Assembly (NCBI RefSeq): GCF_013283745.1
Contig: NZ_JABSTZ010000002.1
Coordinates: 434,001 to 498,000 of the forward strand
Direction: 5' to 3'
From: Aeromicrobium stalagmiti
GTDB lineage: Bacteria; Actinomycetota; Actinomycetes; Propionibacteriales; Nocardioidaceae
DNA: 64,000 nucleotides
The notes under the pieces were generated by a model. That model saw only the letters and a list, made by a program, of their open reading frames with translations, made no database searches and had not been told where the DNA came from. Positions 1 through 64,000 of the stretch are shown here, piece after piece; position 1 is the stretch's first letter; each line of letters begins with the position of its first letter. Made by a program: the position numbers and the translations under genes.

Positions 1-938
1 GCAACATCGCCGGACCGCGACACGCCCACGAGTGGGACGTCATCATCCGCAGCTTGCGCGACCTCGGCTACCAGGTCTCGTCGACGCCGGCGGTCTTCTC
101 GCCGCATCTTCTGCCGCCGTGGATGGGAGGCGCCCCCCAGGTCCGCGAACGAGTCTTCATCGTCGGCACCTACGTCGGCGACGAGACTGCTTGGGACGAG
201 GTCGATCCCATCGTCACCAACAAGCCGGTCGGCTCCTGGAACCCACAGGACTGGCGCCTGTCGGAGATCCTCGAGGCAGAGGACGAGATCGTCGACCGGG
301 CCAACTTCGACCTCACGCCCGCCGAGCAGACCTGGGTCGCGGCCTGGGCCGACTTCGTGCGTCGGTTCCGCGAGCTCGATATCCCGAAGTTGCCCGGCTT
401 CCCGATCTGGGCTGATGCCTTCGTCCACGAGGACGACCTCGTCATTCCTGACGAGACGCCGGCCTGGAAGGCAAACTTCCTCCGCAAGAACGCGGAGTTC
501 TACACCCAGTACCGCACTGTGATCGACGCTTGGCGCGACGCGCACGATCACCTTGCAGGCTTCCCTCCGTCGCGTCGCAAACTCGAGTGGCAAGCCCAGG
601 ACGCCGCGACCCTGGCCGAGTGCATCATGCACTTTCGTCCGTCCGGCATCCGGGTCAAGAAGGCCACGTACGTGCCCGCGCTGGTGGCCATCACGCAGAC
701 GACGGTCCTCGGCAGTCCACTCCGCCGCATCACTCCTCGCGAGGCGGCGCGCCTCCAGGGCCTGCCTGAGTCCTACGAGTTTCCCGGCCAGCCAGACTCG
801 GCGACTTACAAGCAGTTGGGCAACGGCGTAAACGTTGGCGTGGTCCGCCACGTGGCTCGAGTCCAGATGGCCCGTTCCGGCGACCGATGGGCACAGGTCG
901 CCGCGTCAGCCGGCGTGACGGACAGCGTCACGGCCTGA
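1..938 (+). CDS. DNA (cytosine-5) methyltransferase, 3' part
   Basis: Methylates cytosine C5 in a specific DNA sequence, usually as the modification arm of a restriction system or with Vsr. The reading frame is open from base 3, so the start and motifs I-IV lie outside the window; about 311 residues remain. The first codons read NIAGPRHAHEW, which fits the region after the catalytic ENV motif. A QVRERV block (motif VIII) follows near window residue 50, then the target-recognition region, then SPLRRITPREAARLQGLP (motif IX) and a QLGNGVNVGVV ending (motif X). Its stop overlaps the stop of the convergent Vsr-like gene by 11 bases. The pairing with vsr is the classic dcm-vsr arrangement. Family assignment is firm; the recognition sequence is unknown. 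Confidence 0.92.
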   Translation, partial: NIAGPRHAHEWDVIIRSLRDLGYQVSSTPAVFSPHLLPPWMGGAPQVRERVFIVGTYVGDETAWDEVDPIVTNKPVGSWNPQDWRLSEILEAEDEIVDRANFDLTPAEQTWVAAWADFVRRFRELDIPKLPGFPIWADAFVHEDDLVIPDETPAWKANFLRKNAEFYTQYRTVIDAWRDAHDHLAGFPPSRRKLEWQAQDAATLAECIMHFRPSGIRVKKATYVPALVAITQTTVLGSPLRRITPREAARLQGLPESYEFPGQPDSATYKQLGNGVNVGVVRHVARVQMARSGDRWAQVAASAGVTDSVTA

Positions 939-1350
939 GGAGTTCTACGATCCGCTCAGCCGACTGGTCCGGATCTTCGTGCTCCCAGACGCGGACGACT
1001 CGCCACCCGTGGTTTGCCAGGATGGGGTTCGTGTCGGCGTCACCTTCCTGCTTGCGAGCGATATTCCAGTCCCACCACTCACGCTTGGTCTTGGGCTGAG
1101 TCGCCTGCTCCAGGTACCCGTGTTGGCAGCAACCGCCGACTAAGACGGCGACCTTCGCCTGCGTGAAGGTGATGTCGACCCTTCTTCGCCGGCTTCCCGG
1201 CATGCGAGCCTTTACCCGAGACCGGAGTCCTCGGCCGTGCGGCGCCCGCCGCAGGGCCATCTCGGGCGCAATGCTCGAGCGACGGAACGGCGACATCTTT
1301 TGAGACAACGCTCCGCCGGGCGGCACACGATCCGGCTCCTTCTCAGCCAC
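928..1350 (-). CDS. Vsr-like very short patch repair endonuclease, probably impaired
   Basis: Vsr nicks next to T:G mismatches made by deamination of 5-methylcytosine. The 140-residue product keeps the family frame: an N-terminal PEMALRRA helix, RRVDITFT carrying the first acidic residue, and the C-terminal GWRVVRVWEHED. At the core, however, the usual actinobacterial VDGCFWHGC block reads VGGCCQHGY. The second acidic residue, the intercalating aromatic Phe-Trp pair and the second Cys of the zinc site are all changed. GTG start. It lies convergent to the methyltransferase it would serve. Either the gene is decaying or it is a divergent Vsr that lost normal activity. Family call is sure; activity is doubtful. 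Confidence 0.85.
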   Translation of the reverse strand: MAEKEPDRVPPGGALSQKMSPFRRSSIAPEMALRRAPHGRGLRSRVKARMPGSRRRRVDITFTQAKVAVLVGGCCQHGYLEQATQPKTKREWWDWNIARKQEGDADTNPILANHGWRVVRVWEHEDPDQSAERIVELLRP

Positions 1351-1377
1351 GTGCTCACAGCTGCTCGGCCGAGGATG

Positions 1378-1671
1378 TCAGCCCAGCAGTTTCTCTACGG
1401 CTCTTCGGATCTGTCGAAGACCTTCGAGGGTGACGGTCGAACCGCCAGCCGACGGTGTCCCTCTGCTGTCGAAGAATGTGGAGTCGTAAGGGAGGTTGGC
1501 AGTGGTGACAATTCTCTGAGCTTGCTGGGGCATGGACCCATTCGGATCGATGCCCAGACGAATGCAGGTACCGTCAAAAAGCGCCTTGTACACGGACGAG
1601 CCGCTACCGCGTCCCGGGTCTGGAATGCCGACAAGCTTCGAGATTGCCGTGATCTCTGATTCTTTGCTCAT
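1378..1671 (-). CDS. small hypothetical protein
   Basis: A 97-residue protein I do not recognise. ATG start at 1671; an in-frame ATG three codons upstream (1680) is equally possible and neither has a strong ribosome binding site. It begins with an MSKESEITAISKLVGIPDPG stretch that looks helical and ends LEGLRQIRRAVEKLLG, also helical, with a polar middle. It sits 27 bases downstream of the vsr-like start on the same strand, so it would be transcribed before vsr, and is divergent from the HNH gene at 1803. The reading frame stays open further upstream to 1968, but that extension is arginine-rich and overlaps the HNH gene, so I exclude it. Confidence 0.5.
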   Translation of the reverse strand: MSKESEITAISKLVGIPDPGRGSGSSVYKALFDGTCIRLGIDPNGSMPQQAQRIVTTANLPYDSTFFDSRGTPSAGGSTVTLEGLRQIRRAVEKLLG

Positions 1672-1802
1672 GGGTAGCATCTTAGAACTCCGCGCCGTGG
1701 CACGGGACCCTGATCGGTGCCGGTCGGCCGGCAGGAGCCGGGTCTCCCAGAAACGGACTTGGTCGGGCATCTCTAGAAGGATGGAAAGGTCGGCGGCAAT
1801 CG

Positions 1803-2522
1803 ATGAACGATGGTGGTTGGAAGAAGAGAGACCTTCCGTTTCTGATCGGAGATGCTCTGGGAACTGGCGTGGATGACCCAGCGTCCTGGGTGTCCCCGGG
1901 TGACACCGTCGAAGTCGCTTGGCACGAGGCCGTCGGGACTGCGTGCGCCGTCTTTTACAAGCCGACAAAGCATCGGCACATGAAGGAGCTGCTTCGCACG
2001 TTTCGCGTCGTCTGGGACGAGGATCGACACTCTTCGGCCAACGCGCCGAGCAAGGGCGGCGGAAACCTAAAGCGAGAGGCGTACCTGGACCTCTACCTTG
2101 CGATTCTTGAAGCTGTCGAACCGGAACCCGACCTGCCCACGGACTCGTGGCTCTTGAGGTCGATCCGAGCCCGAAGGGGGCAGGCCCAGTTTCGCCAGGA
2201 ATTGCTGGCGGCCTATGGCGAGCGATGTGCAGTCACGGCTTCGGGGGCCCGGTCCGTGCTCGAGGCGGCGCACATCGAACCCTTCGCGGCCGGAGGCAAG
2301 CCCCACGTATCCAACGGGCTTCTCCTCAGATCAGACATTCACACGTTGTTTGATCTTGGACTGCTGAGAATCCGGCCGGACCTGACGGTCGAGATCGACA
2401 ATGAGCTCGATGGGACGGAGTACGAGGAGCTAGAAGGTAGGGGCCTTCGCCTCCCACAGGACATCGAGGCGCAGCCGTCACAAGCGGCTCTGGCACAAAG
2501 GTGGAATGGCGCCACGAAGTAG
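1803..2522 (+). CDS. HNH endonuclease (HNH_2 type)
   Basis: A 239-residue predicted nuclease. The C-terminal half carries an HNH_2-type fold: FRQELLAAYGERCAVTA, then LEAAHIEPF with the first His pair, then SNGLLLRSDIHTLFDLGLL with the Asn and final His. This is the metal-dependent DNA-cutting domain often carried by restriction proteins. The N-terminal ~130 residues (GDTVEVAW, then KPTKHRHMKELLRTFRVVW) match nothing I know and may recognise the target. ATG at 1803 has a GAAAGG-like site about 16 bases upstream. The gene sits between the methyltransferase/vsr pair and the Z1 operon, so it could be the nuclease of the methyltransferase. The C-terminal domain closely resembles that of the gene at 10949-11773. 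Confidence 0.8.
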   Translation: MNDGGWKKRDLPFLIGDALGTGVDDPASWVSPGDTVEVAWHEAVGTACAVFYKPTKHRHMKELLRTFRVVWDEDRHSSANAPSKGGGNLKREAYLDLYLAILEAVEPEPDLPTDSWLLRSIRARRGQAQFRQELLAAYGERCAVTASGARSVLEAAHIEPFAAGGKPHVSNGLLLRSDIHTLFDLGLLRIRPDLTVEIDNELDGTEYEELEGRGLRLPQDIEAQPSQAALAQRWNGATK

Positions 2523-2622
2523 CGCCGGGGGTGAGGGCTGACGACGGGCGAATGGAAGCGCCCGGTGAAGTTGTGCGGTCGGACCACCCAGGAAACGAAG
2601 CACCAGACATCATCATTGGCGC
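2523..2622. other. convergent intergenic gap
   Basis: One hundred bases between the stops of the HNH gene and the DUF4420 gene. I see no strong hairpin with a T run; a weak GGGCG/CGCCC pairing is all that could serve as a terminator. Confidence 0.4.
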
Positions 2623-3681
2623 CTACCGATTCTGGATTGCAATCGCAAGTTGACGGGCAAGCTCGTTCAGGGAGTGTGCTGGGTCTCCATGCACAGGTGC
2701 GTCCCTAGTTCGGATCTTGTAGGACACGCTGCCCGGAATGACCGCGGGATACGTGGCCAAGTCAGATGTGCGGAGCACGCCGGCCGACTGGGAAGCAAGA
2801 TTGATCGTGCTGGCTGAATCAAGCGAAAATTGACGGCCGTAGAAGGCGCTGTCACGCGAGTCGTCGTGCACGTAGCCGAAAGTATCGGATCGACGAAAGG
2901 TCTCGACCCAGGAGATGAAGGGATTCACCCATTCGTGAGCTGCGGTTCGCAACCGGGCGACCAGCCTGTCCACAAGCTCCGGAATGTCGAACCCGTCCCC
3001 CGCAAGGCCTCTTGAGAGCACCAACTGCAGCAGGGTCAGGGAGCTTTCGTCGTCGTCCAGAGACACCTCAGCAGGGTGGTTGATATCCACGGCGCTCGCC
3101 GACTGATCTGAGGTTCGGACGATGACGCCGTGCCCTTCCGTACGGAGGTCACGATATGCGGGGGAATTGCAGAATGCTTCCATGATCCGAGGCAGTGCAG
3201 TGTCCCCAGAGTTCTCGACGATTCTCGACAAGAGCAGAACCCTCGCCGCAAGCGCGTGCAGGGAACGTTCTGCGGTCCCGTGCTGGGTAAAGGCCAGCTC
3301 GATCAGAGGTTCAGTCGCGTGGAACGAAGACTCAAGGTCGGTTTCGGCTCCTTGCCTCAGCATCTCCGCGCAGATGAAGGCTACGAACTGGTCAAAGTGC
3401 GCAAGCGGAGGCAAGGAGAGCATTGTCGTCTCCGTGGCGGCGACGACGCCCGCCCGGTAGATCGGCTGCTGATGGCAGTGTCGGGCCACGACAGCTGACT
3501 GGGGGCTCAACTCGTCACTTCGGAGGACGACGACTACCTCACCCAACGGAGAGCGACAGAGACCCAACTCTCCTGGCACGACCCAGCTGATGTCCCGAAG
3601 ATCCGCATCGGAGTTCGAACGAATCTCTTCGACCAGAAGAACGAGGTCTGAGTAGCCGGGCGAGTTCGGGGGGGCGATCAC
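2623..3681 (-). CDS. DUF4420-like protein, putative PD-(D/E)XK family
   Basis: A 352-residue protein that by size, position after a Z1 gene and overall pattern (VPGELGLCRSPLGEVVVVLR near the N-terminus, a DLESSFHATEPLIELAF helix in the middle) fits DUF4420, described as a putative PD-(D/E)XK nuclease family. I cannot point to a clean D-E-x-K triad, so catalysis is inferred from the family. GTG start at 3681 overlaps the Z1 stop by 4 bases (GTGA), so the two are translationally coupled. In MZA-type clusters this protein is the partner of Z1 and is followed by an AIPR gene. Here the next gene is the convergent HNH gene and no AIPR protein is present. Confidence 0.68.
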   Translation of the reverse strand: MIAPPNSPGYSDLVLLVEEIRSNSDADLRDISWVVPGELGLCRSPLGEVVVVLRSDELSPQSAVVARHCHQQPIYRAGVVAATETTMLSLPPLAHFDQFVAFICAEMLRQGAETDLESSFHATEPLIELAFTQHGTAERSLHALAARVLLLSRIVENSGDTALPRIMEAFCNSPAYRDLRTEGHGVIVRTSDQSASAVDINHPAEVSLDDDESSLTLLQLVLSRGLAGDGFDIPELVDRLVARLRTAAHEWVNPFISWVETFRRSDTFGYVHDDSRDSAFYGRQFSLDSASTINLASQSAGVLRTSDLATYPAVIPGSVSYKIRTRDAPVHGDPAHSLNELARQLAIAIQNR

Positions 3682-6440
3682 GATGCGGGTCCTCGTGCGG
3701 CAATCTGGTTTGGACCCCCGACCGGGAGCGAAACGCCCACGGCCGTGACTGGGTGTCTGATGCCGTCCGGGTGCGTGATGTTGAACAGGATCAGGCCAGG
3801 TCGCCCAGCAGCGCGCGACTTCAGTTGGAGCTCGGTCTCGGACGGCGGATGATCAAGATCGTAGAGATCAAACCACTCGTCACCAGCCCAAGGCCCCGCG
3901 TTGTGGCTTCCCCAACCCCCAGGCATCTCTCCGTCTCGCACGGCTCGATTCATCACAGGGCAGTCGAACGCGAGCGTATCGAACGGTGGGGTTGATGGTG
4001 CGGCGCCAGAGCCGAACCGAATGCCGATGTTAAATCGCGGTTGCTGGTTCCGCTTCTCCTCGAGGTCGACCATTGACCAGACCTCGCTCAATTCGCCCGT
4101 CGTGGTGAAGAAGTCAGATCTGATGTCCAGACAACTGGCCCATAGTCGCAGGTAGGCCGCCACGCTGTAGGGACACCTCGTTCTTTCTCTTGCGAAGTCG
4201 ATCGATTCTCCGGCGTTTGCCGGGGTGCGAAAGAACGGCCGTAAATCCTGAGGACTTGAGTCGTCGGAGAACAAGTGGGACTCGATGGCGCCCCATCGAG
4301 AGGCCTGCCAACCTTCCGGGCTTGGCGTGTAGTGGTCGTACCGCAGCGCATCGAGGAGATCAGCTGCTTCCTGCAGATCGAGTGACTTGTCGAGCATCCG
4401 GCCGCGGGGGCCACTGACATCCACCACGTGCGACGGTTGATCTGCAAACAGCGACACGACGAGTTGCGTGTTGGGGTCTGGCAGGCCGCCATCGTTGACC
4501 AGCTCGATGAAGGGGTCGGCGCCTGGCCATGCTGGGACGCTGCGGACGTCGGCGATCTTGTTTGTAGCTCGGTACTGCTCGGTCTCCAGCACGATCGGAT
4601 TCGGAGCACCCGCCTGCTTGCTCATCTCGATGAAGACCTGCCGCCGGAGTGCCTCATCGGCGTCGTGATACGCGCGAAACAGGTCGATCTGCTTCTGCTC
4701 GGCGAACAGTCTCACCACGTCGAGATGAGCGCCGCGGTAGCCGAACCACCGCTGCATCTGGGTCTGCGTGTCCGCCACTGGGTTGTCGCTAGGGCGCAAG
4801 AAGAGTGTGGTCGTCAGGCCTTCCAACGTGAGGCCTCGCGACATGACGTTGCCCGCCACGAAGATGGTGAGGAGGTTAGGCGAGCATCGCCAGCCGTCCT
4901 CGCCACGAACGGGATCGAAGCGGGGCCGATCATCAGAAGCTGGGTCGCTGTTCACCACGGCGATGCGGACGGCCGGAAGTACCTCGTCGATGATCAGTGT
5001 CTTGATCTCTGGCCAGTTGGACGGCTGCGCCACTGCATACCCGAGCGGACCAAGGACCTCCTCCAGCTCCGAGCCGGTGTCGGCAAACTTCGAGACCCAC
5101 GTCGACCACTGGTTCTCGTTCGACTCGAGGTCGTGAGTGACCTGTTCGACGGGTAGGTGCCGCTCGCCGGCATTGATCCGGGCACGAGATGCCTCGACGG
5201 GTTCGTCATGAGCCCACGCGAGCAGCCGCGCTGCGCCGTCGAAGTGGTCTTCCATCGAGGCTGACGGATGAAAGAGCATCGAGTGGGGGAGCGGGCTCTG
5301 CGCCTTCGCGGCGATCGCGTCCGTCCATGTCATGCTCTGGGCCTGACTAGGCAGGAGGCGGCTTCCGCGACGCCACAGGCGGATGGCGCCCGCCACCAGA
5401 AAGGCGCGCACCGCGTCGGCTAAAGAGTCGTCGGCCGGACCTCGGGCCTCGAAGAGTGGCGCCCTCGTCAGGGACTTGTAGAACAGCTGCCCTCCGACGT
5501 AGTGACCGCTAGGACCTTGTGGCTCGCGGTAGGTCGCCGATCGAGGGGTGAGCTCCCCTGCCTGGCCAGGAGTTCGGAGGCTCACGACAAACTCGTTTGG
5601 AGCAAGCGGGTTTGTTCGGCGCTGCAGAAAGTTAGCCTGAGGCGTGGCGGTGTAAGCCATGTAGGTCACGAAGAGACCCTTGTCGCTCGTCCCGTGGGAA
5701 CGCGGCCGAGAGTCCCAGAGGTCAACGATCGAGTCAGGAAGTTGTCGCGCGGCTGTTCCGAGTGGGCCGGGATCGTTGATAGACCCGTCGTCGGCCTCGT
5801 CGTCGAGGACGAGCAGATGAAATGGGCGGTCAGCGCTCCTGACACCCGCCATGATGCTCTCGCTGATCGTCGTTGCCAGGGATCCGAGGTGATGGACGTT
5901 CTTCAAGGCCACGACCAGGATGGGTCGCGACTTCGCCACGGCCCTCTTGGCCGCCGCGACGTTGAGCTGGTACAGATCGGCGGGCGTACCGGTGTAGCCG
6001 TCTTGTCCGAGCAGCGCGCTTGGTGATGGCATCAGCACCCGACCCAGAACTGACGTCTGCAGGTCAAGCTGGGAGTGCGTGCGATCGAAGGTCTGCTTCC
6101 AGAGACCGACCTGAGTGCCACCCAGCAGCACAATCGCATCTACCCCGGCGTCCAACCCCTTTGCGGCGACTCCAAGCATCGAAGCGGTCTTGCCGGACTG
6201 GACGGACCCCATGACAAGTCCTCGTCGGACGCGACTCTCGGGCCATGAGCCTTCATCAGGGCTGCCGGCACCAAAGACGCCAGCAGTGACGAGGTACTCG
6301 CAGTCGTCCGCGATGGCCTGGTGAGCTGTCGGCGAGACCTGCTCGGCAAGATGGCTCGAGTATCGAGCCCACCACGACGCCGTCTCAAATTCTGGATCAG
6401 GCGGCTCCGGCCAGGGGACTAATGAAACTGTCTCCAGCAC
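3678..6440 (-). CDS. Z1 domain-containing ATPase/helicase-like protein
   Basis: A 920-residue superfamily-2-like ATPase of the Z1 family, found in predicted restriction or anti-phage operons. The Walker A motif GSVQSGKT is at residues 78-85 and the Walker B motif DDEAD at 213-217. The diagnostic Z1 core lies after residue 520: MSRGLTLEGL, then QMQRWFGYR with a helicase motif VI-like arginine. GTG start at 6440 lies 5 bases after the stop of the DUF262 fusion gene, and the end overlaps DUF4420 by 4 bases, giving one operon. In MZA systems Z1 works with a MutL-like ATPase, a DUF4420-type protein and AIPR. The MutL-like and AIPR parts are absent from this window. Family call is firm; the role in phage defence is inferred from context. 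Confidence 0.92.
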   Translation of the reverse strand: MLETVSLVPWPEPPDPEFETASWWARYSSHLAEQVSPTAHQAIADDCEYLVTAGVFGAGSPDEGSWPESRVRRGLVMGSVQSGKTASMLGVAAKGLDAGVDAIVLLGGTQVGLWKQTFDRTHSQLDLQTSVLGRVLMPSPSALLGQDGYTGTPADLYQLNVAAAKRAVAKSRPILVVALKNVHHLGSLATTISESIMAGVRSADRPFHLLVLDDEADDGSINDPGPLGTAARQLPDSIVDLWDSRPRSHGTSDKGLFVTYMAYTATPQANFLQRRTNPLAPNEFVVSLRTPGQAGELTPRSATYREPQGPSGHYVGGQLFYKSLTRAPLFEARGPADDSLADAVRAFLVAGAIRLWRRGSRLLPSQAQSMTWTDAIAAKAQSPLPHSMLFHPSASMEDHFDGAARLLAWAHDEPVEASRARINAGERHLPVEQVTHDLESNENQWSTWVSKFADTGSELEEVLGPLGYAVAQPSNWPEIKTLIIDEVLPAVRIAVVNSDPASDDRPRFDPVRGEDGWRCSPNLLTIFVAGNVMSRGLTLEGLTTTLFLRPSDNPVADTQTQMQRWFGYRGAHLDVVRLFAEQKQIDLFRAYHDADEALRRQVFIEMSKQAGAPNPIVLETEQYRATNKIADVRSVPAWPGADPFIELVNDGGLPDPNTQLVVSLFADQPSHVVDVSGPRGRMLDKSLDLQEAADLLDALRYDHYTPSPEGWQASRWGAIESHLFSDDSSPQDLRPFFRTPANAGESIDFARERTRCPYSVAAYLRLWASCLDIRSDFFTTTGELSEVWSMVDLEEKRNQQPRFNIGIRFGSGAAPSTPPFDTLAFDCPVMNRAVRDGEMPGGWGSHNAGPWAGDEWFDLYDLDHPPSETELQLKSRAAGRPGLILFNITHPDGIRHPVTAVGVSLPVGGPNQIAARGPAS

Positions 6441-6445
6441 GTGCG

Positions 6446-9133
6446 CTACCCACCATCCCAGACGTGCAGAGATCGAGCGATGTCGTGCCCCCGCACGCCG
6501 GACAACCCGAACCGCTGGCGCAGTGCAGCATCCGCTTCATGAGCCTGGACGCCGAGCATCTCCATCGTGTTGAGTGCGACGAACCCGATGTAGGAGGCTT
6601 GCGAGCGGCTCTGAGTCTTCTTCGGCCGCTGCCAGCGCAAGGGGTCGGTCGATGCCACCGTCCGAAGTTTTTCAGCGATGTCCTCGAGGGCGTCAGTCTG
6701 GTCCCGCTCCTTGACGATGGTCGCGAGCGCAACTCCCGTGATCGTGGCTACTAGCTGCAGTTCCTGCCACTTGTCCCCGGGAGAGATCGGCGTCCAGACG
6801 CTCCCGTCCTTTGCGTCGCAAGCAGCATGCGCCGACACGGCGTTGTTGATCAGGTCGGCGAGGGCGGCGACCGTCGCCGGGCGACGGAGCGGATGCCGTG
6901 CGTCTGCATCGACCTTGTCGAACAGTTCTGTGATCAACTTGGCTGTTGACTTGGCACCTGCGGAGTTCGGGTCTACTTGCTGTGGCGCTGCGTACGGTTC
7001 GTCGTCGCGGAATGGTGATCCCTTGATGGACGTCGAGTCGACAAGAAGGGACGCTGCGATCCAGCAGACGAGCTTCGTCCTCTTGTATCGGGACGTTCCT
7101 ACGTTGTAGTCCTCGATCATGGCGGGAAGCGCCGAGATTCGAGCGGAGATTGGCCGGAGGAAAGGGGCCACTTCTTCCAGGTTGGGGTTGTCCCCTGAGG
7201 CGACGAGAAGTCCTCGCATGAGGTCGAGGTTGTGGTAGACCGCGTTCCTGATCTCCTCTGCGTTCAGGTGCTTGCCCTGCTTGTTGTAAAGATTGAAGAC
7301 TTCGTGAATCTGGCGCCTCGTCGCGTTCGAGTATTCCAGCACAGGGATCTGGTACTCATTGCCGATCTCGAAGAGGTCTTCGACGGTGGTGTGACGGCCT
7401 GCGATCCAGATCCGTTGGGGCTTGACCTGTGTGTAGTACTTGCCTTCGAGTACTTTCAACTCACCCGAGAGCGCTCCCTTGCTGTCAGACCTGAGCCGGT
7501 AGGGGAGCTGGAGTTCGCGCTCGCGAGCAGAGGAGAGGCGCCATGGTGTGTGCTTGTTGTACGCCTTGCGAAACGCGAGGTAGTCGCTTCGAAACAAGTT
7601 GCTGAAGCCCACGCTGGGGTATTGCTCATCCAGCTCGGCAACGTGACGAAGTGCCGTGGGGTGGCGACCCATGAATCGCAGAATGGCGGTCAGCCGCTGC
7701 TTGCCGTCGACGATCTCGTAGGTGCCACTTGCCTCCGTCGGTGTCAGGACGATCACCGAAGGGAGAGGAATTCCCCGGAGCACCGACTCGATGAGAAGTT
7801 GGGCGTCCGCGGTGGGCCACACGTCCGCACGCTGATAAGAGGGGGCCAGGTCGAGCTCTCCTCGTGCGGCCCGAGAAGCGAAGGTGTTGATCGACCACTG
7901 GTTGGCCTTCGCGACGAAAGGTCCGGTGGGCTCCTCGTCCTCGTCGTCGGCGATGTCCTCCCAGGCCGCGAACCATTGAGCTGTTGCGAGATCGAGGTTG
8001 GAGTCCTCGGACTCGAGATCGGCCGAGAACGTGTGCTTGAGGTCGAGGGCGCGTTCACACCGTGCGTGGAGCAGCTCCATGCCGATGTCTGTCAACTGAG
8101 GGCGTTCGGCCGGGGCCTGCGGGTCGATCAGGTCCTCGAGCGGGTCGAGCGCAGATGCCAACGACGCGATGCCTGCCATGGGAGAGGTGTTGACCATCCT
8201 CGTCCCGAGGTTGAGCCATCCCTGGACCTGAACAATCGAGGCAAGCCAACCGTTGGTGCGGAAGTCGACCGCGTCTGAATCGACCTGACTAGCAGGATCC
8301 ACTCCTATCGGTGTCGCGCTAGGACGAGACAGGTCGACGACTAGCTGGACGAGATCCTCCTGCAAGTCGGATGCCACCGACGCGTCCGTCGACTGCGCAT
8401 CGCCGTCCACGTGTCGTCCCTCCCCGGAGAATGATGGTGATGACATCTCGATGTTCCTCTCGTGAATGACGGCGGTGGCGGTGGTTGAGGCCTCAAGAGC
8501 CGCTCGAAGCTCCTCGTTCAGCTGGTCCACGTCGCGACGCGACGCACACGACCGGCAGAGCAGGTGCACATCGGATCGTTCGCGTCGCAGCAGCAGGGTG
8601 GGATCGGCGACGACAGCAGGAATCTCACCTTTGCGGTAGGCGTCACACCCACGGCACAAGGCGTCGGGCGGGTCGCTCGCTGGCCTCTTCTCGGCGTCCC
8701 GGAGCAGCCGGTAAAGCAGCTGGCCACCCTCGAATTGCGCTTCTGCGGCTTCGTGGGTCGGAGCGAGGGTGAGCCCTGCTGCTGTTCGGACGGCCAGCGC
8801 AAGTTCTCGCCGTCCTGTTTCGTCGCTGGACCAGCGGTGCCACGCCCAGGTGTCGCCGGCCCCTGCGTTTGCCATGCCCGCGCCGGCGTAGGTCGGATCG
8901 ATCGACGCGAAGTTGTGAAGCTTGAGGGCGACGCTGGACGGACTCCTGAATGACGGCCCGGACCGGATCGATGGGTCGAAGACGGGGAGATGCCGAAGAA
9001 GCGTGCTCAACTCGATCACGGCTGGATTCGACGCGCTGAGGCCCACGGTTCCACCCAGCGAGCGATACAGGTCGAGCGCGAGCACGAGCTCATCGCGACT
9101 CCAAGGCGGACTCTTTTGGAGGTTCTCGGTCAA
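6446..9133 (-). CDS. McrA-N-like domain fused to DUF262 protein
   Basis: About 895 residues from a TTG at 9133, preceded by AGGGACGGG; the frame stays open to a TTG at 9298, and an ATG at 9193 has no ribosome site. The product begins SPPWSRDELVLALDLY, a domain usually at the N-terminus of McrA/HNH-type nucleases. Two CxxC pairs (CRGC and CRSC, about 30 residues apart) follow where the HNH would be, suggesting a zinc knuckle with the catalytic His absent. The C-terminal half is DUF262, the ParB-like NTPase of GmrS: APSYQRADVW, then YEIVDGKQRLTAILRF. No DUF1524 nuclease follows. An internal ATG at 8446 with GAGAGG upstream could yield the DUF262 part alone. First gene of the Z1 operon. Confidence 0.82.
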   Translation of the reverse strand: MTENLQKSPPWSRDELVLALDLYRSLGGTVGLSASNPAVIELSTLLRHLPVFDPSIRSGPSFRSPSSVALKLHNFASIDPTYAGAGMANAGAGDTWAWHRWSSDETGRRELALAVRTAAGLTLAPTHEAAEAQFEGGQLLYRLLRDAEKRPASDPPDALCRGCDAYRKGEIPAVVADPTLLLRRERSDVHLLCRSCASRRDVDQLNEELRAALEASTTATAVIHERNIEMSSPSFSGEGRHVDGDAQSTDASVASDLQEDLVQLVVDLSRPSATPIGVDPASQVDSDAVDFRTNGWLASIVQVQGWLNLGTRMVNTSPMAGIASLASALDPLEDLIDPQAPAERPQLTDIGMELLHARCERALDLKHTFSADLESEDSNLDLATAQWFAAWEDIADDEDEEPTGPFVAKANQWSINTFASRAARGELDLAPSYQRADVWPTADAQLLIESVLRGIPLPSVIVLTPTEASGTYEIVDGKQRLTAILRFMGRHPTALRHVAELDEQYPSVGFSNLFRSDYLAFRKAYNKHTPWRLSSARERELQLPYRLRSDSKGALSGELKVLEGKYYTQVKPQRIWIAGRHTTVEDLFEIGNEYQIPVLEYSNATRRQIHEVFNLYNKQGKHLNAEEIRNAVYHNLDLMRGLLVASGDNPNLEEVAPFLRPISARISALPAMIEDYNVGTSRYKRTKLVCWIAASLLVDSTSIKGSPFRDDEPYAAPQQVDPNSAGAKSTAKLITELFDKVDADARHPLRRPATVAALADLINNAVSAHAACDAKDGSVWTPISPGDKWQELQLVATITGVALATIVKERDQTDALEDIAEKLRTVASTDPLRWQRPKKTQSRSQASYIGFVALNTMEMLGVQAHEADAALRQRFGLSGVRGHDIARSLHVWDGG

Positions 9134-9290
9134 GTTCCCGTCCCTGTCGTGCCGAAGACCCGGCTGATCGCTGTGACCTGGACGACAATACATACTGTCT
9201 GAGTCGGCAGTGGTCGGTTTGGTCTCTACCCCGCTTGTCTGATCTAAGAAGTCGACGATTCCCGAGCCACGAGAGCAGCGAGGACCTGAA
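9134..9290. promoter_or_regulatory. divergent intergenic region
   Basis: About 157 bases between the preferred TTG start of the DUF262 fusion gene and the TTG of the plus-strand trio. It should hold both promoters. No convincing paired -35/-10 boxes stand out by eye. If the fusion gene starts at 9298 instead, this region is coding. Confidence 0.35.
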
Positions 9291-9860
9291 TTGAGCAATC
9301 ATCAGATAGGCCCGGTCAAGCTGCTGACGTCGGTGCTGGCAAGCCGAGAGGACGTGGTGGTCGGTACGGACGGGTCCGAGCACGAGGCCTGGATCGTGCC
9401 TGCGGTCGTGGTCGGGCCACACCAGACGTTGCTCGAGATCGAGCTTCGGCGATGGTCTGGCGGCGGTGAAGTTGTCACGGCATCGCGGGGCGACAGCCAC
9501 CCGTATTTCCAGCGTCTCGTCCAGGGTTGCCGGCTGGGAATTAGGGACACAGAGGATGGGGGAGCGGGTGCAGCAATGGTGGGGATCGTCGAGTGGGATG
9601 TCTCGAAGCAATGGGCCAGCGTGAAGAAGGCCTCTCTCGAGCGCCTCGGCCAGGCGATTGGCGCCTCGGCACGGGACGAGCTGGTCGCCCACGGGGTCGA
9701 TGAGATCGGCACCCGCAAGGAACTGTGGGGCGACAGCAGCCCCCGGCAAAACTTTCTCGAGGCTCGTTTCGATCCCGACGAACCAGTGGTTCCGCTGGCC
9801 ATTTACGTGATGACGAGGGTCCTCCCCGTGCTGGCTGCGGTCGACGAGGTTGCACGATGA
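9291..9860 (+). CDS. hypothetical protein, first gene of a defence-island trio
   Basis: A 189-residue protein I do not recognise. TTG start at 9291 with CGAGGA seven bases upstream. The N-terminal half looks beta-rich (VVVGTDGSEHEAWIVPAVVV, then LLEIELRRW) and the C-terminal half helical, ending LPVLAAVDEVAR. No signal peptide, membrane segment or metal-binding cluster is visible. Its stop overlaps the start of the next gene by 4 bases (ATGA), so it is translationally coupled to the HEPN-like gene, and possibly acts as its partner or inhibitor. It is divergent from the Z1 operon. Confidence 0.65.
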   Translation: MSNHQIGPVKLLTSVLASREDVVVGTDGSEHEAWIVPAVVVGPHQTLLEIELRRWSGGGEVVTASRGDSHPYFQRLVQGCRLGIRDTEDGGAGAAMVGIVEWDVSKQWASVKKASLERLGQAIGASARDELVAHGVDEIGTRKELWGDSSPRQNFLEARFDPDEPVVPLAIYVMTRVLPVLAAVDEVAR

Positions 9861-10906
9861 CCCGGCCGTTCTCTGTGTACCTCCCAGTGTCTCTCGGGAT
9901 GGACCAGCTGATTGCGACACAGTCAACTGTCTTGGCCGCTGCTGGGTGGGATCTTGGGCATCACTACGACGCCTTCATGCGGCCCGTCCACGGAACTAGT
10001 TGGTTGGAGGACCTTCGCCACCAGCGTTGGGCAGAAACGAGCGCGAGCCTCTACAAGTACAAGCTCACGTTGATCGACCCGTCCTTCACGATCACTGAAC
10101 CGTTGAAGAACTCATCGTCGCCGCTCCGCGAGTGCCTTCCTTCTGGCCACGACTTCTACGACTGGCTCCATAAGGCATGGAACATTCGCAACGCCGCGCA
10201 GCACTTCGATCCGCCGATGACACTTGAGCTGTTACGGGAGCGGGTGAAGGCCTTCGGCATGCTTGGAGTGCTCGTCAAGCTTGACCTTGCTAACGACTGC
10301 AAGCTCTTGATGGAGCGGCTGAACCACCTCGCTCAGGGTGGGGTGGTTCAGCCTCCTGGAGTGATTGTCGAGCAGCTCGAGCTGTCCCTGGCAGGCGAGA
10401 AGGCTAAGGCGAAGGAACTAGCCCTCCAGGTCGAGGCGGTGCGCCGGCAGCTCTCGGTAGCCGCGAGCGCACAGACTGACGTCGTCGCGTCTGAGATCGA
10501 GTCGCTGAGAACGGATCTCCTGGCGGCTGAGGCTGAGAAGGCGCTCGCGGTCGAGCGACTAGAAGTCATGCAGACGGCCATCCAGGTCTCGAACGCGGAC
10601 GTACGTGGTAGCGCGAACGATGTCATCGATGGTCTGACGCCCGGAGACCCTTGGCCAGCCGCTCCTGGCACACGCATCGTTCGTCTGCTGCCGCACGTGG
10701 GCGACCTATTCGATCCGTTGCGCGAAGAACTTCTCTCTGACTCCGTGGGAAAGTCTGCCGTTGATTCCAGCGTCCTCTGGCGACAGTTCTTGCCGAACGG
10801 AGGCCCGGTGCATCTCAACCAAGCCGGTCAGGCATGCGCGCTCGTCGGCGCCCAGTACATCTATCTTGGATCGCTCGACCACCGCGCAATCCACTACTCC
10901 GACTAG
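9857..10906 (+). CDS. HEPN-like protein with coiled coil
   Basis: A 349-residue protein. I choose ATG 9857 because it overlaps the upstream stop (ATGA); the frame is open further upstream but that part is antisense-like. Around residues 112-118 the sequence reads WNIRNAAQHF, an R-x4-H motif with the RN...H pattern of HEPN ribonucleases, in a helical setting. After it, roughly residues 175-245 form a heptad-rich coiled coil (SLAGEKAKAKELALQVEAV and on). The C-terminal ~90 residues (APGTRIVRLLPHVGDLF) are unassigned. HEPN proteins in defence islands cut RNA on phage attack. The HEPN call rests on the motif and its setting only; Swt1-type HEPN proteins are the closest family I can suggest. Confidence 0.6.
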   Translation: MTRPFSVYLPVSLGMDQLIATQSTVLAAAGWDLGHHYDAFMRPVHGTSWLEDLRHQRWAETSASLYKYKLTLIDPSFTITEPLKNSSSPLRECLPSGHDFYDWLHKAWNIRNAAQHFDPPMTLELLRERVKAFGMLGVLVKLDLANDCKLLMERLNHLAQGGVVQPPGVIVEQLELSLAGEKAKAKELALQVEAVRRQLSVAASAQTDVVASEIESLRTDLLAAEAEKALAVERLEVMQTAIQVSNADVRGSANDVIDGLTPGDPWPAAPGTRIVRLLPHVGDLFDPLREELLSDSVGKSAVDSSVLWRQFLPNGGPVHLNQAGQACALVGAQYIYLGSLDHRAIHYSD

Positions 10907-10948
10907 ATCAGACGTCTGACCGGCGCCGCATCGAGGCAAGGTTGAATC

Positions 10949-11773
10949 GTGGTCATTGACTTCATCTATCCCATCAACTCGCGGTCTAACTATCATCTGA
11001 TCGGCAACGACGGTGCCGAACAACCGATCACTCCAGAGAACTTGTGGCGTGAGATCGCGAGCTCTCGGCCCGATCGGGTCGATTCGTTCGTGCTCGGGTC
11101 GTCGTTCAAGGTGATGCAGCCCTTGGATCGCGTGTGGATCTACTCGGTCGACGCGCAGCAGGTCGTCGCCCTTGGAGAAGCGCAGAGGGTTTACAAGACT
11201 CTCGATGGGTGGTTCGTCGATCTTGTCTGGGACAGGGAGATGACCCTAGGATTGGAGTCCGATCCTATTGCGCGCGGCGACCTGTGGACGAGAGTGCAGA
11301 CCACGGCAAGGGCGAACAGTCGAACGATAGCCGTGCTGCGCCGGCGACTGAAGGGGGCCGCCACCGCAAAAGTTGAAGTCGACGTGCGGAGCGACGAACG
11401 CCGGCGGGTGCTGCGTGAAGTTGTGGCTCGTCAGGGCCAGGGAGTGTTTCGTCAAGCCCTGCTTGAGGCTTACGACGGCAAGTGTGCTATTAGCGGGGAG
11501 TCGTGCGAGGCGGTATTGGATGCGGCCCACATTGACCCCTACAGCGGACCCAAGAGCAACCTCGTGTCGAACGGTTTGCTGCTTCGTACCGATCTGCACA
11601 CGCTGTTCGACTTGGGCCTTCTTCGTGTGGATCGAAACTATCGGGTCCGCGTCGACTCCGCCGTTGTCGGAACGACGTACGCGAAGCTTGATGGCAAGCA
11701 GATCGCGCTGCCTGCGATGAAGTCGCAGATGCCCTCGCTCGCCGCACTCGGCCGCCGTCTGGAAGGCCATTAG
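10949..11773 (+). CDS. HNH endonuclease with EVE/PUA-like N-terminal domain
   Basis: A 274-residue predicted nuclease. The C-terminal HNH_2-type domain shows GVFRQALLEAYDGKCAISG, then LDAAHIDPYSG, then SNGLLLRTDLHTLFDLGLL, nearly the same layout as the nuclease at 1803-2522. The N-terminal ~120 residues contain DRVWIYSVDAQQVVALGEAQ and a following WFVDLVWD strand, which resemble EVE/PUA-like folds that bind modified bases. This suggests modification-dependent cutting, but the EVE assignment is tentative. GTG start at 10949 with AAGG upstream, 43 bases after the HEPN-like gene and probably in the same transcript. Confidence 0.78.
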   Translation: MVIDFIYPINSRSNYHLIGNDGAEQPITPENLWREIASSRPDRVDSFVLGSSFKVMQPLDRVWIYSVDAQQVVALGEAQRVYKTLDGWFVDLVWDREMTLGLESDPIARGDLWTRVQTTARANSRTIAVLRRRLKGAATAKVEVDVRSDERRRVLREVVARQGQGVFRQALLEAYDGKCAISGESCEAVLDAAHIDPYSGPKSNLVSNGLLLRTDLHTLFDLGLLRVDRNYRVRVDSAVVGTTYAKLDGKQIALPAMKSQMPSLAALGRRLEGH

Positions 11774-12107
11774 GCGTTGACTCAAGTTCCACGCCCAACG
11801 TCAGTCAGGAGCCTGCGGCAAGTGCCTGTCGCAGAACCTGCATCCCATCGGTGGATCGAGCGCCTTGGGCATCTTCGGCAGCACACCCCCCCACTGAGGC
11901 TCATGGCCATGGCCCAGATCGCCTTTTGGCCCTCCGCGCGTTGAGTACGCCGAACTTCGACTGTGGAGCCGGTGATGGAGGATGCTGCACGATTGAGTGA
12001 CAGGTCAGGGTGTCACTCGATTCTGCAGCAGCGTTTACATGCGGAAGTCCCGATGAAACACAGATGAGCGCAGACAATAAGACGATCTGTCGCCCGGAGA
12101 GGGCAAG
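11774..12107. other. intergenic region before the GmrSD-like operon
   Basis: A 334-base gap without a convincing gene. It holds the long hairpin at 11983-12030 and ends with GGAGAGGG, the ribosome binding site of the gene at 12108. The promoter of the three-gene operon should lie here, but I cannot name its boxes. Confidence 0.5.
11983..12030. promoter_or_regulatory. long imperfect hairpin in operon leader
   Basis: Symmetrical inverted repeat: outer arms TGCTGCA (11983-11989) and TGCAGCA (12024-12030), inner arms GAGTGACA (11995-12002) and TGTCACTC (12011-12018), 8-base loop, with five-base joints that pair by A-T and G-T except one mismatch. There is no following T run, so a simple intrinsic terminator is unlikely. 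It lies 77 bases before the GmrSD-like start and could be an operator or a leader RNA structure. Confidence 0.5.
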
Positions 12108-14249
12108 ATGACACCTGTGAAGACCGACGTCGTGACACCCATGCAGATCTTCAATCTTCCGCAGCACTTCGTGGTGCCGCTGTTCCAGCGCCCGTACGTC
12201 TGGGAAGAAGAGGAACAGTGGTATCCGCTCTGGGCTGACGTGCGGCGAATTGCAGAACTGCGGATCGCTGAGCCCCATCGCGATGCGCACCACTTTCTCG
12301 GTGCCGTGGTGCTCCAAGCGCAGGAGGGCGCTGTCCACGTGGTCCAGGCCCGCAACGTGATCGACGGCCAGCAGCGTCTGACCACGCTCCAGATCTTGAT
12401 GGATGCCGCCAGCGCAACCCTCGACGAGTCAGGTCAAGACCGACTTGCGTCGCAATTGGAGCGCTACACGCATAACAGCGAACTTGATATTCCTCCCGGC
12501 GATGAACGACTCAAGATCCGCCACAGCAACCGAGATCAGGGGGCCTATGACGAAGTGATGTCCGCCGATATCCCGGTCGCATACGACGCGCTCCAGCATC
12601 ACGGCACCCGCATCGTCAGGGCCCACCGGTTCTTCAGCGGGGCATCACGTGAATGGCTCGGAAGCCCTGAGGAGGACCTCTTCAAGTCCAGGGCCACCGC
12701 GCTTGTCTGGGTGCTCACGCAGGGCCTACAGCTCGTGGCCATCGACCTCACCGCTCAGGAGAACTCGCAGGAGATCTTCGAGACGCTGAATGCGCGCGGG
12801 ACCCCGCTGACCGCTGCCGATCTAATCCGGAACTTCGTGTTTCAGCGGCTCGACAGTGAGGGCGGCGACACCGCGAAGGCGTATGAGAAGGACTGGCCCT
12901 TCGAGTCGACGTTCTGGGAGGAACAGGTCGGCGTTGGTAAGCAGTACATCGGCCGCAGTTCCCTGTTCCTGAACCAATGGCTCGTCTCGCGGACAGGTGA
13001 CGAGATCAGCCCTTCGTCAACATTCACCCGGTTCAAGCACTACGTCGAACACGAGTCGAACCTGCCGATGGCTGATCTGTTGCCGCTGATTAAAGAGGAA
13101 GCCGACAGCTACGAACAATGGGTGAAGGCGGCGAAGGACTCGGCTCGCCAGCTGGGTGTCGTGGAAATGGCTGTGTATCGAATGACGGCAGCGCAGTCAC
13201 AGGTCCTCATGCCACTGCTGATCTGGTTGCACCAGCCGGGTCGCAATCTAGATGCCGGCGAAATTGGCCAGATCGTCACTGCCGCCGAGAGCTGGCTGAT
13301 TCGGCGTGTCCTGATGCGACAGGCCCTTGGCGGGGAGATGGGTCGGACCATCGAGTCCATGATCAAGGCTTACGACCACGTGCCGGCGCCGGAAGTTGCG
13401 GATCGTGTAGTTGCTCACCTGTCGCGCCTCAACGTCACCAGTACGTACTGGCCGGGCGACCATGAACTGCGTCGCAATCTCGAGGAGACCAGCGCCTACA
13501 ACGCCTATCTGCGTGCTCGCTTGCGGATCGTGCTGGAAGCCGTTGAAGACTCCTATCGGAGGAAGATGAAGGAGTCCCAGCTCGAGCGCAAGGGCTACCC
13601 GATTGAGCACATTCTTCCGCAGTCGTGGGAGGCACATTGGGCTGTGGCTGGCGACGAGGCCGTTGAACTACGGCGCTCGCGAGTTCACCGGCTCGGGAAC
13701 CTCACGCTCTTGACGGCCAAGCTCAATTCGACGGTGTCGAACTCGAACTGGTCGAAGAAGCGCAAGGCGCTGCTGAAGCACAATACGATCAAGCTCACTG
13801 GTCTGCTTGTCGAGCGAACCGAAGATCGAGACTGGGACGAGACCCTCATTGACGCGCGAACTACTGAGTTGATCGAAGCGATCTTGAAGATTTGGCCGGT
13901 GCCAGCTGGACACACGGGCGAGGTAGTAGACCCGAAGTCGAAATCGAACGACTGGGTCAAAGTCAAAGACCTAGTTGAGTCAGGCTTGATCAGCATTGGT
14001 GCGGTACTTCGACCCGGGTACGGCGAGTACAAGGGACTTGCGACCGTAGCCCGCGACGGTGGGCTCGAGTTGGACGGCGAGAGTTTCAAGACGCCGTCTG
14101 GCGCGGCGAAACACGCCACGGGCCGTCCGACGGTTGACGGTTGGCGATACTGGCGGTTAGACGACGGTCGATCGCTCAAGGACGTCCGTGCAAGTTTCAC
14201 CGGAGTGCAGCCCGAAATGATTGATCTCGATGAGAGGGGCGAAGCCTAG
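12108..14249 (+). CDS. GmrSD-like DUF262-DUF1524 nuclease with RAMA-like tail
   Basis: A 713-residue single-chain homologue of GmrSD, the type IV enzyme that cuts modified phage DNA. The N-terminal DUF262 NTPase domain shows VPLFQRPYVW and VIDGQQRLTT (DGQQR at residues 86-90). The DUF1524 His-Asn-His nuclease domain shows YPIEHILPQSWE near residue 500, then HRLGNLTLL and SNSNWSKKR. The last ~100 residues (LVESGLISIGAVLRPG, then FKTPSGAAKHATGRPTVDGW) match RAMA, a domain proposed to read methylated DNA. ATG with GGAGAGGG upstream. Its TAG shares one base with the GTG of the next gene, so all three genes to 20403 form one operon. A RAMA tail on a GmrSD-like enzyme fits modification sensing; the RAMA call is by pattern. 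Confidence 0.9.
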   Translation: MTPVKTDVVTPMQIFNLPQHFVVPLFQRPYVWEEEEQWYPLWADVRRIAELRIAEPHRDAHHFLGAVVLQAQEGAVHVVQARNVIDGQQRLTTLQILMDAASATLDESGQDRLASQLERYTHNSELDIPPGDERLKIRHSNRDQGAYDEVMSADIPVAYDALQHHGTRIVRAHRFFSGASREWLGSPEEDLFKSRATALVWVLTQGLQLVAIDLTAQENSQEIFETLNARGTPLTAADLIRNFVFQRLDSEGGDTAKAYEKDWPFESTFWEEQVGVGKQYIGRSSLFLNQWLVSRTGDEISPSSTFTRFKHYVEHESNLPMADLLPLIKEEADSYEQWVKAAKDSARQLGVVEMAVYRMTAAQSQVLMPLLIWLHQPGRNLDAGEIGQIVTAAESWLIRRVLMRQALGGEMGRTIESMIKAYDHVPAPEVADRVVAHLSRLNVTSTYWPGDHELRRNLEETSAYNAYLRARLRIVLEAVEDSYRRKMKESQLERKGYPIEHILPQSWEAHWAVAGDEAVELRRSRVHRLGNLTLLTAKLNSTVSNSNWSKKRKALLKHNTIKLTGLLVERTEDRDWDETLIDARTTELIEAILKIWPVPAGHTGEVVDPKSKSNDWVKVKDLVESGLISIGAVLRPGYGEYKGLATVARDGGLELDGESFKTPSGAAKHATGRPTVDGWRYWRLDDGRSLKDVRASFTGVQPEMIDLDERGEA

Positions 14250-17200
14250 TGCCCGACATCTTCGACAACCTGCAGACAGAGTCCGCGATTGGTCCTGCCC
14301 TCCAATCCGCGCTGTCCAATTTCGACACCTGCGATGTGGCGACCGGATACATAGACCTGCGCGGATGGGCGAGTTTCGCTGACATCGTCGACGGTAAGCT
14401 CGAGAATCGTCAGCCCGGTGGCCCCTCCATCGCACGCGTATTGGTTGGCATGGTTATGCCCGCTGACTCTGCACTCATGCTGTCGGCGCTGCAGGACGCG
14501 GTTCAGCCACCGCCTTACGGTTCCGACATGAACGACATGGGCAAGGCTCTCGCAGCTAAGGAGCAGTTGGTCAAGCACCTGCGGACCCAGCTCATGCGTG
14601 GGTTGCCGTCAGACACCGAGCAGCGCACGCTTCAACAGCTCAAGAGCCATCTTGAGTCAGGGGCTATGGAGATGAAGGTCTTCACGAGTGCACCGTTGCA
14701 CGGCAAGACTTACATCTTCCACGCGCCCGGCAATGAGATGGCCGAGCGGCGCGCGTACGTCGGCTCTTCTAATCTCACGAATGCGGGGCTCTTCGGGAAC
14801 CTGGAACTGAACATCGACGTCAAGGACGACGACGCCTCGAAGAAGCTCGCAGACTGGTTCGCGGACCGATGGGATGACCACTTTTCCCTCAAAATCACAG
14901 CAGAGATCATCGAACTGATCGAAGAGTCTTGGGCATCTGACTTTCAGCCGACGCCATACGAGGTCTACCTCAAGGTCTGCTACAGCTTGTCGGAAGACGC
15001 CCGTGAAGGGATGGGCTACGTCCTGCCGCCATCAATGCAGAACCTCCTCCTTGACTACCAAGAGACTGCTGTGCGCACGCTGGCTCGACGGATCGTCAGG
15101 CGCGGCGGCACGATGCTGGGCGATGTCGTCGGCCTCGGCAAGACCCTGACCGCCGTCGCAACGGCGCTCATGCTCGAAGCCGCGGAGGACTACACGACCC
15201 TGGTCCTGTGCCCGAAAAACTTGGTCCACATGTGGGAGGAGCACCTGGAGAGGTATGGCCTCGGTGGCGCCCGTGTCGTGCCGTACTCGATGGCTGACAA
15301 GAAGCTGCCGGAGCTCAAGCGGTTCCACCTCGTCATCTGCGATGAGTCACACAACCTCCGCAACAACAGCACGAAGGCCTCTGAAGCGATCCAGGACTAT
15401 GTCCGTCGCAACGGCTCGAAGGTCCTCCTGCTCACCGCGACTCCGTACAACCTCGCCTTCGCGGACGTGGCGAACCAGATTGGCCTCTACATCGACGATG
15501 ACGAGGATCTCGGCATCCAGCCCACTGCTGCTATGGCCAAAGACCCCACTCTCGTCGACAAGGTCGACGGCAAGATCACGACGTTGGCCGCGTTCCGCCG
15601 ATCCGAAGAGCCTGAGGATTGGAAGCGCCTAATGAGCGATCACCTCGTTCGGCGTACCCGCTCATTCATCAAGCGCACCGCCAAGAAGGAGACCGTTACG
15701 CTCCCGAATGGCAAGACTGAGGAGCGCGAGTATCTTCAGTTCGCCAACGGTCAGCGCTTCCACTTCCCGACCCGGGTGCCTCGCCCGTTGAGCCACGACT
15801 TCGCCAATGACGACCCGGCCAGGCTGATGGAGGAAGAGGACACCCTTGACGCGGTCCGTGACCTCACCCTGCCTCGCTATCGCCTCGCCGACTACGACGA
15901 CCCCAAGGCAGTTCACTCGGACAACGACGCCAAGATCTTGGCTGACATCCGATCAGGCCGCGGCAATGTCAGTGGGTTCGTCCGGATCGGCCTCTTCAAG
16001 CGACTGTCGTCTTCCGGCCACTCGTTTATCCTCAGCTTGCAGAGACAGCGCGCACGGAACGAGCTCTTCATCTTTGCGATCGAGAACGATCTCGACGTGC
16101 CGCTCGGAAGCTTCAGCGACCACCAGTTCGTGGTGTCCGACGACGACCTCGAGGAGGACGAGGACATGTACGGCAGTTCGGAGTCGCAGTATCGCGAGCT
16201 CAAGCGCCGCCTGCCGTCCTCGACGAAATGGCTGGGAACGAAGGTGTTCAAGACGACGCTGAAGAAGGATCTGCAGCGTGACAACCGGATCCTCACCGAA
16301 TTGCTTGACAGCTTCGGCACGTGGGACGCAGCCAAGGACTCGAAGGTCAACGCGCTGGTCGACCTTCTCCGCGACCAGCATGCCGGTGACAAGGTCCTGG
16401 TCTTCACCGAGTACGCCGACACTGCCGCATATGTCGCTCAGGCACTCAAGGACGCCGGCATCCCGAACGTCGGACTTGCCTCTGGGGATTCCGACGACCC
16501 TGCCGCAATTGCTCGAAGGTTCTCGCCGAACAGCAATCGGCTGCCCGGCGAGGAAGACGATCCTGAGGAGGTCGCCGACCCGATTGACGTTCTCATCGCG
16601 ACGGACGTGCTGTCCGAGGGACAGAATCTCCAGGACTCCCACATCGTCGTGAACTACGACCTTCCCTGGGCCATCATCCGCATCATCCAGCGTGCTGGAC
16701 GTGTCGACCGCGTGGGCCAGAAGTCAGACTCGGTCTTCATTTACCTCATCACCCACGAGAAGGTCGAGCAGGCGATCCAGCTTCGCCAACGGATCAGGCG
16801 GCGTCTCGGTGACAACGCCGCCGCGTTCGGCTCCGATGAGCGCTTCTTCGGGGATGCCAAGGAAGTGAACATGCTGGATGACCTCTACAAGGGGGCCGTC
16901 CCGTCGGAGGATGACCTCGATCAGGACGAGGGCGAGGCCGATGCCGTCAGCGAGGCCTGGCTGGTCTGGTCCCGCGTGAAGGACGACAAGCCAGACCTGG
17001 CAGGAAAGATCCTCAAGATGCAGGACCTCGTTCACAGTACTCGCGCCCCGTACGACCACGAAACGAAGACCGGAGTCACGACTTTCGCCAGCACCACGTC
17101 GGGCGTCGACGCCTTCGCTGCTTCGTTCGACGCCCCTGATGGCGGCGACACGATCGATCGGTTGCTGACCCCACTCGAAGCACTCCAAATCTTCCGTGCT

Positions 17201-17569
17201 CAGGAGACCACTCTGACTGCAGCCCTGCGTCCCGACCACTTCGGTCGTGAGTCGGATCTGATCAGAGGCAAACTCAGCAACGAGATGGTGGCCATCGGAA
17301 ACCTTCGCGGCGTCCGCAAGTGGGCAGTCGAGCGGTTGGGAGGAACCATCTACGGAGCTGAGGCGAGCGCGGCGCTGGAGGCCATGATGGACCGGCCCCT
17401 CACCGAGCACACCAACATCCGCCTCCGGCAGGCACGACGCAGCAAGTATTCCGACCAAGATTTGGCCGACATGGTGAAGCAGCTCCATGATGAGGAGCGC
17501 CTCGTGATCGGTTCAACCGAGAAGGACGAGATCAAGATCGTGTGCTCGATTGGGGTGACCCCGCGATGA
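14249..17569 (+). CDS. SNF2-family helicase with N-terminal PLD nuclease domain
   Basis: An 1106-residue fusion. The N-terminal ~230 residues form a phospholipase-D-type domain: LHGKTYIF gives the HxK pair at residues 151 and 153, followed by YVGSSNLTNAG. One HKD motif is seen, so catalysis would need a dimer. The helicase part has Walker A GDVVGLGKT (291-299), ICDESHN near 372, LLLTATPYNL, and a C-terminal QRAGRVDRVGQ box, the SNF2/HepA pattern. The protein should translocate on double-stranded DNA and cut it. GTG start overlaps the upstream stop by one base and its end overlaps the methyltransferase start by four bases (ATGA). PLD and SNF2 proteins also occur in DISARM, but there as separate genes (drmC, drmD). 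Confidence 0.92.
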   Translation: MPDIFDNLQTESAIGPALQSALSNFDTCDVATGYIDLRGWASFADIVDGKLENRQPGGPSIARVLVGMVMPADSALMLSALQDAVQPPPYGSDMNDMGKALAAKEQLVKHLRTQLMRGLPSDTEQRTLQQLKSHLESGAMEMKVFTSAPLHGKTYIFHAPGNEMAERRAYVGSSNLTNAGLFGNLELNIDVKDDDASKKLADWFADRWDDHFSLKITAEIIELIEESWASDFQPTPYEVYLKVCYSLSEDAREGMGYVLPPSMQNLLLDYQETAVRTLARRIVRRGGTMLGDVVGLGKTLTAVATALMLEAAEDYTTLVLCPKNLVHMWEEHLERYGLGGARVVPYSMADKKLPELKRFHLVICDESHNLRNNSTKASEAIQDYVRRNGSKVLLLTATPYNLAFADVANQIGLYIDDDEDLGIQPTAAMAKDPTLVDKVDGKITTLAAFRRSEEPEDWKRLMSDHLVRRTRSFIKRTAKKETVTLPNGKTEEREYLQFANGQRFHFPTRVPRPLSHDFANDDPARLMEEEDTLDAVRDLTLPRYRLADYDDPKAVHSDNDAKILADIRSGRGNVSGFVRIGLFKRLSSSGHSFILSLQRQRARNELFIFAIENDLDVPLGSFSDHQFVVSDDDLEEDEDMYGSSESQYRELKRRLPSSTKWLGTKVFKTTLKKDLQRDNRILTELLDSFGTWDAAKDSKVNALVDLLRDQHAGDKVLVFTEYADTAAYVAQALKDAGIPNVGLASGDSDDPAAIARRFSPNSNRLPGEEDDPEEVADPIDVLIATDVLSEGQNLQDSHIVVNYDLPWAIIRIIQRAGRVDRVGQKSDSVFIYLITHEKVEQAIQLRQRIRRRLGDNAAAFGSDERFFGDAKEVNMLDDLYKGAVPSEDDLDQDEGEADAVSEAWLVWSRVKDDKPDLAGKILKMQDLVHSTRAPYDHETKTGVTTFASTTSGVDAFAASFDAPDGGDTIDRLLTPLEALQIFRAQETTLTAALRPDHFGRESDLIRGKLSNEMVAIGNLRGVRKWAVERLGGTIYGAEASAALEAMMDRPLTEHTNIRLRQARRSKYSDQDLADMVKQLHDEERLVIGSTEKDEIKIVCSIGVTPR

Positions 17570-20403
17570 CCGCCGACATCATCGCTGAAGCCGACAAGGG
17601 AGACTTCAGCAAGCTCTTCCGTGTCGACCTTTCCTGGCACAGTCCAGATCAGGCACCCATCGAAATCGAACTCGATGATGGTTCCAAGGTCAAGGCGACC
17701 AACGTCTCTTCGTTTAAAGGGGTGCGGGTCTGGGAAGTCCCTGCCCTGCCCGGCTCCGCGGGGGAAGCCAAGCTCGACCAGGCCATCGCGAAGAACTCCA
17801 CCAATCGACTGGTGATCTTCCACGATGGCGACAAGCAGGTGTGGCGTTGGCCGTCGCGCACCGCAAAGGGGGCGGGAGTTATCTCTCGGCCTGCGCGGCA
17901 TGTACACAAGGTCGGGACTCCCGACCTTCAATTCGAGTTGAAACTCGATGCGATTCGCCTGCCGAGCGACGCCGTGCTCGATGTCAACGACTTGCTCTCG
18001 CGAGTTCGTGGCGCATTTGATGTCGAGACAAAGAACGAGACAAAGCGTGCATCCAAGCTCATGGCGCAGATGTACGCCGCGGTTGAGAAGGGATATTCTT
18101 CAGGGTCGGACCCTAAGAAGCGCGACCATGAAATCTCGGTCAGCCTGGCCCGTGTCCTATTCCTGCTCTTCGGAGACGACACCGAGATGTGGAAGGACGC
18201 CAAGGCCGAGCCGATACCAAACCTGTTCCAAGACTTCGTCAAGGACCACACCGAGCGGGACGGATCAGACATCGCCGACCGTTTCAACGCACTGTTTGAG
18301 GTGCTCGACACTGCTCCGGATGGTCGGAGCGGGCTGCCGGCCGAGCTAGCGGCCTTCCCGTATGTCAACGGCGGGATCTTCGACGAACACATCATCCTGC
18401 CTCAGCTCGACAATGACTTCCGCGACGCGATCCTCGCCGCATCAGCTGTGGACTGGTCGACAATCAGCCCGGCCATCTTCGGATCGATGTTCCAGTCCGT
18501 CCGTGACGCGCAGACTCGACGAGAGCTCGGAGAGCACTACACGTCCGAGGAGAACATCCTCAAGACGCTAAATCCGCTGTTCTTGGACGAGCTTTGGGCA
18601 GAGTTCGAGCACATCCTCACACTCCAGAAGGGGAAGCGCCAGAAGCTTCACGACCTTTGGAAGCGGCTCGGTGAGATCCGATTCATGGACCCAGCGTGTG
18701 GCTGCGGGAACTTCATCATCGTCGCCTACCGCGAGTTGCGTGGCCTCGAGCTTCGTCTCATGGACGCTCTGGCAACACTCACCGACGGCGAAGAGACGGT
18801 TGCCCTGCCCGCCGACTGGACGCACCTGCTGAAAGTTAGCCTCGACCACTTCTTCGGGATCGAGATTGACGAGTGGCCTGCGCGGATCGCAGAGACCGCA
18901 ATGTTCCTTATCGACCGGCAAAGCGACCTCAAGATGAAGGAGCGATTCGGGATGGCGCCCGAGCGCCTACCGATTCAAAAATCTGCCCGGATCGTTGTTG
19001 GTAGCGCACTCCAGGCGGACTGGCCGAGCATCCTGCCGCCGTCGCAGGACGTAGTTGTCGCTGGGAACCCACCCTTCCTGGGGCACAAGGAACGAACGCC
19101 CGAGCAGGGCGATGAACTCAGGGCCGTGTGGAAGCGGACCAACATCGGCCACTTGGATTATGTGACGGCCTGGTACGCGAAGGCTAGCGAGTACTTCACG
19201 GGCGTAGATGGAAAGTGGGCGTTCGTGTCGACGAACTCCGTCGTCCAAGGCGAAGCGGTCCCCATCCTTTTCGGTGCCCTGCATCTGGCGGGGTGGCGGG
19301 TCAAGTTTGCGCATCGGACTTTCCAGTGGTCATCCGAGGCGTCAGGTCAAGCCACCGTGCAATGCGTGATCATTGGGTTCTCGCGGGCCGTAACAAAACC
19401 ACGGCTATTCCTTTACGACTCTCCCAAAGGTGCACCTAGGGAGCACCCTGCGCGCAATATTAACCCTTACCTTGTCGATGCCGACGACATCCTTGTTGTG
19501 CCCCGCTCAATCGGCTTGTCACCTGATCTACCTGAGATCAACGCGGGCTCGACACCCATCGATTGGAACTATCTCTGCGTCGACGGTTCCCAAGTCGACG
19601 CAGTGAGGGCCGACGCCGTGGCAGCCAAGTACCTCCGGAAGTATGTTGGGGGCAAGGAACTAATCCATGACCTCGAGCGCTGGTGCCTATGGATGGATAC
19701 ACCTGGATTCAACCCAGATGACATTCTGAGTAGCCCGGTACTGAAGGACCGCGTCAAGGCTGTCCGGAAAAAGAGAGCTGAAAGCGGCCGCGCCGCGACG
19801 AATGCCCTGGCGGCGACACCGCACCTTTTCGGCGAGCGTCGCCAGCCTCCCGGCCACTACTTGGGTATGCCGCAAACCTTTAGCGAGAACCGGCCATTTG
19901 CCACGGCCGCGCGGCTGGATTCGCGCACCATTGCCTCCATCAAGTTGTTCACCGCGCCAGATCCTGATGGGTTCCTATTCGCCATCGTGTCGTCCTCGAT
20001 GTTCATCACGTGGCAGAAGACGGTGGGCGGCCGTCTGGAGTCTCGCCCGTCGTTTTCAAGTAGCATCGTTTGGCACACGTTGCCGCTCCCGCCGCTGCTC
20101 GCTCCAGAGCGCGTGGCCATCTGCAAGGAGGGCGAGCGGATCGTCGAGGTTCGTGGCAGGCATCCCGGTCGGACGCTCGCCGAGCTGTACAACCCGCAGA
20201 AGCTGCCTGCGGATCTCGCGGCTGCTCACCGCGATCTCGACAAGTTGGTAGATGTCGCATTCGGTGCTCATGAGCTATGTGCAGACGAGGAAGCGCGGCA
20301 AGAGATCCTCTTCAGGCGGTACCAAGAGCTCTCGGCCGCCGAAACCCTTCTGCCGTTAGGGGTCAAGAGGTCATTGAGCAAGAAGGGACAAAAGCGTGCA
20401 TGA
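17566..20403 (+). CDS. MmeI-like class I DNA (adenine-N6) methyltransferase
   Basis: A 945-residue DNA methyltransferase. Motif I DPACGCGNF is near residues 375-383 and motif IV is GNPPF near 505, the NPPF type that methylates adenine N6. The helical spacer typical of MmeI-like enzymes precedes it (FPYVNGGIFDE, then AIFGSMFQSV and GEHYTSEENILK). The N-terminus (LVIFHDGDKQVWRWP) is like that of YeeA/DISARM-type methylases and lacks the PD-(D/E)XK nuclease of MmeI. The C-terminus holds a target-recognition region and ends KRSLSKKGQKRA. I chose ATG 17566 for its 4-base overlap with the helicase gene. It would protect host DNA while the PLD-SNF2 and GmrSD-like proteins attack foreign DNA. The recognition site is unknown. 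Confidence 0.92.
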   Translation: MTADIIAEADKGDFSKLFRVDLSWHSPDQAPIEIELDDGSKVKATNVSSFKGVRVWEVPALPGSAGEAKLDQAIAKNSTNRLVIFHDGDKQVWRWPSRTAKGAGVISRPARHVHKVGTPDLQFELKLDAIRLPSDAVLDVNDLLSRVRGAFDVETKNETKRASKLMAQMYAAVEKGYSSGSDPKKRDHEISVSLARVLFLLFGDDTEMWKDAKAEPIPNLFQDFVKDHTERDGSDIADRFNALFEVLDTAPDGRSGLPAELAAFPYVNGGIFDEHIILPQLDNDFRDAILAASAVDWSTISPAIFGSMFQSVRDAQTRRELGEHYTSEENILKTLNPLFLDELWAEFEHILTLQKGKRQKLHDLWKRLGEIRFMDPACGCGNFIIVAYRELRGLELRLMDALATLTDGEETVALPADWTHLLKVSLDHFFGIEIDEWPARIAETAMFLIDRQSDLKMKERFGMAPERLPIQKSARIVVGSALQADWPSILPPSQDVVVAGNPPFLGHKERTPEQGDELRAVWKRTNIGHLDYVTAWYAKASEYFTGVDGKWAFVSTNSVVQGEAVPILFGALHLAGWRVKFAHRTFQWSSEASGQATVQCVIIGFSRAVTKPRLFLYDSPKGAPREHPARNINPYLVDADDILVVPRSIGLSPDLPEINAGSTPIDWNYLCVDGSQVDAVRADAVAAKYLRKYVGGKELIHDLERWCLWMDTPGFNPDDILSSPVLKDRVKAVRKKRAESGRAATNALAATPHLFGERRQPPGHYLGMPQTFSENRPFATAARLDSRTIASIKLFTAPDPDGFLFAIVSSSMFITWQKTVGGRLESRPSFSSSIVWHTLPLPPLLAPERVAICKEGERIVEVRGRHPGRTLAELYNPQKLPADLAAAHRDLDKLVDVAFGAHELCADEEARQEILFRRYQELSAAETLLPLGVKRSLSKKGQKRA

Positions 20404-20447
20404 GGGCGGTTGATCGCGGATGTGAAGGCACTATCTGATGCCGTTCG

Positions 20448-20936
20448 GTGCATAGTTCTCCATCACCGAGGGTCTTACGGTTCCCGTTTGATGACAACAA
20501 GCAGATCCTCGGCGCCCTCGGCCGCGAACTAACGATCGTTTGGGACGCGCGCGCCCACGGTGACCCGTTCACGCGACCGGGAGCGTGTAGAGCACACGAC
20601 TTCCTCGTGAGGCTTCTTGAGTACTTCGGCGACATCGAAGGGTGATGCGAGCCCCTCCCGTTCGTCAGCCCCGTCGAGATTGCCGACCCGATGAGGTTTC
20701 TCAAGGGGCGCATGGCGAACATGACGGACGCACACCTCGACGCAGAAAGGCTGCGCACTTTCGGAGGCAAGAGGCGTACGAAGCAGTTCGCTGCTCATCT
20801 TGCACTCGTCGAAAACGAGATCTCGGCCTGCATAGCCGGTGATGCGCCGTGGAATTTGGTGGGCGCTAGGTCAGAATTCGTTGTGAAACCAGGGGTTCTG
20901 ATGAGGTGGGTGTTGAAGCGAAACTGGACCTCTTGA
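20448..20936 (+). pseudogene. possible broken gene with in-frame stop
   Basis: One frame reads 65 codons from GTG 20448, meets TGA at 20643, and continues open for about 97 codons to 20936. Both halves have plausible protein composition (LGRELTIVWDARAHGDPF before the stop; RFLKGRMANMTDAHLDAERL and AHLALVENEISACIAG after). No ribosome site precedes the second half. I do not recognise the product. The stretch fills the gap between two convergent operons. Alternatively it is non-coding or two small genes. Confidence 0.3.
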
Positions 20937-20942
20937 CCACGT

Positions 20943-22643
20943 TCAAGAACTCAATCCAAGGAGCCGATCGGCCTCGCCTGCGATGGCATCGAGTTCGGCC
21001 ACTGCGTCGTTCCGTACACCCTCGGACCTGATGATCTGGTCCTGTGCCGATGTGACCTCCGCCAGGAACGCGTCGAGCGGCGGATCGACGATGGACCAGA
21101 GCTGATTTCTGGCATCTGCTGCGATCCGGTCGGCGTAGCCCATCATCTCCGTGACGAATGCGCTGTGCTGTCGCTCGCTCTCGATCTGAGCACGGTGTGC
21201 GTCACGCTCGTTCTTCCACACGTCGTAGCCTGCGCCGCCGATCTGGATGACGAATCCGCCGACCTTCGCAGCCTTGCCCACCTTGTCCGCGATCTTGACG
21301 GCCTCCCACGGCTTGAACTTCTTTCCGAAGCGATGGCCGATGTCCAGGACGATCTGATGACCATTCGATCCTGCCGCAGAGCGGACCCCGTCGCCGGCTC
21401 CCCACCACGCTCGGCTGTTCTTGATCTGCTTGCTGGCACTTCGCCAGTCGAGGGAAGGTCGCGGACCGCCGCCGGGAGGCCGACCGTCAACGGTCCCGAA
21501 TGAATCGGGAGCGGCGAGATTGACGTCGCCAACTGGTCTGTCGAGCTGCGTCGCTCGATTACTGTCACCGATCTCGATGAGCTGTTCATCGAGTTTGTCG
21601 AACTGCGACTCCGCAAGTCGTGCGATCGAACGGCCAAAGGCGTCAGCGTGTCGTTCAAGCGCCTCCACGAGGCGTGTCTCGGCGCCTGCAAGAACCTGCT
21701 GTGCATTGTCGGAGTCTTCAGGAAGGCTTGTTGCCCGGTCAACGAACGCCTTAACATCCACGAGACTTGACGACTTGAAGTCGGCCTCGGATGTTCTGAA
21801 GGTTTTCTCGATCATGAGCCGCCGCTCAGAGACGGCTGAGCGTTGACTCGCGAGAAGGGACAGCGCGAGACGGGCTCGTTCATCTGCGATGAACAGCCCC
21901 TGCGCCTCGTCACACAGCTGCCGGGTCAGGTGCAGCGGTTGCCTCAGTCGTGCCAGCTCGCCACGGTCCTCGCTGATCTGGTTGATCGTCGCGCGGAGGT
22001 CGTCAATGCCCGAACGCGTCCGAAATGCCTCGGCTCGTGGCCCGCCTTCAAGGCTGCGGAGATAGTCGACAGAGTCCACCTCAACCACGGGGAGGTTGAA
22101 AGTCGTTGTGCCCAAGGCTGCTTTCACGGCTTGCTGACGAATCCCCGGTGCTGCTGCCTGCTTGCCCACCTGGGTGATGACCACGATCATTTGCCCAAAC
22201 AGCTGAAGATCGTTTGCGAGATGACGAAGGAAGTCACGGGAAGCGTCGTCAAACAGTCCTACATGGATCACGAAGAGAATGAAGTCGGCGTCCCCGATAG
22301 CGCTGAGGGCCAAGTCGTCGTGCGAACGCAACCCAGACTGTACGCCCGGTGTGTCGACCAGCACGACAGCGCCATCCCACGGGTATGAGGTAACCGTGTC
22401 GGTGGCGATGTCAGCGTCGCTCGCAGGCTCCACCGCCCTGTCCGTCAGTGCGGTGATCAGCTTTGACTTGCCGCTGCTGAACTGACCGGTCAGCACCATC
22501 TGTGGAGTGTCCCGGTCCTCTGCGTGCGCACGACTGAGGAGTGAGGCGGCTATGGGCCCATCGCTGGACTCGAGGACGCGTCTCAGACGGGCAAGCAACA
22601 CCTGTGAATGCTCGGGCAACTCATGGATGAGAATCGTGGACAT
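20943..22643 (-). CDS. dynamin-like GTPase, last gene of the SNF2-dynamin operon
   Basis: A 566-residue dynamin-superfamily GTPase. Start ATG 22643 has GGAAGGTGAG upstream and lies 23 bases inside the previous gene; the frame is open further upstream but that part has no such site. G1 is GQFSSGKS (residues 53-60), G3 is DTPG (97-100), and the place of the NKxD guanine motif reads VITQVG, a non-standard form. A long helical stalk follows with many Arg/Glu heptads (AETRLVEALERHADAFGRS). Near the C-terminus VGKAAKVGGFVIQIGGAGYDV is a short Gly-rich hydrophobic segment that may insert in membrane. Pairs of bacterial dynamins act together (DynA/DynB, LeoA/LeoBC), so this is likely the partner of the GTPase upstream. 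Confidence 0.88.
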   Translation of the reverse strand: MSTILIHELPEHSQVLLARLRRVLESSDGPIAASLLSRAHAEDRDTPQMVLTGQFSSGKSKLITALTDRAVEPASDADIATDTVTSYPWDGAVVLVDTPGVQSGLRSHDDLALSAIGDADFILFVIHVGLFDDASRDFLRHLANDLQLFGQMIVVITQVGKQAAAPGIRQQAVKAALGTTTFNLPVVEVDSVDYLRSLEGGPRAEAFRTRSGIDDLRATINQISEDRGELARLRQPLHLTRQLCDEAQGLFIADERARLALSLLASQRSAVSERRLMIEKTFRTSEADFKSSSLVDVKAFVDRATSLPEDSDNAQQVLAGAETRLVEALERHADAFGRSIARLAESQFDKLDEQLIEIGDSNRATQLDRPVGDVNLAAPDSFGTVDGRPPGGGPRPSLDWRSASKQIKNSRAWWGAGDGVRSAAGSNGHQIVLDIGHRFGKKFKPWEAVKIADKVGKAAKVGGFVIQIGGAGYDVWKNERDAHRAQIESERQHSAFVTEMMGYADRIAADARNQLWSIVDPPLDAFLAEVTSAQDQIIRSEGVRNDAVAELDAIAGEADRLLGLSS

Positions 22644-24834
22644 CGGGCTCACCTTCCAAGGGTCTTTCACGGATCGTGACATTCGCGCCCGAGTGAATCT
22701 GGGCGAGCGCAACCCAGGCTTCCCGCGTGCCACCGGGTGCGGGTTTGCTCAGATCGACGACTAGTCGCCGTTCGCTCATCGATTCGACCGTCAGCGGGGC
22801 GGTCGTCATGCAACGGAGCACCTGGAGCGCATTCGATTCTGGGCGGCCCGTGCTGCGCGTCGGCACGATTCGTTCAACCCCGCCTGTGGCGGGATAGAGA
22901 ACGACTTCGGCGAATTCAGCTTCCGGGAGTGCGACGGCGATGCCCGCACCACGCCACCGATCGGCGCGCGAGACCGCTGACGCGACCCGTGTGAATCCGT
23001 TCATGCGAAGGAGTTCCCGACAGAGTTCGGTGTCCAGATTGGCGACTGCAGACTCCAACTCCCGAGTAGCGGTCTCGAGACAACCGATCGCTAGATCAAG
23101 CGCTTCCTCTCGTGCAAGCCGGCGCTCATGATCGGACTCGACCGCATCGAACCAGTCCTGCTGCACCTTCGTGCGGATCTTGTCGACTTCGGCCTTGAGC
23201 TGCACGAGCAAGGGACTCAACTGCTTGCTGATCTTCTTTCGTCGCCGCTCGCGAACCTTGGAGGGACTCCTGAACAGTTGGTCACCAAGCCAGTCGATGG
23301 CCCGGTCGACGCCGAGAAGGCTGCCTGTCAGACCGATCAACGCACCGACCCCGGTGCCGATAGCGGTTCCTGGTCCCGGACCGAAGAGAGTACCGACGAG
23401 GCTCCCCACCTTCGCGCCGGCAGCGAGCCCGCCGACGCCGGCGGCCATCCGGCCGCCCACCTTGACCACTCGATTGCCCCAGATCTCGCCTCGTCCGCCG
23501 AGCCCGGCGAATCCGTCGCTGTCGACGTGAGCCCAGTCCGCGGCGACGTCGTATGCGATGATGTTGAGATCTGCTCGCAGGCGGAGGCCGATCTCATTGA
23601 TCGCGTCCTCCAACTCGTTCCGTAGGCCCTTCAGCTCGTGATTCCACTTTTTGTTGATCTGGTCCAAGCCCAGGTCCGGGTCGACCTGCTCGATCCATCG
23701 TTCACGTCTCGATATCGCGTTGGTCGTAGCGGACTGAATCTCGTCGCAGGCGTCGTCAATTCGGCGATGAGCTCGCTTCCGCAGCGACGTCCGAGTCCCT
23801 TGGTACGACGCGGCGGCCGACCGCAACTCCGACACCTGGGTGTTCGAAGAGGTTGCAGCCTCGAGGAGGTCAATGCGCGGAGCGTCAAACGCACTCACGA
23901 CTCGACGCTGGGCGGCCGTCTGCTCTTGCTGGTGGCGGAGCGACTCCAGCAAGGTGTCGATCCGGCTGTTCGACCTAAGCACATGGGCGACGTCGGGTTC
24001 CAGCAGTCCAGACGTCGAGAGGAGCGCCGCCTGAGCGTGGACCTGAAGTGCGCAGATGTACTGACCGCCAGCTCTCGCGAGGTGCCGTTGGACTGGTACG
24101 AGGTTACCCGTGGCGTCGCCCCCAAAAACTTGATCGGGCTCGTAGAGCATGTCCTCCAGGCCAAGTTCGTCGCTCACGTCAGCGAGGCAGTTTAGGGCGA
24201 CCAGGATCGGCTTCCCCAAATCGGAGAGTCGCTCGAGTGCACGGCCTGTCTGTTCCTGAGTCGCCTGATCTGTTGCCACCCACAAGATCAGATCCGCGCC
24301 CGCTACCTCTTCGAATGCTCTCGCATAGTCATCCTCGCCATCCATGGCACCGACGCCGGGGGTGTCGACGACATCGATGGCGAGTCCCTGCACGGCGCGC
24401 GAACAACTCTCTCGCGTAGTCCGTTGTCCGCCGACGCCGATGCGCGCTCCGTCTCCGCCAGACAAGAACTCGAACAACGTGCTCTTGCCGGACATCGTCC
24501 GCCCCATGAGGACAACCCTGAACGGTCGATCGACGTCCTGATCTGCAATTTGAAGTGATCTGTTTCGCAGGTCAGATGCTGCGTCGTCGAGCGCATTGCA
24601 GATCGGCTCGATGATGTCGCCAGTCTCATCCCGGAACCCGACAAGGCCGTCCCTGACTCGAGCGGTCACACGGGTCAGGAGGTCAGCCCCGTTGGCCGCT
24701 GCGGCGACAAGGCCTACGCGCAAGTCGTCCAATGAGGTGAAGCTGGCGTGGTCTGGGCCGAAGATGAGTCTGCGACCATCGTCGTCGCCAGCGCGCATGG
24801 GCTGGTTGGGCACTGTGAATCTCATGCGGACCAT
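22621..24834 (-). CDS. dynamin-like GTPase with Gly-rich membrane segment
   Basis: A 737-residue dynamin-superfamily GTPase. G1 is GRTMSGKST (111-119), G3 DTPG (157-160) and G4 NCLAD (215-219). A helical stalk follows. About residues 455-510 form a glycine-zipper-like hydrophobic stretch (AAGVGGLAAGAKVGSLVG, continuing GTAIGTGVGALIG), a good membrane-inserting paddle. After it come basic helices (KVRERRRKKISKQL) and a beta-rich C-terminal domain absent from the downstream GTPase. ATG 24834 lies 6 bases after the helicase stop; ATG 24825 is an alternative. It is likely to act at the inner membrane, possibly sealing or disrupting it during infection, as proposed for Eleos dynamins. That role is inference. 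Confidence 0.9.
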   Translation of the reverse strand: MVRMRFTVPNQPMRAGDDDGRRLIFGPDHASFTSLDDLRVGLVAAAANGADLLTRVTARVRDGLVGFRDETGDIIEPICNALDDAASDLRNRSLQIADQDVDRPFRVVLMGRTMSGKSTLFEFLSGGDGARIGVGGQRTTRESCSRAVQGLAIDVVDTPGVGAMDGEDDYARAFEEVAGADLILWVATDQATQEQTGRALERLSDLGKPILVALNCLADVSDELGLEDMLYEPDQVFGGDATGNLVPVQRHLARAGGQYICALQVHAQAALLSTSGLLEPDVAHVLRSNSRIDTLLESLRHQQEQTAAQRRVVSAFDAPRIDLLEAATSSNTQVSELRSAAASYQGTRTSLRKRAHRRIDDACDEIQSATTNAISRRERWIEQVDPDLGLDQINKKWNHELKGLRNELEDAINEIGLRLRADLNIIAYDVAADWAHVDSDGFAGLGGRGEIWGNRVVKVGGRMAAGVGGLAAGAKVGSLVGTLFGPGPGTAIGTGVGALIGLTGSLLGVDRAIDWLGDQLFRSPSKVRERRRKKISKQLSPLLVQLKAEVDKIRTKVQQDWFDAVESDHERRLAREEALDLAIGCLETATRELESAVANLDTELCRELLRMNGFTRVASAVSRADRWRGAGIAVALPEAEFAEVVLYPATGGVERIVPTRSTGRPESNALQVLRCMTTAPLTVESMSERRLVVDLSKPAPGGTREAWVALAQIHSGANVTIRERPLEGEPDVHDSHP

Positions 24835-24840
24835 CGGCGA

Positions 24841-26745
24841 TCACGTACGGTTGGCACGACGCAGCGGATCCGGCAGTGGCTTCTCGTGGACGACGATCAG
24901 CTCGCGGTTGGCGCGGGTCAGGCTCGTGTAGAGCGGGCCGTGGCGCCCGGCGAATCCGGCGGGAAAGTTGGCGGGTTCGACCACGATGACTGCGTCGAAC
25001 TCGATTCCGCGACTGGACGTTGGCTCGTGAAGACTGAGTGTTTGCGAGCCTCGACGCCACTGAGTTCGGGGGCCGTCGGCCGACGACCAGCCCGCCTTGA
25101 TCAGCAGCGGCGTGAGGCTGCCTGGGGTTGTGGTGATAATCGCCGTCGTCCCGAGGAGGTGCCTCGGCAGGAGGTCTTCGAGAGTGTCGATGACGATTCG
25201 ATCGAGACTGGTGTCGCTGCCTGACCGGCGAACCGCCTTCACAGGCGGCCCCTGCTGGACACAATTGCTCACCCGCTGCTCCCGAGGAAGCAGCTTGTTG
25301 GCGAAGACCATGATCTGCTCGGTTGAGCGATATCCGCGGCGCATCACTTGGGGCTTCAGGGGGGTTTCGCCGTCGTCCAGCGCGAGATCATTCCCCAGTT
25401 TCTCCCAAGACGGATGGGTGTGGTCGACGCGACGCTGGTTCACGTCGCCGACGAGCGTCCACAACTGGCCGGTGTTGATGGCGTCCAGCACGCGCCACTC
25501 GAGCGGCCGCACGTCCTGAGCCTCGTCGATCACCATGTGGTCGCAGCTCCAGGGTCCGACCGGGTTGGCGAGCACCCCGCACCAGGCCATGAAAGGGGCG
25601 AACCTGGCCTTCCGCCGAGCGTTCGCGAAACGAGGCAGGTCGCGCAACCACTGCTTCCACTCCGCGTCGTGCACTTCCGCAAACATCGAACGAGCCGCTT
25701 CGTAGATCGACTCGATGTCGACCGGCTTGTGGCTGAGAACTAGTCGGTTCTTTGCCCTGACTGCGAAGTCGCCCGCCTCCCACCGCACGTCGAGGTCGGC
25801 TCCGTCAACTGCGCCGTGCGCCATCGTCGTGCTCCCGGCCAAGCGGAGCATGAGGCTGGAGATGTCGGAGATCTCGACCTGGTCCAAGACGCCGAAGCTG
25901 TCCAGCAATGGTGTGACGTGTCGGACGTGGCCAGCGGTCGGCCCCACGAAATGAACTCGACTGGCTCGATCGGCCCCACGTTCCTCGCCAACCAGAAAGA
26001 CGGCGCGATGGATCGCGACCACTGTCTTCCCCGTACCGGGATGTCCTTGGACCACGAGGTTGTCGATCGGGTCCCAGGTGACGAGGCGGTACTGATCGGG
26101 TTGCAGCGTTGCCAGTACCGATGTCAAGGACTGGGTGCGCGGCGCCGACACGATCTGCGCGACTGCCTCTGCGGCTCGCATCGGAGGGAGTCCAATGCAT
26201 GTCTGTCGTGCTGGAGCGGGAGCAGTGACGGTCTCGAGCGGAGGCGTCGCTGAATCAACTGGCGGCGATGGACGCTCCGTCGGCCGAACCCGACGGGTCG
26301 GTGCGGCAGGCACGGTCAGGGTCGAGACGGTGTGGAAGGGAGATGGGTCGACGGTGCAGCGCCATTCGTCGCTGACAGCGACGACATCGTCTCCACGTGA
26401 GACGAGAGTTCGCCGGACCGCGAGGTTCTCGTTCGTGGTCTCGTCGTCTACGAAGAACTGGCGAGCGAATCGAGAGTCCCACGACAAGACGGTTCCTGCC
26501 TCTAGCGCGATAAACCGGGGGCCGACGTAGAAGGCAGATCCGAGATCTTCATCGGCGGACACAAGACCGATTCGCCCGACCAGAGGATGCCGGACGATCT
26601 TGGGCGACCTCGCAGCGCCAGCCTTGGTCCAATGGGTGCTCGCGTACTGCGCGATGGCTGGTGCCTTCGCGAGTTTTCGCTCCAGGGCCTCCAGGTAAAC
26701 CTGGTTGATGCTTCGCTCGAACGTGACGTCATCGGCGGTCGTCAT
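24841..26745 (-). CDS. HelD/UvrD-like superfamily 1 helicase
   Basis: A 634-residue SF1A helicase. Walker A GHPGTGKT lies near residue 235, in the context LVVQGHPGTGKTVVAIHRA typical of HelD proteins. Walker B is IDEAQDVRP, the motif III region reads LWTLVGDVNQ, and the last helicase motif reads LYTSLTRAN. The first ~170 residues include a helical LEALERKLAKAP start, as in HelD, a beta-rich part (FYVGPRFIALEAGTVLSW) and a Pro-rich linker (about 145-175). HelD proteins remove stalled RNA polymerase, UvrD-type ones unwind DNA; either is possible. ATG start overlaps the SNF2 stop by 4 bases (ATGA), so these are co-translated. Confidence 0.9.
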   Translation of the reverse strand: MTTADDVTFERSINQVYLEALERKLAKAPAIAQYASTHWTKAGAARSPKIVRHPLVGRIGLVSADEDLGSAFYVGPRFIALEAGTVLSWDSRFARQFFVDDETTNENLAVRRTLVSRGDDVVAVSDEWRCTVDPSPFHTVSTLTVPAAPTRRVRPTERPSPPVDSATPPLETVTAPAPARQTCIGLPPMRAAEAVAQIVSAPRTQSLTSVLATLQPDQYRLVTWDPIDNLVVQGHPGTGKTVVAIHRAVFLVGEERGADRASRVHFVGPTAGHVRHVTPLLDSFGVLDQVEISDISSLMLRLAGSTTMAHGAVDGADLDVRWEAGDFAVRAKNRLVLSHKPVDIESIYEAARSMFAEVHDAEWKQWLRDLPRFANARRKARFAPFMAWCGVLANPVGPWSCDHMVIDEAQDVRPLEWRVLDAINTGQLWTLVGDVNQRRVDHTHPSWEKLGNDLALDDGETPLKPQVMRRGYRSTEQIMVFANKLLPREQRVSNCVQQGPPVKAVRRSGSDTSLDRIVIDTLEDLLPRHLLGTTAIITTTPGSLTPLLIKAGWSSADGPRTQWRRGSQTLSLHEPTSSRGIEFDAVIVVEPANFPAGFAGRHGPLYTSLTRANRELIVVHEKPLPDPLRRANRT

Positions 26746-29700
26746 GACCTCACCTCCAGGGTACAGACAGCGAGGTACTCGACGGACATGTCCGAGGCAG
26801 CACCCTCTTCGATCTTGCGGAGCGCGGCCTGCGCGGCGAGCGTGGCTCGTTTCAGCTGCGCTTCGTGGAGAGGGATGGTCGCCGGCTTGTTCTCGTGACG
26901 CAACGTGGCGATGCGAGACTCGATCAGTCGTTGACGTCGACCACGAACCTGCTCGACGCTGGCTCGCCGGGTCGACGCCAGCGCGTCATTGTCGCGGTCT
27001 CGCTCGATCCTCGACTCCTCCAGTCGCGTCAGGAGTTGTTCCTTGGCCACGTCCACGGCGTACCCGAGATCTGCTCCTGAGGCGTCTCCATCAGTCAGAC
27101 GTGCAGCAGCGAGACGGGCGAGGACGAGGTTTCCGACGTGAGGAGGCGCGCCGAGGTATGACTCGAGATCAACACCCGCGGTCCACAGTTCGTTCGCGGG
27201 CCGGATGCCCTGCCACTGGGAAGTCGCCACCACGACGAGGTAGGTCCCAGCCGGGACCGATGGCTGAGCGTCGACCTGAAGGTGGGCGAATCGGACGTTG
27301 CGATGTCCGGGAACCATTAAGGCAGCCCGCACCATCGGATGATTGCTGGTCAGTAGGTCGACTGATCCGGTGCGCGAATCTTCTTGGTCCAGCGACAGAT
27401 AGATCGGTGACTCAGCCGCCAGTGCGCTGGCGACCGCCTCGACTTCGAGTCGCGATCGGTATCCGCGCGCGACAAGTCCGCGGACACTTCGAGCCATCTC
27501 GGCGTTCCCCACGACGCGGACGGTGCGGGGCTCAGGTGTGGTCACTGCTTCAGCAGGGGCGCCAAGCGTCTCAGCCCAGTCCTGGAGGAGTAGCCGGAGC
27601 TCGTCCTGGCCGACATATCGCCCGGTTGACTCGAGGTCCTGCCCGAGCCCGTCGACGTCGACACCATCGCTGGAGAGCAGGTACTGGCTGGCGTTCTCCA
27701 CGTCGCTGCGCGTCATCTCAACCTCTTCGATCGCCGCGAGCTTCTGCTCGGCGGTCGTTCGTCGTTCCTCGGGAGTGAGTTCGAAGTTGAGAAGTGTTTG
27801 CTGGAGGTCACTGATGCGAGACTGCAAGATCGGCTCAAGGTCGCCGATCGACTGCTCGAAGACCTTGATCCGGCCGAGCAGACGGTTCATGATGTCGTCC
27901 TCGATGGCACTCTCGGTGACCAAGTTGATGACGTGGATCTTCGACTCGCGCTGCCCGATGCGATCGATGCGTCCGATCCGCTGCTCGACCTCCATCGGGT
28001 TCCACGGCAGGTCGTAGTTGATGACTGCCGAGCAGAACTCGAAGTCGAGGCCTTCGCTGGCGACCTTGGTCGCGATGACCAGATCGAACTGGCCGTCGCG
28101 AAAGCGCGTCATGACATCATGCCGCTCGCGCTTGTTCAAACCGCCGTGCAAGACCGCCACCCGCGCCTCGCCGGCGAACTGGCGCTGCAGGTACCCCAAC
28201 GTCTTGCGGGAGAAGGTGAAGAGAAGCGCTTGACGCCCTTCGAGAGCGAGGCGAGACACCTCGGGACGCAAGAGGTCAACCTTCGAGTCCAGACCGACGA
28301 CAGCGCGTGCCGCTGAGACGAGCCCCTCGTGGGGTGGAATGAGCTGCGACTCAGTCGTTGCGGAAAGATCGTCGAACTCGTCGGAAGCGAGTCTTTTGCC
28401 CCAGTCGAGAACATCCCGGGTGGCCATTGGCAGGCAGCTGCCTACGAGGCGCAGCGGCATCTGCATCGAGAAGTTGAGGGCTGTACCGCTCGCACGGGCG
28501 CGCTCCCTGCACCACATCACGAACTCCTCGTAGAAGTGCTGCTCCTCGGGCGACCAACGGACCTTCAGGGATTGCGGCTCGCGGATGACGTTGTCGCCAA
28601 CCTCGACCTTCCGAGTTCTGGTGATCGCTGACGACAGGCCGTGAAGCTCTGCGACGAGTCGGCGTACACGAGCCCGCTCCCTGTTGTTGAGTGCGTCCTG
28701 GCTCAGCAACTCGCGCAGCGCGACGAATTCATGCCGCCCGGCGAGCAGCGATCCCATCCGCATTTGGAGCACCGCGTCGAGCATCGATCGCCGATCAGCG
28801 TTGGTCGAGACGCCGTCGAACAACGATCGAACGATGGCGTTGAGGGGTGCGTTCGGTTCAAGCACCTCTTGCAGTGCCTCGGCATCTCCAAACTCACCAG
28901 GCGTCAGGATCTCGAGCAGATTTCTGAGATCCGAGCTTCGCAGGTTGAGCGGGGTCGCCGAGAGGAGTATAAGGGACTCCGACCAGTCGGCGATCAGTCC
29001 ACCGAGGGCGTTGCTCTTCGTCCCCAGGTTTCGAAAAGCGTGCGCCTCGTCGACTATGACGAGGTCGAAGTGGATGCCGAGTTCATTCGCTCTCTCGAGT
29101 CCCGACCACGAGCGAAGGCTCTCCAGAGAAGCGACGTGCGCTCCGCGTGGTTTCGGCCGGCCGGCCTCCAGGTGCTCGAGCATCTCGTCGAGGGAGGCGC
29201 GGTCGAGTTCGACCAGGTCGAAGCCGAACCGCTCGTCCATCTCGCGCCGCCACTTCGACACGAGCACAGACGGACAAACGATGAGCACGGTGTCTGCCGA
29301 TTTTCGAGCCTCGAGCTCGGTCCAGACCAAACCAGCTTCGATCGTCTTGCCTAGACCGACCTCGTCGGCGATCAAGAGCCGATCGGACCCCGTCGACAGC
29401 ATCTTCATGACCGGTTTGAACTGGTACGGCTTGAAGATCGTGCGCGAGGCTCGGTAGGAGAAGACGAGGTCAGTGAATGTGCTGTCGAGCTTTGCGCGTG
29501 TGAGGGTGGCCGCAAAACGGTCCGCGCTCGCCGCATCCCGTTGGACCCACTCGGACGGATCGTCATCGACGGGAGGTGGGAGCAGTGAGTCCTGTCCGAC
29601 CTCACGCGCGGATCCGTCGACGCGGACAGTGTAAAACCACCCGCTGGCGCGGAAGGCACGTCGAAGGACGTGCGCATCCTGACCTGTCTGAGCCATGATC

Positions 29701-30095
29701 ACCGGGTCCTGCGGTCGATACAGCGGGGCTGGCATCTGCGTGGCAGTCGGCCATAAGTGATGAAACCAGTCTGCGGCGTTTGCCAGCGGCGTTCCGTCAT
29801 CCGCAGGGGCCGTCACCCGCTCGGGTGGTACAGGGGACCCTGGCATGGTCACGAGCAGAAGGTCGGTCGAATCCTCGTCAAACCAGTACACGCCGGGTGC
29901 CAGCCTCACATCCGGTGAGGCGATGCGCCGAGCCTCGGCGGCATGTTCGAACACGTCAGGCACACGGGCGCCAAGTACCAGAACGCGAGCAGTGGGTATG
30001 TCCGCTGCGATGCGCACGGCGTCGTCGACAATGGGGTGGTAGCCGCAGGTACCTGCTGTGGCGATCGAGGCCGATTCGGGGTCGATCGCCGTCAC
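26742..30095 (-). CDS. SNF2/HepA-like helicase, first gene of the dynamin operon
   Basis: About 1117 residues from GTG 30095, which has GGGGAG eight bases upstream; the frame is open to a TTG at 30122 without a ribosome site. Walker A is ADEVGLGKT near residue 245, Walker B VIVDEAHAF near 345, then LLSATPLNL, and the C-terminal lobe has VASEGLDF and QRIGRIDRIGQ, typical of RapA/HepA and DrmD-type SNF2 proteins. An N-terminal domain of ~200 residues and a helical C-terminal ~300 residues with heptads are unassigned. No nuclease motif is visible. It would move on double-stranded DNA and may be the sensor or DNA arm of a system whose effectors are the two GTPases downstream. Confidence 0.92.
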   Translation of the reverse strand: MTAIDPESASIATAGTCGYHPIVDDAVRIAADIPTARVLVLGARVPDVFEHAAEARRIASPDVRLAPGVYWFDEDSTDLLLVTMPGSPVPPERVTAPADDGTPLANAADWFHHLWPTATQMPAPLYRPQDPVIMAQTGQDAHVLRRAFRASGWFYTVRVDGSAREVGQDSLLPPPVDDDPSEWVQRDAASADRFAATLTRAKLDSTFTDLVFSYRASRTIFKPYQFKPVMKMLSTGSDRLLIADEVGLGKTIEAGLVWTELEARKSADTVLIVCPSVLVSKWRREMDERFGFDLVELDRASLDEMLEHLEAGRPKPRGAHVASLESLRSWSGLERANELGIHFDLVIVDEAHAFRNLGTKSNALGGLIADWSESLILLSATPLNLRSSDLRNLLEILTPGEFGDAEALQEVLEPNAPLNAIVRSLFDGVSTNADRRSMLDAVLQMRMGSLLAGRHEFVALRELLSQDALNNRERARVRRLVAELHGLSSAITRTRKVEVGDNVIREPQSLKVRWSPEEQHFYEEFVMWCRERARASGTALNFSMQMPLRLVGSCLPMATRDVLDWGKRLASDEFDDLSATTESQLIPPHEGLVSAARAVVGLDSKVDLLRPEVSRLALEGRQALLFTFSRKTLGYLQRQFAGEARVAVLHGGLNKRERHDVMTRFRDGQFDLVIATKVASEGLDFEFCSAVINYDLPWNPMEVEQRIGRIDRIGQRESKIHVINLVTESAIEDDIMNRLLGRIKVFEQSIGDLEPILQSRISDLQQTLLNFELTPEERRTTAEQKLAAIEEVEMTRSDVENASQYLLSSDGVDVDGLGQDLESTGRYVGQDELRLLLQDWAETLGAPAEAVTTPEPRTVRVVGNAEMARSVRGLVARGYRSRLEVEAVASALAAESPIYLSLDQEDSRTGSVDLLTSNHPMVRAALMVPGHRNVRFAHLQVDAQPSVPAGTYLVVVATSQWQGIRPANELWTAGVDLESYLGAPPHVGNLVLARLAAARLTDGDASGADLGYAVDVAKEQLLTRLEESRIERDRDNDALASTRRASVEQVRGRRQRLIESRIATLRHENKPATIPLHEAQLKRATLAAQAALRKIEEGAASDMSVEYLAVCTLEVRS

Positions 30096-30598
30096 GACCT
30101 TTGCTCCCCGCGGCAAATGCAATCGATACTTTGCTCGTTGACCATGTGTCCCTCCCGAGAATTGTCACTTCCATGATCGTTGAGTGTGGCTCAGAGCACA
30201 GCGATTTGCGACAAGATGGCTCGATCGGGCCACCGTGACGCGGGCGATACCCCTTTTTAGTTCTGCAGGGCAGACTCGGCCACCGGCCGCTATCAATTGA
30301 ACGACTCTCGAGGGACCTTTGCGCGGGCAGGTGCGGTGCCATCCGAACGTCGGTCAGTCGACTCGCCGCGTCGGCATCAGGGACCCACGAGTACGAACGC
30401 CGCTACAATTGACTAGGTCTTGCCGTGAACAAGGGACAGATGTCCGGCAATGTCCGTGGGGACATTCCCATGATCGCCGCCGACAATTCGTCAGGCGCCA
30501 TGCTGGAACAGTTTGCTTGGATGCATCGGCAGCGGATGACCAGACCTTCGTCCGGACTGACCCTGTTGATCGACGAGAGTCGCGGTGAAGCCGGTCGG
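30096..30598. promoter_or_regulatory. intergenic region upstream of the SNF2-dynamin operon
   Basis: About 500 bases between the SNF2 start and the end of the TM0106 gene, both on the minus strand. It must hold the promoter of the four-gene operon and the end of the upstream operon. Short frames exist on both strands (for example plus 30425-30664) but have no recognisable product or ribosome site. An AT-richer patch at 30250-30265 and a hairpin at 30449-30466 are the visible signals. Base composition changes about here. Confidence 0.45.
30449..30466. repeat. short perfect inverted repeat
   Basis: AATGTCC (30449-30455), GTGG loop, GGACATT (30460-30466). The position, about 350 bases before the SNF2 operon start and 130 bases beyond the TM0106 stop, allows either an operator or a weak terminator. 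No T run follows on either strand. Confidence 0.4.
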
Positions 30599-33500
30599 TC
30601 AACGAGCGTCAGATCGTTCGATCTGACGGGATACCAAACCTATGAGGCCCCCGATCTCCTCTAGCCCTAACGGTGTCACGGGTAGGTAGTCAGTCAAGGA
30701 TGCTGACCGCACGACATACGCAGCCCACTGACCTCGTGAGATCGCGACATTCAACCGGTTGCGGTTGAGCAGGAACTCCATGCCGCGAGGCACGTCCTCA
30801 GCGCTGGAGGCGGTCATCGACACGATGACGACCGGCGCTTCCTGGCCCTGGAACTTGTCGACCGTGCCGACTCGGGTCTCGCTGAAGCCGGCGGCGTCCA
30901 GCTCGCGGCGAAGCAGTGCTCCCTGAGCGTTGTAGGGCGCGACGACGAGCACATCGGCGGGAGTCATGTTGCGAGACTGGTCGAGGGACGAGGCGCGCCA
31001 CGTCCCTGCCTGCAGCGCGGCCACCAGGGAGACCACCGTCTGGGCCTCCTCGATCGACTGCACGTCGTTGCCGACGTGGTCCACCGTGACGACGTGGACG
31101 CCAGGCTCGACGCCACTGAGCTCGCGAGCGTCGGTCACCTCGACCGCTGAGAGCAGCCGGCCGGCATACGAGAGCCGCGACACCGATGCGGTGAGCGCGG
31201 AGTGCATTCGCCACGTTCGGTCGAGGAAGTATCCGCGATCGGCCGGGAGCGTCTCGTGGCCGTCGGCAATCCACTCGAGGGCTGACATGTCGACGGGCTC
31301 GGGGTGCGTGCCTTGGCTGACCTGCGGGAGCTGCCGTGGGTCGCCGAGCAGGAGCATCCGCTGGGCGGCGGTGGAGACCGCGAGCGTGTTGGCCAGTGAG
31401 AACTGGCCTGCTTCGTCCACGACGATGAGGTCGAGCTGCTCGAGACCGACCGTCTTGCGGCTCGAGAACGTCCACGCCGTCCCGCCGACGAGGCAGCCCG
31501 ACGTGCTCTGTTCGATGAACCCCTGCAGCTTGTCCCCGTTGAGGTCCGACCATGGTGCGTCCTTGGGGCTGCGCGGCTTGGCGATGAGCGCAGGGGAGAG
31601 ACCCGCGTCGACGGCACCGGAGAGGAAGTTCTCGACGACGGCGTGGGACTGGGCGACCACGCCGACACGCCAGCCGGTGTCGACGAGGTGCTTGATCACG
31701 CGTGAGCCGACGTAGGTCTTGCCCGTGCCGGGTGGGCCCTGGACGGCGAGATAGGAACGGTCGAGTGCCAGCACAGAGTCATGGATCGCGTCTTCAGGAT
31801 CCACGTCGACGCTCGCAAGTGACCCGCTGGTGAGTCGAGGAGGCACGCGGCGCAGGAGGTCGAGACCGGGGGAGCGTGGCCATTCGGGAAGTCCGTCAGC
31901 GGCTTCCCGCGCCAGCTGGAGCAGCGTCGCCTCGATCGAAGCTGTTGGTATGGGCGATGCCACGCACAGTCCCATGGGCAGCTCGTCCCATGCCGCGACG
32001 CCCGACACGACCTTTTCCCGCAGGGTCAGCACGTCGAGCCCGTCAGCGGTGGTCTCGACCTCCTCGATCGTGGCGTAGCCACCGACGCATCGACCACCCT
32101 CGTCGGGCGGGAAGAGTCCGTCGGGAATGTCGTCGTAGATGCCCTTGACGGTCGTGCCGGAGGTGAGGTTGGAAGCAGGTTCGAGCCGGCCGACGAGGCG
32201 CAGCGTGCGGGCGGTCGCCCTCTTGCCTTCCTGCGCCCATTGATCGACCACCTCGACGCGCGAGGCGTGGAAGCAGTCACGGGGCTCGAGCCACTCGCCC
32301 GGCCAACTCTTGAGGCGGTCGAAGAACGCCCACCAGAACGGCTTGTGCTCGCGCCGGTGGTAGCCGACGGCCGCCGCGACCATCGCGGCGGCCTGCTCGT
32401 CCGTCGAGCGGTTCTCCGGATCTCCTGCGTGCGCGATCAGCGCATCCATGATCGGAGAGATCTCGTCGATGGAGTCGGTGGTCAGCTCGGGGACGTCGGG
32501 GTCCTCGGGGGATGGGGCGACCGGCGCAGCGGAGGTGCCGTCGTCGTCCACCAGGGTCAGCAGCCAGTCTCGGAGACGCCACGTCGACACGCAGTCATAC
32601 CGGTTGTATTCCTCAATGCCCTGCAGGGTCACTGCCGCAGCGGGAGCGTCGAGGAGCAGCTCATCCACGTACTTCTGGTATTCGACGATCGAGTCAGCGG
32701 CATTGTCGAGGCCGGTGCGGAGCTCGTCGCCCATGTAGAGCGGCTCGAGCTTCTTGATGCTGTAGGACCTCGTCCCGGCGCGGATGCCCTGTCTGACGGT
32801 CTGGTAGAGGTCGACGAACACGCCGCCTCGCAGCAGCCTGTCGAGAACGTCCTCGTGCGTGCCATGACGACCGACGAGCCTCTTGAGAGCGGTCACCTCG
32901 TACGGCGCGTAGTGGTAGACGTGCATGTCGGGGTGCTCGTCGCGGCGGTCCTGCACGTAGTCGAGGAAGCCGATGAGCGCCTCGCGCTCCTGCTTGCGAT
33001 CGTGCGCCCACCACGCCTTGAAGACTCCGTCGCCGTCAGGCTCGATGACGCCAAAGAGATATTCCAGACCCCAGTCGGTAGCGGCTGCATCGGACCACAG
33101 CGGGTCACCCTCGAAGTCGAAGAAGATGTCGCCTTCGGACGGTACCGGGAGTGATCGGATCGCCTTCCCGTTGCCGATGACCGTCGACGCTGGCACCTCT
33201 CGCCCGCCCACCATCTCCGGCGGTGCGATCTGGAGGGTCGCCTGCTCGCGGAGCGCCTCGAGGATGTTGGGGTTGAACGCGTCGACGTGGCCGGTCGACG
33301 CCGCGAGCTGCTCGATGGTCTCGATGCCGGCAGCACGCAGCTTGGTGCGCTGGGTCTTGCGCATCCCGGCGACCAGCAGCAGGTCGTGGTGGGACTCAAC
33401 CTCGGGCGCGCAGACGTCGCACGACCCGCAGAAGGAGTAACGGGGGTCGTTCCACTGCACAGGACTGTCCTCGGCGACGTGCTCGGTGAGCATCGCCTCG

Positions 33501-34093
33501 AGCTTGGCGCGACGCTCGAGGTAGACCGGGATGATCTCGGTGAGGTCCTGCTCGAACACGGAGCCGTCTCCGAGCACGAGCTTGCCGATGGGGGACCGCG
33601 GGACCTCCTCGAGATCAAGCTGGTGCGCATACGCCGCGATCTGCAGCAGAGCAGGGACCTTGGCGCGCCGCGCGAGCTTGGTGTCACGGACCTCGTACCG
33701 GTCAAGCTCGTCCTTGACGATGAAGTCAGCCAACCCTCCGAAGGTGCCGTCGAAGAAGGCTGCCTGAAACACGACGTCTGCGCCTGACCGCAGATGCGCG
33801 ATGGTCGCGTCATGAGCCTCGGCAAGAGTGCCCTTGTCATACGGCTTGAGGTCGGGCATCTGCACGACACCGTCGCCGTAGGTGTCGATGAGCCTCTGGA
33901 GCTCGCGCGCCTCGTGCGCGAGGCCCAGCTCAGACGTCCGCTGGAGCATGACGTCCTCCTCGGCGGCCACGGCCGTCGCGCGGCCGAGCTTGACGTCGAC
34001 ACGGCGCATCCAGGCGAGCTCGCACGACGCTGAGCTGGTGATGTCGGAGGGGCTGAGGACGAACGTGCCGCCCTCCTTGGCGATCATGACCAT
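30599..34093 (-). CDS. TM0106-family RecB-like nuclease fused to SF1B helicase
   Basis: An 1164-residue enzyme. The N-terminal RecB-like PD-(D/E)XK domain (about 1-250) shows GGLADFIVKDELDRYEVRDT with the following Lys as the catalytic Asp and DxK, and ends in FCGSCDVCAPE, a Cys cluster. An RNase-H-like exonuclease domain follows (DIFFDFEGDPLW near 330, then EYNRYDCVSTWRL near 510). The C-terminal third is a UPF1-like SF1B helicase: QGPPGTGKTYVG near 815, VVDEAGQFSL, LLGDPRQLPQVS and VGTVDKFQGQE. Probably DNA repair or defence. ATG 34093 begins directly after the HNH stop, with no gap; ATG 34087 is an alternative. Last gene of the minus-strand operon from 38333. Confidence 0.92.
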   Translation of the reverse strand: MVMIAKEGGTFVLSPSDITSSASCELAWMRRVDVKLGRATAVAAEEDVMLQRTSELGLAHEARELQRLIDTYGDGVVQMPDLKPYDKGTLAEAHDATIAHLRSGADVVFQAAFFDGTFGGLADFIVKDELDRYEVRDTKLARRAKVPALLQIAAYAHQLDLEEVPRSPIGKLVLGDGSVFEQDLTEIIPVYLERRAKLEAMLTEHVAEDSPVQWNDPRYSFCGSCDVCAPEVESHHDLLLVAGMRKTQRTKLRAAGIETIEQLAASTGHVDAFNPNILEALREQATLQIAPPEMVGGREVPASTVIGNGKAIRSLPVPSEGDIFFDFEGDPLWSDAAATDWGLEYLFGVIEPDGDGVFKAWWAHDRKQEREALIGFLDYVQDRRDEHPDMHVYHYAPYEVTALKRLVGRHGTHEDVLDRLLRGGVFVDLYQTVRQGIRAGTRSYSIKKLEPLYMGDELRTGLDNAADSIVEYQKYVDELLLDAPAAAVTLQGIEEYNRYDCVSTWRLRDWLLTLVDDDGTSAAPVAPSPEDPDVPELTTDSIDEISPIMDALIAHAGDPENRSTDEQAAAMVAAAVGYHRREHKPFWWAFFDRLKSWPGEWLEPRDCFHASRVEVVDQWAQEGKRATARTLRLVGRLEPASNLTSGTTVKGIYDDIPDGLFPPDEGGRCVGGYATIEEVETTADGLDVLTLREKVVSGVAAWDELPMGLCVASPIPTASIEATLLQLAREAADGLPEWPRSPGLDLLRRVPPRLTSGSLASVDVDPEDAIHDSVLALDRSYLAVQGPPGTGKTYVGSRVIKHLVDTGWRVGVVAQSHAVVENFLSGAVDAGLSPALIAKPRSPKDAPWSDLNGDKLQGFIEQSTSGCLVGGTAWTFSSRKTVGLEQLDLIVVDEAGQFSLANTLAVSTAAQRMLLLGDPRQLPQVSQGTHPEPVDMSALEWIADGHETLPADRGYFLDRTWRMHSALTASVSRLSYAGRLLSAVEVTDARELSGVEPGVHVVTVDHVGNDVQSIEEAQTVVSLVAALQAGTWRASSLDQSRNMTPADVLVVAPYNAQGALLRRELDAAGFSETRVGTVDKFQGQEAPVVIVSMTASSAEDVPRGMEFLLNRNRLNVAISRGQWAAYVVRSASLTDYLPVTPLGLEEIGGLIGLVSRQIERSDAR

Positions 34094-35119
34094 CTAGGCG
34101 ACCACGCTGTCGCCGTGTCGATGAAAGGAGACCCAGCCCGGTCCGAGCTCTGTCAGCCTGCGCATCTTGTCTTCTGCGCGCTTTCCCCAGACATTGCTGG
34201 CCAGCACCCAGGTGTTCCCATCTTGATGAATGGGAGAGTTGATGAACCAATTGCTCCGCTTGGATCGGTCAATGTCGTGTGCGGACGTGAAGGCATTCCA
34301 GAGGGCGTCGCCCGACAGCGTGCCGTCGACAGGCCGGAAAGTCGCAGGACTCAATGCCGCGCGGATCGTCGAGCAGGGCACCGCGTGACTGAGGGCACGC
34401 ACAAGTGCCAGGACTGCATGGCTCTTTGCCAGCGGCACGGACTCATCTACTGGGGTGGTGACGACAAAACGGTCTGCGCCTGCCGCGCCGTTGCCCGACC
34501 TGGCCACGATCTGTCCTGGGTGAGGATCGACCTTGCTCAGCTCGGCAAGGTAGGTCTCGGCGATTCGTTCTCGCATGACGTCCGCAAAACCTTGTGCTTC
34601 CTTCATCAACGCAATGATCTGAGCGTGGCGTTGCCAGTGCTTGTCCCAGACGTCAGACCCGAGGAGCTCTCCGAACTGCACAACTGTCGGCGGCACCCAG
34701 GCTTCGTACTCAACGAGCCGCGCAGCTCGGGCATCGATGTCGTCGACGCCGCGGCTCTTGGGGGACTTGGCGGCCGGTCCGAACATCCATGCTCGCCACT
34801 CCTTGTTGCCCTTCGACTGATTGCACTTGCCGCAGCTGGGGACGAGGTTGTGAATCTCGGAGATGTGTCCGGTGGGCTGCTTGTCCACGATCAGTGGCCG
34901 CAAGTGGTCCCACTCACTCATCGGGTCCCCGCAGTATGCGCACTCGGGCCCGTCGTGCATGCCCAAGATGTGCAGCGCCTCCTCGACCTGCTCCTTCGTC
35001 GGCTTGACGACCGGGATGAGGCCGTTGACAAAGGCGTTGGTGATGGTTGCGGTCTTGGCGGTGATCTTGATGACCTTCGGCATCAGGAAGGGACCGGCGA
35101 TCTTCTGGATAGGAGGCAC
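34094..35119 (-). CDS. HNH endonuclease with Cys4 zinc site
   Basis: A 341-residue predicted nuclease. An HNH domain of the four-cysteine type is at about residues 55-112: ECAYCGDPMSEWDHLRPL, then EIHNLVPSCGKCNQSKGNKE. The Asp-His pair after the first CxxC and the Asn in HNLVPSC form the metal site. The remaining ~220 residues are helical with a beta-rich end (WVSFHRHGDSVVA) and are unassigned. GTG start at 35119 is uncertain; ATG 35083 is possible. It lies 75 bases after the restriction-nuclease gene and abuts the TM0106 gene, so three nuclease genes follow one another in this operon. Confidence 0.85.
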   Translation of the reverse strand: MPPIQKIAGPFLMPKVIKITAKTATITNAFVNGLIPVVKPTKEQVEEALHILGMHDGPECAYCGDPMSEWDHLRPLIVDKQPTGHISEIHNLVPSCGKCNQSKGNKEWRAWMFGPAAKSPKSRGVDDIDARAARLVEYEAWVPPTVVQFGELLGSDVWDKHWQRHAQIIALMKEAQGFADVMRERIAETYLAELSKVDPHPGQIVARSGNGAAGADRFVVTTPVDESVPLAKSHAVLALVRALSHAVPCSTIRAALSPATFRPVDGTLSGDALWNAFTSAHDIDRSKRSNWFINSPIHQDGNTWVLASNVWGKRAEDKMRRLTELGPGWVSFHRHGDSVVA

Positions 35120-35194
35120 AGGGAGGCCCTTTCTTGCTGGTGGGAAAGATCGTGAATTGTTGCGCTCTGGGTGCCTGGTCTGGCTCGCTGACCG

Positions 35195-36220
35195 TCAGCC
35201 GGTCCCTGCCGAGGAGGCCCGTGCAGCCGCCTGGGTGTCGAAGATGGGACGCCCGAGAACCGGCCCCAGCGGATCGCGCGCCGCGGAAGGATCGTCCGGC
35301 AGGTCTCCGCGAAGGTAGCGTCTGCGAAAGCTCGTGGCCCACCAGCTCAGCTCGGGTGCCATGGCGTCGATCGCGGCGAGGACCGTCTCGATCGAGACAA
35401 GGCGAAGTCTGTCGATGTGGGAGTCAGCCAAGGTCGAGCCGACGAGCTCAACGGCTGTCTCTGCCCCGGAGTCGCCGTCCAGGGCGACAACTGCGACCGA
35501 GCCACGGCCGTGCTGCCCGGAGCTGTCGAGCGCGGCTGCGAGCAAGACATTCCGCCACAGCTGGTTGCTCTTCGGACCTTTCAGGGAGTCCGCCGCGGAC
35601 TCGGGATGGACGAACCATCCGCACCCCGCGGTGACGTCTGTGTACCGCTGGCTCTCGTAGACACGTCGGCTGAAAGGCTCGGTGTATTTGGTCTCGATGC
35701 CGATGAACCTCTTCTGGTCACCAGCCTCGTAGAAGATGACCGCGTCGAACGCCGTGCGATCACCAATCCGGGCGTCCGCGTCCGGTGGTGCCCACTCGCA
35801 CACGATCTCGGAGATTGCGGTTGCCTCGTCGTCGAAGAGTGACGTGAAGACAGGCAGGAATGCGTCGTGCTCGCCGCGCATCGCACCGAAGAGGTTGAAG
35901 CACATCGGCATGCTCGAGAGCATGTTGTGAAACAGGCGCGTCGGATCGAGGGCTCCACCTTCAGCCTGCACCTCGATGCTGCGGGTCTCGGCGTGCTCGT
36001 AGGCAGAGGGGTGCAGGAAGTTGAGGTCCCGCTGTTGCTTGACCGCCTTCGGGTCGAGGTAGCTGCCGAGCGGGTCGTAGCTTCCGAACTTCCCGGCTGG
36101 CGCGCCGAGCTGGACTTCGCGGTACCAGGACTGGAGCCGCCGATACCGAGCCACACGCTTGGGCTCGGACGGGGGGAGCAGTCCCGGGGCGTCCCAGCTG
36201 TCGTGTCGAGAATCAGTCAT
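35195..36220 (-). CDS. PGN_0703-like restriction endonuclease (PD-(D/E)XK)
   Basis: A 341-residue protein with the pattern of the PGN_0703 family of putative restriction nucleases. The core reads RTAFDAVIFYEAG, then RFIGIETKYTEPFS, giving Asp and E-x-K of the PD-(D/E)XK fold near residues 165-190. Upstream, NMLSSMPMCFNLFGAM is a conserved family stretch. ATG 36220 has GGATGGGA upstream and overlaps the previous stop by 8 bases; ATG 36238 is an alternative. Target and partner methylase are unknown and no methyltransferase lies nearby in this operon. Confidence 0.8.
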   Translation of the reverse strand: MTDSRHDSWDAPGLLPPSEPKRVARYRRLQSWYREVQLGAPAGKFGSYDPLGSYLDPKAVKQQRDLNFLHPSAYEHAETRSIEVQAEGGALDPTRLFHNMLSSMPMCFNLFGAMRGEHDAFLPVFTSLFDDEATAISEIVCEWAPPDADARIGDRTAFDAVIFYEAGDQKRFIGIETKYTEPFSRRVYESQRYTDVTAGCGWFVHPESAADSLKGPKSNQLWRNVLLAAALDSSGQHGRGSVAVVALDGDSGAETAVELVGSTLADSHIDRLRLVSIETVLAAIDAMAPELSWWATSFRRRYLRGDLPDDPSAARDPLGPVLGRPIFDTQAAARASSAGTG

Positions 36221-36719
36221 CGAGGTCGTCCCATCCACTCGGGCTGGGCGGAATCGGCGGCAGGTTCACATCGGCGGTCCGAAAATGAAGGTCTGGCTGG
36301 ATCGCGACCAAGCAAGACTCAACGGCACGCAGCACCTCGTCCTCCCATGCCTCGGCTGCCTCTCCGATCGGACTTGAATGGTGCTGAATCAGCGAGATGA
36401 TGAACTCGGGGGCCTCGAGAAAGCCGGCGAAGGGGTTCGAGGGACGTTCGAGCAGCAGGAGCTTTGGCAGGAAGTGCCAGCCCCAGCGGGCGTCCTCAGA
36501 CATCGGGCCACCGCGCGATGCGGTGGGCTCGTGACCGTCCTGCCACCGGTCGCTGCCAGGCTCGATCCGTGCACTCGCGAGCTCCCAGGCATTCAGAGAA
36601 TAAAGCGTCGCCTCCATGCGCTCGCGAAGCCTGTCCGCGTCTGCGCTCTCCCTGCTGGCAGCCACGTGAAACTCCCGCATGGCACGTGCTGCCGACCGCA
36701 CATCGACGACCTCACTCAT
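36213..36719 (-). CDS. hypothetical protein, operon member
   Basis: A 168-residue protein I do not recognise. ATG 36719 has GAGGGGACG upstream and overlaps the HAD gene stop by 8 bases. It starts with a helical stretch (RSAARAMREFHVAASRESAD), has a Trp-rich middle (EDARWGWHFLPKLLLLERPS) and an acidic end (GWDDLDD). No signal peptide or membrane segment. The 8-base overlaps at both ends show tight coupling to the HAD and restriction-nuclease genes. Confidence 0.7.
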   Translation of the reverse strand: MSEVVDVRSAARAMREFHVAASRESADADRLRERMEATLYSLNAWELASARIEPGSDRWQDGHEPTASRGGPMSEDARWGWHFLPKLLLLERPSNPFAGFLEAPEFIISLIQHHSSPIGEAAEAWEDEVLRAVESCLVAIQPDLHFRTADVNLPPIPPSPSGWDDLDD

Positions 36720-37242
36720 GAGCGTCCCCTCTCGCTTTGACCCCATCCTTGCGTGACAGGGTGTCGTTGGCCATGAAATTGGCGATCTTCCGCAGCTCGG
36801 CGGACGTCAGTCCCTGCTCGGTCGCAGGTGCGATGACCATCGAGGGCACCTCGACCGAGCTGCGGAACCATGCGATGTCGATGTCGGTGATGTCGTCGTC
36901 GGTCCAGATGATCGGTCGTCGTTCGTCCTTGACGGAGGTGGCGACGACCTCGGCCTTCCACCAGCCGTCGCTGTCATACATCTCGTACGCAGTGAAGTCA
37001 TCGAGCCCCACCGCGGGAGCCAGCGACGTGCGGGCGTCCTGGCTCCAGGTGGTGAGCCATCGCACTTCGGCGAAGCCTGCGCGGTGAACCATGTTGATGA
37101 ACTCGATGACGTCGGGGGAGTAGTGGATCGGCCAGGCCGTGCCGGCGGTCGTGGCCTCGGTGCGCGCGAGGTGCGGGGGCAGGTCGGTGCCTGCGGCGTT
37201 GACGACCCCGTCGATGTCGAGGAACCAGATGGGGGTGCTCAC
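36712..37242 (-). CDS. HAD-like hydrolase
   Basis: A 176-residue protein of the HAD superfamily. Motif I is WFLDIDGVVNAAG (DxDGV) at residues 6-18, motif II may be WLTTWSQDAR, and the acidic motif IV is WTDDDITDID near residue 115. It lacks a large cap domain and is the size of nucleotide- or polynucleotide-phosphatase-like HADs. The substrate cannot be told. GTG start at 37242 overlaps the amidohydrolase stop by 4 bases (GTGA). Confidence 0.82.
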   Translation of the reverse strand: MSTPIWFLDIDGVVNAAGTDLPPHLARTEATTAGTAWPIHYSPDVIEFINMVHRAGFAEVRWLTTWSQDARTSLAPAVGLDDFTAYEMYDSDGWWKAEVVATSVKDERRPIIWTDDDITDIDIAWFRSSVEVPSMVIAPATEQGLTSAELRKIANFMANDTLSRKDGVKARGDAHE

Positions 37243-38333
37243 TGGTCCTCCGCGATGACGCAGTTGAAGTAGCCGCCGGCGAGCCCGGCAGGCATGAAGG
37301 AGCTGGGCTCGATCGCAGCGATCAGTTTCACGATGGCCTCGACGATCGGCGTGGTCGCCGGCTCGACCAGCTGGAAGTGCTCGTCCATGTAGAGGTCGCG
37401 CCGCAGCTCGACCATCAGGGCGTTGACCAGAGAGCTCTTCCCGTAGTGCACCAGCGGCACGTAGCAGCCGGAGAACGGTGAGTCGGTCGCCCTCTCAAAC
37501 CCGCTGAAGGCGTGCAGGGCCTCTGCGAGGAGGATCTTTGATGTGTGAAACGCGTCGGTCCCCAGGCAGATCTGCGGACGGGTGCCGTCTCCGTGCAGCT
37601 CGTACGGGAGTGCGTTGAGCGGGAACGAGTGCAGGTCGAGAATGGTCACCGAACCGATCGCTGCCAGGCGCTCGTCGACGAGGTCGGCGAACGCTGCCGC
37701 GTACGGCTCGAAGTAGCGGCTGATGAGCCCGTCCTCGTCGTAGGCGTCCGTCTCGCGCAGCGGCTCCCCGGTCGAAGTGCGGGTGTAGACGACGCCCATG
37801 CCGACCGCGTTCATCTCCTCCGACTCGTCGGGGAAGCGCTCGGGGTCGACGACCAGGCGGGACTGTTCGTTGACGAAGAGCCACGGGCGCTTGCCGCTGG
37901 CGGCTGCCGCGTGCTCGGCGATGACGTCGGTGAAGGCGTCGGTCATCGCGTCCAGCTCGTGCTCCAGCGCCTCGTCGTCCAGGACGATGTCCGAGCGGAC
38001 GTCGTCGGGGATCTCCCTCGACGAGTGGGGCACGTGAATGATGACGCTCGAGTCCGGATCTCCCGCGATGATGCGGAAGGTTGCGTCTTCCTCCGCGTTC
38101 AGGCGCTCGGCCTCAGCGGCGAGTGCGAGCACCTCATGGACAGTCGTGGGAAAGGTGATCTCGATGCCCCGAGAGCCGACTCCGACGTGCACGCCGGGAC
38201 CGAGGTCGTCGATGAAGACGGTCTCGCCATCCTCGATGTCTGCGGCTTCCTCGATCGCGCGGGCAAGGTCGGCCACAGTCATGACATCGAAGGCACGGAC
38301 GAGCTCTTCGAGGTTGTTGACGGGGTCCTGCAT
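37239..38333 (-). CDS. N-formylglutamate amidohydrolase family protein
   Basis: A 364-residue protein. The C-terminal ~260 residues match the N-formylglutamate amidohydrolase (HutG-like) zinc hydrolase family: VIIHVPHSSREIPDDVRSD with the His, FVNEQSRLVVDPERFPDE with Asn and Arg, ILDLHSFPLNALPYE with the Asp-His pair, and PFSGCYVPLVHYG. The first ~100 residues (MTVADLARAIEEAADIEDGE) are an extra domain with helices. ATG 38333 has AGAGGAGA upstream; the frame is open further upstream through the 32-base tandem repeat, which is not coding. It leads a six-gene operon dominated by nucleases, so a histidine-degradation role is doubtful; it may process a peptide or amide. Confidence 0.88.
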   Translation of the reverse strand: MQDPVNNLEELVRAFDVMTVADLARAIEEAADIEDGETVFIDDLGPGVHVGVGSRGIEITFPTTVHEVLALAAEAERLNAEEDATFRIIAGDPDSSVIIHVPHSSREIPDDVRSDIVLDDEALEHELDAMTDAFTDVIAEHAAAASGKRPWLFVNEQSRLVVDPERFPDESEEMNAVGMGVVYTRTSTGEPLRETDAYDEDGLISRYFEPYAAAFADLVDERLAAIGSVTILDLHSFPLNALPYELHGDGTRPQICLGTDAFHTSKILLAEALHAFSGFERATDSPFSGCYVPLVHYGKSSLVNALMVELRRDLYMDEHFQLVEPATTPIVEAIVKLIAAIEPSSFMPAGLAGGYFNCVIAEDQ

Positions 38334-38361
38334 CGGTTCTCCTCTGGTGTGGTGTGGGTGG

Positions 38362-38475
38362 TCTCGATACACCGCCTCGTCCCTCGGCGGCACTCGACCA
38401 ACGAGGCACTTGGCTTGGACGGCAGTCGACCACCGGGGTACTCGGCTTCGGCGGTACTCGACCACCGGGGGGCGG
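38362..38475. repeat. imperfect 32-base tandem repeat
   Basis: Four units with a 32-base period begin at 38362, 38394, 38426 and 38458. TCGACCACCGGGG is identical at 38426-38438 and 38458-38470 and appears as TCGACCAACGAGG at 38394. The first unit contains CTCGATAC and CTCGGCGGCAC. Similar GGTGGTCTCGATAC...CGACCACC elements are common between genes in Nocardioidaceae. It lies between the terminator of the VWA gene and the amidohydrolase start. Confidence 0.7.
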
Positions 38476-38480
38476 GCGGG

Positions 38481-38511
38481 TGGGCGTCCAGCCTCTTGAG
38501 CTGGACGCCCA
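38481..38511 (-). terminator. intrinsic terminator-like hairpin after the VWA gene
   Basis: Perfect 11-base inverted repeat, TGGGCGTCCAG (38481-38491) and CTGGACGCCCA (38501-38511), with a 9-base loop that can pair further (CTC/GAG). It begins 7 bases beyond the stop of the VWA gene on the minus strand. There is no T run, which is common for high-GC actinobacterial terminators. Confidence 0.72.
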
Positions 38512-38517
38512 CCGACC

Positions 38518-39813
38518 TCAGCAGGCGTTGGGACGGCGGCGGTCCCGCGTGCGCATGTTGCCGGCGATGTCGGCCGACATCCTCTTGCTGGCGTACGACA
38601 CCGCCATCGGGCCGGAGTCGATCTCGAGCCCGGCGAGCGTGCTCTCGATGAGTGCGCGGTCCTTCTCGAACTCGGGACGCCGCTCGCGCGGGATGGTGTC
38701 CCAGTGCCGACGGATGCTGCGCAGCGCCCGCTCGTACCGGCGCTTGGCGGCGTCGATGTCACCAACCTGCAGGGCATCGGTCGCGCGGCGCTTGTGGCGC
38801 TGGACGCCCTGGAAGATGACCTCCGCGGCGACGTCGCGATCGATCCGGGCCGGACGGTCGTTGGGCCCGGCCACCTTCGCCCACACGGTCTGGGACGTCG
38901 AGTAGTCGCCCAGGTCGTCCGCCAGCACGTACGTCAGCCGCACCGTCGCGACCTTGCGGCGTCCGGGCTTGGGCGCCTGCTTGGGGTCGAACTGCAGGAC
39001 CACGCTGCGGGTCTGCTCGGCGGTGAAGCTGCCGAGCTCGATCTGCACGCCGTCGTCGGTCGACCGGACGTTGAGGTCGCCGAGCACCCGGACGTCCTTG
39101 ACCCCGTTGCCGGGCACGACGCTGAGGCGTACGGACAGGAACCGCTGCGCGAGCAGCTCGCCGCACTCCGCGCCGATGGCCGCGACGGCGTCGCCGACCT
39201 CCTGGGCGAAGTAGTTGTTGCCGGCGCCGCTGCGTGAGACGGCCTCCAGCAGCACCTCGTCGTAGCCGAGACCCATCCCGAGCGCTGAGGTCGAGATGCG
39301 CTGGTCGAGATACTCGCGGGCCTTGCGCCCGATGACGTCGGGGTCGGTGACGCCGGCGTTGGCGTGGCCGTCGCTGACGAGCAGCACCCGGACGCCGTCG
39401 GTGGCCTCGAGACGGTGCGCCTCCTTGAGGCCACGGACGAGACCGGCCGCGAGGTCGGTCGAGCCGCCGGGACGCACCGACTGCACCAGCGCCTTGAGGC
39501 GGGTGCGGTCGGTGACCGGTCCGGCGGGCACGACGACGTCGACGGTGTTGTCGAAGGTGACGAGCCCGAACGTGTCGGTCGGCGCCAGCCGGTCGATGAC
39601 GTCGCAGAGGGCACGCTTGGCGTGCTCGAGCGGGTCGCCGCTCATGGATCCGCTGCGGTCGAGGACGACGACCAGGTTGGTCGCGACGACGCGCTCGCTG
39701 CGGGGGAGCGGCGGTGCCGTCACCTCCACCAGCATCGAGGCGCGATCGCCGGCGGTGAGATCCCGGGACATCCAGGTGAAGCGATCCCGGTCGAGACGAG
39801 TGTTGAGTTCCAT
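38518..39813 (-). CDS. von Willebrand factor A domain protein
   Basis: A 431-residue protein with a VWA domain at about residues 45-220. The metal-ion-dependent adhesion site is complete: VVVLDRSGSMSGD, then PGGSTDLAAGL, then LLVSDGHANAGV. A beta-rich segment and a helical C-terminus (DIDAAKRRYERALRSIRRH) follow. No signal peptide or membrane anchor, so it is cytosolic. ATG 39813 has AAAGGAG upstream. It is divergent from the XRE regulator, which probably controls it through the sites at 39836-39875. Single and without a MoxR ATPase next to it. Confidence 0.88.
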   Translation of the reverse strand: MELNTRLDRDRFTWMSRDLTAGDRASMLVEVTAPPLPRSERVVATNLVVVLDRSGSMSGDPLEHAKRALCDVIDRLAPTDTFGLVTFDNTVDVVVPAGPVTDRTRLKALVQSVRPGGSTDLAAGLVRGLKEAHRLEATDGVRVLLVSDGHANAGVTDPDVIGRKAREYLDQRISTSALGMGLGYDEVLLEAVSRSGAGNNYFAQEVGDAVAAIGAECGELLAQRFLSVRLSVVPGNGVKDVRVLGDLNVRSTDDGVQIELGSFTAEQTRSVVLQFDPKQAPKPGRRKVATVRLTYVLADDLGDYSTSQTVWAKVAGPNDRPARIDRDVAAEVIFQGVQRHKRRATDALQVGDIDAAKRRYERALRSIRRHWDTIPRERRPEFEKDRALIESTLAGLEIDSGPMAVSYASKRMSADIAGNMRTRDRRRPNAC

Positions 39814-39835
39814 TCTCGGCTCCTTTCGTCTAGGC

Positions 39836-39875
39836 TTGTGCAAGCAGCATAATGCAAAGAGCAGAGATTATGCAA
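39836..39875. promoter_or_regulatory. probable XRE operator sites
   Basis: Three related octamers lie in the 73-base gap between the divergent VWA and XRE genes: TTGTGCAA (39836-39843), TAATGCAA (39850-39857) and TTATGCAA (39868-39875). GCATAAT (39847-39853) and ATTATGC (39867-39873) form an inverted repeat. A fourth copy, in reverse orientation (TTGCATAA, 40380-40387), precedes the next operon. This is what autoregulation by the neighbouring XRE protein would look like. Confidence 0.55.
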
Positions 39876-39886
39876 GGAGTATTTTC

Positions 39887-40366
39887 ATGAACTCGCTTCC
39901 GCCGTTCGCGCGAGTGATCAAGGAGCAGCGTGATCGCCTCCACATGTCGCGAGCCCAGCTGGCCGAGGCCTCCGAGCTCTCCTACCCCTACATCTCCCAG
40001 CTGGAGACGGGCCTGCGCAAGCCGTCCCGCAAGGCTGCGCACGCCATCGCCGGCGCACTGGGTCTGAGCGTCGAAGAGCTGGAGCGGACGATCCCCGCGG
40101 ACGGGACCAACCCGGAAGAAGTACGGAAAGCAGAGGTCTTTTCCGACTCTCTGCTGAGTTCGCGCACGCGGTCCGCCGGGCCCGTGGAAGGGATGGCGAT
40201 GGCTGCTCCGCCCTCCCTCGAGATATCGGCGCCGGGATCGCGTGACGACCTGATCGGCGACATGATCGACCTGCTCGAGGAGTTCGACTCCTCCGAACGG
40301 CTCGACGTCCTGGCAGAGGTCCAGAAGCGCGCGATGCAGCGCATGCTCGACGAGCGCAACCGCTGA
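39887..40366 (+). CDS. XRE-family transcriptional regulator
   Basis: A 159-residue regulator. A Cro/C1-type helix-turn-helix covers residues 7-62: SRAQLAEASELSYPYISQLE is the recognition part, followed by GLRKPSRKAAHAIAGALG. The C-terminal ~90 residues contain a helical stretch ending LDVLAEVQKRAMQRMLDE, which may dimerise. ATG 39887 has AAGGAG eight bases upstream. It lies between a divergent VWA gene and a downstream operon, all near TTATGCAA-like sites, so it probably controls both sides and itself. Confidence 0.92.
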   Translation: MNSLPPFARVIKEQRDRLHMSRAQLAEASELSYPYISQLETGLRKPSRKAAHAIAGALGLSVEELERTIPADGTNPEEVRKAEVFSDSLLSSRTRSAGPVEGMAMAAPPSLEISAPGSRDDLIGDMIDLLEEFDSSERLDVLAEVQKRAMQRMLDERNR

Positions 40367-40379
40367 GAGTCGATACTCG

Positions 40380-40387
40380 TTGCATAA
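40380..40387. promoter_or_regulatory. fourth copy of the putative XRE site
   Basis: TTGCATAA, the reverse complement of the site at 39868-39875, lies 60 bases before the TY-Chap-like operon and 14 bases after the XRE stop. It suggests that the downstream operon is in the same regulon. Confidence 0.45.
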
Positions 40388-40447
40388 AAGTGTCCGACCC
40401 GGCGCCTAGCGTTGCCCTCATCGGTAGTCGAGAGGGAGGACGTGCAC

Positions 40448-41566
40448 ATGGGCAGCTACGAAGAGATGGTGGTCGACAGGATCGTCGACGCCGCCTGGCT
40501 GGACTTCCGCGTCCGCCTCGCCGACCACGTCGCGGCGATGGAGGTCGGCGACGTCCTGACCCTCGGCCTGCGTGACGGCGACGACGACTGGACCGTCGAG
40601 GTCCTGATCACCGGGGCGTCCGCGGCATGCGACGTGCTGTGGGAGTGGGCCGACGAGACCGATCGCCGGCTGGCCCGCCACGGCCGCTCCTTCCGCGTTC
40701 CCGGCGGTGCGACCGACGCATACGTGATGCACCTCAGCGACGTGCTGATCGACGCCGGCGCCCCGCACCCGTCGTTCGTCGACGTGCTGAGCGGTGACCT
40801 CGTCATCGTCGACCCGCCCAAGCCGCTCGTCGCGACTGCCGCGGCGCCGGAGATGCCCGAGTCGGTGACGCCGGCGTCCCACGACGACCTCGTCGCCTGG
40901 GTTGACCGCGTCATCACCCAGCGCCTCGGCCGTGAGCCCAAGAAGCTCGACAGCGGCAGCATCGGCCTCGCTCGCGACGACGATCGGCTGCAGGTGCGGG
41001 TCAGCAGGAGCCGGCCCATCATCGAGGTGTGGGCGACGGTCGCGCGCAGCGTCGACGTCCGCAAGGCACGCAAGATGCTGCCCCGGCTCAACGCGTCGTT
41101 CCACTTCTTCAGCTTCTCACTGGCGGGGGACAGCCTCGTCGTCTCGACGACCGTCAACGCCAAGCCGTTCTGTCCCGCGCACGTCGACCGGGCGATCGAC
41201 TCGACGTTCACCTATCTCGCCGACGAGGCGGGCAAGGTCCGGGCCAAGCTCGTTCGCAAGCAGCCCAAGGACGCCGCGACCGACAACGCCATCAACTCCG
41301 ACCTGCTGCTGGTCTACGGGGCTGCGGGCGACCGCAAGGCCATGATCCAGATGGCGCGCGGCCTCACCGGCGACTCGCGCACGTCCCTCGGCCAGTGGGC
41401 GAAGGCGGCGGTGAAGGCCGGACGCCTCGCTCGCGAGAAGGCCGCCGGTGCGAAGCACGGCCCCGTGCAGAATGCGCTGATCGACCAGGTGATCGCCTGG
41501 ACCAGCGTCGCCGACGCCATGTCGGACGCCCTGGAGGAGATCCTCATCGAGGAGGAGTCGGCATGA
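40448..41566 (+). CDS. TY-Chap/YbjN-like protein
   Basis: A 372-residue protein that I place tentatively with the type-III-chaperone/YbjN-like (TY-Chap) group. The N-terminal ~125 residues form one alpha/beta unit (LTLGLRDGDDDWTVEVLITG); residues 150-265 form a second (RLQVRVSRSRPIIEVWATVA, then KMLPRLNASFHFFSFSL), the YbjN-like pattern of a helix pair around a small sheet. The last ~100 residues are helical. ATG 40448 has GGGAGGA seven bases upstream. The stop overlaps the next gene by 4 bases. Such chaperone-like proteins bind partner peptides; partners may be the neighbours. Confidence 0.6.
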   Translation: MGSYEEMVVDRIVDAAWLDFRVRLADHVAAMEVGDVLTLGLRDGDDDWTVEVLITGASAACDVLWEWADETDRRLARHGRSFRVPGGATDAYVMHLSDVLIDAGAPHPSFVDVLSGDLVIVDPPKPLVATAAAPEMPESVTPASHDDLVAWVDRVITQRLGREPKKLDSGSIGLARDDDRLQVRVSRSRPIIEVWATVARSVDVRKARKMLPRLNASFHFFSFSLAGDSLVVSTTVNAKPFCPAHVDRAIDSTFTYLADEAGKVRAKLVRKQPKDAATDNAINSDLLLVYGAAGDRKAMIQMARGLTGDSRTSLGQWAKAAVKAGRLAREKAAGAKHGPVQNALIDQVIAWTSVADAMSDALEEILIEEESA

Positions 41567-42054
41567 GCGGGCTCACCTGGCACGACCTCGAGTTCTCCCT
41601 CGGTCGGCACCTGCAGGTGATGCCCGACGACGAGATCTTCACCCTCTATGTCGACGAGCCCGACCGTCCGGGTTTCGACCCCGACTTCGACAGCTGCGCG
41701 CGTTACGTCCAGTTCTGCTCGTACGACCAGGGCTGGGTGCGGTGCGAGGTCGTCAGCAACAAGTACCTCCCGCACGACCTGAAGCACTCGGTCGACGACC
41801 TGATCGCGATGCGGGTCGACGGCTGGACTCTGCCGGGGGACGAGGACGGATCCGGCTCGCCCAACATCTACCTGGACGTCGAGGTGTGCGACGCCGCTGC
41901 GGCCTCGGCGAGGGTCATGCGGGTGTTTCGCGAGGTGTGGCACGTCGCGGACGCTGGGGGAGTGACGTGCGACGCCGACGCCCTGCGTGGACGCCACGCG
42001 TTTCGGGTGCTGGAGGCACCGGTCGATTTCCGAGCAGATGCACCACTTCACTGA
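41563..42054 (+). CDS. TY-Chap-like small protein
   Basis: A 163-residue protein, coupled to the previous gene by an ATGA overlap, which fixes the start. It reads ARYVQFCSYDQGWVRCEVVS near residue 45 and then KHSVDDLIAMRVDGWTLP, a pattern I associate with TY-Chap N-terminal domains. No membrane segment or metal cluster. It sits 13 bases before the NERD-helicase and probably works with it. Confidence 0.6.
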   Translation: MSGLTWHDLEFSLGRHLQVMPDDEIFTLYVDEPDRPGFDPDFDSCARYVQFCSYDQGWVRCEVVSNKYLPHDLKHSVDDLIAMRVDGWTLPGDEDGSGSPNIYLDVEVCDAAAASARVMRVFREVWHVADAGGVTCDADALRGRHAFRVLEAPVDFRADAPLH

Positions 42055-42067
42055 GAGGATCTGAGAC

Positions 42068-43726
42068 ATGCCGACTCCCATGTTGTGGCCTGCCGACCCA
42101 CAGTTCGTCAACCGCACCGAGCGCAAGGTGTGGGAGGCGCTGCGAGACCAGCTCGGGCCCAACGACTTCCTCATCGCGGGCCAGCACTTCACGACACGCG
42201 AGCGCGACTACGAGCTCGACCTCATCGTCGTCCTCGACGGCGGGGGAGTCGTGGTCATCGAGGTCAAGGGCGGCAAGGTCTGGAACACGGGCGGTCACTG
42301 GTGGCAGCAGGGCTCAACGGGCCAGCACGAGATCTGGCCCGTGCGGCAGGCCGAGAACGGCAAGTACGTCCTGCAGGACTGGGTGTACGACTCGCCGGAC
42401 TGGGGCAGCAAGGGCAAGGTCCGATGGGCGCACGCGGTGTGCTTCCCGGACATCGAGGTCGAGCTCGCCTTCGACACCCCCGACTGCCACCGCGGGATGG
42501 TGATCGACCGCCACAACATGAAGGACATCGTCAGCCCGCTGCGCAACCTGGTCGGGCTGCAGACGAACGGCCACCGTGCGTGCGACGGCACCGACATCGC
42601 CGCCATCTACGACGCGTTGAGCGGTCGGTTCCTGCCGCAGAAGAACGCGTTGCTCCCCGTCGACCAGCGCGTCGCCGACCACGACGAGGTCGCCGACCGG
42701 CTGAGCGAGGAGCAGGCGACGATCCTCGGCGCCATCCAGCTGCTCAACCGTGTCGAGATCCGTGGCGGAGCCGGCAGCGGCAAGACCTGGCTCGCTGTCG
42801 AACAGGCTCGTCGGCTGTCGCGGGCCGGTCAGCGGGTCGCGCTGCTGTCGTACTCGCGTGGCCTCGCCGCCTGGATGAAGCGGCGCGTCGGGACGTTCGA
42901 GGCCGACGAGCAGCCCGCCTACGTCGGGACCTTCCACGGCCTCGGCCAGGTCTGGGGAGCGCCCGAGGGCAGCGACGACGACTCCGACTTCTGGGAGGTC
43001 GAGCTGCCACGGCTGATGGTCGACCTCGCCACTGGTCTGCCGATGCCCGACCAGTTCGACGCGATCGTCATCGACGAGTCGCAGGACTTCGCCGATGCCT
43101 GGTGGCCGGCGATCATGGCGTCGATGAAGTACGAGGACAGCGGGCTCTACGTCTTCTCCGACGAGGGGCAGCGCATCTTCTCCCGCTTCGGCGACGCGCC
43201 GGCCGGACTGGTGCCGTTGGTGCTGGAGCAGAACCTGCGCAACACCCGCCAGATCAGCGAGTCGTTCACGACGATGGCCCCCAATCGCCTGGTCCCGAGC
43301 GTCTACGACGGTGACCCGGTGCGTTTCGTTCCCTGCTCGATCGAGGACGCGATCGCGACCGCCGACGACGTCGTCGACCAGCTCCTCGACGAAGGGTGGC
43401 AGCCGTCCGACCTGGCCCTGCTGACGACGCAGTCGCGGCACCAGGAGCACCGCAACCGCGAGGAGATCGTTGGCAAGCAGGGCTACTGGGACTCGTTCTG
43501 GGACGCCGATCAGGTCTTCTACGGCACCGTCCTGGGTTTCAAGGGGCTCGAGCGGCCGGCCATCGTTCTCGCCGTCAACGACACCCGCGAGATGGAACGG
43601 GCTCGCGAGCGGCTCTATGTCGGCCTGTCGAGGCCACGCGACCTGCTCGTGGTGTGCGGCGATCCCGCGCACATCGAGGCGGTCGGTGGCGCCGACGTCC
43701 TGAAGAGGCTGAGGGGCGGAAAGTGA
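42068..43726 (+). CDS. NERD-domain nuclease/SF1 helicase
   Basis: A 552-residue protein. The N-terminal NERD domain (residues 15-125) has the nuclease-related core: NRTERKVWEALRDQL, then DYELDLIVVLDGGGVVVIEV followed by Lys, giving Asp and E-x-K. The rest is a UvrD-like SF1 ATPase: RGGAGSGKTWLAVEQA (Walker A near 237), AIVIDESQDFADAW (Walker B near 340), FSDEGQRIFSRF, and a final ERLYVGLSRPRDLLVV. It could process or signal on damaged or foreign DNA. ATG 42068 has GAGAGGA upstream and the stop overlaps the next start by 4 bases. Confidence 0.9.
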   Translation: MPTPMLWPADPQFVNRTERKVWEALRDQLGPNDFLIAGQHFTTRERDYELDLIVVLDGGGVVVIEVKGGKVWNTGGHWWQQGSTGQHEIWPVRQAENGKYVLQDWVYDSPDWGSKGKVRWAHAVCFPDIEVELAFDTPDCHRGMVIDRHNMKDIVSPLRNLVGLQTNGHRACDGTDIAAIYDALSGRFLPQKNALLPVDQRVADHDEVADRLSEEQATILGAIQLLNRVEIRGGAGSGKTWLAVEQARRLSRAGQRVALLSYSRGLAAWMKRRVGTFEADEQPAYVGTFHGLGQVWGAPEGSDDDSDFWEVELPRLMVDLATGLPMPDQFDAIVIDESQDFADAWWPAIMASMKYEDSGLYVFSDEGQRIFSRFGDAPAGLVPLVLEQNLRNTRQISESFTTMAPNRLVPSVYDGDPVRFVPCSIEDAIATADDVVDQLLDEGWQPSDLALLTTQSRHQEHRNREEIVGKQGYWDSFWDADQVFYGTVLGFKGLERPAIVLAVNDTREMERARERLYVGLSRPRDLLVVCGDPAHIEAVGGADVLKRLRGGK

Positions 43727-43998
43727 TCATGGTCGAGCCCGGAACAGGGCCTTCCTCGCCGCGCAGATACCCATCGCCCCGCGGTCGTTGTCCCCGGTGC
43801 GACAGCCGGTCGGTCACGCACCTGGTCATCGGCATGCCGGCCAGCGTCGACGACATGGTGTGGACGCAGTCGTGGGTCTTGTCGATCGGCTGCATCCACA
43901 ACGGATATGACCGCGAGTGCGGAGACTGCGGCCTGGGATGGGCGGGTGGAGCTGAGCAGGACCGCACCAGGTGGATCGAGCTGACGCGGCGGTACTAG
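43723..43998 (+). CDS. small zinc-ribbon protein
   Basis: A 91-residue protein starting at GTG 43723, which overlaps the helicase stop by 4 bases; ATG 43729 is an alternative. Two CxxC knuckles, RCPRCDS near residue 25 and ECGDCGLGW near 71, are spaced to form one zinc ribbon. The middle contains a Trp-rich loop (DMVWTQSWVLSIGC). The function is unknown; the coupling suggests that it assists the NERD-helicase. Confidence 0.7.
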   Translation: MIMVEPGTGPSSPRRYPSPRGRCPRCDSRSVTHLVIGMPASVDDMVWTQSWVLSIGCIHNGYDRECGDCGLGWAGGAEQDRTRWIELTRRY

Positions 43999-44030
43999 CA
44001 GGCAATACGTCGATCGAGGTCAGGGGAGAC

Positions 44031-45797
44031 ATGGCTCAGGAACCCGCGGTTCGCCGCATCACCACAGCGGACGAGGCTCGTCTCTTGGCGGCGCGTCTGC
44101 TGGAGACGGGCCGGGCCAAGCCTGTCGTCGTCGTGGCCTCCGTCGACGGGGATGAGCCGTTGCTCGATCCAGCAGTCGTGCAAGACGGTGTCGGTACCTA
44201 CGCAGACGTCTACTGGATGCCCAATGGCGACGTGACGTGGGCGTTCACGGCCGCCATGCCGCCCTTGACCCAGGTCTACGGCGATGCGGGCCGTGTCTAC
44301 TCGGTCGACAACTCGTGGCACGACGATGCGCGCAAGTCACGGCTGCACTTGTTCGCCACTGCGCACAGAGCGAAGGGGGTCCAGGACGAGCTGATAGCCG
44401 AGGCGATGCACGCGGCGGCGGCGGCCGGACTCTTCGCTCGAAAGGCCACAGGACTCCGCGAAGTCACAGCCACCGTCAAAGGCTTTCTCTCGGCGGGTCG
44501 CGCCTACGTCCGTGGCGACTTCGGAATTGGATACGTCCGTGGCGAGATGACCGTGAAGGACGTCCCGCTGGAATCGGTGCTGCGGGCAGGGATGATCGTG
44601 AAGGGGCTGTTTGACGACCGCGACAAGCTGCTCGACATCTCGGACTGGCTTTGCTCGCCGGACGAGGCTCTCGCCACCTATGAGGTGGGTGAGGTCGTGC
44701 CGGTGCGGGTGCGGACGGTCGGCACGTCGAAGGTCACTGTCGAGCTGTACCCAGGCAAGCATGTCGACATCGGTGCAGGTCAGGTGACGGGCAACCACGG
44801 TGATGATCTGCACGGCCTGTTCACGCCCGGCGAGGTTGCGGAGGCGAGGGTCGAGCGGACCGGGCGCTGGATCTTGAGCATGCATGACATCCACGTCGGC
44901 GAGGTCGCCCGCGCCGCCTGCGCGCTCGTCGATGGCGGTCCGCCGTGGATCGAGATCCCGCCTGAGCCATCGCCGGATCGGCCAGATTCTGCGGAGCTAC
45001 CGCTGGAAGTGGCGCCAGCTATGGTGCCCCCGATGCCCCTTGCTGCCTCGGTAGCCCCGCCAGCCCCTGCCGCTGTGGACGAGCCGCAAAAGGTTGTCTT
45101 CCCGAGCCCGATGCTGCTGGACCCCCGTCGACGTCACCAGGCTCGTCCTCCAGTGACAGCACAGCAAGTGGCTCCATTGGTGGAGCCATCGACTCCAGTG
45201 CTGAGTCCCGACTCAAGGATCGTCGCGGGCCAACGTGAAGAGCTGGGCCGGATGCGAGTAATCGTGGAACAGCTCGAGGTCGAGCGCGAGACGCTTCTGG
45301 GCCGAATCGAGAAGTACAAGACCGAGAAGCGCAAGCTGCTGGCCCGCGCCAGAAGGCCCATTGGTGATCAGGGCCTTGCGCCACGCGGAGGCTTTCTCGA
45401 TGCCAAGGAGCAGCTGCGGCACGAGGTCTACCTGGCATGGGTGGAGAGGATCCCGGCGGGCGAGAAGGCGGCCCGTCCTCTACCGATGTCCTGGGCCATG
45501 GGCCCCGACTTCATCGCGTCCCTCGCCGAGCGGCCCAAGGAGGTGAGGCCGAAGGTCGTCTCAGTCATGGTGGAGGTGTTGCTCGACATCGTCCGGGAGT
45601 CATCCGGACGGGATCTGCACAGGCTGCGGTCCGACGCTGGAGGAGATGCGCCTCATGTTGAGCGAGCGCCCGGGGAGTTCTGCTGGCGCTGCGCGGTGCA
45701 GCAGCACACTCCGGGAGCCCCTCGTCTGCACTACTGGAAGGCCGGCACGGCTATCGAGTTCTCTCGCGTGGTCCATCACGACGACATGACGCCGTAG
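44031..45797 (+). CDS. hypothetical protein with S1/OB-like repeat and coiled coil
   Basis: A 588-residue protein, ATG 44031 with GGGGAG upstream. The N-terminal ~100 residues (RAKPVVVVASVDGDEPLLDP, then YGDAGRVYSVDNSW) are an alpha/beta domain I cannot name. About 220-300 contains two OB/S1-like stretches (EVGEVVPVRVRTVGTSKVTV, then GEVAEARVERTGRWILSM), which may bind RNA. A Pro/Ala-rich linker covers 315-390, a coiled coil about 405-450 (RMRVIVEQLEVERETLLGRI), and the C-terminus carries FCWRC and conserved aromatic residues. It is a defence- or RNA-related type of architecture, but no function can be assigned. It starts 32 bases after the zinc-ribbon gene and may end that operon. Confidence 0.7.
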   Translation: MAQEPAVRRITTADEARLLAARLLETGRAKPVVVVASVDGDEPLLDPAVVQDGVGTYADVYWMPNGDVTWAFTAAMPPLTQVYGDAGRVYSVDNSWHDDARKSRLHLFATAHRAKGVQDELIAEAMHAAAAAGLFARKATGLREVTATVKGFLSAGRAYVRGDFGIGYVRGEMTVKDVPLESVLRAGMIVKGLFDDRDKLLDISDWLCSPDEALATYEVGEVVPVRVRTVGTSKVTVELYPGKHVDIGAGQVTGNHGDDLHGLFTPGEVAEARVERTGRWILSMHDIHVGEVARAACALVDGGPPWIEIPPEPSPDRPDSAELPLEVAPAMVPPMPLAASVAPPAPAAVDEPQKVVFPSPMLLDPRRRHQARPPVTAQQVAPLVEPSTPVLSPDSRIVAGQREELGRMRVIVEQLEVERETLLGRIEKYKTEKRKLLARARRPIGDQGLAPRGGFLDAKEQLRHEVYLAWVERIPAGEKAARPLPMSWAMGPDFIASLAERPKEVRPKVVSVMVEVLLDIVRESSGRDLHRLRSDAGGDAPHVERAPGEFCWRCAVQQHTPGAPRLHYWKAGTAIEFSRVVHHDDMTP

Positions 45798-45836
45798 GTC
45801 ACGCTTGACCGGGGTCCCGTGCAGTCCAGCCCCACC

Positions 45837-46430
45837 TCACCCGCCCAGGCGCCAGGTGATCGACCCGGTGGCCCACTCCGCGGTCCCGGAGTAGCGGTAG
45901 CCCGACAGGGTGCCGTCATCGTTCTCCTTGTTGACCGCCAGGCACTCGAACGTCCCGGTGAGCGAGGTCAGGTCGTCGGTCGAGCCGCCTCCCATAGCGG
46001 TGCACTGCGAGCTCTTGATGGGGCCGTCGAGCAGCCCGTCGTCGACCTTCTCCTTGGCGTCCTTCGTGACTTCCTTCTCCAGAGCCCTGACCAGCCGGCG
46101 CCGCAGGCTGCGCTCGGTGTCGTCCGCCGCCTCCTGGGCGTCCGCCTCGGCCTGCGCCTCGTCCTCGGCGGACTGCTGCTCCGCGCGAGCCTCGGCTGCC
46201 GCCACTCGATCACGCTCTGCGGCGTCGTTGTGACGCTTCACCGCCACGCCCGTCCCGACGCCGGCGACGAGCACCAGCGTGACGAGCGAGACGATGACGG
46301 CCTTGCGCGGTGGGCGGCGCGACCGGCGTACGTACGCGGTCCCGCAGCTCGGGCAGAAGTCGCCGTTGCTGGAGCTCTGGACGCTGCACTTGCGGCAGAT
46401 GCGGCTCTGCGGCTGGTCAGGTGTGCTCAT
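45837..46430 (-). CDS. membrane protein with N-terminal zinc ribbon
   Basis: A 197-residue protein. The cytosolic N-terminus holds a zinc ribbon, ICRKCSVQSSSNGDFCPSCG, followed by basic residues and one transmembrane helix (AVIVSLVTLVLVAGVGTGVAV, about 43-63). An outside coiled coil rich in Ala/Glu/Asp (AAEARAEQQSAEDEAQAEAD) follows. The C-terminal domain has two Cys (SSQCTAMGGG and GTFECLAV) that may form a disulfide, and resembles the extracytoplasmic domain of similar actinobacterial lipoproteins. Function unknown. Confidence 0.78.
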   Translation of the reverse strand: MSTPDQPQSRICRKCSVQSSSNGDFCPSCGTAYVRRSRRPPRKAVIVSLVTLVLVAGVGTGVAVKRHNDAAERDRVAAAEARAEQQSAEDEAQAEADAQEAADDTERSLRRRLVRALEKEVTKDAKEKVDDGLLDGPIKSSQCTAMGGGSTDDLTSLTGTFECLAVNKENDDGTLSGYRYSGTAEWATGSITWRLGG

Positions 46431-46451
46431 GGTTCCCCCTGGAGCTCCGGC

Positions 46452-47054
46452 TCAGAACGAGTCGTTGATCGTGATGCGGTCGTACTCGGTGGTCAGCTCG
46501 TCCGCGCTGAGGCACGTGAGCGTCGTGGTCTGTCCGACCGCGACCGGCTCCGTCGAGCAGTCCGCGAGCGCCAGCACCTCGGTGCCCTTCATGAACTTGA
46601 TCTCGACCAGGGCCGAGTCCTTCTCGTCACGGTTGTTCGTGACCTTGAGCCCCTTGATGTCGGGGCTGCCGAGGCCGTCGTCCGAGACCTTCCAGCCGGC
46701 GGCGTAGTCGAAGCCCGACACGGAGAACTTCTTGCCCTCGACGATCGTCAGTGGGTTGTCGGGGCCGCCGGGCTCCTTGTCCTTCTTCTCCGCGGCGTCG
46801 ATCGACTTGCCGACCTCGTTGGCAGCTCCGCCGACGAGCGCCAGGCACCCGCCGATGAACAGCACACCCACCGCGATGATGCCGAGCATGGTGTTGCGGA
46901 ACGTGTGGCGCTTCTTCGCCGGGGCGGCGACCTGCACGGGGCCGGCCTGCTGCAGATGGTCGGTCCAGGCGTTGCCGTCCCACCAGCGCATGGCGCCGGT
47001 CGAGTCGGGATAGAAGCCGGGCGGCGTGGAGCCGCTGGGAGTCTGATCGGTCAT
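46452..47054 (-). CDS. DUF2510 membrane protein
   Basis: A 200-residue protein; ATG 47054 has AGAGGGG upstream. The N-terminus carries a DUF2510 module, PPGFYPDSTGAMRWWDGNAW, then one transmembrane helix (TMLGIIAVGVLFIGGCLAL). The outer domain of ~120 residues is beta-rich (WKVSDDGLGSPDIKGLKVTN) like DUF4352-type telokin-like domains. It lies 21 bases upstream of the zinc-ribbon membrane protein on the same strand, so the two are probably co-transcribed. Confidence 0.85.
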   Translation of the reverse strand: MTDQTPSGSTPPGFYPDSTGAMRWWDGNAWTDHLQQAGPVQVAAPAKKRHTFRNTMLGIIAVGVLFIGGCLALVGGAANEVGKSIDAAEKKDKEPGGPDNPLTIVEGKKFSVSGFDYAAGWKVSDDGLGSPDIKGLKVTNNRDEKDSALVEIKFMKGTEVLALADCSTEPVAVGQTTTLTCLSADELTTEYDRITINDSF

Positions 47055-47213
47055 GGGATGCCCCTCTGTGATGGACGACCCCTGTCGCCCGCCGAGCCAG
47101 CATCGGGCACGATCACGGCGAAAAACGGGCTGTGGGGCGTACGTGGTCACAGCGAGCCATGGACGTGGCTCCTTCGAGCCGTGCGTGCTCGTCCACAGGC
47201 GCTGGCAGATCTC

Positions 47214-47242
47214 TTGAGGGCGTGATCAGGGACCCATAGAAT
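47214..47242 (+). promoter_or_regulatory. probable promoter of the toxin-antitoxin pair
   Basis: A -35 box TTGAGG (47214-47219), 17-base spacer and -10 box TAGAAT (47237-47242) lie 42 bases before the GTG of the antitoxin gene. This is the clearest vegetative-type promoter in the window. Confidence 0.6.
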
Positions 47243-47248
47243 GGCTGA

Positions 47249-47263
47249 ATGCATTGCATGCAT
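47249..47263. promoter_or_regulatory. probable antitoxin operator
   Basis: ATGCATTGCATGCAT lies just after the -10 box and includes the perfect palindrome TGCATGCA (47255-47262). Overlapping TGCAT repeats at the transcription start fit binding by the ribbon-helix-helix antitoxin to repress its own operon. Confidence 0.5.
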
Positions 47264-47283
47264 ACGAAGCGGAGGTGGTCGAA

Positions 47284-47523
47284 GTGAGCATGTTGACGGT
47301 GCGTGACCTCGACCCGGTGGTCAAGGCAAAGCTGAGGGAGCGGGCGGCCCGCCGCGGGCGATCGATGGAGGCCGAGGTGCGACAGATCCTCGCGGACGCA
47401 GTCGCGACCGACGGGATTCGGCCCAGCCTCGCGGACAGCGTCCTTCAGCACTTTGCGGGCATCGATGTCGAGCTCGACCTGCCCGACCGGTCTGCAGACG
47501 TGCAGCATCCAGTCGAGCTGTGA
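47284..47523 (+). CDS. FitA/VapB-type antitoxin
   Basis: A 79-residue protein from GTG 47284, eight bases after GGAGG; ATG 47290 is too far. The N-terminal ribbon-helix-helix motif reads MLTVRDLDPVVKAKLRERAA, followed by RRGRSMEAEVRQILADAV, the FitA-like pattern. The acidic C-terminus (AGIDVELDLPDRS) should wrap and inhibit the toxin. It should repress its own operon through the TGCATGCA site. The stop overlaps the toxin GTG (GTGA). Confidence 0.9.
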   Translation: MSMLTVRDLDPVVKAKLRERAARRGRSMEAEVRQILADAVATDGIRPSLADSVLQHFAGIDVELDLPDRSADVQHPVEL

Positions 47524-47945
47524 TCATCGTCGACACGAACGTCGTGTCTGACCTGATGCGAGGTGGAACGCCGCAGGTCCTCGCGTGGCTCTCGACCGTG
47601 GCCGGTGAAGACCTCTACACGACCGTCATCACGCGCAGCGAGATTCGCTATGGCATCGCCCGCCTGCCGCAAGGCAAGCGACGGGACGACCTTGATCGGC
47701 GCGCGAGCGCGTTCCTCGACGAGGTGGCCGATCGAACCCTGCGTCTCGACGTCGCGGCCGCCGACCGCTACGGATTCGTAGTGGCGGAACGCGAGTCGGC
47801 CGGTCGCCCGATCCCACGGTCCGACGCGCAGATCGCGAGCATCGCCTACGTCCACCGGGCGACCGTCGCAACACGCAACACTCGTGACTTCGAAGGCTGC
47901 GGCATCTCGCTCATCGACCCCTTCGTCTTCGGTGACCCGGCCTGA
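47520..47945 (+). CDS. VapC/FitB-type PIN-domain toxin
   Basis: A 141-residue PIN-domain ribonuclease. MIIVDTNVVSDLMRG carries the first acidic residue (Asp5), TRSEIRYGI the second (Glu), and PRSDAQIASIAY with the following RNTRDFEGCGI the third and fourth acidic positions, so the four-residue metal site looks complete. It should cut RNA when the antitoxin is lost. GTG start overlaps the antitoxin stop by 4 bases. Confidence 0.93.
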   Translation: MIIVDTNVVSDLMRGGTPQVLAWLSTVAGEDLYTTVITRSEIRYGIARLPQGKRRDDLDRRASAFLDEVADRTLRLDVAAADRYGFVVAERESAGRPIPRSDAQIASIAYVHRATVATRNTRDFEGCGISLIDPFVFGDPA

Positions 47946-48154
47946 CCAGTCCCGAACTGATTTGGCCCAGCAGCGCCATCCACAGGCGCGTGCGAGGATC
48001 CGGCTTGTCCCCAGCAGCGCTGAGCCCGCTGGCTCGTCGGCCGGGCCCGAGCCACGCTGGATCGATGACCGATCGAGAGGGCTGGCCCGGCTGGTACGAC
48101 AGCCGCCGCCTGCTGCGCGAGGTCGTGTCGGCGGGCCCGGCTAATCTCGCACAC
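47946..48154. other. intergenic region upstream of the SWIM-SNF2 gene
   Basis: About 209 bases. TAATCT at 48142-48147 lies seven bases before GTG 48155 and would fit a -10 box of a leaderless message; no clear -35 box. The helicase frame stays open upstream to 47990, so coding from ATG 48065 cannot be excluded. Confidence 0.4.
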
Positions 48155-51100
48155 GTGCCGCCGACCATCAGCTCCCTCACCGACGCGGAGCTGCGGCGCA
48201 CGTTCGACTCCGGCTCGTTCGCGCGCGGCAAGGCCTACGCACACGCCGGGCGGGTCACGGTGCAGGACATCGATCCCGACGGCGACTCGGCGACGGCGGA
48301 GGTACGCGGCTCCGACCCGCAGACCTACTCCACGACGGTGCAGGTCCGCGAGAGCAAGGCCGGCAGCACCCACATCTCCGGCACCTGCACCTGCTTCGTC
48401 GGGTTCAACTGCAAGCACGCCGTGGCGCTGATCATCGCGGTGCGCGGCGCGATCGAGGCGTCCGAGCCCGAGCCGGAGCCCGTACGCCAGGTGCTGCCGC
48501 AGGACTCGTGGCGCCGTCGCCCGCAGGCCCGTCCGTCCGAGCCGCAGTGGCGGGCGGCCCTCGCCCCGCTGGTGGGGGCGCCGTCGCCGACGACCGCGAC
48601 CGACTGGGCGCTGCGCATCGACCTCGCACCGTCCTACTACCAGGGCGACGCGATGATGTCGGCCCGACCGCTCAAGCGCGGCGCCAAGGGCAAGTGGATC
48701 AAGACCGGCGCGACCTGGCCCGACGTCGAGGCGACCGCCCGTGGAATCAGCGGCGGCAACCCCCAGGTCAACGCGCTGGCCGAGCTGCAGGTCGCTGTCC
48801 GCACCCACTACGCGCACGTCCGCCGGTCCGACGGCTCCATCGACCTCAGCGGCCTCACCCGCGACGCGTGGCGGGTCTTCGACGAGCTGCTTGATGCCGG
48901 CGTCACCCTGCTCGGCCCCGACGACGCGCAGGTCACGATCCTCGACCAGCCCATCTCCGTCAGCATCGACGTCGCACCGCGCGACGACGGGCTCGTCGTC
49001 GCGGCCAGCCTGTCGGACGACGACGTCGCCGAGGCGTGGGCCTACGACCGCACGATGCTGATCGGGCAGCCCGCCCACGGCATCGCCGCATGGGACGATG
49101 ACCACCCGAGCCGCCTGTGGCTGGCGCGGTTCGACCACCCGCTCGACCAGCCGCTGCGCACGCTGCTGGTCAACCGCCGCGGGGTCCGGGTGCCCGGGGG
49201 CGACGCCGCCGAGTTCCTCCGCGACTTCTACCCACGCCTGCAGCGCGCGGTCGGCTCCGTACGCGTCGACCCGAGCATCGACGTCCCCGAGATCGTCCCG
49301 CCGCGCCTGTCGGTCACCGTCAAGCACGACGGGCTGTCAGCCGAGGTCGAGTGGGGCTTCGCCTACGACATCGACGGCGAGACCGTCCGTACGTCGTGGG
49401 GCCCCGGACGCGAGCCGTTCCGCGACCACCGCGCCGAGCAGGAGCTCGCCGACGCCTTCGCGCCGCCGCCGGGCCTGCCCGTCACCACGACCGCCTCGGG
49501 GCAGCTGCGCCTGGTGCCGCAGGCGAAGGTCGACGGCTACCCGGCGGTCGTCCTCAGCGAGGAGGTGGTCCCCGCGCTCACCGCCGCCGGTGTCGACGTC
49601 AACACCACGGGCGACCGTCCCGACTACCGCCTCGCCAACACCGCGCCGGTCGTGCACATCTCGCTCGAGGACGGCAAGGACCCCCGCAGCGACTGGTACG
49701 ACCTCGCGGTCACGGTCACGATCGAGGGGGAGAAGGTCCACTTCGGGCCGTTGTTCGCCGCCCTCGCGGCGGGGGAGTCGCACGTCGTGCTGCTGAGCGG
49801 CACCTACCTGTCGATCGACCGTCCCGAGCTGGTGCAGCTGCGCGAGCTCATCATGGAGGCCCGCGAGCTCACCGACCGTCGCAGCGAGCAGCTGCGCGTC
49901 AACCGCTACCACGCAGGTCTCTGGGAAGAGCTCACCAAGCTCGGCACCGTCGACCGCCAGGCCGCGAGCTGGCAGCAGTCGGTCGACGCCCTCGCCTCGA
50001 TCGACGAGATCCCCGTCCCCGACCTCCCGGCCGGGCTCCACGCCGAGCTGCGTCCCTATCAGCGCGACGGCTACGCCTGGCTGAGCTTCCTCGCCGACCA
50101 AGGTCTCGGCGGCATCCTCGCCGACGACATGGGCCTCGGCAAGACCGTGCAGGCGCTGGCGATGATCGTGCGCCAGGTCGAGCGCGGCAGCGGTCCGTTC
50201 CTCGTCGTCGCCCCCACCAGCGTGGTCGGCAACTGGGCGCGCGAGGCGCAGCGGTTCGCGCCGGGGCTCAAGGTCGCGACCATCTCGGGCACCCGCGCCC
50301 GCCGAGGCACCGACCTGGCCGACGCCGTCGAGGGCGCCGATCTCGTCGTCACGTCCTACGCGCTGTTCCGCATCGAGAACGACGCCTACCGCGAGCGCAC
50401 GTGGGCCGGTCTGCTCCTCGACGAGGCGCAGTTCGTCAAGAACCACCAGGGCAAGACCTATCAGTGCGCCCGTCGCCTCGACGCCCCGTTCAAGCTCGCG
50501 ATCACCGGCACCCCGCTCGAGAACTCCCTGATGGACCTCTGGTCGATGCTCTCGATCGTCGCGCCCGGGCTCTATCCCGACCCGCAACGGTTCGTCGAGA
50601 GCTATCAGCGCCCCATCGAGGCCGGCCACGGCAAGGACCGGCTCGAACGCCTGCAGCGCCGCATCCGCCCGCTCATGCGCCGCCGCACCAAGGAGGAGGT
50701 CGCCTCCGACCTGCCGCCCAAGACCGAGCAGGTGCTCGACGTCGCCCTCAGCCCCAAGCACGCCCGCATCTATCAGACCCACCTGCAGCGCGAGCGCCAG
50801 AAGGTCATGGGCCTGCTGGCCGACGACTCGTCCGACCACCGGTTCGAGGTGCTGCGATCGCTCACCAAGCTGCGGCTGCTCAGCCTCGACCCGGGGCTCG
50901 TCGACGAGCAGTACGACGACGTCGGCTCCGCCAAGATCGACGTGCTGCTCGAGCACCTGCAGGAGGTGACGTCGGAGGGCCACGCGGTGCTGGTGTTCAG
51001 CCAGTTCACGTCCTACCTCGCCCGGGTGCGGGCGCGCCTCGACGACGCCGACATTGCCTACTCCTACCTCGACGGACGCACCCGCAATCGCGCCGCCGCG

Positions 51101-51433
51101 GTCGACCAGTTCACCTCGGGCGAGACCAAGGTGTTCCTCATCAGCCTCAAGGCCGGCGGCGTCGGGCTCAACCTCGTCGAGGCCGACTACTGCTACGTCC
51201 TCGACCCGTGGTGGAACCCCGCCGCCGAGGCCCAGGCCGTCGACCGAGCCCACCGCATCGGCCAGACCCGCCCCGTCATGGTCTATCGCCTCGTGTCCGC
51301 CGACACGATCGAGGAGAAGGTCATGGAGCTCAAGGCTCGCAAGTCCGCCCTCTTCGACGCCGTCATGGACGAGGGCGCGGCCCTGTCGGGTGCCCTGAGC
51401 AGCGACGACATCCGAGGTCTTCTCGGGCCGTGA
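48155..51433 (+). CDS. SWIM zinc-finger SNF2 helicase
   Basis: About 1092 residues. I choose GTG 48155 because the family starts at SSLTDAELRRTFDSGSFARG; there is no ribosome site and a TAATCT box lies just upstream, which suggests a leaderless transcript. A SWIM finger is at about 70-88 (GTCTCFVGFNCKHAVAL, CxC...CxH). The SNF2 part begins near residue 620 with YQRDGYAWL, Walker A ADDMGLGKT, LLDEAQFVKN, ITGTPLENS, and the C-terminal QAVDRAHRIGQTRPV. It is the common single-gene actinobacterial HepA-like helicase and probably has a transcription or repair role, not part of the island. Confidence 0.92.
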   Translation: MPPTISSLTDAELRRTFDSGSFARGKAYAHAGRVTVQDIDPDGDSATAEVRGSDPQTYSTTVQVRESKAGSTHISGTCTCFVGFNCKHAVALIIAVRGAIEASEPEPEPVRQVLPQDSWRRRPQARPSEPQWRAALAPLVGAPSPTTATDWALRIDLAPSYYQGDAMMSARPLKRGAKGKWIKTGATWPDVEATARGISGGNPQVNALAELQVAVRTHYAHVRRSDGSIDLSGLTRDAWRVFDELLDAGVTLLGPDDAQVTILDQPISVSIDVAPRDDGLVVAASLSDDDVAEAWAYDRTMLIGQPAHGIAAWDDDHPSRLWLARFDHPLDQPLRTLLVNRRGVRVPGGDAAEFLRDFYPRLQRAVGSVRVDPSIDVPEIVPPRLSVTVKHDGLSAEVEWGFAYDIDGETVRTSWGPGREPFRDHRAEQELADAFAPPPGLPVTTTASGQLRLVPQAKVDGYPAVVLSEEVVPALTAAGVDVNTTGDRPDYRLANTAPVVHISLEDGKDPRSDWYDLAVTVTIEGEKVHFGPLFAALAAGESHVVLLSGTYLSIDRPELVQLRELIMEARELTDRRSEQLRVNRYHAGLWEELTKLGTVDRQAASWQQSVDALASIDEIPVPDLPAGLHAELRPYQRDGYAWLSFLADQGLGGILADDMGLGKTVQALAMIVRQVERGSGPFLVVAPTSVVGNWAREAQRFAPGLKVATISGTRARRGTDLADAVEGADLVVTSYALFRIENDAYRERTWAGLLLDEAQFVKNHQGKTYQCARRLDAPFKLAITGTPLENSLMDLWSMLSIVAPGLYPDPQRFVESYQRPIEAGHGKDRLERLQRRIRPLMRRRTKEEVASDLPPKTEQVLDVALSPKHARIYQTHLQRERQKVMGLLADDSSDHRFEVLRSLTKLRLLSLDPGLVDEQYDDVGSAKIDVLLEHLQEVTSEGHAVLVFSQFTSYLARVRARLDDADIAYSYLDGRTRNRAAAVDQFTSGETKVFLISLKAGGVGLNLVEADYCYVLDPWWNPAAEAQAVDRAHRIGQTRPVMVYRLVSADTIEEKVMELKARKSALFDAVMDEGAALSGALSSDDIRGLLGP

Positions 51434-51477
51434 GACACCGGGAGGTTGCGCCCGTGCCGGCTGGGTACGGTCGACGC

Positions 51478-51942
51478 ATGCGCATCTTCAAGCACCCCAT
51501 CAAGAAGCTAACCCTCCTGGCCGCGTTCGGAGGTGGGTACGTGCTGGGCGCCAAGGCCGGCCGCGAGCGCTACGAGCAGATCAAGCAGACCGCGCAGCAG
51601 GTCAAGGACGATCCCCGTGTGCAGCAGGCGACCGCCCAGGCCGAGGACCTCGTCCGTGAGGCAGCCACCAAGGTCACCGAGGACCCGCGCGTCAAGGACG
51701 TCGTGTCCCGCGCCGAAGACGTCTTGCGCGACGCCGGTCTCAAGACACCCGAGCAGACCGGCGTCCACCCGTTGCTCGCCGACGAGCACTACGAGTCGCA
51801 GGACGAGGTCGTCTACAGCAGCGGCCCCGACATCGAGGAGACGATCGACGAGCTCGCCGACACCCAGCTCGACGAGCAGCCATTCGCCGAAGGACCCGAT
51901 GTCGACGGACCCGTCGGTGGCGAGCGGAGGGGCGACGCGTGA
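51478..51942 (+). CDS. small YtxH-like membrane-anchored protein
   Basis: A 154-residue protein. ATG 51478 is followed by a short hydrophobic segment (LTLLAAFGGGYVLGAKAGRE) as in YtxH/DUF-type stress proteins, then an amphipathic helix with repeated DDPRVQQA and EDPRVKDV units, and an acidic C-terminus (ETIDELADTQLDEQPFAEG). Probably membrane-bound. No clear ribosome site. It overlaps the oxidoreductase start by 4 bases. Confidence 0.75.
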   Translation: MRIFKHPIKKLTLLAAFGGGYVLGAKAGRERYEQIKQTAQQVKDDPRVQQATAQAEDLVREAATKVTEDPRVKDVVSRAEDVLRDAGLKTPEQTGVHPLLADEHYESQDEVVYSSGPDIEETIDELADTQLDEQPFAEGPDVDGPVGGERRGDA

Positions 51943-52859
51943 AGGCGATCACCTACGCCGCATACGGCGAGCAGCTCGAGCTGACCGACGTCGACGAGCC
52001 CAAGGTCGGGCCTGACTGGGTCAAGGTGCAGGTCAAGGCGACCTCGGTCAACCCGGTCGACTGGAAGATCGCCTCCGGCGGTCTCGACGGAGCCCTCGAC
52101 ACGTTCTTCCCGGTCACCCCGGGCTGGGACGTCGCCGGCGTCGTCGAGGCGGTCGGTCCGGCCGTCACGTCGCTGGCGCCCGGCGACGAGGTCTTCGGCT
52201 ACGTCCGCAAGGACGCCGTGCACGGCGGCACCTACGCCGAGAAGGTCGCTGCGCCCATCCGCACCCTGGCCAAGAAGCCGGCCAACGCTAGCTTCGCCGA
52301 GGCGGCCGCCATCCCGCTCGCCGGTCTGACGGCGTTCCAGGCCCTCGTCCACGCGCTCGACGTGGCGGGCGACGACGTCGTGCTCATCCATGGCGCATCG
52401 GGCGGGGTCGGCTCGTTCGCCGTCCAGATCGCCCGGTCGCTCGGCGCACGGGTCATCGGCACGGCGTCGGAGGGCAACCACGACTACCTGCGCGATCTCG
52501 GTGCGGAGCCGGTGGAGTACGGCGACGGGCTCGTCGACCGGGTGCGTGCGATTGCGCCCGACGGCGTCACCGCGGTGCTCGACCTCAACGGGGGAGACCT
52601 CGACGTCAGCCCCGAGCTGCTCGCCGACGGGTCAGCTGGCCGCATCGCCTCGATCATCGACCCTGCGGTCAAGGACCTCGGCGGGCACTACGTGTTCGTC
52701 CACCCCGACGCCGCTGACCTCGACGAGCTCGCCGAGCTGTTCGACGACGGCACGCTGACGGTCCAGATCGCCGAGACGTTCCCGCTCGCCGAGACCCAGA
52801 AGGCATGGGAGCTCAGCCAGGAGGGTCACACCCGCGGCAAGATCGTCATCACCGTCTGA
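51939..52859 (+). CDS. NADP-dependent quinone oxidoreductase-like protein
   Basis: A 306-residue member of the zinc-independent medium-chain dehydrogenase family (quinone oxidoreductase type). It shows the GroES-like N-terminus (SVNPVDWKIASGG, PGWDVAGVVEAVGP), EVFGYVRKD and the nucleotide-binding loop VLIHGASGGVGSFAVQIA. No Cys/His zinc ligands are seen. It reduces quinones or enones with NADPH in the cytosol. GTG start is fixed by a 4-base overlap with the previous gene. Confidence 0.93.
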   Translation: MKAITYAAYGEQLELTDVDEPKVGPDWVKVQVKATSVNPVDWKIASGGLDGALDTFFPVTPGWDVAGVVEAVGPAVTSLAPGDEVFGYVRKDAVHGGTYAEKVAAPIRTLAKKPANASFAEAAAIPLAGLTAFQALVHALDVAGDDVVLIHGASGGVGSFAVQIARSLGARVIGTASEGNHDYLRDLGAEPVEYGDGLVDRVRAIAPDGVTAVLDLNGGDLDVSPELLADGSAGRIASIIDPAVKDLGGHYVFVHPDAADLDELAELFDDGTLTVQIAETFPLAETQKAWELSQEGHTRGKIVITV

Positions 52860-52892
52860 GAGTCGCCGTCTGGGTGGAGGGCGACGGCCGGC

Positions 52893-53456
52893 TCAGGCGC
52901 CGTCGTCAAGGCTGTGCAGCACCTCGTGGGCGTCGTCGTACGCGTCGAGGGGCAGGCCCAGCTCTCGGCGCACGCGCCACCGGCCGTTGAGGCAGAGCAC
53001 CGGCATGAGGTGCACGTCGCCGGGCTGGATGTCGCGCAGCGGGATCGTGAACCACCGCAGTGCCTCACGCAGACGTCCCGCCTCCTCGAGCGACTCCGCG
53101 ATCCACTCGTAGTCGCCGAGCACGAGCTCGTCGGCGCGGCTGCTGACCATCAGCCGGGTCAGCAGCTCGTCGACACCTGCGCCGTCTTCCGCGGCGAGGG
53201 CGATGTCGAGCAGCCCGGCCCGCGGGTCGAGCACCGTGCGGCCGCCGTCGTCCAGCGCGGCCTGATAGGTCGCCCGCGCGTCGTCGACCAGCCCCTCGGC
53301 AAGCAGGTCGTCGGCGAGGTACATCTGCACCTCGGCCCAGCCCTCCTCGCCGGCGCTGACCTGGTCGAGGAGGCGCCGGTAGTCGGCGATGCGCTGCGCC
53401 CGGTTGGTGATGTCGCCGATCGTGTCGAGCTCGTCGCCGAGTGCTTCCCAGTCCAT
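52893..53456 (-). CDS. TPR-like helical hypothetical protein
   Basis: A 187-residue soluble, all-helical protein. Repeated helix pairs (RRLLDQVSAGEEGWAEVQMY, AEGLVDDARATYQAALDD, SLEEAGRLREALRWF) look like tetratricopeptide units. ATG 53456 has no clear ribosome site; the frame is open nine codons further upstream. It is divergent from the gene at 53518 with a gap of only 61 bases. Function unknown. Confidence 0.72.
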   Translation of the reverse strand: MDWEALGDELDTIGDITNRAQRIADYRRLLDQVSAGEEGWAEVQMYLADDLLAEGLVDDARATYQAALDDGGRTVLDPRAGLLDIALAAEDGAGVDELLTRLMVSSRADELVLGDYEWIAESLEEAGRLREALRWFTIPLRDIQPGDVHLMPVLCLNGRWRVRRELGLPLDAYDDAHEVLHSLDDGA

Positions 53457-53517
53457 GACGACGAGTCTGGCAGGGTGACGCATTCCGTGAGGCAGCAGGG
53501 AATCCTAGGATCGGGTC

Positions 53518-55275
53518 ATGGCCAAGAAGCGAGACCGCAGAACACCATCGAGGACGCGGGCCCGGAGCAGGCCGTCGGGTCAACAACCACGCGAGGCTTC
53601 GGGCAAGCCTGCCGGTGACGAGGTCGAGGTCGAGGTCGAGGTCGACCCGGCCCGGCTTGATCTGATGGCCTGGGTGCAGGAGGCAGTCGACTCATCGGAC
53701 GTGCTGGAGCTGCTGCGCCTCGTGAGCATGATGGCCTCGACCGCTCACCGTTCGGGGGGCTCGGTCGAACCCCATGAAGCCCGCGACAGCATGACGTACG
53801 ACGAGCTGCTCGACAGTTTCATGGAGGTGTCCATCCCGCCGACCAGCGCGATTCTCGCGGTGGCCGCGGCAACCCACCTCGACGAGCTTCGCCGAGGCAG
53901 GATCAGACGTGAGCTGGTCAGACGACGCCACCCGCTGCCCGGCTGGCTGCGCCAGCTCGACCTTGTCACGAGCGGCACCTACCGGGTCACCGAGCCGTTT
54001 GGAGACGGCGAAGACATCGTGGTGGGCGTACGTGTCGGCACCAGCCGCGAGTTCACGCTCATCGTCCTGGTCGACCATCACAACGGTTCGGCCATCAAGG
54101 ATCTACTCATCTCGCCACGCCCGTTGGACGAGACGATTCTCGACATGCACGGCATCGAGGGAGTCGGTGACCTGACGTTCACGCCCATCGAGCGTGCCGA
54201 CGCTCGAGCGAAGCTGCAGGATGGCATCGAGCGGGGCGACCGTCTCTGGCCCCCCTTCGAGGCCGAGTCGTGGCCCGCGGCGCGCCCGTTGCTGGAGTGG
54301 GTGCTGGCCACGATGCCCACCGGCGGCCAGGGCTGGGAAGACCGTGAGTGGTCCGACAAGGAGCGCGAGGCCCTGGTCGACGAATTCATGAGGTCGCCTA
54401 GCGGCCGAGAGCTGGTCGGCGACGATGACCGCGACATCGTCGACACGCTGGTGTGGTTCGGCGCGGACCACGGAACAGGAGACCCGCGCCGGTGGAGTCC
54501 GACGAGTCTCGAGCTTCTGCTGCTCGACTGGGTCCACCGCAAGGTGATGGCCGACGGGTCATACCTGGCACGCCTGCCTCAGGTGTTGCGTCTGCTGATC
54601 GTGTTCGGCCACCAGCGAGCGGGAATCGACGATGTGATGACCGGGGAGTCCCTCGATGCGCTTGCTCGTTTGGAAGGCGCCTACCTGGCACGCCTGATGA
54701 GCTCGTCTGGGGACGTTCTCGACGACATGTCACATGAGGAATACATGCTCACGGTGCTCGAACGGGTGGTCGGAGGATCGAGCCACTTGTGGGGCCTCGA
54801 CGATCTGCCGTTGCCGGACGAGGCGATGGAGCTGGCCGAGGTGCCAGCCGACATCCGTGCCCGCGTGAGCGAGGTGCAGAGCCTGCTGGACCGGGTGAGC
54901 GAGGAGCGCCTCGACATCGAGGTGCGAACCGTCTGGCGGCGGCTGCTGCACGACATCGCTGTTGGTGATCCGCAGATCTTTCGGCGGAAGTCGGCAGTGA
55001 CACGTACGGCCGCAGCCATTGCGTGGATCGGTGCCAAGGCGAATCATGTCGTCGGTCACGGGGGAATCATGTCGGCAGAGGATCTGCTGGGGGCTTTTGG
55101 TGTCAAAGGCTCAGTGTCACAGCGCGCCGAATCGATGCAGCGAGCGATCGGCGTCGATCCATTCAGGCAGTACGGCGGAATGGACCTTGGAACCGTGCGC
55201 TATCTGACGTCAGTTCGTCGGGCCGATCTGATCAGCTCGCGGGACTTCTGGGAGGAGAGACGGCCGCAGCGTTGA
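53518..55275 (+). CDS. conserved hypothetical protein with cyclin-like C-terminus
   Basis: A 585-residue protein. A basic N-terminus (AKKRDRRTPSRTRARSRP) and an acidic EVEVEVEVD linker precede helical domains. The last ~110 residues (RKSAVTRTAAAIAWIGAKAN, then MSAEDLLGAFGVKGSVSQRA) look like a DUF6398 or TFIIB/cyclin-type helical repeat with a helix-turn-helix. A middle alpha/beta part is unassigned (FTLIVLVDHHNGSAIKDLLI). No membrane segment. Possibly nucleic-acid binding. No function known to me. Confidence 0.78.
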   Translation: MAKKRDRRTPSRTRARSRPSGQQPREASGKPAGDEVEVEVEVDPARLDLMAWVQEAVDSSDVLELLRLVSMMASTAHRSGGSVEPHEARDSMTYDELLDSFMEVSIPPTSAILAVAAATHLDELRRGRIRRELVRRRHPLPGWLRQLDLVTSGTYRVTEPFGDGEDIVVGVRVGTSREFTLIVLVDHHNGSAIKDLLISPRPLDETILDMHGIEGVGDLTFTPIERADARAKLQDGIERGDRLWPPFEAESWPAARPLLEWVLATMPTGGQGWEDREWSDKEREALVDEFMRSPSGRELVGDDDRDIVDTLVWFGADHGTGDPRRWSPTSLELLLLDWVHRKVMADGSYLARLPQVLRLLIVFGHQRAGIDDVMTGESLDALARLEGAYLARLMSSSGDVLDDMSHEEYMLTVLERVVGGSSHLWGLDDLPLPDEAMELAEVPADIRARVSEVQSLLDRVSEERLDIEVRTVWRRLLHDIAVGDPQIFRRKSAVTRTAAAIAWIGAKANHVVGHGGIMSAEDLLGAFGVKGSVSQRAESMQRAIGVDPFRQYGGMDLGTVRYLTSVRRADLISSRDFWEERRPQR

Positions 55276-55307
55276 TCCGCGTCTCGTAGGTGCAGCGGTC
55301 GTCGCCG

Positions 55308-56042
55308 TCAGCCCGACAGCCGCGCGAGCCGCTCCCGCACCTCGTCGAGCAGCCGGGCCGGGAACTCCGAGGTCCGGCGACACCGCTCGACGAGATAGAC
55401 GATCTTGTTGAGTCGCGGCCCCGGCATCTCGAGCCCGCGCGACTCGATCGCCGGACGCATGACGTTGCGGTCGAAGCCGCCGTCGCTGGGCACGTGGATG
55501 CCGCGCCAGTCGGCGAACGCCTGCTTGAGGTCGCCGTGCGCCACGACGCCTTGGTCGGGCGAGAGCGCCACCGCGATCGCCCCGACGAGCCATGCGTTGG
55601 AGCGCTGCAACGAGTCGAGGTCGAGCTGCATCGTGCCGGAGTCGGGCGGAGCCGTCGCCGGCGCGTCGAACGTCACGACGGCGCTGAACGTCAGGTCAGG
55701 GAACCGTAGCTCCACCCGCGACCCGCTGTGCGTCAGCGAGATCTTCTGACCCGGGGCGGGTGTCGTCGACCCGCCGAGGGGAGTCGTGAGCTCGACCACC
55801 GCACCGTTGTCGCGCTGGCCACGGTGCACGACCGGCTGGTTGGCCGTGGCGGTGATCACGAGCGACGGGTCGCTGACGTAGGGCAGGCGCACGAAGACGT
55901 ACGTCGACCCGTCGATCGTCTCGGCGACCAGCGGCTGCTGCGCCGGCAGGTTCATCCGCCGGGCCAGGACGAACGCGCGTCCCACCTCGAGCGAGGCCTC
56001 ACCGGCGTGCTGATCGCCGGCAGACCAGGCGATGTGCAGCAC
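55308..56042 (-). CDS. hypothetical protein next to FHA/kinase genes
   Basis: A 244-residue protein that I do not recognise. The N-terminal half is beta-rich (STYVFVRLPYVSDPSLVITA, then KISLTHSGSRVELRF), suggesting a beta-sandwich. The last ~90 residues (VAHGDLKQAFADWRGIHV, then RLNKIVYLVERCRRTSEF) look like a winged-helix domain. It is divergent from the FHA gene, and such proteins are common near FHA/kinase pairs in this group, so a role in the same signalling is possible. Confidence 0.7.
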   Translation of the reverse strand: MLHIAWSAGDQHAGEASLEVGRAFVLARRMNLPAQQPLVAETIDGSTYVFVRLPYVSDPSLVITATANQPVVHRGQRDNGAVVELTTPLGGSTTPAPGQKISLTHSGSRVELRFPDLTFSAVVTFDAPATAPPDSGTMQLDLDSLQRSNAWLVGAIAVALSPDQGVVAHGDLKQAFADWRGIHVPSDGGFDRNVMRPAIESRGLEMPGPRLNKIVYLVERCRRTSEFPARLLDEVRERLARLSG

Positions 56043-56056
56043 CGGGGCTCCTCCGT

Positions 56057-56104
56057 GGACTCTGGACTGGGACTGGGGGACTGGGACTCTGCAAGGGGAC
56101 TGGG
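56057..56104. repeat. short GGACTGGG-type repeat
   Basis: Five imperfect copies of GGACT(C/G)GG-like units follow in the divergent gap before the FHA gene. Simple-sequence expansion; no function seen. Confidence 0.5.
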
Positions 56105-56176
56105 TGACCGGCCTGGCGGTGGAACACGTTCCGCCGTGGCTCGACCCAGGTCACCCGTGACCCTGACGATGATGCC

Positions 56177-57187
56177 ATGGGCACTCTCTCGTCACTCACC
56201 ATGAACCTGCTGATCCTCGTCGTCTTCGTCGCGGTCGTGTACGTCGCGCTCCGGGTCGCGCAGAGCATCTTCGGGACGAGCTCGAAGAAGGCCGCCGCGA
56301 CCGAGGTCGCCGCCAAGCTGGTGTCGTACCCCACCGGGTCGTCCGCGGTGCTGCGTCGCCGCTTCGTCCGTGCCCTCACCGCGCAGCACGTCGTGATGCC
56401 CAGCGGCGAGCGCCTGGCGTTCGGTGACCTGACGGTGCGCGTCGCCCCGGAGGACCTCGAGCGCCTCGACCCCGACGGCGACCTCGAGCGCCTCGGCGAC
56501 GACGGCGCCCGCCTGTATGCCGCGCACGCCGAGCGCGCCGGCTGGGCCGTGCCCCGCCAGGTGCGGGTCACCGTCGAGGTCGACCCCGGTCTGCGCTCCG
56601 GCTGGATCCCGCCCGCGCGGGGCAGCGGACGGGCCGAGCCGGCCCAGCGTGACGCCAAGCCGGCCGTGGGCTGGGACGCCGTCCCGGCGGCTGCAGCTGC
56701 CGCCCCCTCCGTCCGGCCCGCCCCCGTCCTGGCCCCGGTGCCGGCGGCCGCGCCCGTCCAGCACCCGGCGCTCCGACCGGCCAAGGTCGACCCCGACGCG
56801 ACGATGAACTTCCCGGCACTCGTGCCCGACCTCGAGGACACGTCGCCGACCATGAACGTCTCCAGCGGTCTGAGGCTCGAGCGCGACGGCACGACGTACA
56901 CGATCGGTCGCGGCGGCGCCGTCCTCGGCCGACTGCCCGAGAGCCCCGTGACGTTCGCCGAGCCGGAGGTGTCCTACCGCCACGCGGCGATCCGCGTGCA
57001 GGGCGTGCAGTGGCAGGTCAAGGATCTCGGCAGCACCAACGGCACCACGGTCGACGGTCAGCGCATCGACGGCGACGACTGGACGACGGTCCACGCCGGG
57101 TCGGTGATCGGCCTCGCAGGCGTCCGCATCACGGCGGCGCTCGACACCGCCGGCACCGTGCACCTGCAGGACGTCAGCAAGCGCTAG
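56177..57187 (+). CDS. membrane-anchored FHA-domain protein
   Basis: A 336-residue protein. One N-terminal transmembrane helix (MNLLILVVFVAVVYVALRVA), then a DUF3662/FhaA-like domain (SAVLRRRFVRALTAQHVVMP, then FGDLTVRVAPEDLERLDPDG), a Pro/Ala-rich linker (about 165-205), and a C-terminal FHA domain (YTIGRGGAVLGR, VSYRHAAIRV, DLGSTNGTTVDG) that binds phosphothreonine. The linker's DPDATMNFP and SPTMNV are likely kinase target sites. It lies 90 bases before a Ser/Thr kinase gene, an arrangement in which the kinase phosphorylates the FHA protein. Confidence 0.92.
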   Translation: MGTLSSLTMNLLILVVFVAVVYVALRVAQSIFGTSSKKAAATEVAAKLVSYPTGSSAVLRRRFVRALTAQHVVMPSGERLAFGDLTVRVAPEDLERLDPDGDLERLGDDGARLYAAHAERAGWAVPRQVRVTVEVDPGLRSGWIPPARGSGRAEPAQRDAKPAVGWDAVPAAAAAAPSVRPAPVLAPVPAAAPVQHPALRPAKVDPDATMNFPALVPDLEDTSPTMNVSSGLRLERDGTTYTIGRGGAVLGRLPESPVTFAEPEVSYRHAAIRVQGVQWQVKDLGSTNGTTVDGQRIDGDDWTTVHAGSVIGLAGVRITAALDTAGTVHLQDVSKR

Positions 57188-57277
57188 GGCCACGTAGGAC
57201 AATGGACGGGCAGCGCGCCGCATCGTGGTGAGTCTGCAGCCATGAAGCTCAGGCCGAGGAGAAGGGGGAACAGCGAC

Positions 57278-58825
57278 ATGCCGGACCCTCTCGCGACGAC
57301 CCCTGTGCCGGGCGTCTCGCCGCCTCCACCCCCCGCGACCGTGCCCGTCGGCGAGCGGTTCGAGCTGCTCAAGCGCATCGGTGCGGGCAACCACGGCGTC
57401 GTGTTCCGCGCCCGCGACAGCCAGCTGCAGCGCGAGGTCGCGATCAAGCGGTTCTCGCACTTCGTCGCCGACGACCCGCGGGCCATGCGCCGCATCGAGC
57501 GCGAGGTCGCGACCCTCGCCCGGGTGTCGCACCCGCACGTCGTCACGGTGCACGACCTCGTGCACATGGCCGACGGCGACGGCGAGGTCACCCCGCACCT
57601 GGTCATGGAGCTCGTCGACGGCACGTCCCTGCGCGACCTGCTCGCGACCCAGGGCCCGAGCCTGCGATCGGTGACGGTCGTGCGCGGCGTGCTCGAGGGC
57701 CTCGCCGCCTGCCACCACGCCGGCATCCTGCACCTCGACATCAAGCCCGCCAACGTCCTGGTGACCCCCGACGGCGCGATCAAGATCGTCGACTTCGGCA
57801 TCGCCCGCGCGGCGTCCGACGCGACGGCGACCGTCGCCGGCACCCCGCACTACATGGCGCCGGAGCAGTTCGACGGACGTTCCGACGAGCGCAGCGACAT
57901 CTACTCCGTCGGCTGCCTGCTGTACGAGTGCCTGACCGGCAAGCCGCCGTTCGAGGGCACGATGGCCGCCCAGTTGCTGGCCCACCGCAACCACCCGCGC
58001 CCCGACCCGCGCGCGCTTGCTCCGCAGGTCTCGCCGTCGCTGGCCGCCGTGGTCCAGCGGGCGATGGCCGTCGAGCCTGACCACCGCTACCAGACGGTCG
58101 AGCAGATGCTGGGCGCCCTGGCGGGGGCCGACCTCGCGCCGGCCGTCGCGGTCGCGTCGCCGGTCCCGGCCGCAGAGCGGACGTCCGTCGCGCCGGCGGC
58201 AGCCGCTCCTGCTGCGCCCTCGGCCGTGCCCGCCAGCGACGTGGTCACCCGGTGGACCAAGCTCGAGTCGTACGCGACCGGGCTCGGCCTCAGTGCGTTC
58301 ATCATCGCCCTGCTGCCCGGCCTCGTCTGGGTGACGACGGCGTTCGTCCCGTACGACTACCGCCCCGCAGCCTGGCGTGACACCCACGCCACCACGTGGT
58401 GGATGCTCGCAGTGGCCGTCGCCGGCGCGTGGCTGCTGCTGCGGCGTCAGGCCTTCTTCGCGGCGCTCGGCGGCCCGGCGACGGGGGAGCAGCGTCCCGG
58501 CTCACGGCTGCACCCGTCCCTGCGATCCGGTCTCTGGATGGCGACGGGAGCCGCGCTGCGTGGCTCGATCCCCATGCTGTTCCCCTGGTACGTCCTGCTG
58601 GTCGCGACCCTGGTCGGCGGCGCCGGTGAGTCGTGGCCGTCTGACGTGTTCGACACCGCGTGGGGCATCGGCTGGGTGCTGATGCCCGCCGCCGCGCTGG
58701 CCCTGACCGTTCGCGGGATCACCCGCCTGCGCCTGCGGTTCGGGTCGCTGTTCATGGCGATGATCTACTTCGGCGGCGCCGTCCTCGCGATCATCCTGTT
58801 CGTCCTCTACCCCCAGGCGATCTGA
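57278..58825 (+). CDS. membrane Ser/Thr protein kinase, non-RD type
   Basis: A 515-residue kinase; ATG 57278 has GAAGGGGGAA upstream, ATG 57242 is an alternative. Kinase domain at about 25-285: GAGNHGVVF (loop), VAIKRF with the ATP lysine, catalytic loop ILHLDIKPANVL, IVDFGIAR and GTPHYMAPEQF. The catalytic loop has Leu instead of Arg before the Asp (HLD), so it is a non-RD kinase. After a Pro/Ala linker come four hydrophobic segments (IIALLPGLVWVTT, WWMLAVAVAGAWLL, FPWYVLLVATLV, MIYFGGAVLAIILF), no PASTA domains. It likely signals with the FHA protein next to it. Confidence 0.92.
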   Translation: MPDPLATTPVPGVSPPPPPATVPVGERFELLKRIGAGNHGVVFRARDSQLQREVAIKRFSHFVADDPRAMRRIEREVATLARVSHPHVVTVHDLVHMADGDGEVTPHLVMELVDGTSLRDLLATQGPSLRSVTVVRGVLEGLAACHHAGILHLDIKPANVLVTPDGAIKIVDFGIARAASDATATVAGTPHYMAPEQFDGRSDERSDIYSVGCLLYECLTGKPPFEGTMAAQLLAHRNHPRPDPRALAPQVSPSLAAVVQRAMAVEPDHRYQTVEQMLGALAGADLAPAVAVASPVPAAERTSVAPAAAAPAAPSAVPASDVVTRWTKLESYATGLGLSAFIIALLPGLVWVTTAFVPYDYRPAAWRDTHATTWWMLAVAVAGAWLLLRRQAFFAALGGPATGEQRPGSRLHPSLRSGLWMATGAALRGSIPMLFPWYVLLVATLVGGAGESWPSDVFDTAWGIGWVLMPAAALALTVRGITRLRLRFGSLFMAMIYFGGAVLAIILFVLYPQAI

Positions 58826-58832
58826 CCCCCGG

Positions 58833-58886
58833 CCCTTGCGTCATGACGATCGAGGGCCAGGGGCCACGTTCGTGATGACGCAAGGG
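58833..58886. terminator. bidirectional hairpin between convergent genes
   Basis: Perfect 12-base arms CCCTTGCGTCAT (58833-58844) and ATGACGCAAGGG (58875-58886). The 30-base loop holds a further GGCC/GGCC pairing. It begins 7 bases after the kinase stop and ends 23 bases before the lipoprotein stop, so it can serve both convergent genes. Confidence 0.68.
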
Positions 58887-58909
58887 GGGCTGGGGGTAGG
58901 GGGCTGGGG

Positions 58910-60757
58910 CTACTGCTGCGCCGCGGCGTCCGGGGGAGTCCCGCCGCCCATCCGCCCGCCGCCCATGCCGCCGGCAGCGGCCTCTCCGGCGGTGCCGGTC
59001 CCGGCCTCGGTGGCCGAGTCGAGCGAGCCCGATGCCGCGAGGCCGCCGGTGCTGGTGCCTGACGCGGTCCCGCCGACGTACGCCGTGTAGGTGTCCCCGT
59101 CGACGATCGCGTCGGAGGAGTAGACGACGTTCTGCATCGCCTTCGACGCCGTGAAGGTGGCGACGACGTCACCGGCGGAGTCGACGACCTGGACGACGTC
59201 GCCGGCCTCGGCCGCTGCGTCGAGCGTGATCGAGACGAAGCCCTGCTCGGAGTCCTCGGACGGCGTGACGACCATGCCCGAGCTGCCCGCGGCGAGCAGC
59301 TCGCCGCCATCGACGGTGAAGGTGCCGTTGACGTCGAGCGCACCGTTGCCACCGTTGGTCGGACCGTTCACGACGACCGTGCCGCCGCTGATCGTCGCGG
59401 TGCCGTTGGAGTCGAGGCCGTCGCCCTCGCTGTCGATGACGAGCGTCCCGCCGGTCACGACCAGAGAGAAGTTGCCGACGGTCTCGCCGCCACCTCCGCC
59501 GGGACCCTGCTGCTCGGTGCCGTCGGCCTCGGCCGCCTCCTCGGTCGTCTCGGCCGCGTCGCCGGACGCGTTGACGCCATCGTCGCTGGCCGTGACCGAC
59601 ACGTCGCCGGCGTTGACCGCGATGTCGGCGCCCTCGAGCCCCTCCGACGCCTTGGAGACGGTGACGGTGCCGCCGTCGATGGTCAGTCCGCCCTCCGCGT
59701 GCACGCCGTCGTCGCCGGTGGCGAGCTCGATCGTGCCGTCGACCAGGTGCACCGCGCCGTCGCTGTGCAGCGAGTCGTCGGACGCGTCGACCGAGATCTC
59801 GCCGCCCTCGACGACCGTGATGACGCCGGACTTGAGGCCCTTGGTCGACACGTCGTCCGCAGGGGCGGTGGAGCTGCCGCCGCCGGAGACGACGTCGATC
59901 GTGCCGTCCGTGACGAGCAGGTCCGTCGCGGCAGAGACGCCGTCGCCGTCGGCCTCCACCGTGATCGATCCGCCGGTGACGAGCACGTAGCCGGCGTCGG
60001 CGTCGTCCTCGTTGTCGGCCTTGAGACCGTCCCCAGCGGCGGTGACCGTGACCGTGCCGTCGTTCACGACGAGGTAGTCCTTGCCGCGGATTCCGTCGTC
60101 AACCGCCGTCACGGTGATGTCGCCGCTGTCGATGACGAGCCCGTCCTTGCTGGCGATCCCGTCGTTGCCGTTGCCGGTGACGGTCAGCGCGCCCTCGCCG
60201 GTAATCGTCATGTCGCCGGCGCTGAACAGGGCCGCGTTGACGTCGGCGTCGTCGGCGTACGAGTCGGCGTCGCTGAGCGAGCTGGAGCTGCCGTCGGGCA
60301 GCACGACGACCAGACGGTCGACCTCGGTGGCGGCGATCGCAGCGGTCGACGACGAGCTGATGTCGGCGTCGTCGAGGATCAGGGTGACGTCGGCGCCCTG
60401 CGCGTCCACGACGACGTTGCCGTCAGTGAGGGTGCCGCTGAGCCGGTACGTCCCGGCTGCCGTGATGGTCACCGTCGACCCGTCGAGCGTGACCCCGTCG
60501 CCGTCCGACGAGGCGCTGGAGCCGTCCAGGCTGATGTCGACGACGTCGTCCTCGGCATAGTCGCCGTCCGACGACGTGTCATGAGCCTCCTTGTCGTCGG
60601 CGAGCACCTGGGCGACGGTCTGGCTCGCGTCGACGGTGCTGACGGCGGTGGCCGCAGCGGCCGTCGACGAGCTGTCGGACGAGCCGCAGCCGGTGAGGGC
60701 GAGGGCGGTCAGGATGGCGCCGGTGGTGCCGGCGACGATGTGCTTGCGGATCTTCAT
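58910..60757 (-). CDS. carbohydrate-binding domain lipoprotein (DUF4353/Cthe_2159-like)
   Basis: A 615-residue secreted lipoprotein. The signal peptide ends in a lipobox (AILTALALTGCGSSDS, Cys about 24). The mature part is a long right-handed beta-helix of Asp/Gly/Thr-rich repeats (ITVTAVDDGIRGKDYLVVND, TVTVTAAGDGLKADNEDD), typical of DUF4353 proteins related to Cthe_2159, which bind acidic polysaccharide and calcium. A Gly/Ala-rich tail (GMGGGRMGGGTPPDAAAQQ) ends it. ATG 60757 overlaps the VTC gene stop by 4 bases. The frame runs on upstream to 61705 antisense to the VTC gene; that part is not coding. Confidence 0.88.
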   Translation of the reverse strand: MKIRKHIVAGTTGAILTALALTGCGSSDSSSTAAAATAVSTVDASQTVAQVLADDKEAHDTSSDGDYAEDDVVDISLDGSSASSDGDGVTLDGSTVTITAAGTYRLSGTLTDGNVVVDAQGADVTLILDDADISSSSTAAIAATEVDRLVVVLPDGSSSSLSDADSYADDADVNAALFSAGDMTITGEGALTVTGNGNDGIASKDGLVIDSGDITVTAVDDGIRGKDYLVVNDGTVTVTAAGDGLKADNEDDADAGYVLVTGGSITVEADGDGVSAATDLLVTDGTIDVVSGGGSSTAPADDVSTKGLKSGVITVVEGGEISVDASDDSLHSDGAVHLVDGTIELATGDDGVHAEGGLTIDGGTVTVSKASEGLEGADIAVNAGDVSVTASDDGVNASGDAAETTEEAAEADGTEQQGPGGGGGETVGNFSLVVTGGTLVIDSEGDGLDSNGTATISGGTVVVNGPTNGGNGALDVNGTFTVDGGELLAAGSSGMVVTPSEDSEQGFVSITLDAAAEAGDVVQVVDSAGDVVATFTASKAMQNVVYSSDAIVDGDTYTAYVGGTASGTSTGGLAASGSLDSATEAGTGTAGEAAAGGMGGGRMGGGTPPDAAAQQ

Positions 60758-61569
60758 GAGACGTTCTCCTGCTGGATCGGGGCGTATTGGATCGGGGCGT
60801 GGTCGGTGAGGGTCGTGCGGTCGAGGGTCGAGAAGTGGCGGCGGATCACGGGGTGCCACCTGTGGGACGGGAGGTCGGGGCGCATCACGGCGAGCCCGGT
60901 GGCGTACTTCGAGACCGACCGGGGCCGCTGGCGCATCGACCAGAGCAGCCGGTCGACCTCGGAGGCGCTGCCGGTCGACTTGGTCTCGACGATCGCCAGG
61001 TCGCGCGGGGTGAACCCGCCACCGCCGGGCAGCTGCCAGTGCAGCTCGGTGTCGATCGTCGTCCGGCCGCCGCTGACGGGGGAGTAGAGGGTGCTGCGGT
61101 CGTACTCGGTGGTCAGCACCGGCGCCAGCGACCGGACGTCGGCCTCGATGCCGCCGGCGCGCAGCGCCTCCCGGACGTACGCGCGATCGTCGGGGTCGAG
61201 CCGGTCGTCGCGCCAGGCGGGCACCCGTTCCTTGACGGTGGAGCCGCGCTGGCCCCGGGTCTTGACCTCGACGAAGCGGTCGCCGCTGTCGAGATAGGTG
61301 CGGATGCGGACCTTGAAGCGTCGCCGCCGTCCCTGCGCCGCGCCCAGATAGCTGCTCAGCGCCGGGGTGTCGAAGTAGACCGAGCGGTAGCCGAACTCCC
61401 GTGCGCCGTCGATCTCGAGCACCATCGCGCGGTCGTCGAGCTCGGTGACGAGGCGGTCGGCGATGGCGCGGGTGACGAGATACTTCCGGTCGATGCGTGT
61501 CAGCAGCTCGGCCCGAGCCGTGAGGTCGTCCAACGAGATGGGCTCGAGGCCGGCGAGCGGGCCGATCAT
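60754..61569 (-). CDS. VTC-domain polyphosphate polymerase-like protein
   Basis: A 271-residue protein of the VTC/CYTH-like triphosphate tunnel family. It shows TRIDRKYLVT, FGYRSVYFDTPALSSY, RRRFKVRIRTYLDSGDRFVE ending in VKTRGQ, and LAIVETKS, the set of Arg/Lys/Glu residues that line the tunnel. In bacteria it goes with DUF4956 and secreted proteins. ATG 61569 overlaps DUF4956 by 4 bases and its end overlaps the lipoprotein start by 4 bases, so all three form one operon. Confidence 0.9.
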   Translation of the reverse strand: MIGPLAGLEPISLDDLTARAELLTRIDRKYLVTRAIADRLVTELDDRAMVLEIDGAREFGYRSVYFDTPALSSYLGAAQGRRRRFKVRIRTYLDSGDRFVEVKTRGQRGSTVKERVPAWRDDRLDPDDRAYVREALRAGGIEADVRSLAPVLTTEYDRSTLYSPVSGGRTTIDTELHWQLPGGGGFTPRDLAIVETKSTGSASEVDRLLWSMRQRPRSVSKYATGLAVMRPDLPSHRWHPVIRRHFSTLDRTTLTDHAPIQYAPIQQENVS

Positions 61570-62162
61570 GCGCGGACCCGGGTAGCGAGGTGGCTGACGT
61601 CCTCGTGGCGGACGGGTGTCGGCTCGACCTTGTAGCGGACCTCGACGAGGGTCGTGTCGTTGACGAGGTCGACCTCCTTGACGAGCAGGTTGGTGACCCG
61701 GCCACCGAGCAGGGGCTCCAGGTGCAGGCGCAGGGCGGTCTCGTCGACGTACGCCACGTCGAGCCGCATCGACTGCGAGCGGTGCTTGCTGAACAGTCGC
61801 GGGTGGTCGCCGACGAAGAGCGTCGCGACGATCAGCGCCATGAGCGCCACGGTCAGGCCGGTCAGCGTCTGCTCGAGGCCGGAGAGCAGCCCAAGCGCGA
61901 GCGCCGCGAAGTAGTACGCCACCTCGTGCTGGGCGATCTCATCGGACCGGAGACGGATGATCGACAGCACGCCGAACAGGCCGAGGCCGAGGCCCGCGCC
62001 GATCGTCGACGAGCCCAGGGTCGTCGCCACCGCCAGCACGCCGACGTTCACCCCGAGGAAGGCCACGACGAGGTCTCGTCGGTGGTGCCGGGGGAAGTAG
62101 ACGGCGAAGGTCAGGATCGCGATGGCGATCAGGTCGGCGGCGATGACGGGCAGGTGGGTCAC
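61566..62162 (-). CDS. DUF4956 membrane protein
   Basis: A 198-residue protein with about four transmembrane helices (VIAADLIAIAILTFAVYF, LVVAFLGVNVGVLAVATTLG, GLGLGLFGVLSIIRLRS, TGLTVALMALIVATLFV). The SIIRLRSDEIAQHEVAYYFA stretch is the signature of DUF4956. The C-terminal ~80 residues are cytosolic and beta-rich. First gene of the DUF4956-VTC-lipoprotein operon. Function unknown, often linked to polyphosphate or surface structures. Confidence 0.9.
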   Translation of the reverse strand: MTHLPVIAADLIAIAILTFAVYFPRHHRRDLVVAFLGVNVGVLAVATTLGSSTIGAGLGLGLFGVLSIIRLRSDEIAQHEVAYYFAALALGLLSGLEQTLTGLTVALMALIVATLFVGDHPRLFSKHRSQSMRLDVAYVDETALRLHLEPLLGGRVTNLLVKEVDLVNDTTLVEVRYKVEPTPVRHEDVSHLATRVRA

Positions 62163-62321
62163 GAGGAGCTCCTGGGCTTGGCTGGTCGGTGCTGGTCACG
62201 GGGACGTTGTTCATCCATGAGACCGCGCGGGCTTGTACGTTTCCTGTGAAGGCACTGAGCGCCGCCGAGGAGTCGAGGCCGTGGACGTGCGGGTGCCGCG
62301 TCCCGCCCGTAGCGTCGAGGC

Positions 62322-62687
62322 ATGAAGAAGCCGAGCTACAGCCTGATCATGTCCGCCGCGACCGCCGGCTACGCGGTGTTCGCGCTCGCCAAGCCCCGCC
62401 ACCTCGGCGCCGCCCTGACGAAGAGCCCGTTGAAGCAGCCCGAGTACGACGTCGTGGCGCGGCTGTTCGGCCCCCGTGACCTCGCCGTCAGCGCGCTGGC
62501 GATCCTGGCGCCGTCGGCCGCCGTGCGGGAGCAGGCGATGGTCGCTCGGGTCGTGCTCGATCTCTCCGACGCGGCCTTGCTGACGCCGGAGGCGACCACG
62601 GTCGGCGCCAAGGCGAAGGTGCTCGGAGCGACCCTGACGTGGGCCGGTCTCAACGTCGCGGCGATCCTCGCGGACCGGAAGCGCTGA
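62322..62687 (+). CDS. small DUF4267-like membrane protein
   Basis: A 121-residue hydrophobic protein with about three transmembrane helices (IMSAATAGYAVFALA, DLAVSALAILAPSAAV, ATLTWAGLNVAAILA). Its general pattern, with LFGPRDLAVSALAIL, fits DUF4267-type or similar small integral membrane proteins. ATG 62322 has GTCGAGG nine bases upstream and a TAGCGT box at 62310; weak evidence for either a ribosome site or a near-leaderless message. Function unknown. Confidence 0.7.
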   Translation: MKKPSYSLIMSAATAGYAVFALAKPRHLGAALTKSPLKQPEYDVVARLFGPRDLAVSALAILAPSAAVREQAMVARVVLDLSDAALLTPEATTVGAKAKVLGATLTWAGLNVAAILADRKR

Positions 62688-62788
62688 CGACGCCACGACC
62701 CGTGTCAGAGGCATCGTCTAGGCTGGGAGTGACGACTATGTTGTTCGATTAATCGCTGAAATAGCAGGAGAAAAGCACGAGAAGGCTC

Positions 62789-62818
62789 TTGCGGCTGGCG
62801 GCCTCTTCGGGGTAGGAT
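62789..62818 (+). promoter_or_regulatory. probable promoter of the DUF222-HNH gene
   Basis: A -35 box TTGCGG (62789-62794), 18-base spacer and -10 box TAGGAT (62813-62818), with the SOS box beginning at the last base of the -10 box. Confidence 0.5.
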
Positions 62819-62833
62819 CGAACATACGTTCTA
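62818..62833. promoter_or_regulatory. LexA-type SOS box
   Basis: TCGAACATACGTTCTA matches the actinobacterial LexA consensus GAAC-N4-GTTC with perfect half-sites. It overlaps the likely transcription start 16 bases before the DUF222-HNH ATG, so LexA should block this promoter until DNA damage. Confidence 0.8.
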
Positions 62834-62849
62834 GTCCTCCCGGAGTGCC

Positions 62850-64000
62850 ATGATCCTCGACCAGCTGTCGTCACTGACCGACGATGCCGCTGCGGTCGAG
62901 CCGTGGTCACTGACGGCCGCAGAGCTGCGTGAGGTGGCGGTCGCCGTCCAGCGGGCGCGCACCGGGCTCGACGCGCTGGCGTCACGACTGGTCGGTGCCG
63001 CCGACTGCATGGGGCTTCCGTCCGAGGAGGGCGCAGCGTCGACATCGGCGTGGTTCGCCAACCTGACCGGGGTGTCGAAGGCTGAGGCCGGACGGCTGCT
63101 CGGGCTGTCGCGCGTGACGACCTCCAACACCGAGGCCACCCGCGCCGCTTGGGCCGCCGGCTCGATCTCCACCGACCAGGCCGGAGTCATCATGCGGGCC
63201 ATCGACGGCCTGCCCGACTGGTGCGGCGACGAAGAGCGCGGCGACGCCGAGGCCCATCTGATCCGGCTCGCGGGTGACTACAACCTCGACGACCTGCGGC
63301 GACTGGCCAACCGGGTGATCGAGGTGATCGATCCCGACGGCGCCGACGAGGTGGTCGGCAAGCAGCTCGAGGCGCAGGAGAAGCAGGCGTGGAACGCCAC
63401 GCGGCTCGTCATGCGTGGGCGCGGCGACGGCACCACCCGCGGCACGTTCGTGATCCCTGACCAGCATGCCGACACCCTGCGCGCCGCCGTCGAGGGCATC
63501 GCGGCCCCGCGGCGCAACGCCGCCAACGCTGCTCGCCACGACCTGAGCGTCGACTCCCTGAAGGCCCTGCCGCACGCGCAGAAGCTGGGGCTGGCCCTCC
63601 TCGAGCTCATCGAGCACCTGCCGCAGGACGCGCTGCCCCAGGCCGGCGGCCTCGCTGCGACCGTGACGGTCAACGTCGACCTCGACGCTCTGCGGACCGG
63701 TCGGGGCACGGCCACGACGTCGTCCGGCACCGAGGTCTCAGCGGCCACGGCCCAGCGGCTGGCCTGCAACGCCCATCTCGTGGCGCTCTACCTCGACTCC
63801 GACTCGCGCGTCGTCGACCTCGGCATGTCGAAGCGCCTCTACGACCGTTACCAGCGCTACGCGTTGGCCGCCCGCGACCAGGGATGCGTGTGGGCGGGTT
63901 GTGATCGGCCACCGGCGTGGTGCGAGGCGCATCACCTCACGTTCTGGTCCGAGCAGGGGCCGACCGACCTGGCCAATGCCGCACTGTTCTGCCACTTCCA
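62850..64000 (+). CDS. DUF222/HNH endonuclease (13E12-like), 3' end cut by window
   Basis: Open from ATG 62850 to the window edge, 383 codons visible. The DUF222 part begins with PWSLTAAELREVAVAVQRA and includes SAWFANLTGVSKAEAGRLLG and STDQAGVIMRAIDGLP. The HNH domain starts near residue 345 (RDQGCVWAGCDRPPAWCEAH, followed by HLTFWSEQGPTD and NAALFC), with the Cys and His residues intact. The last HNH His is at or beyond the edge. This multi-copy actinobacterial family (13E12 repeat in mycobacteria) is thought to be mobile or damage-related. It lies under an SOS box. A CGGAG sits 7 bases before the ATG. Confidence 0.93.
   Translation, partial: MILDQLSSLTDDAAAVEPWSLTAAELREVAVAVQRARTGLDALASRLVGAADCMGLPSEEGAASTSAWFANLTGVSKAEAGRLLGLSRVTTSNTEATRAAWAAGSISTDQAGVIMRAIDGLPDWCGDEERGDAEAHLIRLAGDYNLDDLRRLANRVIEVIDPDGADEVVGKQLEAQEKQAWNATRLVMRGRGDGTTRGTFVIPDQHADTLRAAVEGIAAPRRNAANAARHDLSVDSLKALPHAQKLGLALLELIEHLPQDALPQAGGLAATVTVNVDLDALRTGRGTATTSSGTEVSAATAQRLACNAHLVALYLDSDSRVVDLGMSKRLYDRYQRYALAARDQGCVWAGCDRPPAWCEAHHLTFWSEQGPTDLANAALFCHF

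Follow-up and report, generated by a model that had tools for sequence, protein, structure and literature searches.

In the window, the 64,000-nt stretch of Aeromicrobium stalagmiti DNA analysed here (assembly GCF_013283745.1, contig NZ_JABSTZ010000002.1, positions 434,001-498,000 of the forward strand), a PLD-SNF2 gene (gene 2) and an MmeI-type methyltransferase gene (gene 3) form a pair whose association across loci is far beyond chance. The new element is one N-terminal domain, recognised by sequence comparison, that is common to two methyltransferase families partnering PLD-SNF2. On these grounds, we consider it likely that the two genes constitute a two-gene ATP-dependent restriction-modification system, in which the adaptor-bearing methyltransferase would recruit the PLD-SNF2 protein, with the GmrSD-RAMA protein of gene 1 standing separate from it.

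The operon and its recurrent gene pair

The three genes run in one direction, in the order GmrSD-RAMA, PLD-SNF2 and methyltransferase (Table 1). Genes 1 and 2 overlap by 1 base (CCTAGTGCC), and the gene 2 stop is overlapped by 4 bases (ATGA) at the gene 3 ATG, a start that we favoured over the mechanical ORF start at 17542; the 4-base overlap recurs in many relatives and is usual in actinobacterial pairs. The domain content and the overlaps of 1 and 4 bases given by the first-pass annotation were borne out by ORF coordinates, Pfam and motifs. A consensus scan, which is weak evidence in A. stalagmiti, returned no promoter or terminator above shuffles in the operon. Two small overlapping genes elsewhere in the window (phmmer 114 and 179 bits against genes of locus L135) are a possible accessory module; in G485, a genome of the same genus, their relatives lie directly 3' of the pair, with overlaps of 4 bases. 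Pfam returned no family for the two G485 genes or for the second of the window genes.

Table 1 Features of the locus, in window positions.
Feature	Position	Strand	Basis
Gene 1, GmrSD_N + GmrSD_C + C-terminal RAMA protein, 713 aa; type IV-like nuclease	12108..14249	+	Pfam, motifs
RAMA domain of gene 1, residues 612-697	13941..14198	+	Pfam RAMA 58 bits
Gene 2, PLD-SNF2 nuclease-translocase, 1106 aa; core gene	14249..17569	+	Pfam, alignment, AlphaFold model
PLD nuclease domain of gene 2, about residues 1-215, boundary inferred	14249..14893	+	PLDc_2 residues 125-208; HxK...GSxN...E pattern
Gene 3, MmeI-type adenine-N6 methyltransferase without MmeI_N, 945 aa; core gene	17566..20403	+	Pfam; ATG 17566
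Putative N-terminal adaptor domain of gene 3, about residues 1-160, common to Eco57I-type PLD-SNF2 partners	17566..18045	+	hhalign, BLAST, plasmid linkage, model
MmeI target recognition domain (TRD) of gene 3	19480..20097	+	Pfam MmeI_TRD 172 bits
Two small overlapping genes, possible accessory module	9291..10906 (9291-9860; ATG 9857 to 10906)	+	phmmer against L135 genes

We then compared 92 listed loci, comprising the best 80 of 578 relatives, 11 plasmid records and the window; these are the nearest loci rather than a random sample, and many lie on contigs of metagenome-assembled genomes. Taking a tblastn match of at least 50 bits on the same strand and within 5 kb as adjoining, we observed a methyltransferase gene beside PLD-SNF2 in 85 of the 92: downstream in 79, of which 61 start within 200 bases and 78 within 1.2 kb, and upstream in six, at gaps of 13 to 1638 bases. 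At the remaining seven, the contig ends soon downstream (less than 600 bases in six, 738 bases in L095). Motifs alone gave a count of 64 of the 92 listed loci, the shortfall consisting of genes that are split, truncated, frameshifted or placed upstream. An ORF carrying the N-terminal domain adjoins PLD-SNF2 in 80 of 92 and, with a different start, in L064. Every other family recurs near the pair in 15 of the 92 loci at most. The trio had been annotated as one restriction operon, and a search for conserved co-occurrence of its three genes had been proposed as the check. One conserved three-gene system is not supported: the search found only genes 2 and 3 paired, with gene 1 adjoining them in the window alone among the 70 loci with room for it.

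Gene 2 holds PLDc_2, SNF2-rel_dom and Helicase_C above cut-off in one chain, confirming the annotated fusion of PLD to SNF2, and carries the motifs HGK, GSSN, GLGKT, DESH and QRAGRVDR. We take the HxK...GSxN...E arrangement of its PLD domain to be the BfiI/SauUSI-type family pattern. All 46 aligned relatives, drawn from many phyla, keep the PLD residues H151, K153, N175 and E186 unchanged, and the PLD and motor residues of gene 2 itself are intact by alignment and motifs. The best Foldseek match of its AlphaFold model (pLDDT 78) was RapA; Pfam revealed no recognition domain in gene 2, and the C-terminal part (about 900-1106) was poorly covered in the fold search.

The methyltransferase and its N-terminal domain

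Gene 3 matches MmeI_hel, MmeI_Mtase, MmeI_TRD and MmeI_C above cut-off and carries the motifs DPACGCGNF and NPPF, whereas MmeI_N was not found by Pfam at E 0.01. The annotated loss of the MmeI nuclease therefore holds, with four MmeI-type relatives that do not adjoin PLD-SNF2 (L147-L150) as positive control: MmeI_N stands at the N-terminus in 4/4 of these, whose bodies are 42-49% identical to that of gene 3, and is absent in 5/5 pair-linked MmeI-type enzymes scanned. As side observations, L148 has a 612-aa SNF2-related gene without a PLD domain on the opposite strand, about 3.5 kb off, and in L150 a helicase gene follows at a distance of about 2 kb.

The partner methyltransferase is MmeI-type in most actinobacterial loci and Eco57I/PglX-like elsewhere (Eco57I type by Pfam for the seven partners L029, L038, L056, L074, L108, L109 and L112; other non-MmeI partners by similarity). 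Both types bear the same N-terminal domain of about 155 residues (hhalign E 1.8e-32, profiles of 21 and 42 sequences, L056 in neither), whereas BLAST of the separate parts matched each methyltransferase body to its own family. Since the domain sits on two methyltransferase lineages, one of them must have been rebuilt by domain exchange. Plasmids carry the same linkage: among the matches listed, a PLD-SNF2 gene also occurs in 21 of 22 records with the adaptor, adjoining on the same strand in 20; in NZ_CP063660 about 3.3 kb separates the two, which face opposite ways. Counting against the linkage, plasmid AP018277 has the adaptor without PLD-SNF2 among the matches listed (60 of 71), and G270 has it without PLD-SNF2 in 3.5 kb of upstream contig; PLD-SNF2 without the adaptor appears, among the matches listed, in NZ_CP043059 and in two Leptolyngbya plasmids (partial gene), and also in G263, whose truncated methyltransferase is described below.

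The adaptor was modelled at pLDDT 82.6. A PDB sequence search returned nothing meaningful (best E 0.67), and Foldseek no match at E<=0.001. The best VIA-align row was a weak one, the N-terminal region of DrdV (107 residues at 3.6 A, Z 4.8). Other rows also bore nuclease titles, including tRNA splicing endonuclease, HsdR, a putative restriction endonuclease domain and an HJC entry from Sulfolobus. With hhalign, the actinobacterial adaptor profile matched MmeI_N of L147-L150 at probability 49 and E 2.7e-5, and the profile of the Eco57I-type partners gave no match. Neither an acidic residue nor a lysine of the kind expected in a catalytic site comes close to invariance in the adaptor alignment. 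We read the domain as a non-catalytic adaptor, possibly a dead restriction-endonuclease fold; the dead-nuclease reading is only a hint, as unrelated folds score nearly as high.

We give about even chances to the proposal that this portable adaptor makes the methyltransferase the recognition subunit of PLD-SNF2 and has already moved between Eco57I/PglX-like and MmeI-like bodies. If true, the pair would represent a modular two-gene ATP-dependent restriction class spanning many phyla, with specificity, methyltransferase family and nuclease exchangeable. The domain may instead read DNA or mediate dimerisation, being linked to the nuclease by descent and not by docking; the weak fold match leaves room for this explanation, which we consider rather doubtful, given that the linkage to PLD-SNF2 travels with the domain on two different bodies and that the catalysis-like residues are missing.

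Co-divergence was analysed for 19 of 21 MmeI-type pairs, with L047 and L055 excluded as split or cut. Divergence of gene 2 correlated with that of the adaptor (rho 0.89) and the methyltransferase body (0.86), and much less with the TRD part (0.31); the latter is still a weak correlation, its value being reached by 23 of 2000 permutations, and counts against our reading. In a sliding comparison of nine chosen pairs, identity in the TRD region drops to about 40% in pairs mostly 60-90% identical elsewhere. The dip is clear in five (window-L040, L041-L042, L035-L053, L053-L062 and L035-L036) and partial in window-L041; L030-L044, L030-L052 and L044-L045 are similar along their whole length. A TRD part out of step with the rest is expected if the methyltransferase sets specificity.

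These patterns also bear on the view that the methyltransferase is solitary or regulatory and the pair a relic, as proposed for DnmA of Bacillus subtilis. The DnmA-YeeB-YeeC cluster, which represents the kind of relative studied best, methylates DNA, with no restriction of plasmids or three phages under the conditions tested (PMC9973331, PMC7261158), and broken copies of our pair exist: the L034 methyltransferase is split by an insertion element, and G263 retains no more than the C-terminal half of such an enzyme, of Eco57I type, about 1.2 kb upstream. Against this stand PLD and motor residues invariant in all aligned relatives, the joint divergence of gene 2 and the methyltransferase body, and a TRD part diverging as live specificity would, so that we judge a relic unlikely. 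In Synechocystis PCC 6803, plasmid pSYSX carries the pair in an Eco57I-type form, presumably under the tag slr6050. The tag slr6095 was rejected for it, as papers show slr6095 to be a type I gene on pSYSX, and slr6050 occurs in none of the papers searched; hence no motif can be assigned to the pSYSX relative. Counting against an active pair, Synechocystis PCC 6803 is described as expressing no active restriction-modification system (PMC6560206).

The GmrSD-RAMA gene

Gene 1 combines GmrSD_N (118 bits, with DGQQR) and GmrSD_C (93 bits, with the HNH-like EHxxP) within one chain, followed by RAMA (58 bits), all exceeding cut-offs; the motifs read IDGQQR, EHILP and HRLGNL. RAMA was found in four of five gene-1 relatives scanned. 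Profile matches to GmrSD among the listed loci were limited to the window, L039, L042, L095 and L113, with a weak one in L035 (20 bits), and none of seven other GmrSD relatives whose flanks were read has an adjoining PLD-SNF2 gene. Gene 1 as a core component was dropped, since among the listed loci it adjoins PLD-SNF2 in the window alone.

Could the three genes nevertheless be one system, with RAMA reading the m6A of its own partner and so telling self from foreign DNA? The overlaps of 1 and 4 bases are tight, and GmrSD recurs in restriction-modification operons: a relative with RAMA (G188) comes after type I genes, and one without RAMA (G167) closes an operon of a DpdE/DrmD-like SNF2 gene, in which Pfam found no PLD domain, and a DrmMI/Eco57I-type methyltransferase gene. 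However, among the 70 of the 92 listed loci in which the upstream contig, at 2.2 kb or longer, leaves room for gene 1, GmrSD lies directly 5' of PLD-SNF2 in the window only; the closest gene-2 relatives among the matches listed (L040 84%, L041 78%, L042 76%, G485 82%) have no GmrSD directly 5', and gene-1 relatives at 54-58% identity do not adjoin a PLD-SNF2/methyltransferase pair. A single three-gene system is thus improbable, and these neighbourhoods suggest that GmrSD-RAMA is probably a separate add-on type IV enzyme, accessory here. The first-pass annotation had the locus possibly restricting unmodified DNA as well as sensing modified DNA; by analogy with BREX plus BrxU, these might be two separate layers in one operon.

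Proposed mechanism and relation to known systems

In the two-gene system that we propose, the gene 3 TRD would read a short, probably asymmetric site, and the enzyme would place m6A on one strand. At an unmodified site, the methyltransferase would load or activate PLD-SNF2 through its N-terminal adaptor, which would fit it to the nuclease-motor without taking part in catalysis. Driven by its RapA-like SNF2 motor, PLD-SNF2 would then travel on double-stranded DNA and cut with a PLD active site formed from two protomers, probably upon collision of complexes. Phage DNA escaping the pair through base modification may be what GmrSD-RAMA acts on. BREX, DISARM, ARMADA and DnmA-YeeB share the puzzle of how a methyltransferase, once at an unmodified site, passes control to a separate nuclease-motor. 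In the present pair, a short domain seems to determine this partnership, and evolution has already run the swap experiment. Two genes with a single movable domain offer a small object for direct tests. For annotators, the lesson is that the lack of MmeI_N does not simply mark an MmeI-like protein as dead or an orphan, and that sharing an operon does not by itself make a GmrSD gene part of the core.

The annotated resemblance to DISARM held only in part. DISARM also has a Swi2/Snf2 helicase and a methyltransferase, and no DrmB-family gene adjoins the pair, as had been noted; the likeness is loose, with gene 2 scoring 110 bits against DrmD models (PADLOC) and gene 3 scoring 63 bits against DrmMI over part of the protein, compared with 861 bits against the type IIG model PDLC03598, and the pair has PLD fused to the motor. 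With regard to DrmA, the PADLOC scores were generic and of helicase level only. The one MZB/DUF1998 match (PF09369, DrmB-type) in the genome is a 785-aa frame on contig C1, the window being on C12. DISARM membership was dropped, with no drmB in the locus and gene 3 not of drmMI type. ARMADA similarly has a Swi2/Snf2 (BrxHII/RapA-like) helicase adjoining a PglX-like methyltransferase, termed YeeA-related (PMC12458937); the pair differs in lacking a DrmB-family gene nearby and in its fused PLD.

Type-2 BREX-related loci carry an effector whose Swi2/Snf2 helicase bears an HKD (PLD) nuclease at its N-terminus, the same fusion as gene 2, together with an N6-methyltransferase, and add a DUF499 ATPase and DUF3780 (PMC12839542). 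We found no DUF499 in the A. stalagmiti genome (the control was positive in Thermotoga maritima) or in 14 of 15 other pair-carrying genomes or plasmids, chosen from those at hand; in the fifteenth, about 16-18 kb separates it from the pair. The DUF3780 search gave no match, its control being likewise silent. Membership of DUF499 BREX-related systems was dropped, DUF499 being missing in the genome and never beside the pair in the 15 carriers. A reading of the pair as a decayed or incomplete DISARM or DUF499 BREX-related member with its other genes elsewhere in the genome, as this effector architecture and the DrmD-type scores of gene 2 might suggest, is largely refuted by the DUF499 distribution, the location of the sole MZB match and the want of a recurrent third family, and we regard it as very improbable.

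The nearest precedents are these Type-2 BREX-related loci, DnmA-YeeB-YeeC and SauUSI. HKD domains on Rad25-like helicases were reported with their neighbourhoods in 2008 (PMC2292703); in the literature, of which most subscription journals and supplements were beyond reach, we found no description of the stand-alone pair or the shared adaptor. BREX plus BrxU islands likewise set a GmrSD-family type IV enzyme beside a methylation-based system for complementary protection, with another partner system and, in the accessible text, no mention of RAMA for BrxU (PMC8565348, PMC10952713). Type IIL enzymes (MmeI, DrdV; L147-L150) share with gene 3 the helical spacer, methyltransferase, TRD and C-terminal domains, whereas gene 3 has the adaptor in place of the same-chain MmeI_N PD-(D/E)XK nuclease, and its nuclease would be supplied in trans.

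In B. subtilis, DnmA (YeeA) is a nuclease-less MmeI-family adenine methyltransferase adjoining a helicase and a third, nuclease-like gene, YeeC (T5orf172/GIY-YIG); its site is non-palindromic, and the cluster was suggested to be type I-like (PMC9973331, PMC7261158). Our locus likewise sets a nuclease-less MmeI-like methyltransferase beside a superfamily 2 helicase; compared with DnmA/YeeB, by description only, the helicase has an N-terminal PLD and precedes the methyltransferase, and the third gene is GmrSD-RAMA, which is not conserved. SauUSI, a type IV enzyme of Staphylococcus aureus, fuses PLD and an SF2 motor to a recognition domain, translocates by ATP and cuts with a dimeric PLD site (PMC7913695). 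Whereas SauUSI reads modified cytosine with its own C-terminal domain (PMC7913695), here the separate methyltransferase probably gives the specificity.

The operon and its surroundings

The three genes described in the first-pass annotation, with overlaps of 1 and 4 bases, were confirmed (Table), and catalytic motifs are present in each gene. Pfam finds no MmeI_N in gene 3, in agreement with the earlier view that this methyltransferase lacks the MmeI nuclease domain. No NCBIfam model matched gene 3 at E 0.01, and gene 2 matched sub-threshold models only, the best being NF042964 ('phospholipase D-like domain-containing anti-phage protein'), which reached 149 bits where 1100 are required. The genome measures 3.68 Mb, the window lies on its contig C12, and Pfam and PADLOC models revealed abundant defence-like genes around the operon.

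Table. Features of the window and of compared loci (bits, model scores unless stated)
Sequence	Positions	Strand	Feature
Window	1803-2522 and 10949-11773	+	Paralogous HNH_2 proteins of the same island (107 bits between them)
Window	3678-9298	-	Second DUF262 gene (GmrSD_N without GmrSD_C; NsnA-like, 89 bits) adjoining MzaC/helicase-like gene
Window	9291-10906		Two-gene module upstream of operon
Window	12108-14249	+	Gene 1: GmrSD_N, GmrSD_C, RAMA
Window	14249-17569	+	Gene 2: PLDc_2, SNF2-rel_dom, Helicase_C
Window	17566-20403	+	Gene 3: MmeI_hel, MmeI_Mtase, MmeI_TRD, MmeI_C
Window	20943-24834	-	Two overlapping dynamin-like genes, convergent with operon (PADLOC LeoA 203, LeoBC 164 bits)
Window	24841-30122	-	UvrD-like helicase and DrmD-like SNF2 helicase (DrmD model, 422 bits)
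Window	30599-34093	-	RNase_H_2 and AAA helicase protein (MkoA-like, 134 bits)
Window	47990-51433	+	DpdE/ZorD-like SNF2 protein (827 bits)
L135 (G485, same genus)	3991-5588		Relatives of two-gene module
L137 (G074)	3837-5816		GHKL ATPase (HATPase_c_3) following pair
L143 (G188)	1231-8942		Type I restriction-modification genes, then GmrSD-RAMA
L144 (G167)	9514-18200		DpdE/DrmD-like SNF2 helicase, DrmMI-like methyltransferase, GmrSD at operon end

Conservation of the PLD-SNF2–methyltransferase pair

We searched gene 2 against plasmids, 296 genomes of the phylum and 197 of the family and, using an 11-sequence alignment as query, a genome-contig collection, in which relatives span more than ten phyla by a good margin (record titles). 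Of 92 loci compared (the best 80 of 578 genome-contig relatives, 11 plasmid records and the window), 85 have a methyltransferase gene adjoining PLD-SNF2 in the same orientation, downstream in 79 and upstream in 6; 61 of the downstream genes start within 200 bases and 78 within 1.2 kb, and most actinobacterial pairs overlap by 4 bases. In the other seven loci, the sequence behind the PLD-SNF2 gene extends for at most 738 bases. Neighbour clustering found no further family in more than 15 of the 92 loci. GmrSD proteins cluster in five (window, L039, L042, L095, L113; L035 is a weak sixth), and one stands immediately before PLD-SNF2 in the window only, though 70 loci have space for it. The proposed conserved trio was thus not borne out: because the methyltransferase is the constant neighbour, the conserved unit is the pair of genes 2 and 3.

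Relatives of gene 1 (E ≤1e-40) occur in 11 of 396 genomes, its own included, and none of seven others with flanks examined (L138-L144) adjoins a PLD-SNF2 gene. GmrSD genes attach to adenine-methylation systems (Table, L143 and L144), as the GmrSD-family BrxU is described as accompanying BREX (PMC8565348); this favours GmrSD-RAMA as a probable separate layer of defence, acting independently of the pair, over its being a third subunit. The RAMA domain is a putative m6A reader.

Other neighbours vary. Integrase-type genes (~500, 600 and 630 aa) precede the pair in 8 of the 92 loci (L030, L032, L043, L044, L045, L050, L051, L052), an arrangement we take to be reminiscent of Tn554 transposases; in L044 one encodes a phage-integrase protein, and another's SAM-like N-terminal domain falls slightly below cut-off. 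The two-gene module belongs to no known Pfam family; in G485 its relatives sit immediately 3' of the pair with 4-base overlaps. Variable third genes follow the pair in G074 and in L038, L064, L109 and L117, the last four sharing two (~400 and 226 aa; annotated in L038 as ATP-binding protein and DUF4276). In the Synechocystis and Picosynechococcus plasmids (L029, L039), PLD-SNF2 and methyltransferase are separated by two genes, one small and one for a VapC-family toxin.

A shared N-terminal domain in two methyltransferase types

Most actinobacterial loci carry an MmeI-type partner (~920-950 aa); other phyla carry an Eco57I-type partner (~1100 aa), as do Cryobacterium (L056) and Microbacterium (L037, a fragment assigned by similarity) among the actinobacteria; Pfam confirmed this type in all seven scanned. 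All five MmeI-type partners scanned (window, L030, L031, L035, L040) lack MmeI_N, which is present in 4/4 close relatives away from PLD-SNF2 (L147-L150). The N-terminal ~155 residues of the two types (21 MmeI-type versus 42 Eco57I-type sequences) aligned over their full length (hhalign probability 99.9, E 1.8e-32). In the MmeI-type partner of L035, this N-domain matches all six Eco57I-type partners tested and none of four MmeI enzymes; the rest of the protein matches those four at 38-49% identity over more than 700 residues, and Eco57I-type partners in short, weak stretches only. Window gene 3 shows the same division of matches, and L056 matches L035 at 46.5% identity across 159 residues and not beyond. 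As the N-domain is common to both types while each body matches its own family, the sequences show a domain swap with a boundary near residue 160.

The N-domain occurs in 22 of 72,556 plasmid records, 21 of them also among the PLD-SNF2 matches: the genes adjoin on one strand in 20, lie ~3.3 kb apart on opposite strands in NZ_CP063660, and AP018277 has no PLD-SNF2 match among those listed. Among matches listed, 24 records carry PLD-SNF2 at ≥33% identity, of which NZ_CP043059 and two Leptolyngbya records (match stopping at residue 621) lack the N-domain found in the other 21. Gene-3 plasmid matches starting near residue 1 were all in PLD-SNF2-carrying records among those listed (40 of 307 records, plus a spread repeat of 40), the remainder starting at residue 102 or beyond. 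The N-domain is present in 3/296 phylum and 6/197 family genomes, the window's own counted in both, and gene 2 adjoins it in every one except G270, with no gene 2 in the 3.5 kb of contig upstream. In G263, gene 2 is split across two contig ends; ~1.2 kb upstream, an Eco57I-type enzyme is present as its C-terminal half only and thus lacks the N-domain. Given this linkage, we call the N-domain a putative adaptor, predicted to bind PLD-SNF2.

AlphaFold predicts an alpha/beta fold for the adaptor with confidence (mean pLDDT 82.6), and Foldseek found no significant match to the model. VIA-align ranked the DrdV N-terminal region first (Z 4.8), followed by more nuclease entries, with unrelated folds at almost equal Z. 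A nuclease is unlikely, since near-invariant columns (45 sequences) hold hydrophobic or aromatic residues, glycine, alanine and proline, and neither acidic residues nor lysine.

Specificity, mechanism and known systems

We compared pairwise identities across 19 MmeI-type pairs (Spearman, 2000 permutations). Gene 2 co-diverged with the adaptor (0.89, 0 of 2000) and methyltransferase body (0.86, 0 of 2000), and weakly with the C-terminal part containing the target recognition domain (TRD; 0.31, 23 of 2000). Between the window and L040 (Nocardioides rubriscoriae), gene 2 is 84% and the TRD-containing part 38% identical, the fall beginning near residue 500. The comparisons L035/L053 and L053/L062 drop to ~40% identity within the TRD and recover to ~80% beyond it. 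The dip is absent in three of nine pairs compared. Such a mosaic would be expected if the methyltransferase set specificity for both methylation and cutting, because an independently specific nuclease could not coexist with an altered methyltransferase target.

All 46 aligned relatives of gene 2 keep its PLD residues H151, K153, N175 and E186 as well as its motor residues. For the gene-2 model (pLDDT 78), Foldseek ranks RapA first, and residues ~250-900 align with Swi2/Snf2 motors (Z 16.6-19.4). SauUSI combines a PLD nuclease, an SF2 motor and a recognition domain; it translocates, and DNA shredding between sites has been proposed (PMC7913695). In the simplest model, the pair would be a SauUSI-like machine with a separate methyltransferase as recognition domain. 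Gene 3 may hemimethylate its site, as MmeI does (PMC7261158), and cutting may depend on collision, by analogy with the convergence described for type ISP enzymes (PMC7049714).

We found no description of the stand-alone pair or transplanted adaptor in the literature searched. The pair's kind is already known in outline: Type-2 BREX-related loci are described with the same nuclease-motor fusion and an N6-methyltransferase, but also DUF499 (PMC12839542), and DnmA-YeeB-YeeC likewise joins an MmeI-like methyltransferase with a helicase (PMC9973331, PMC7261158).
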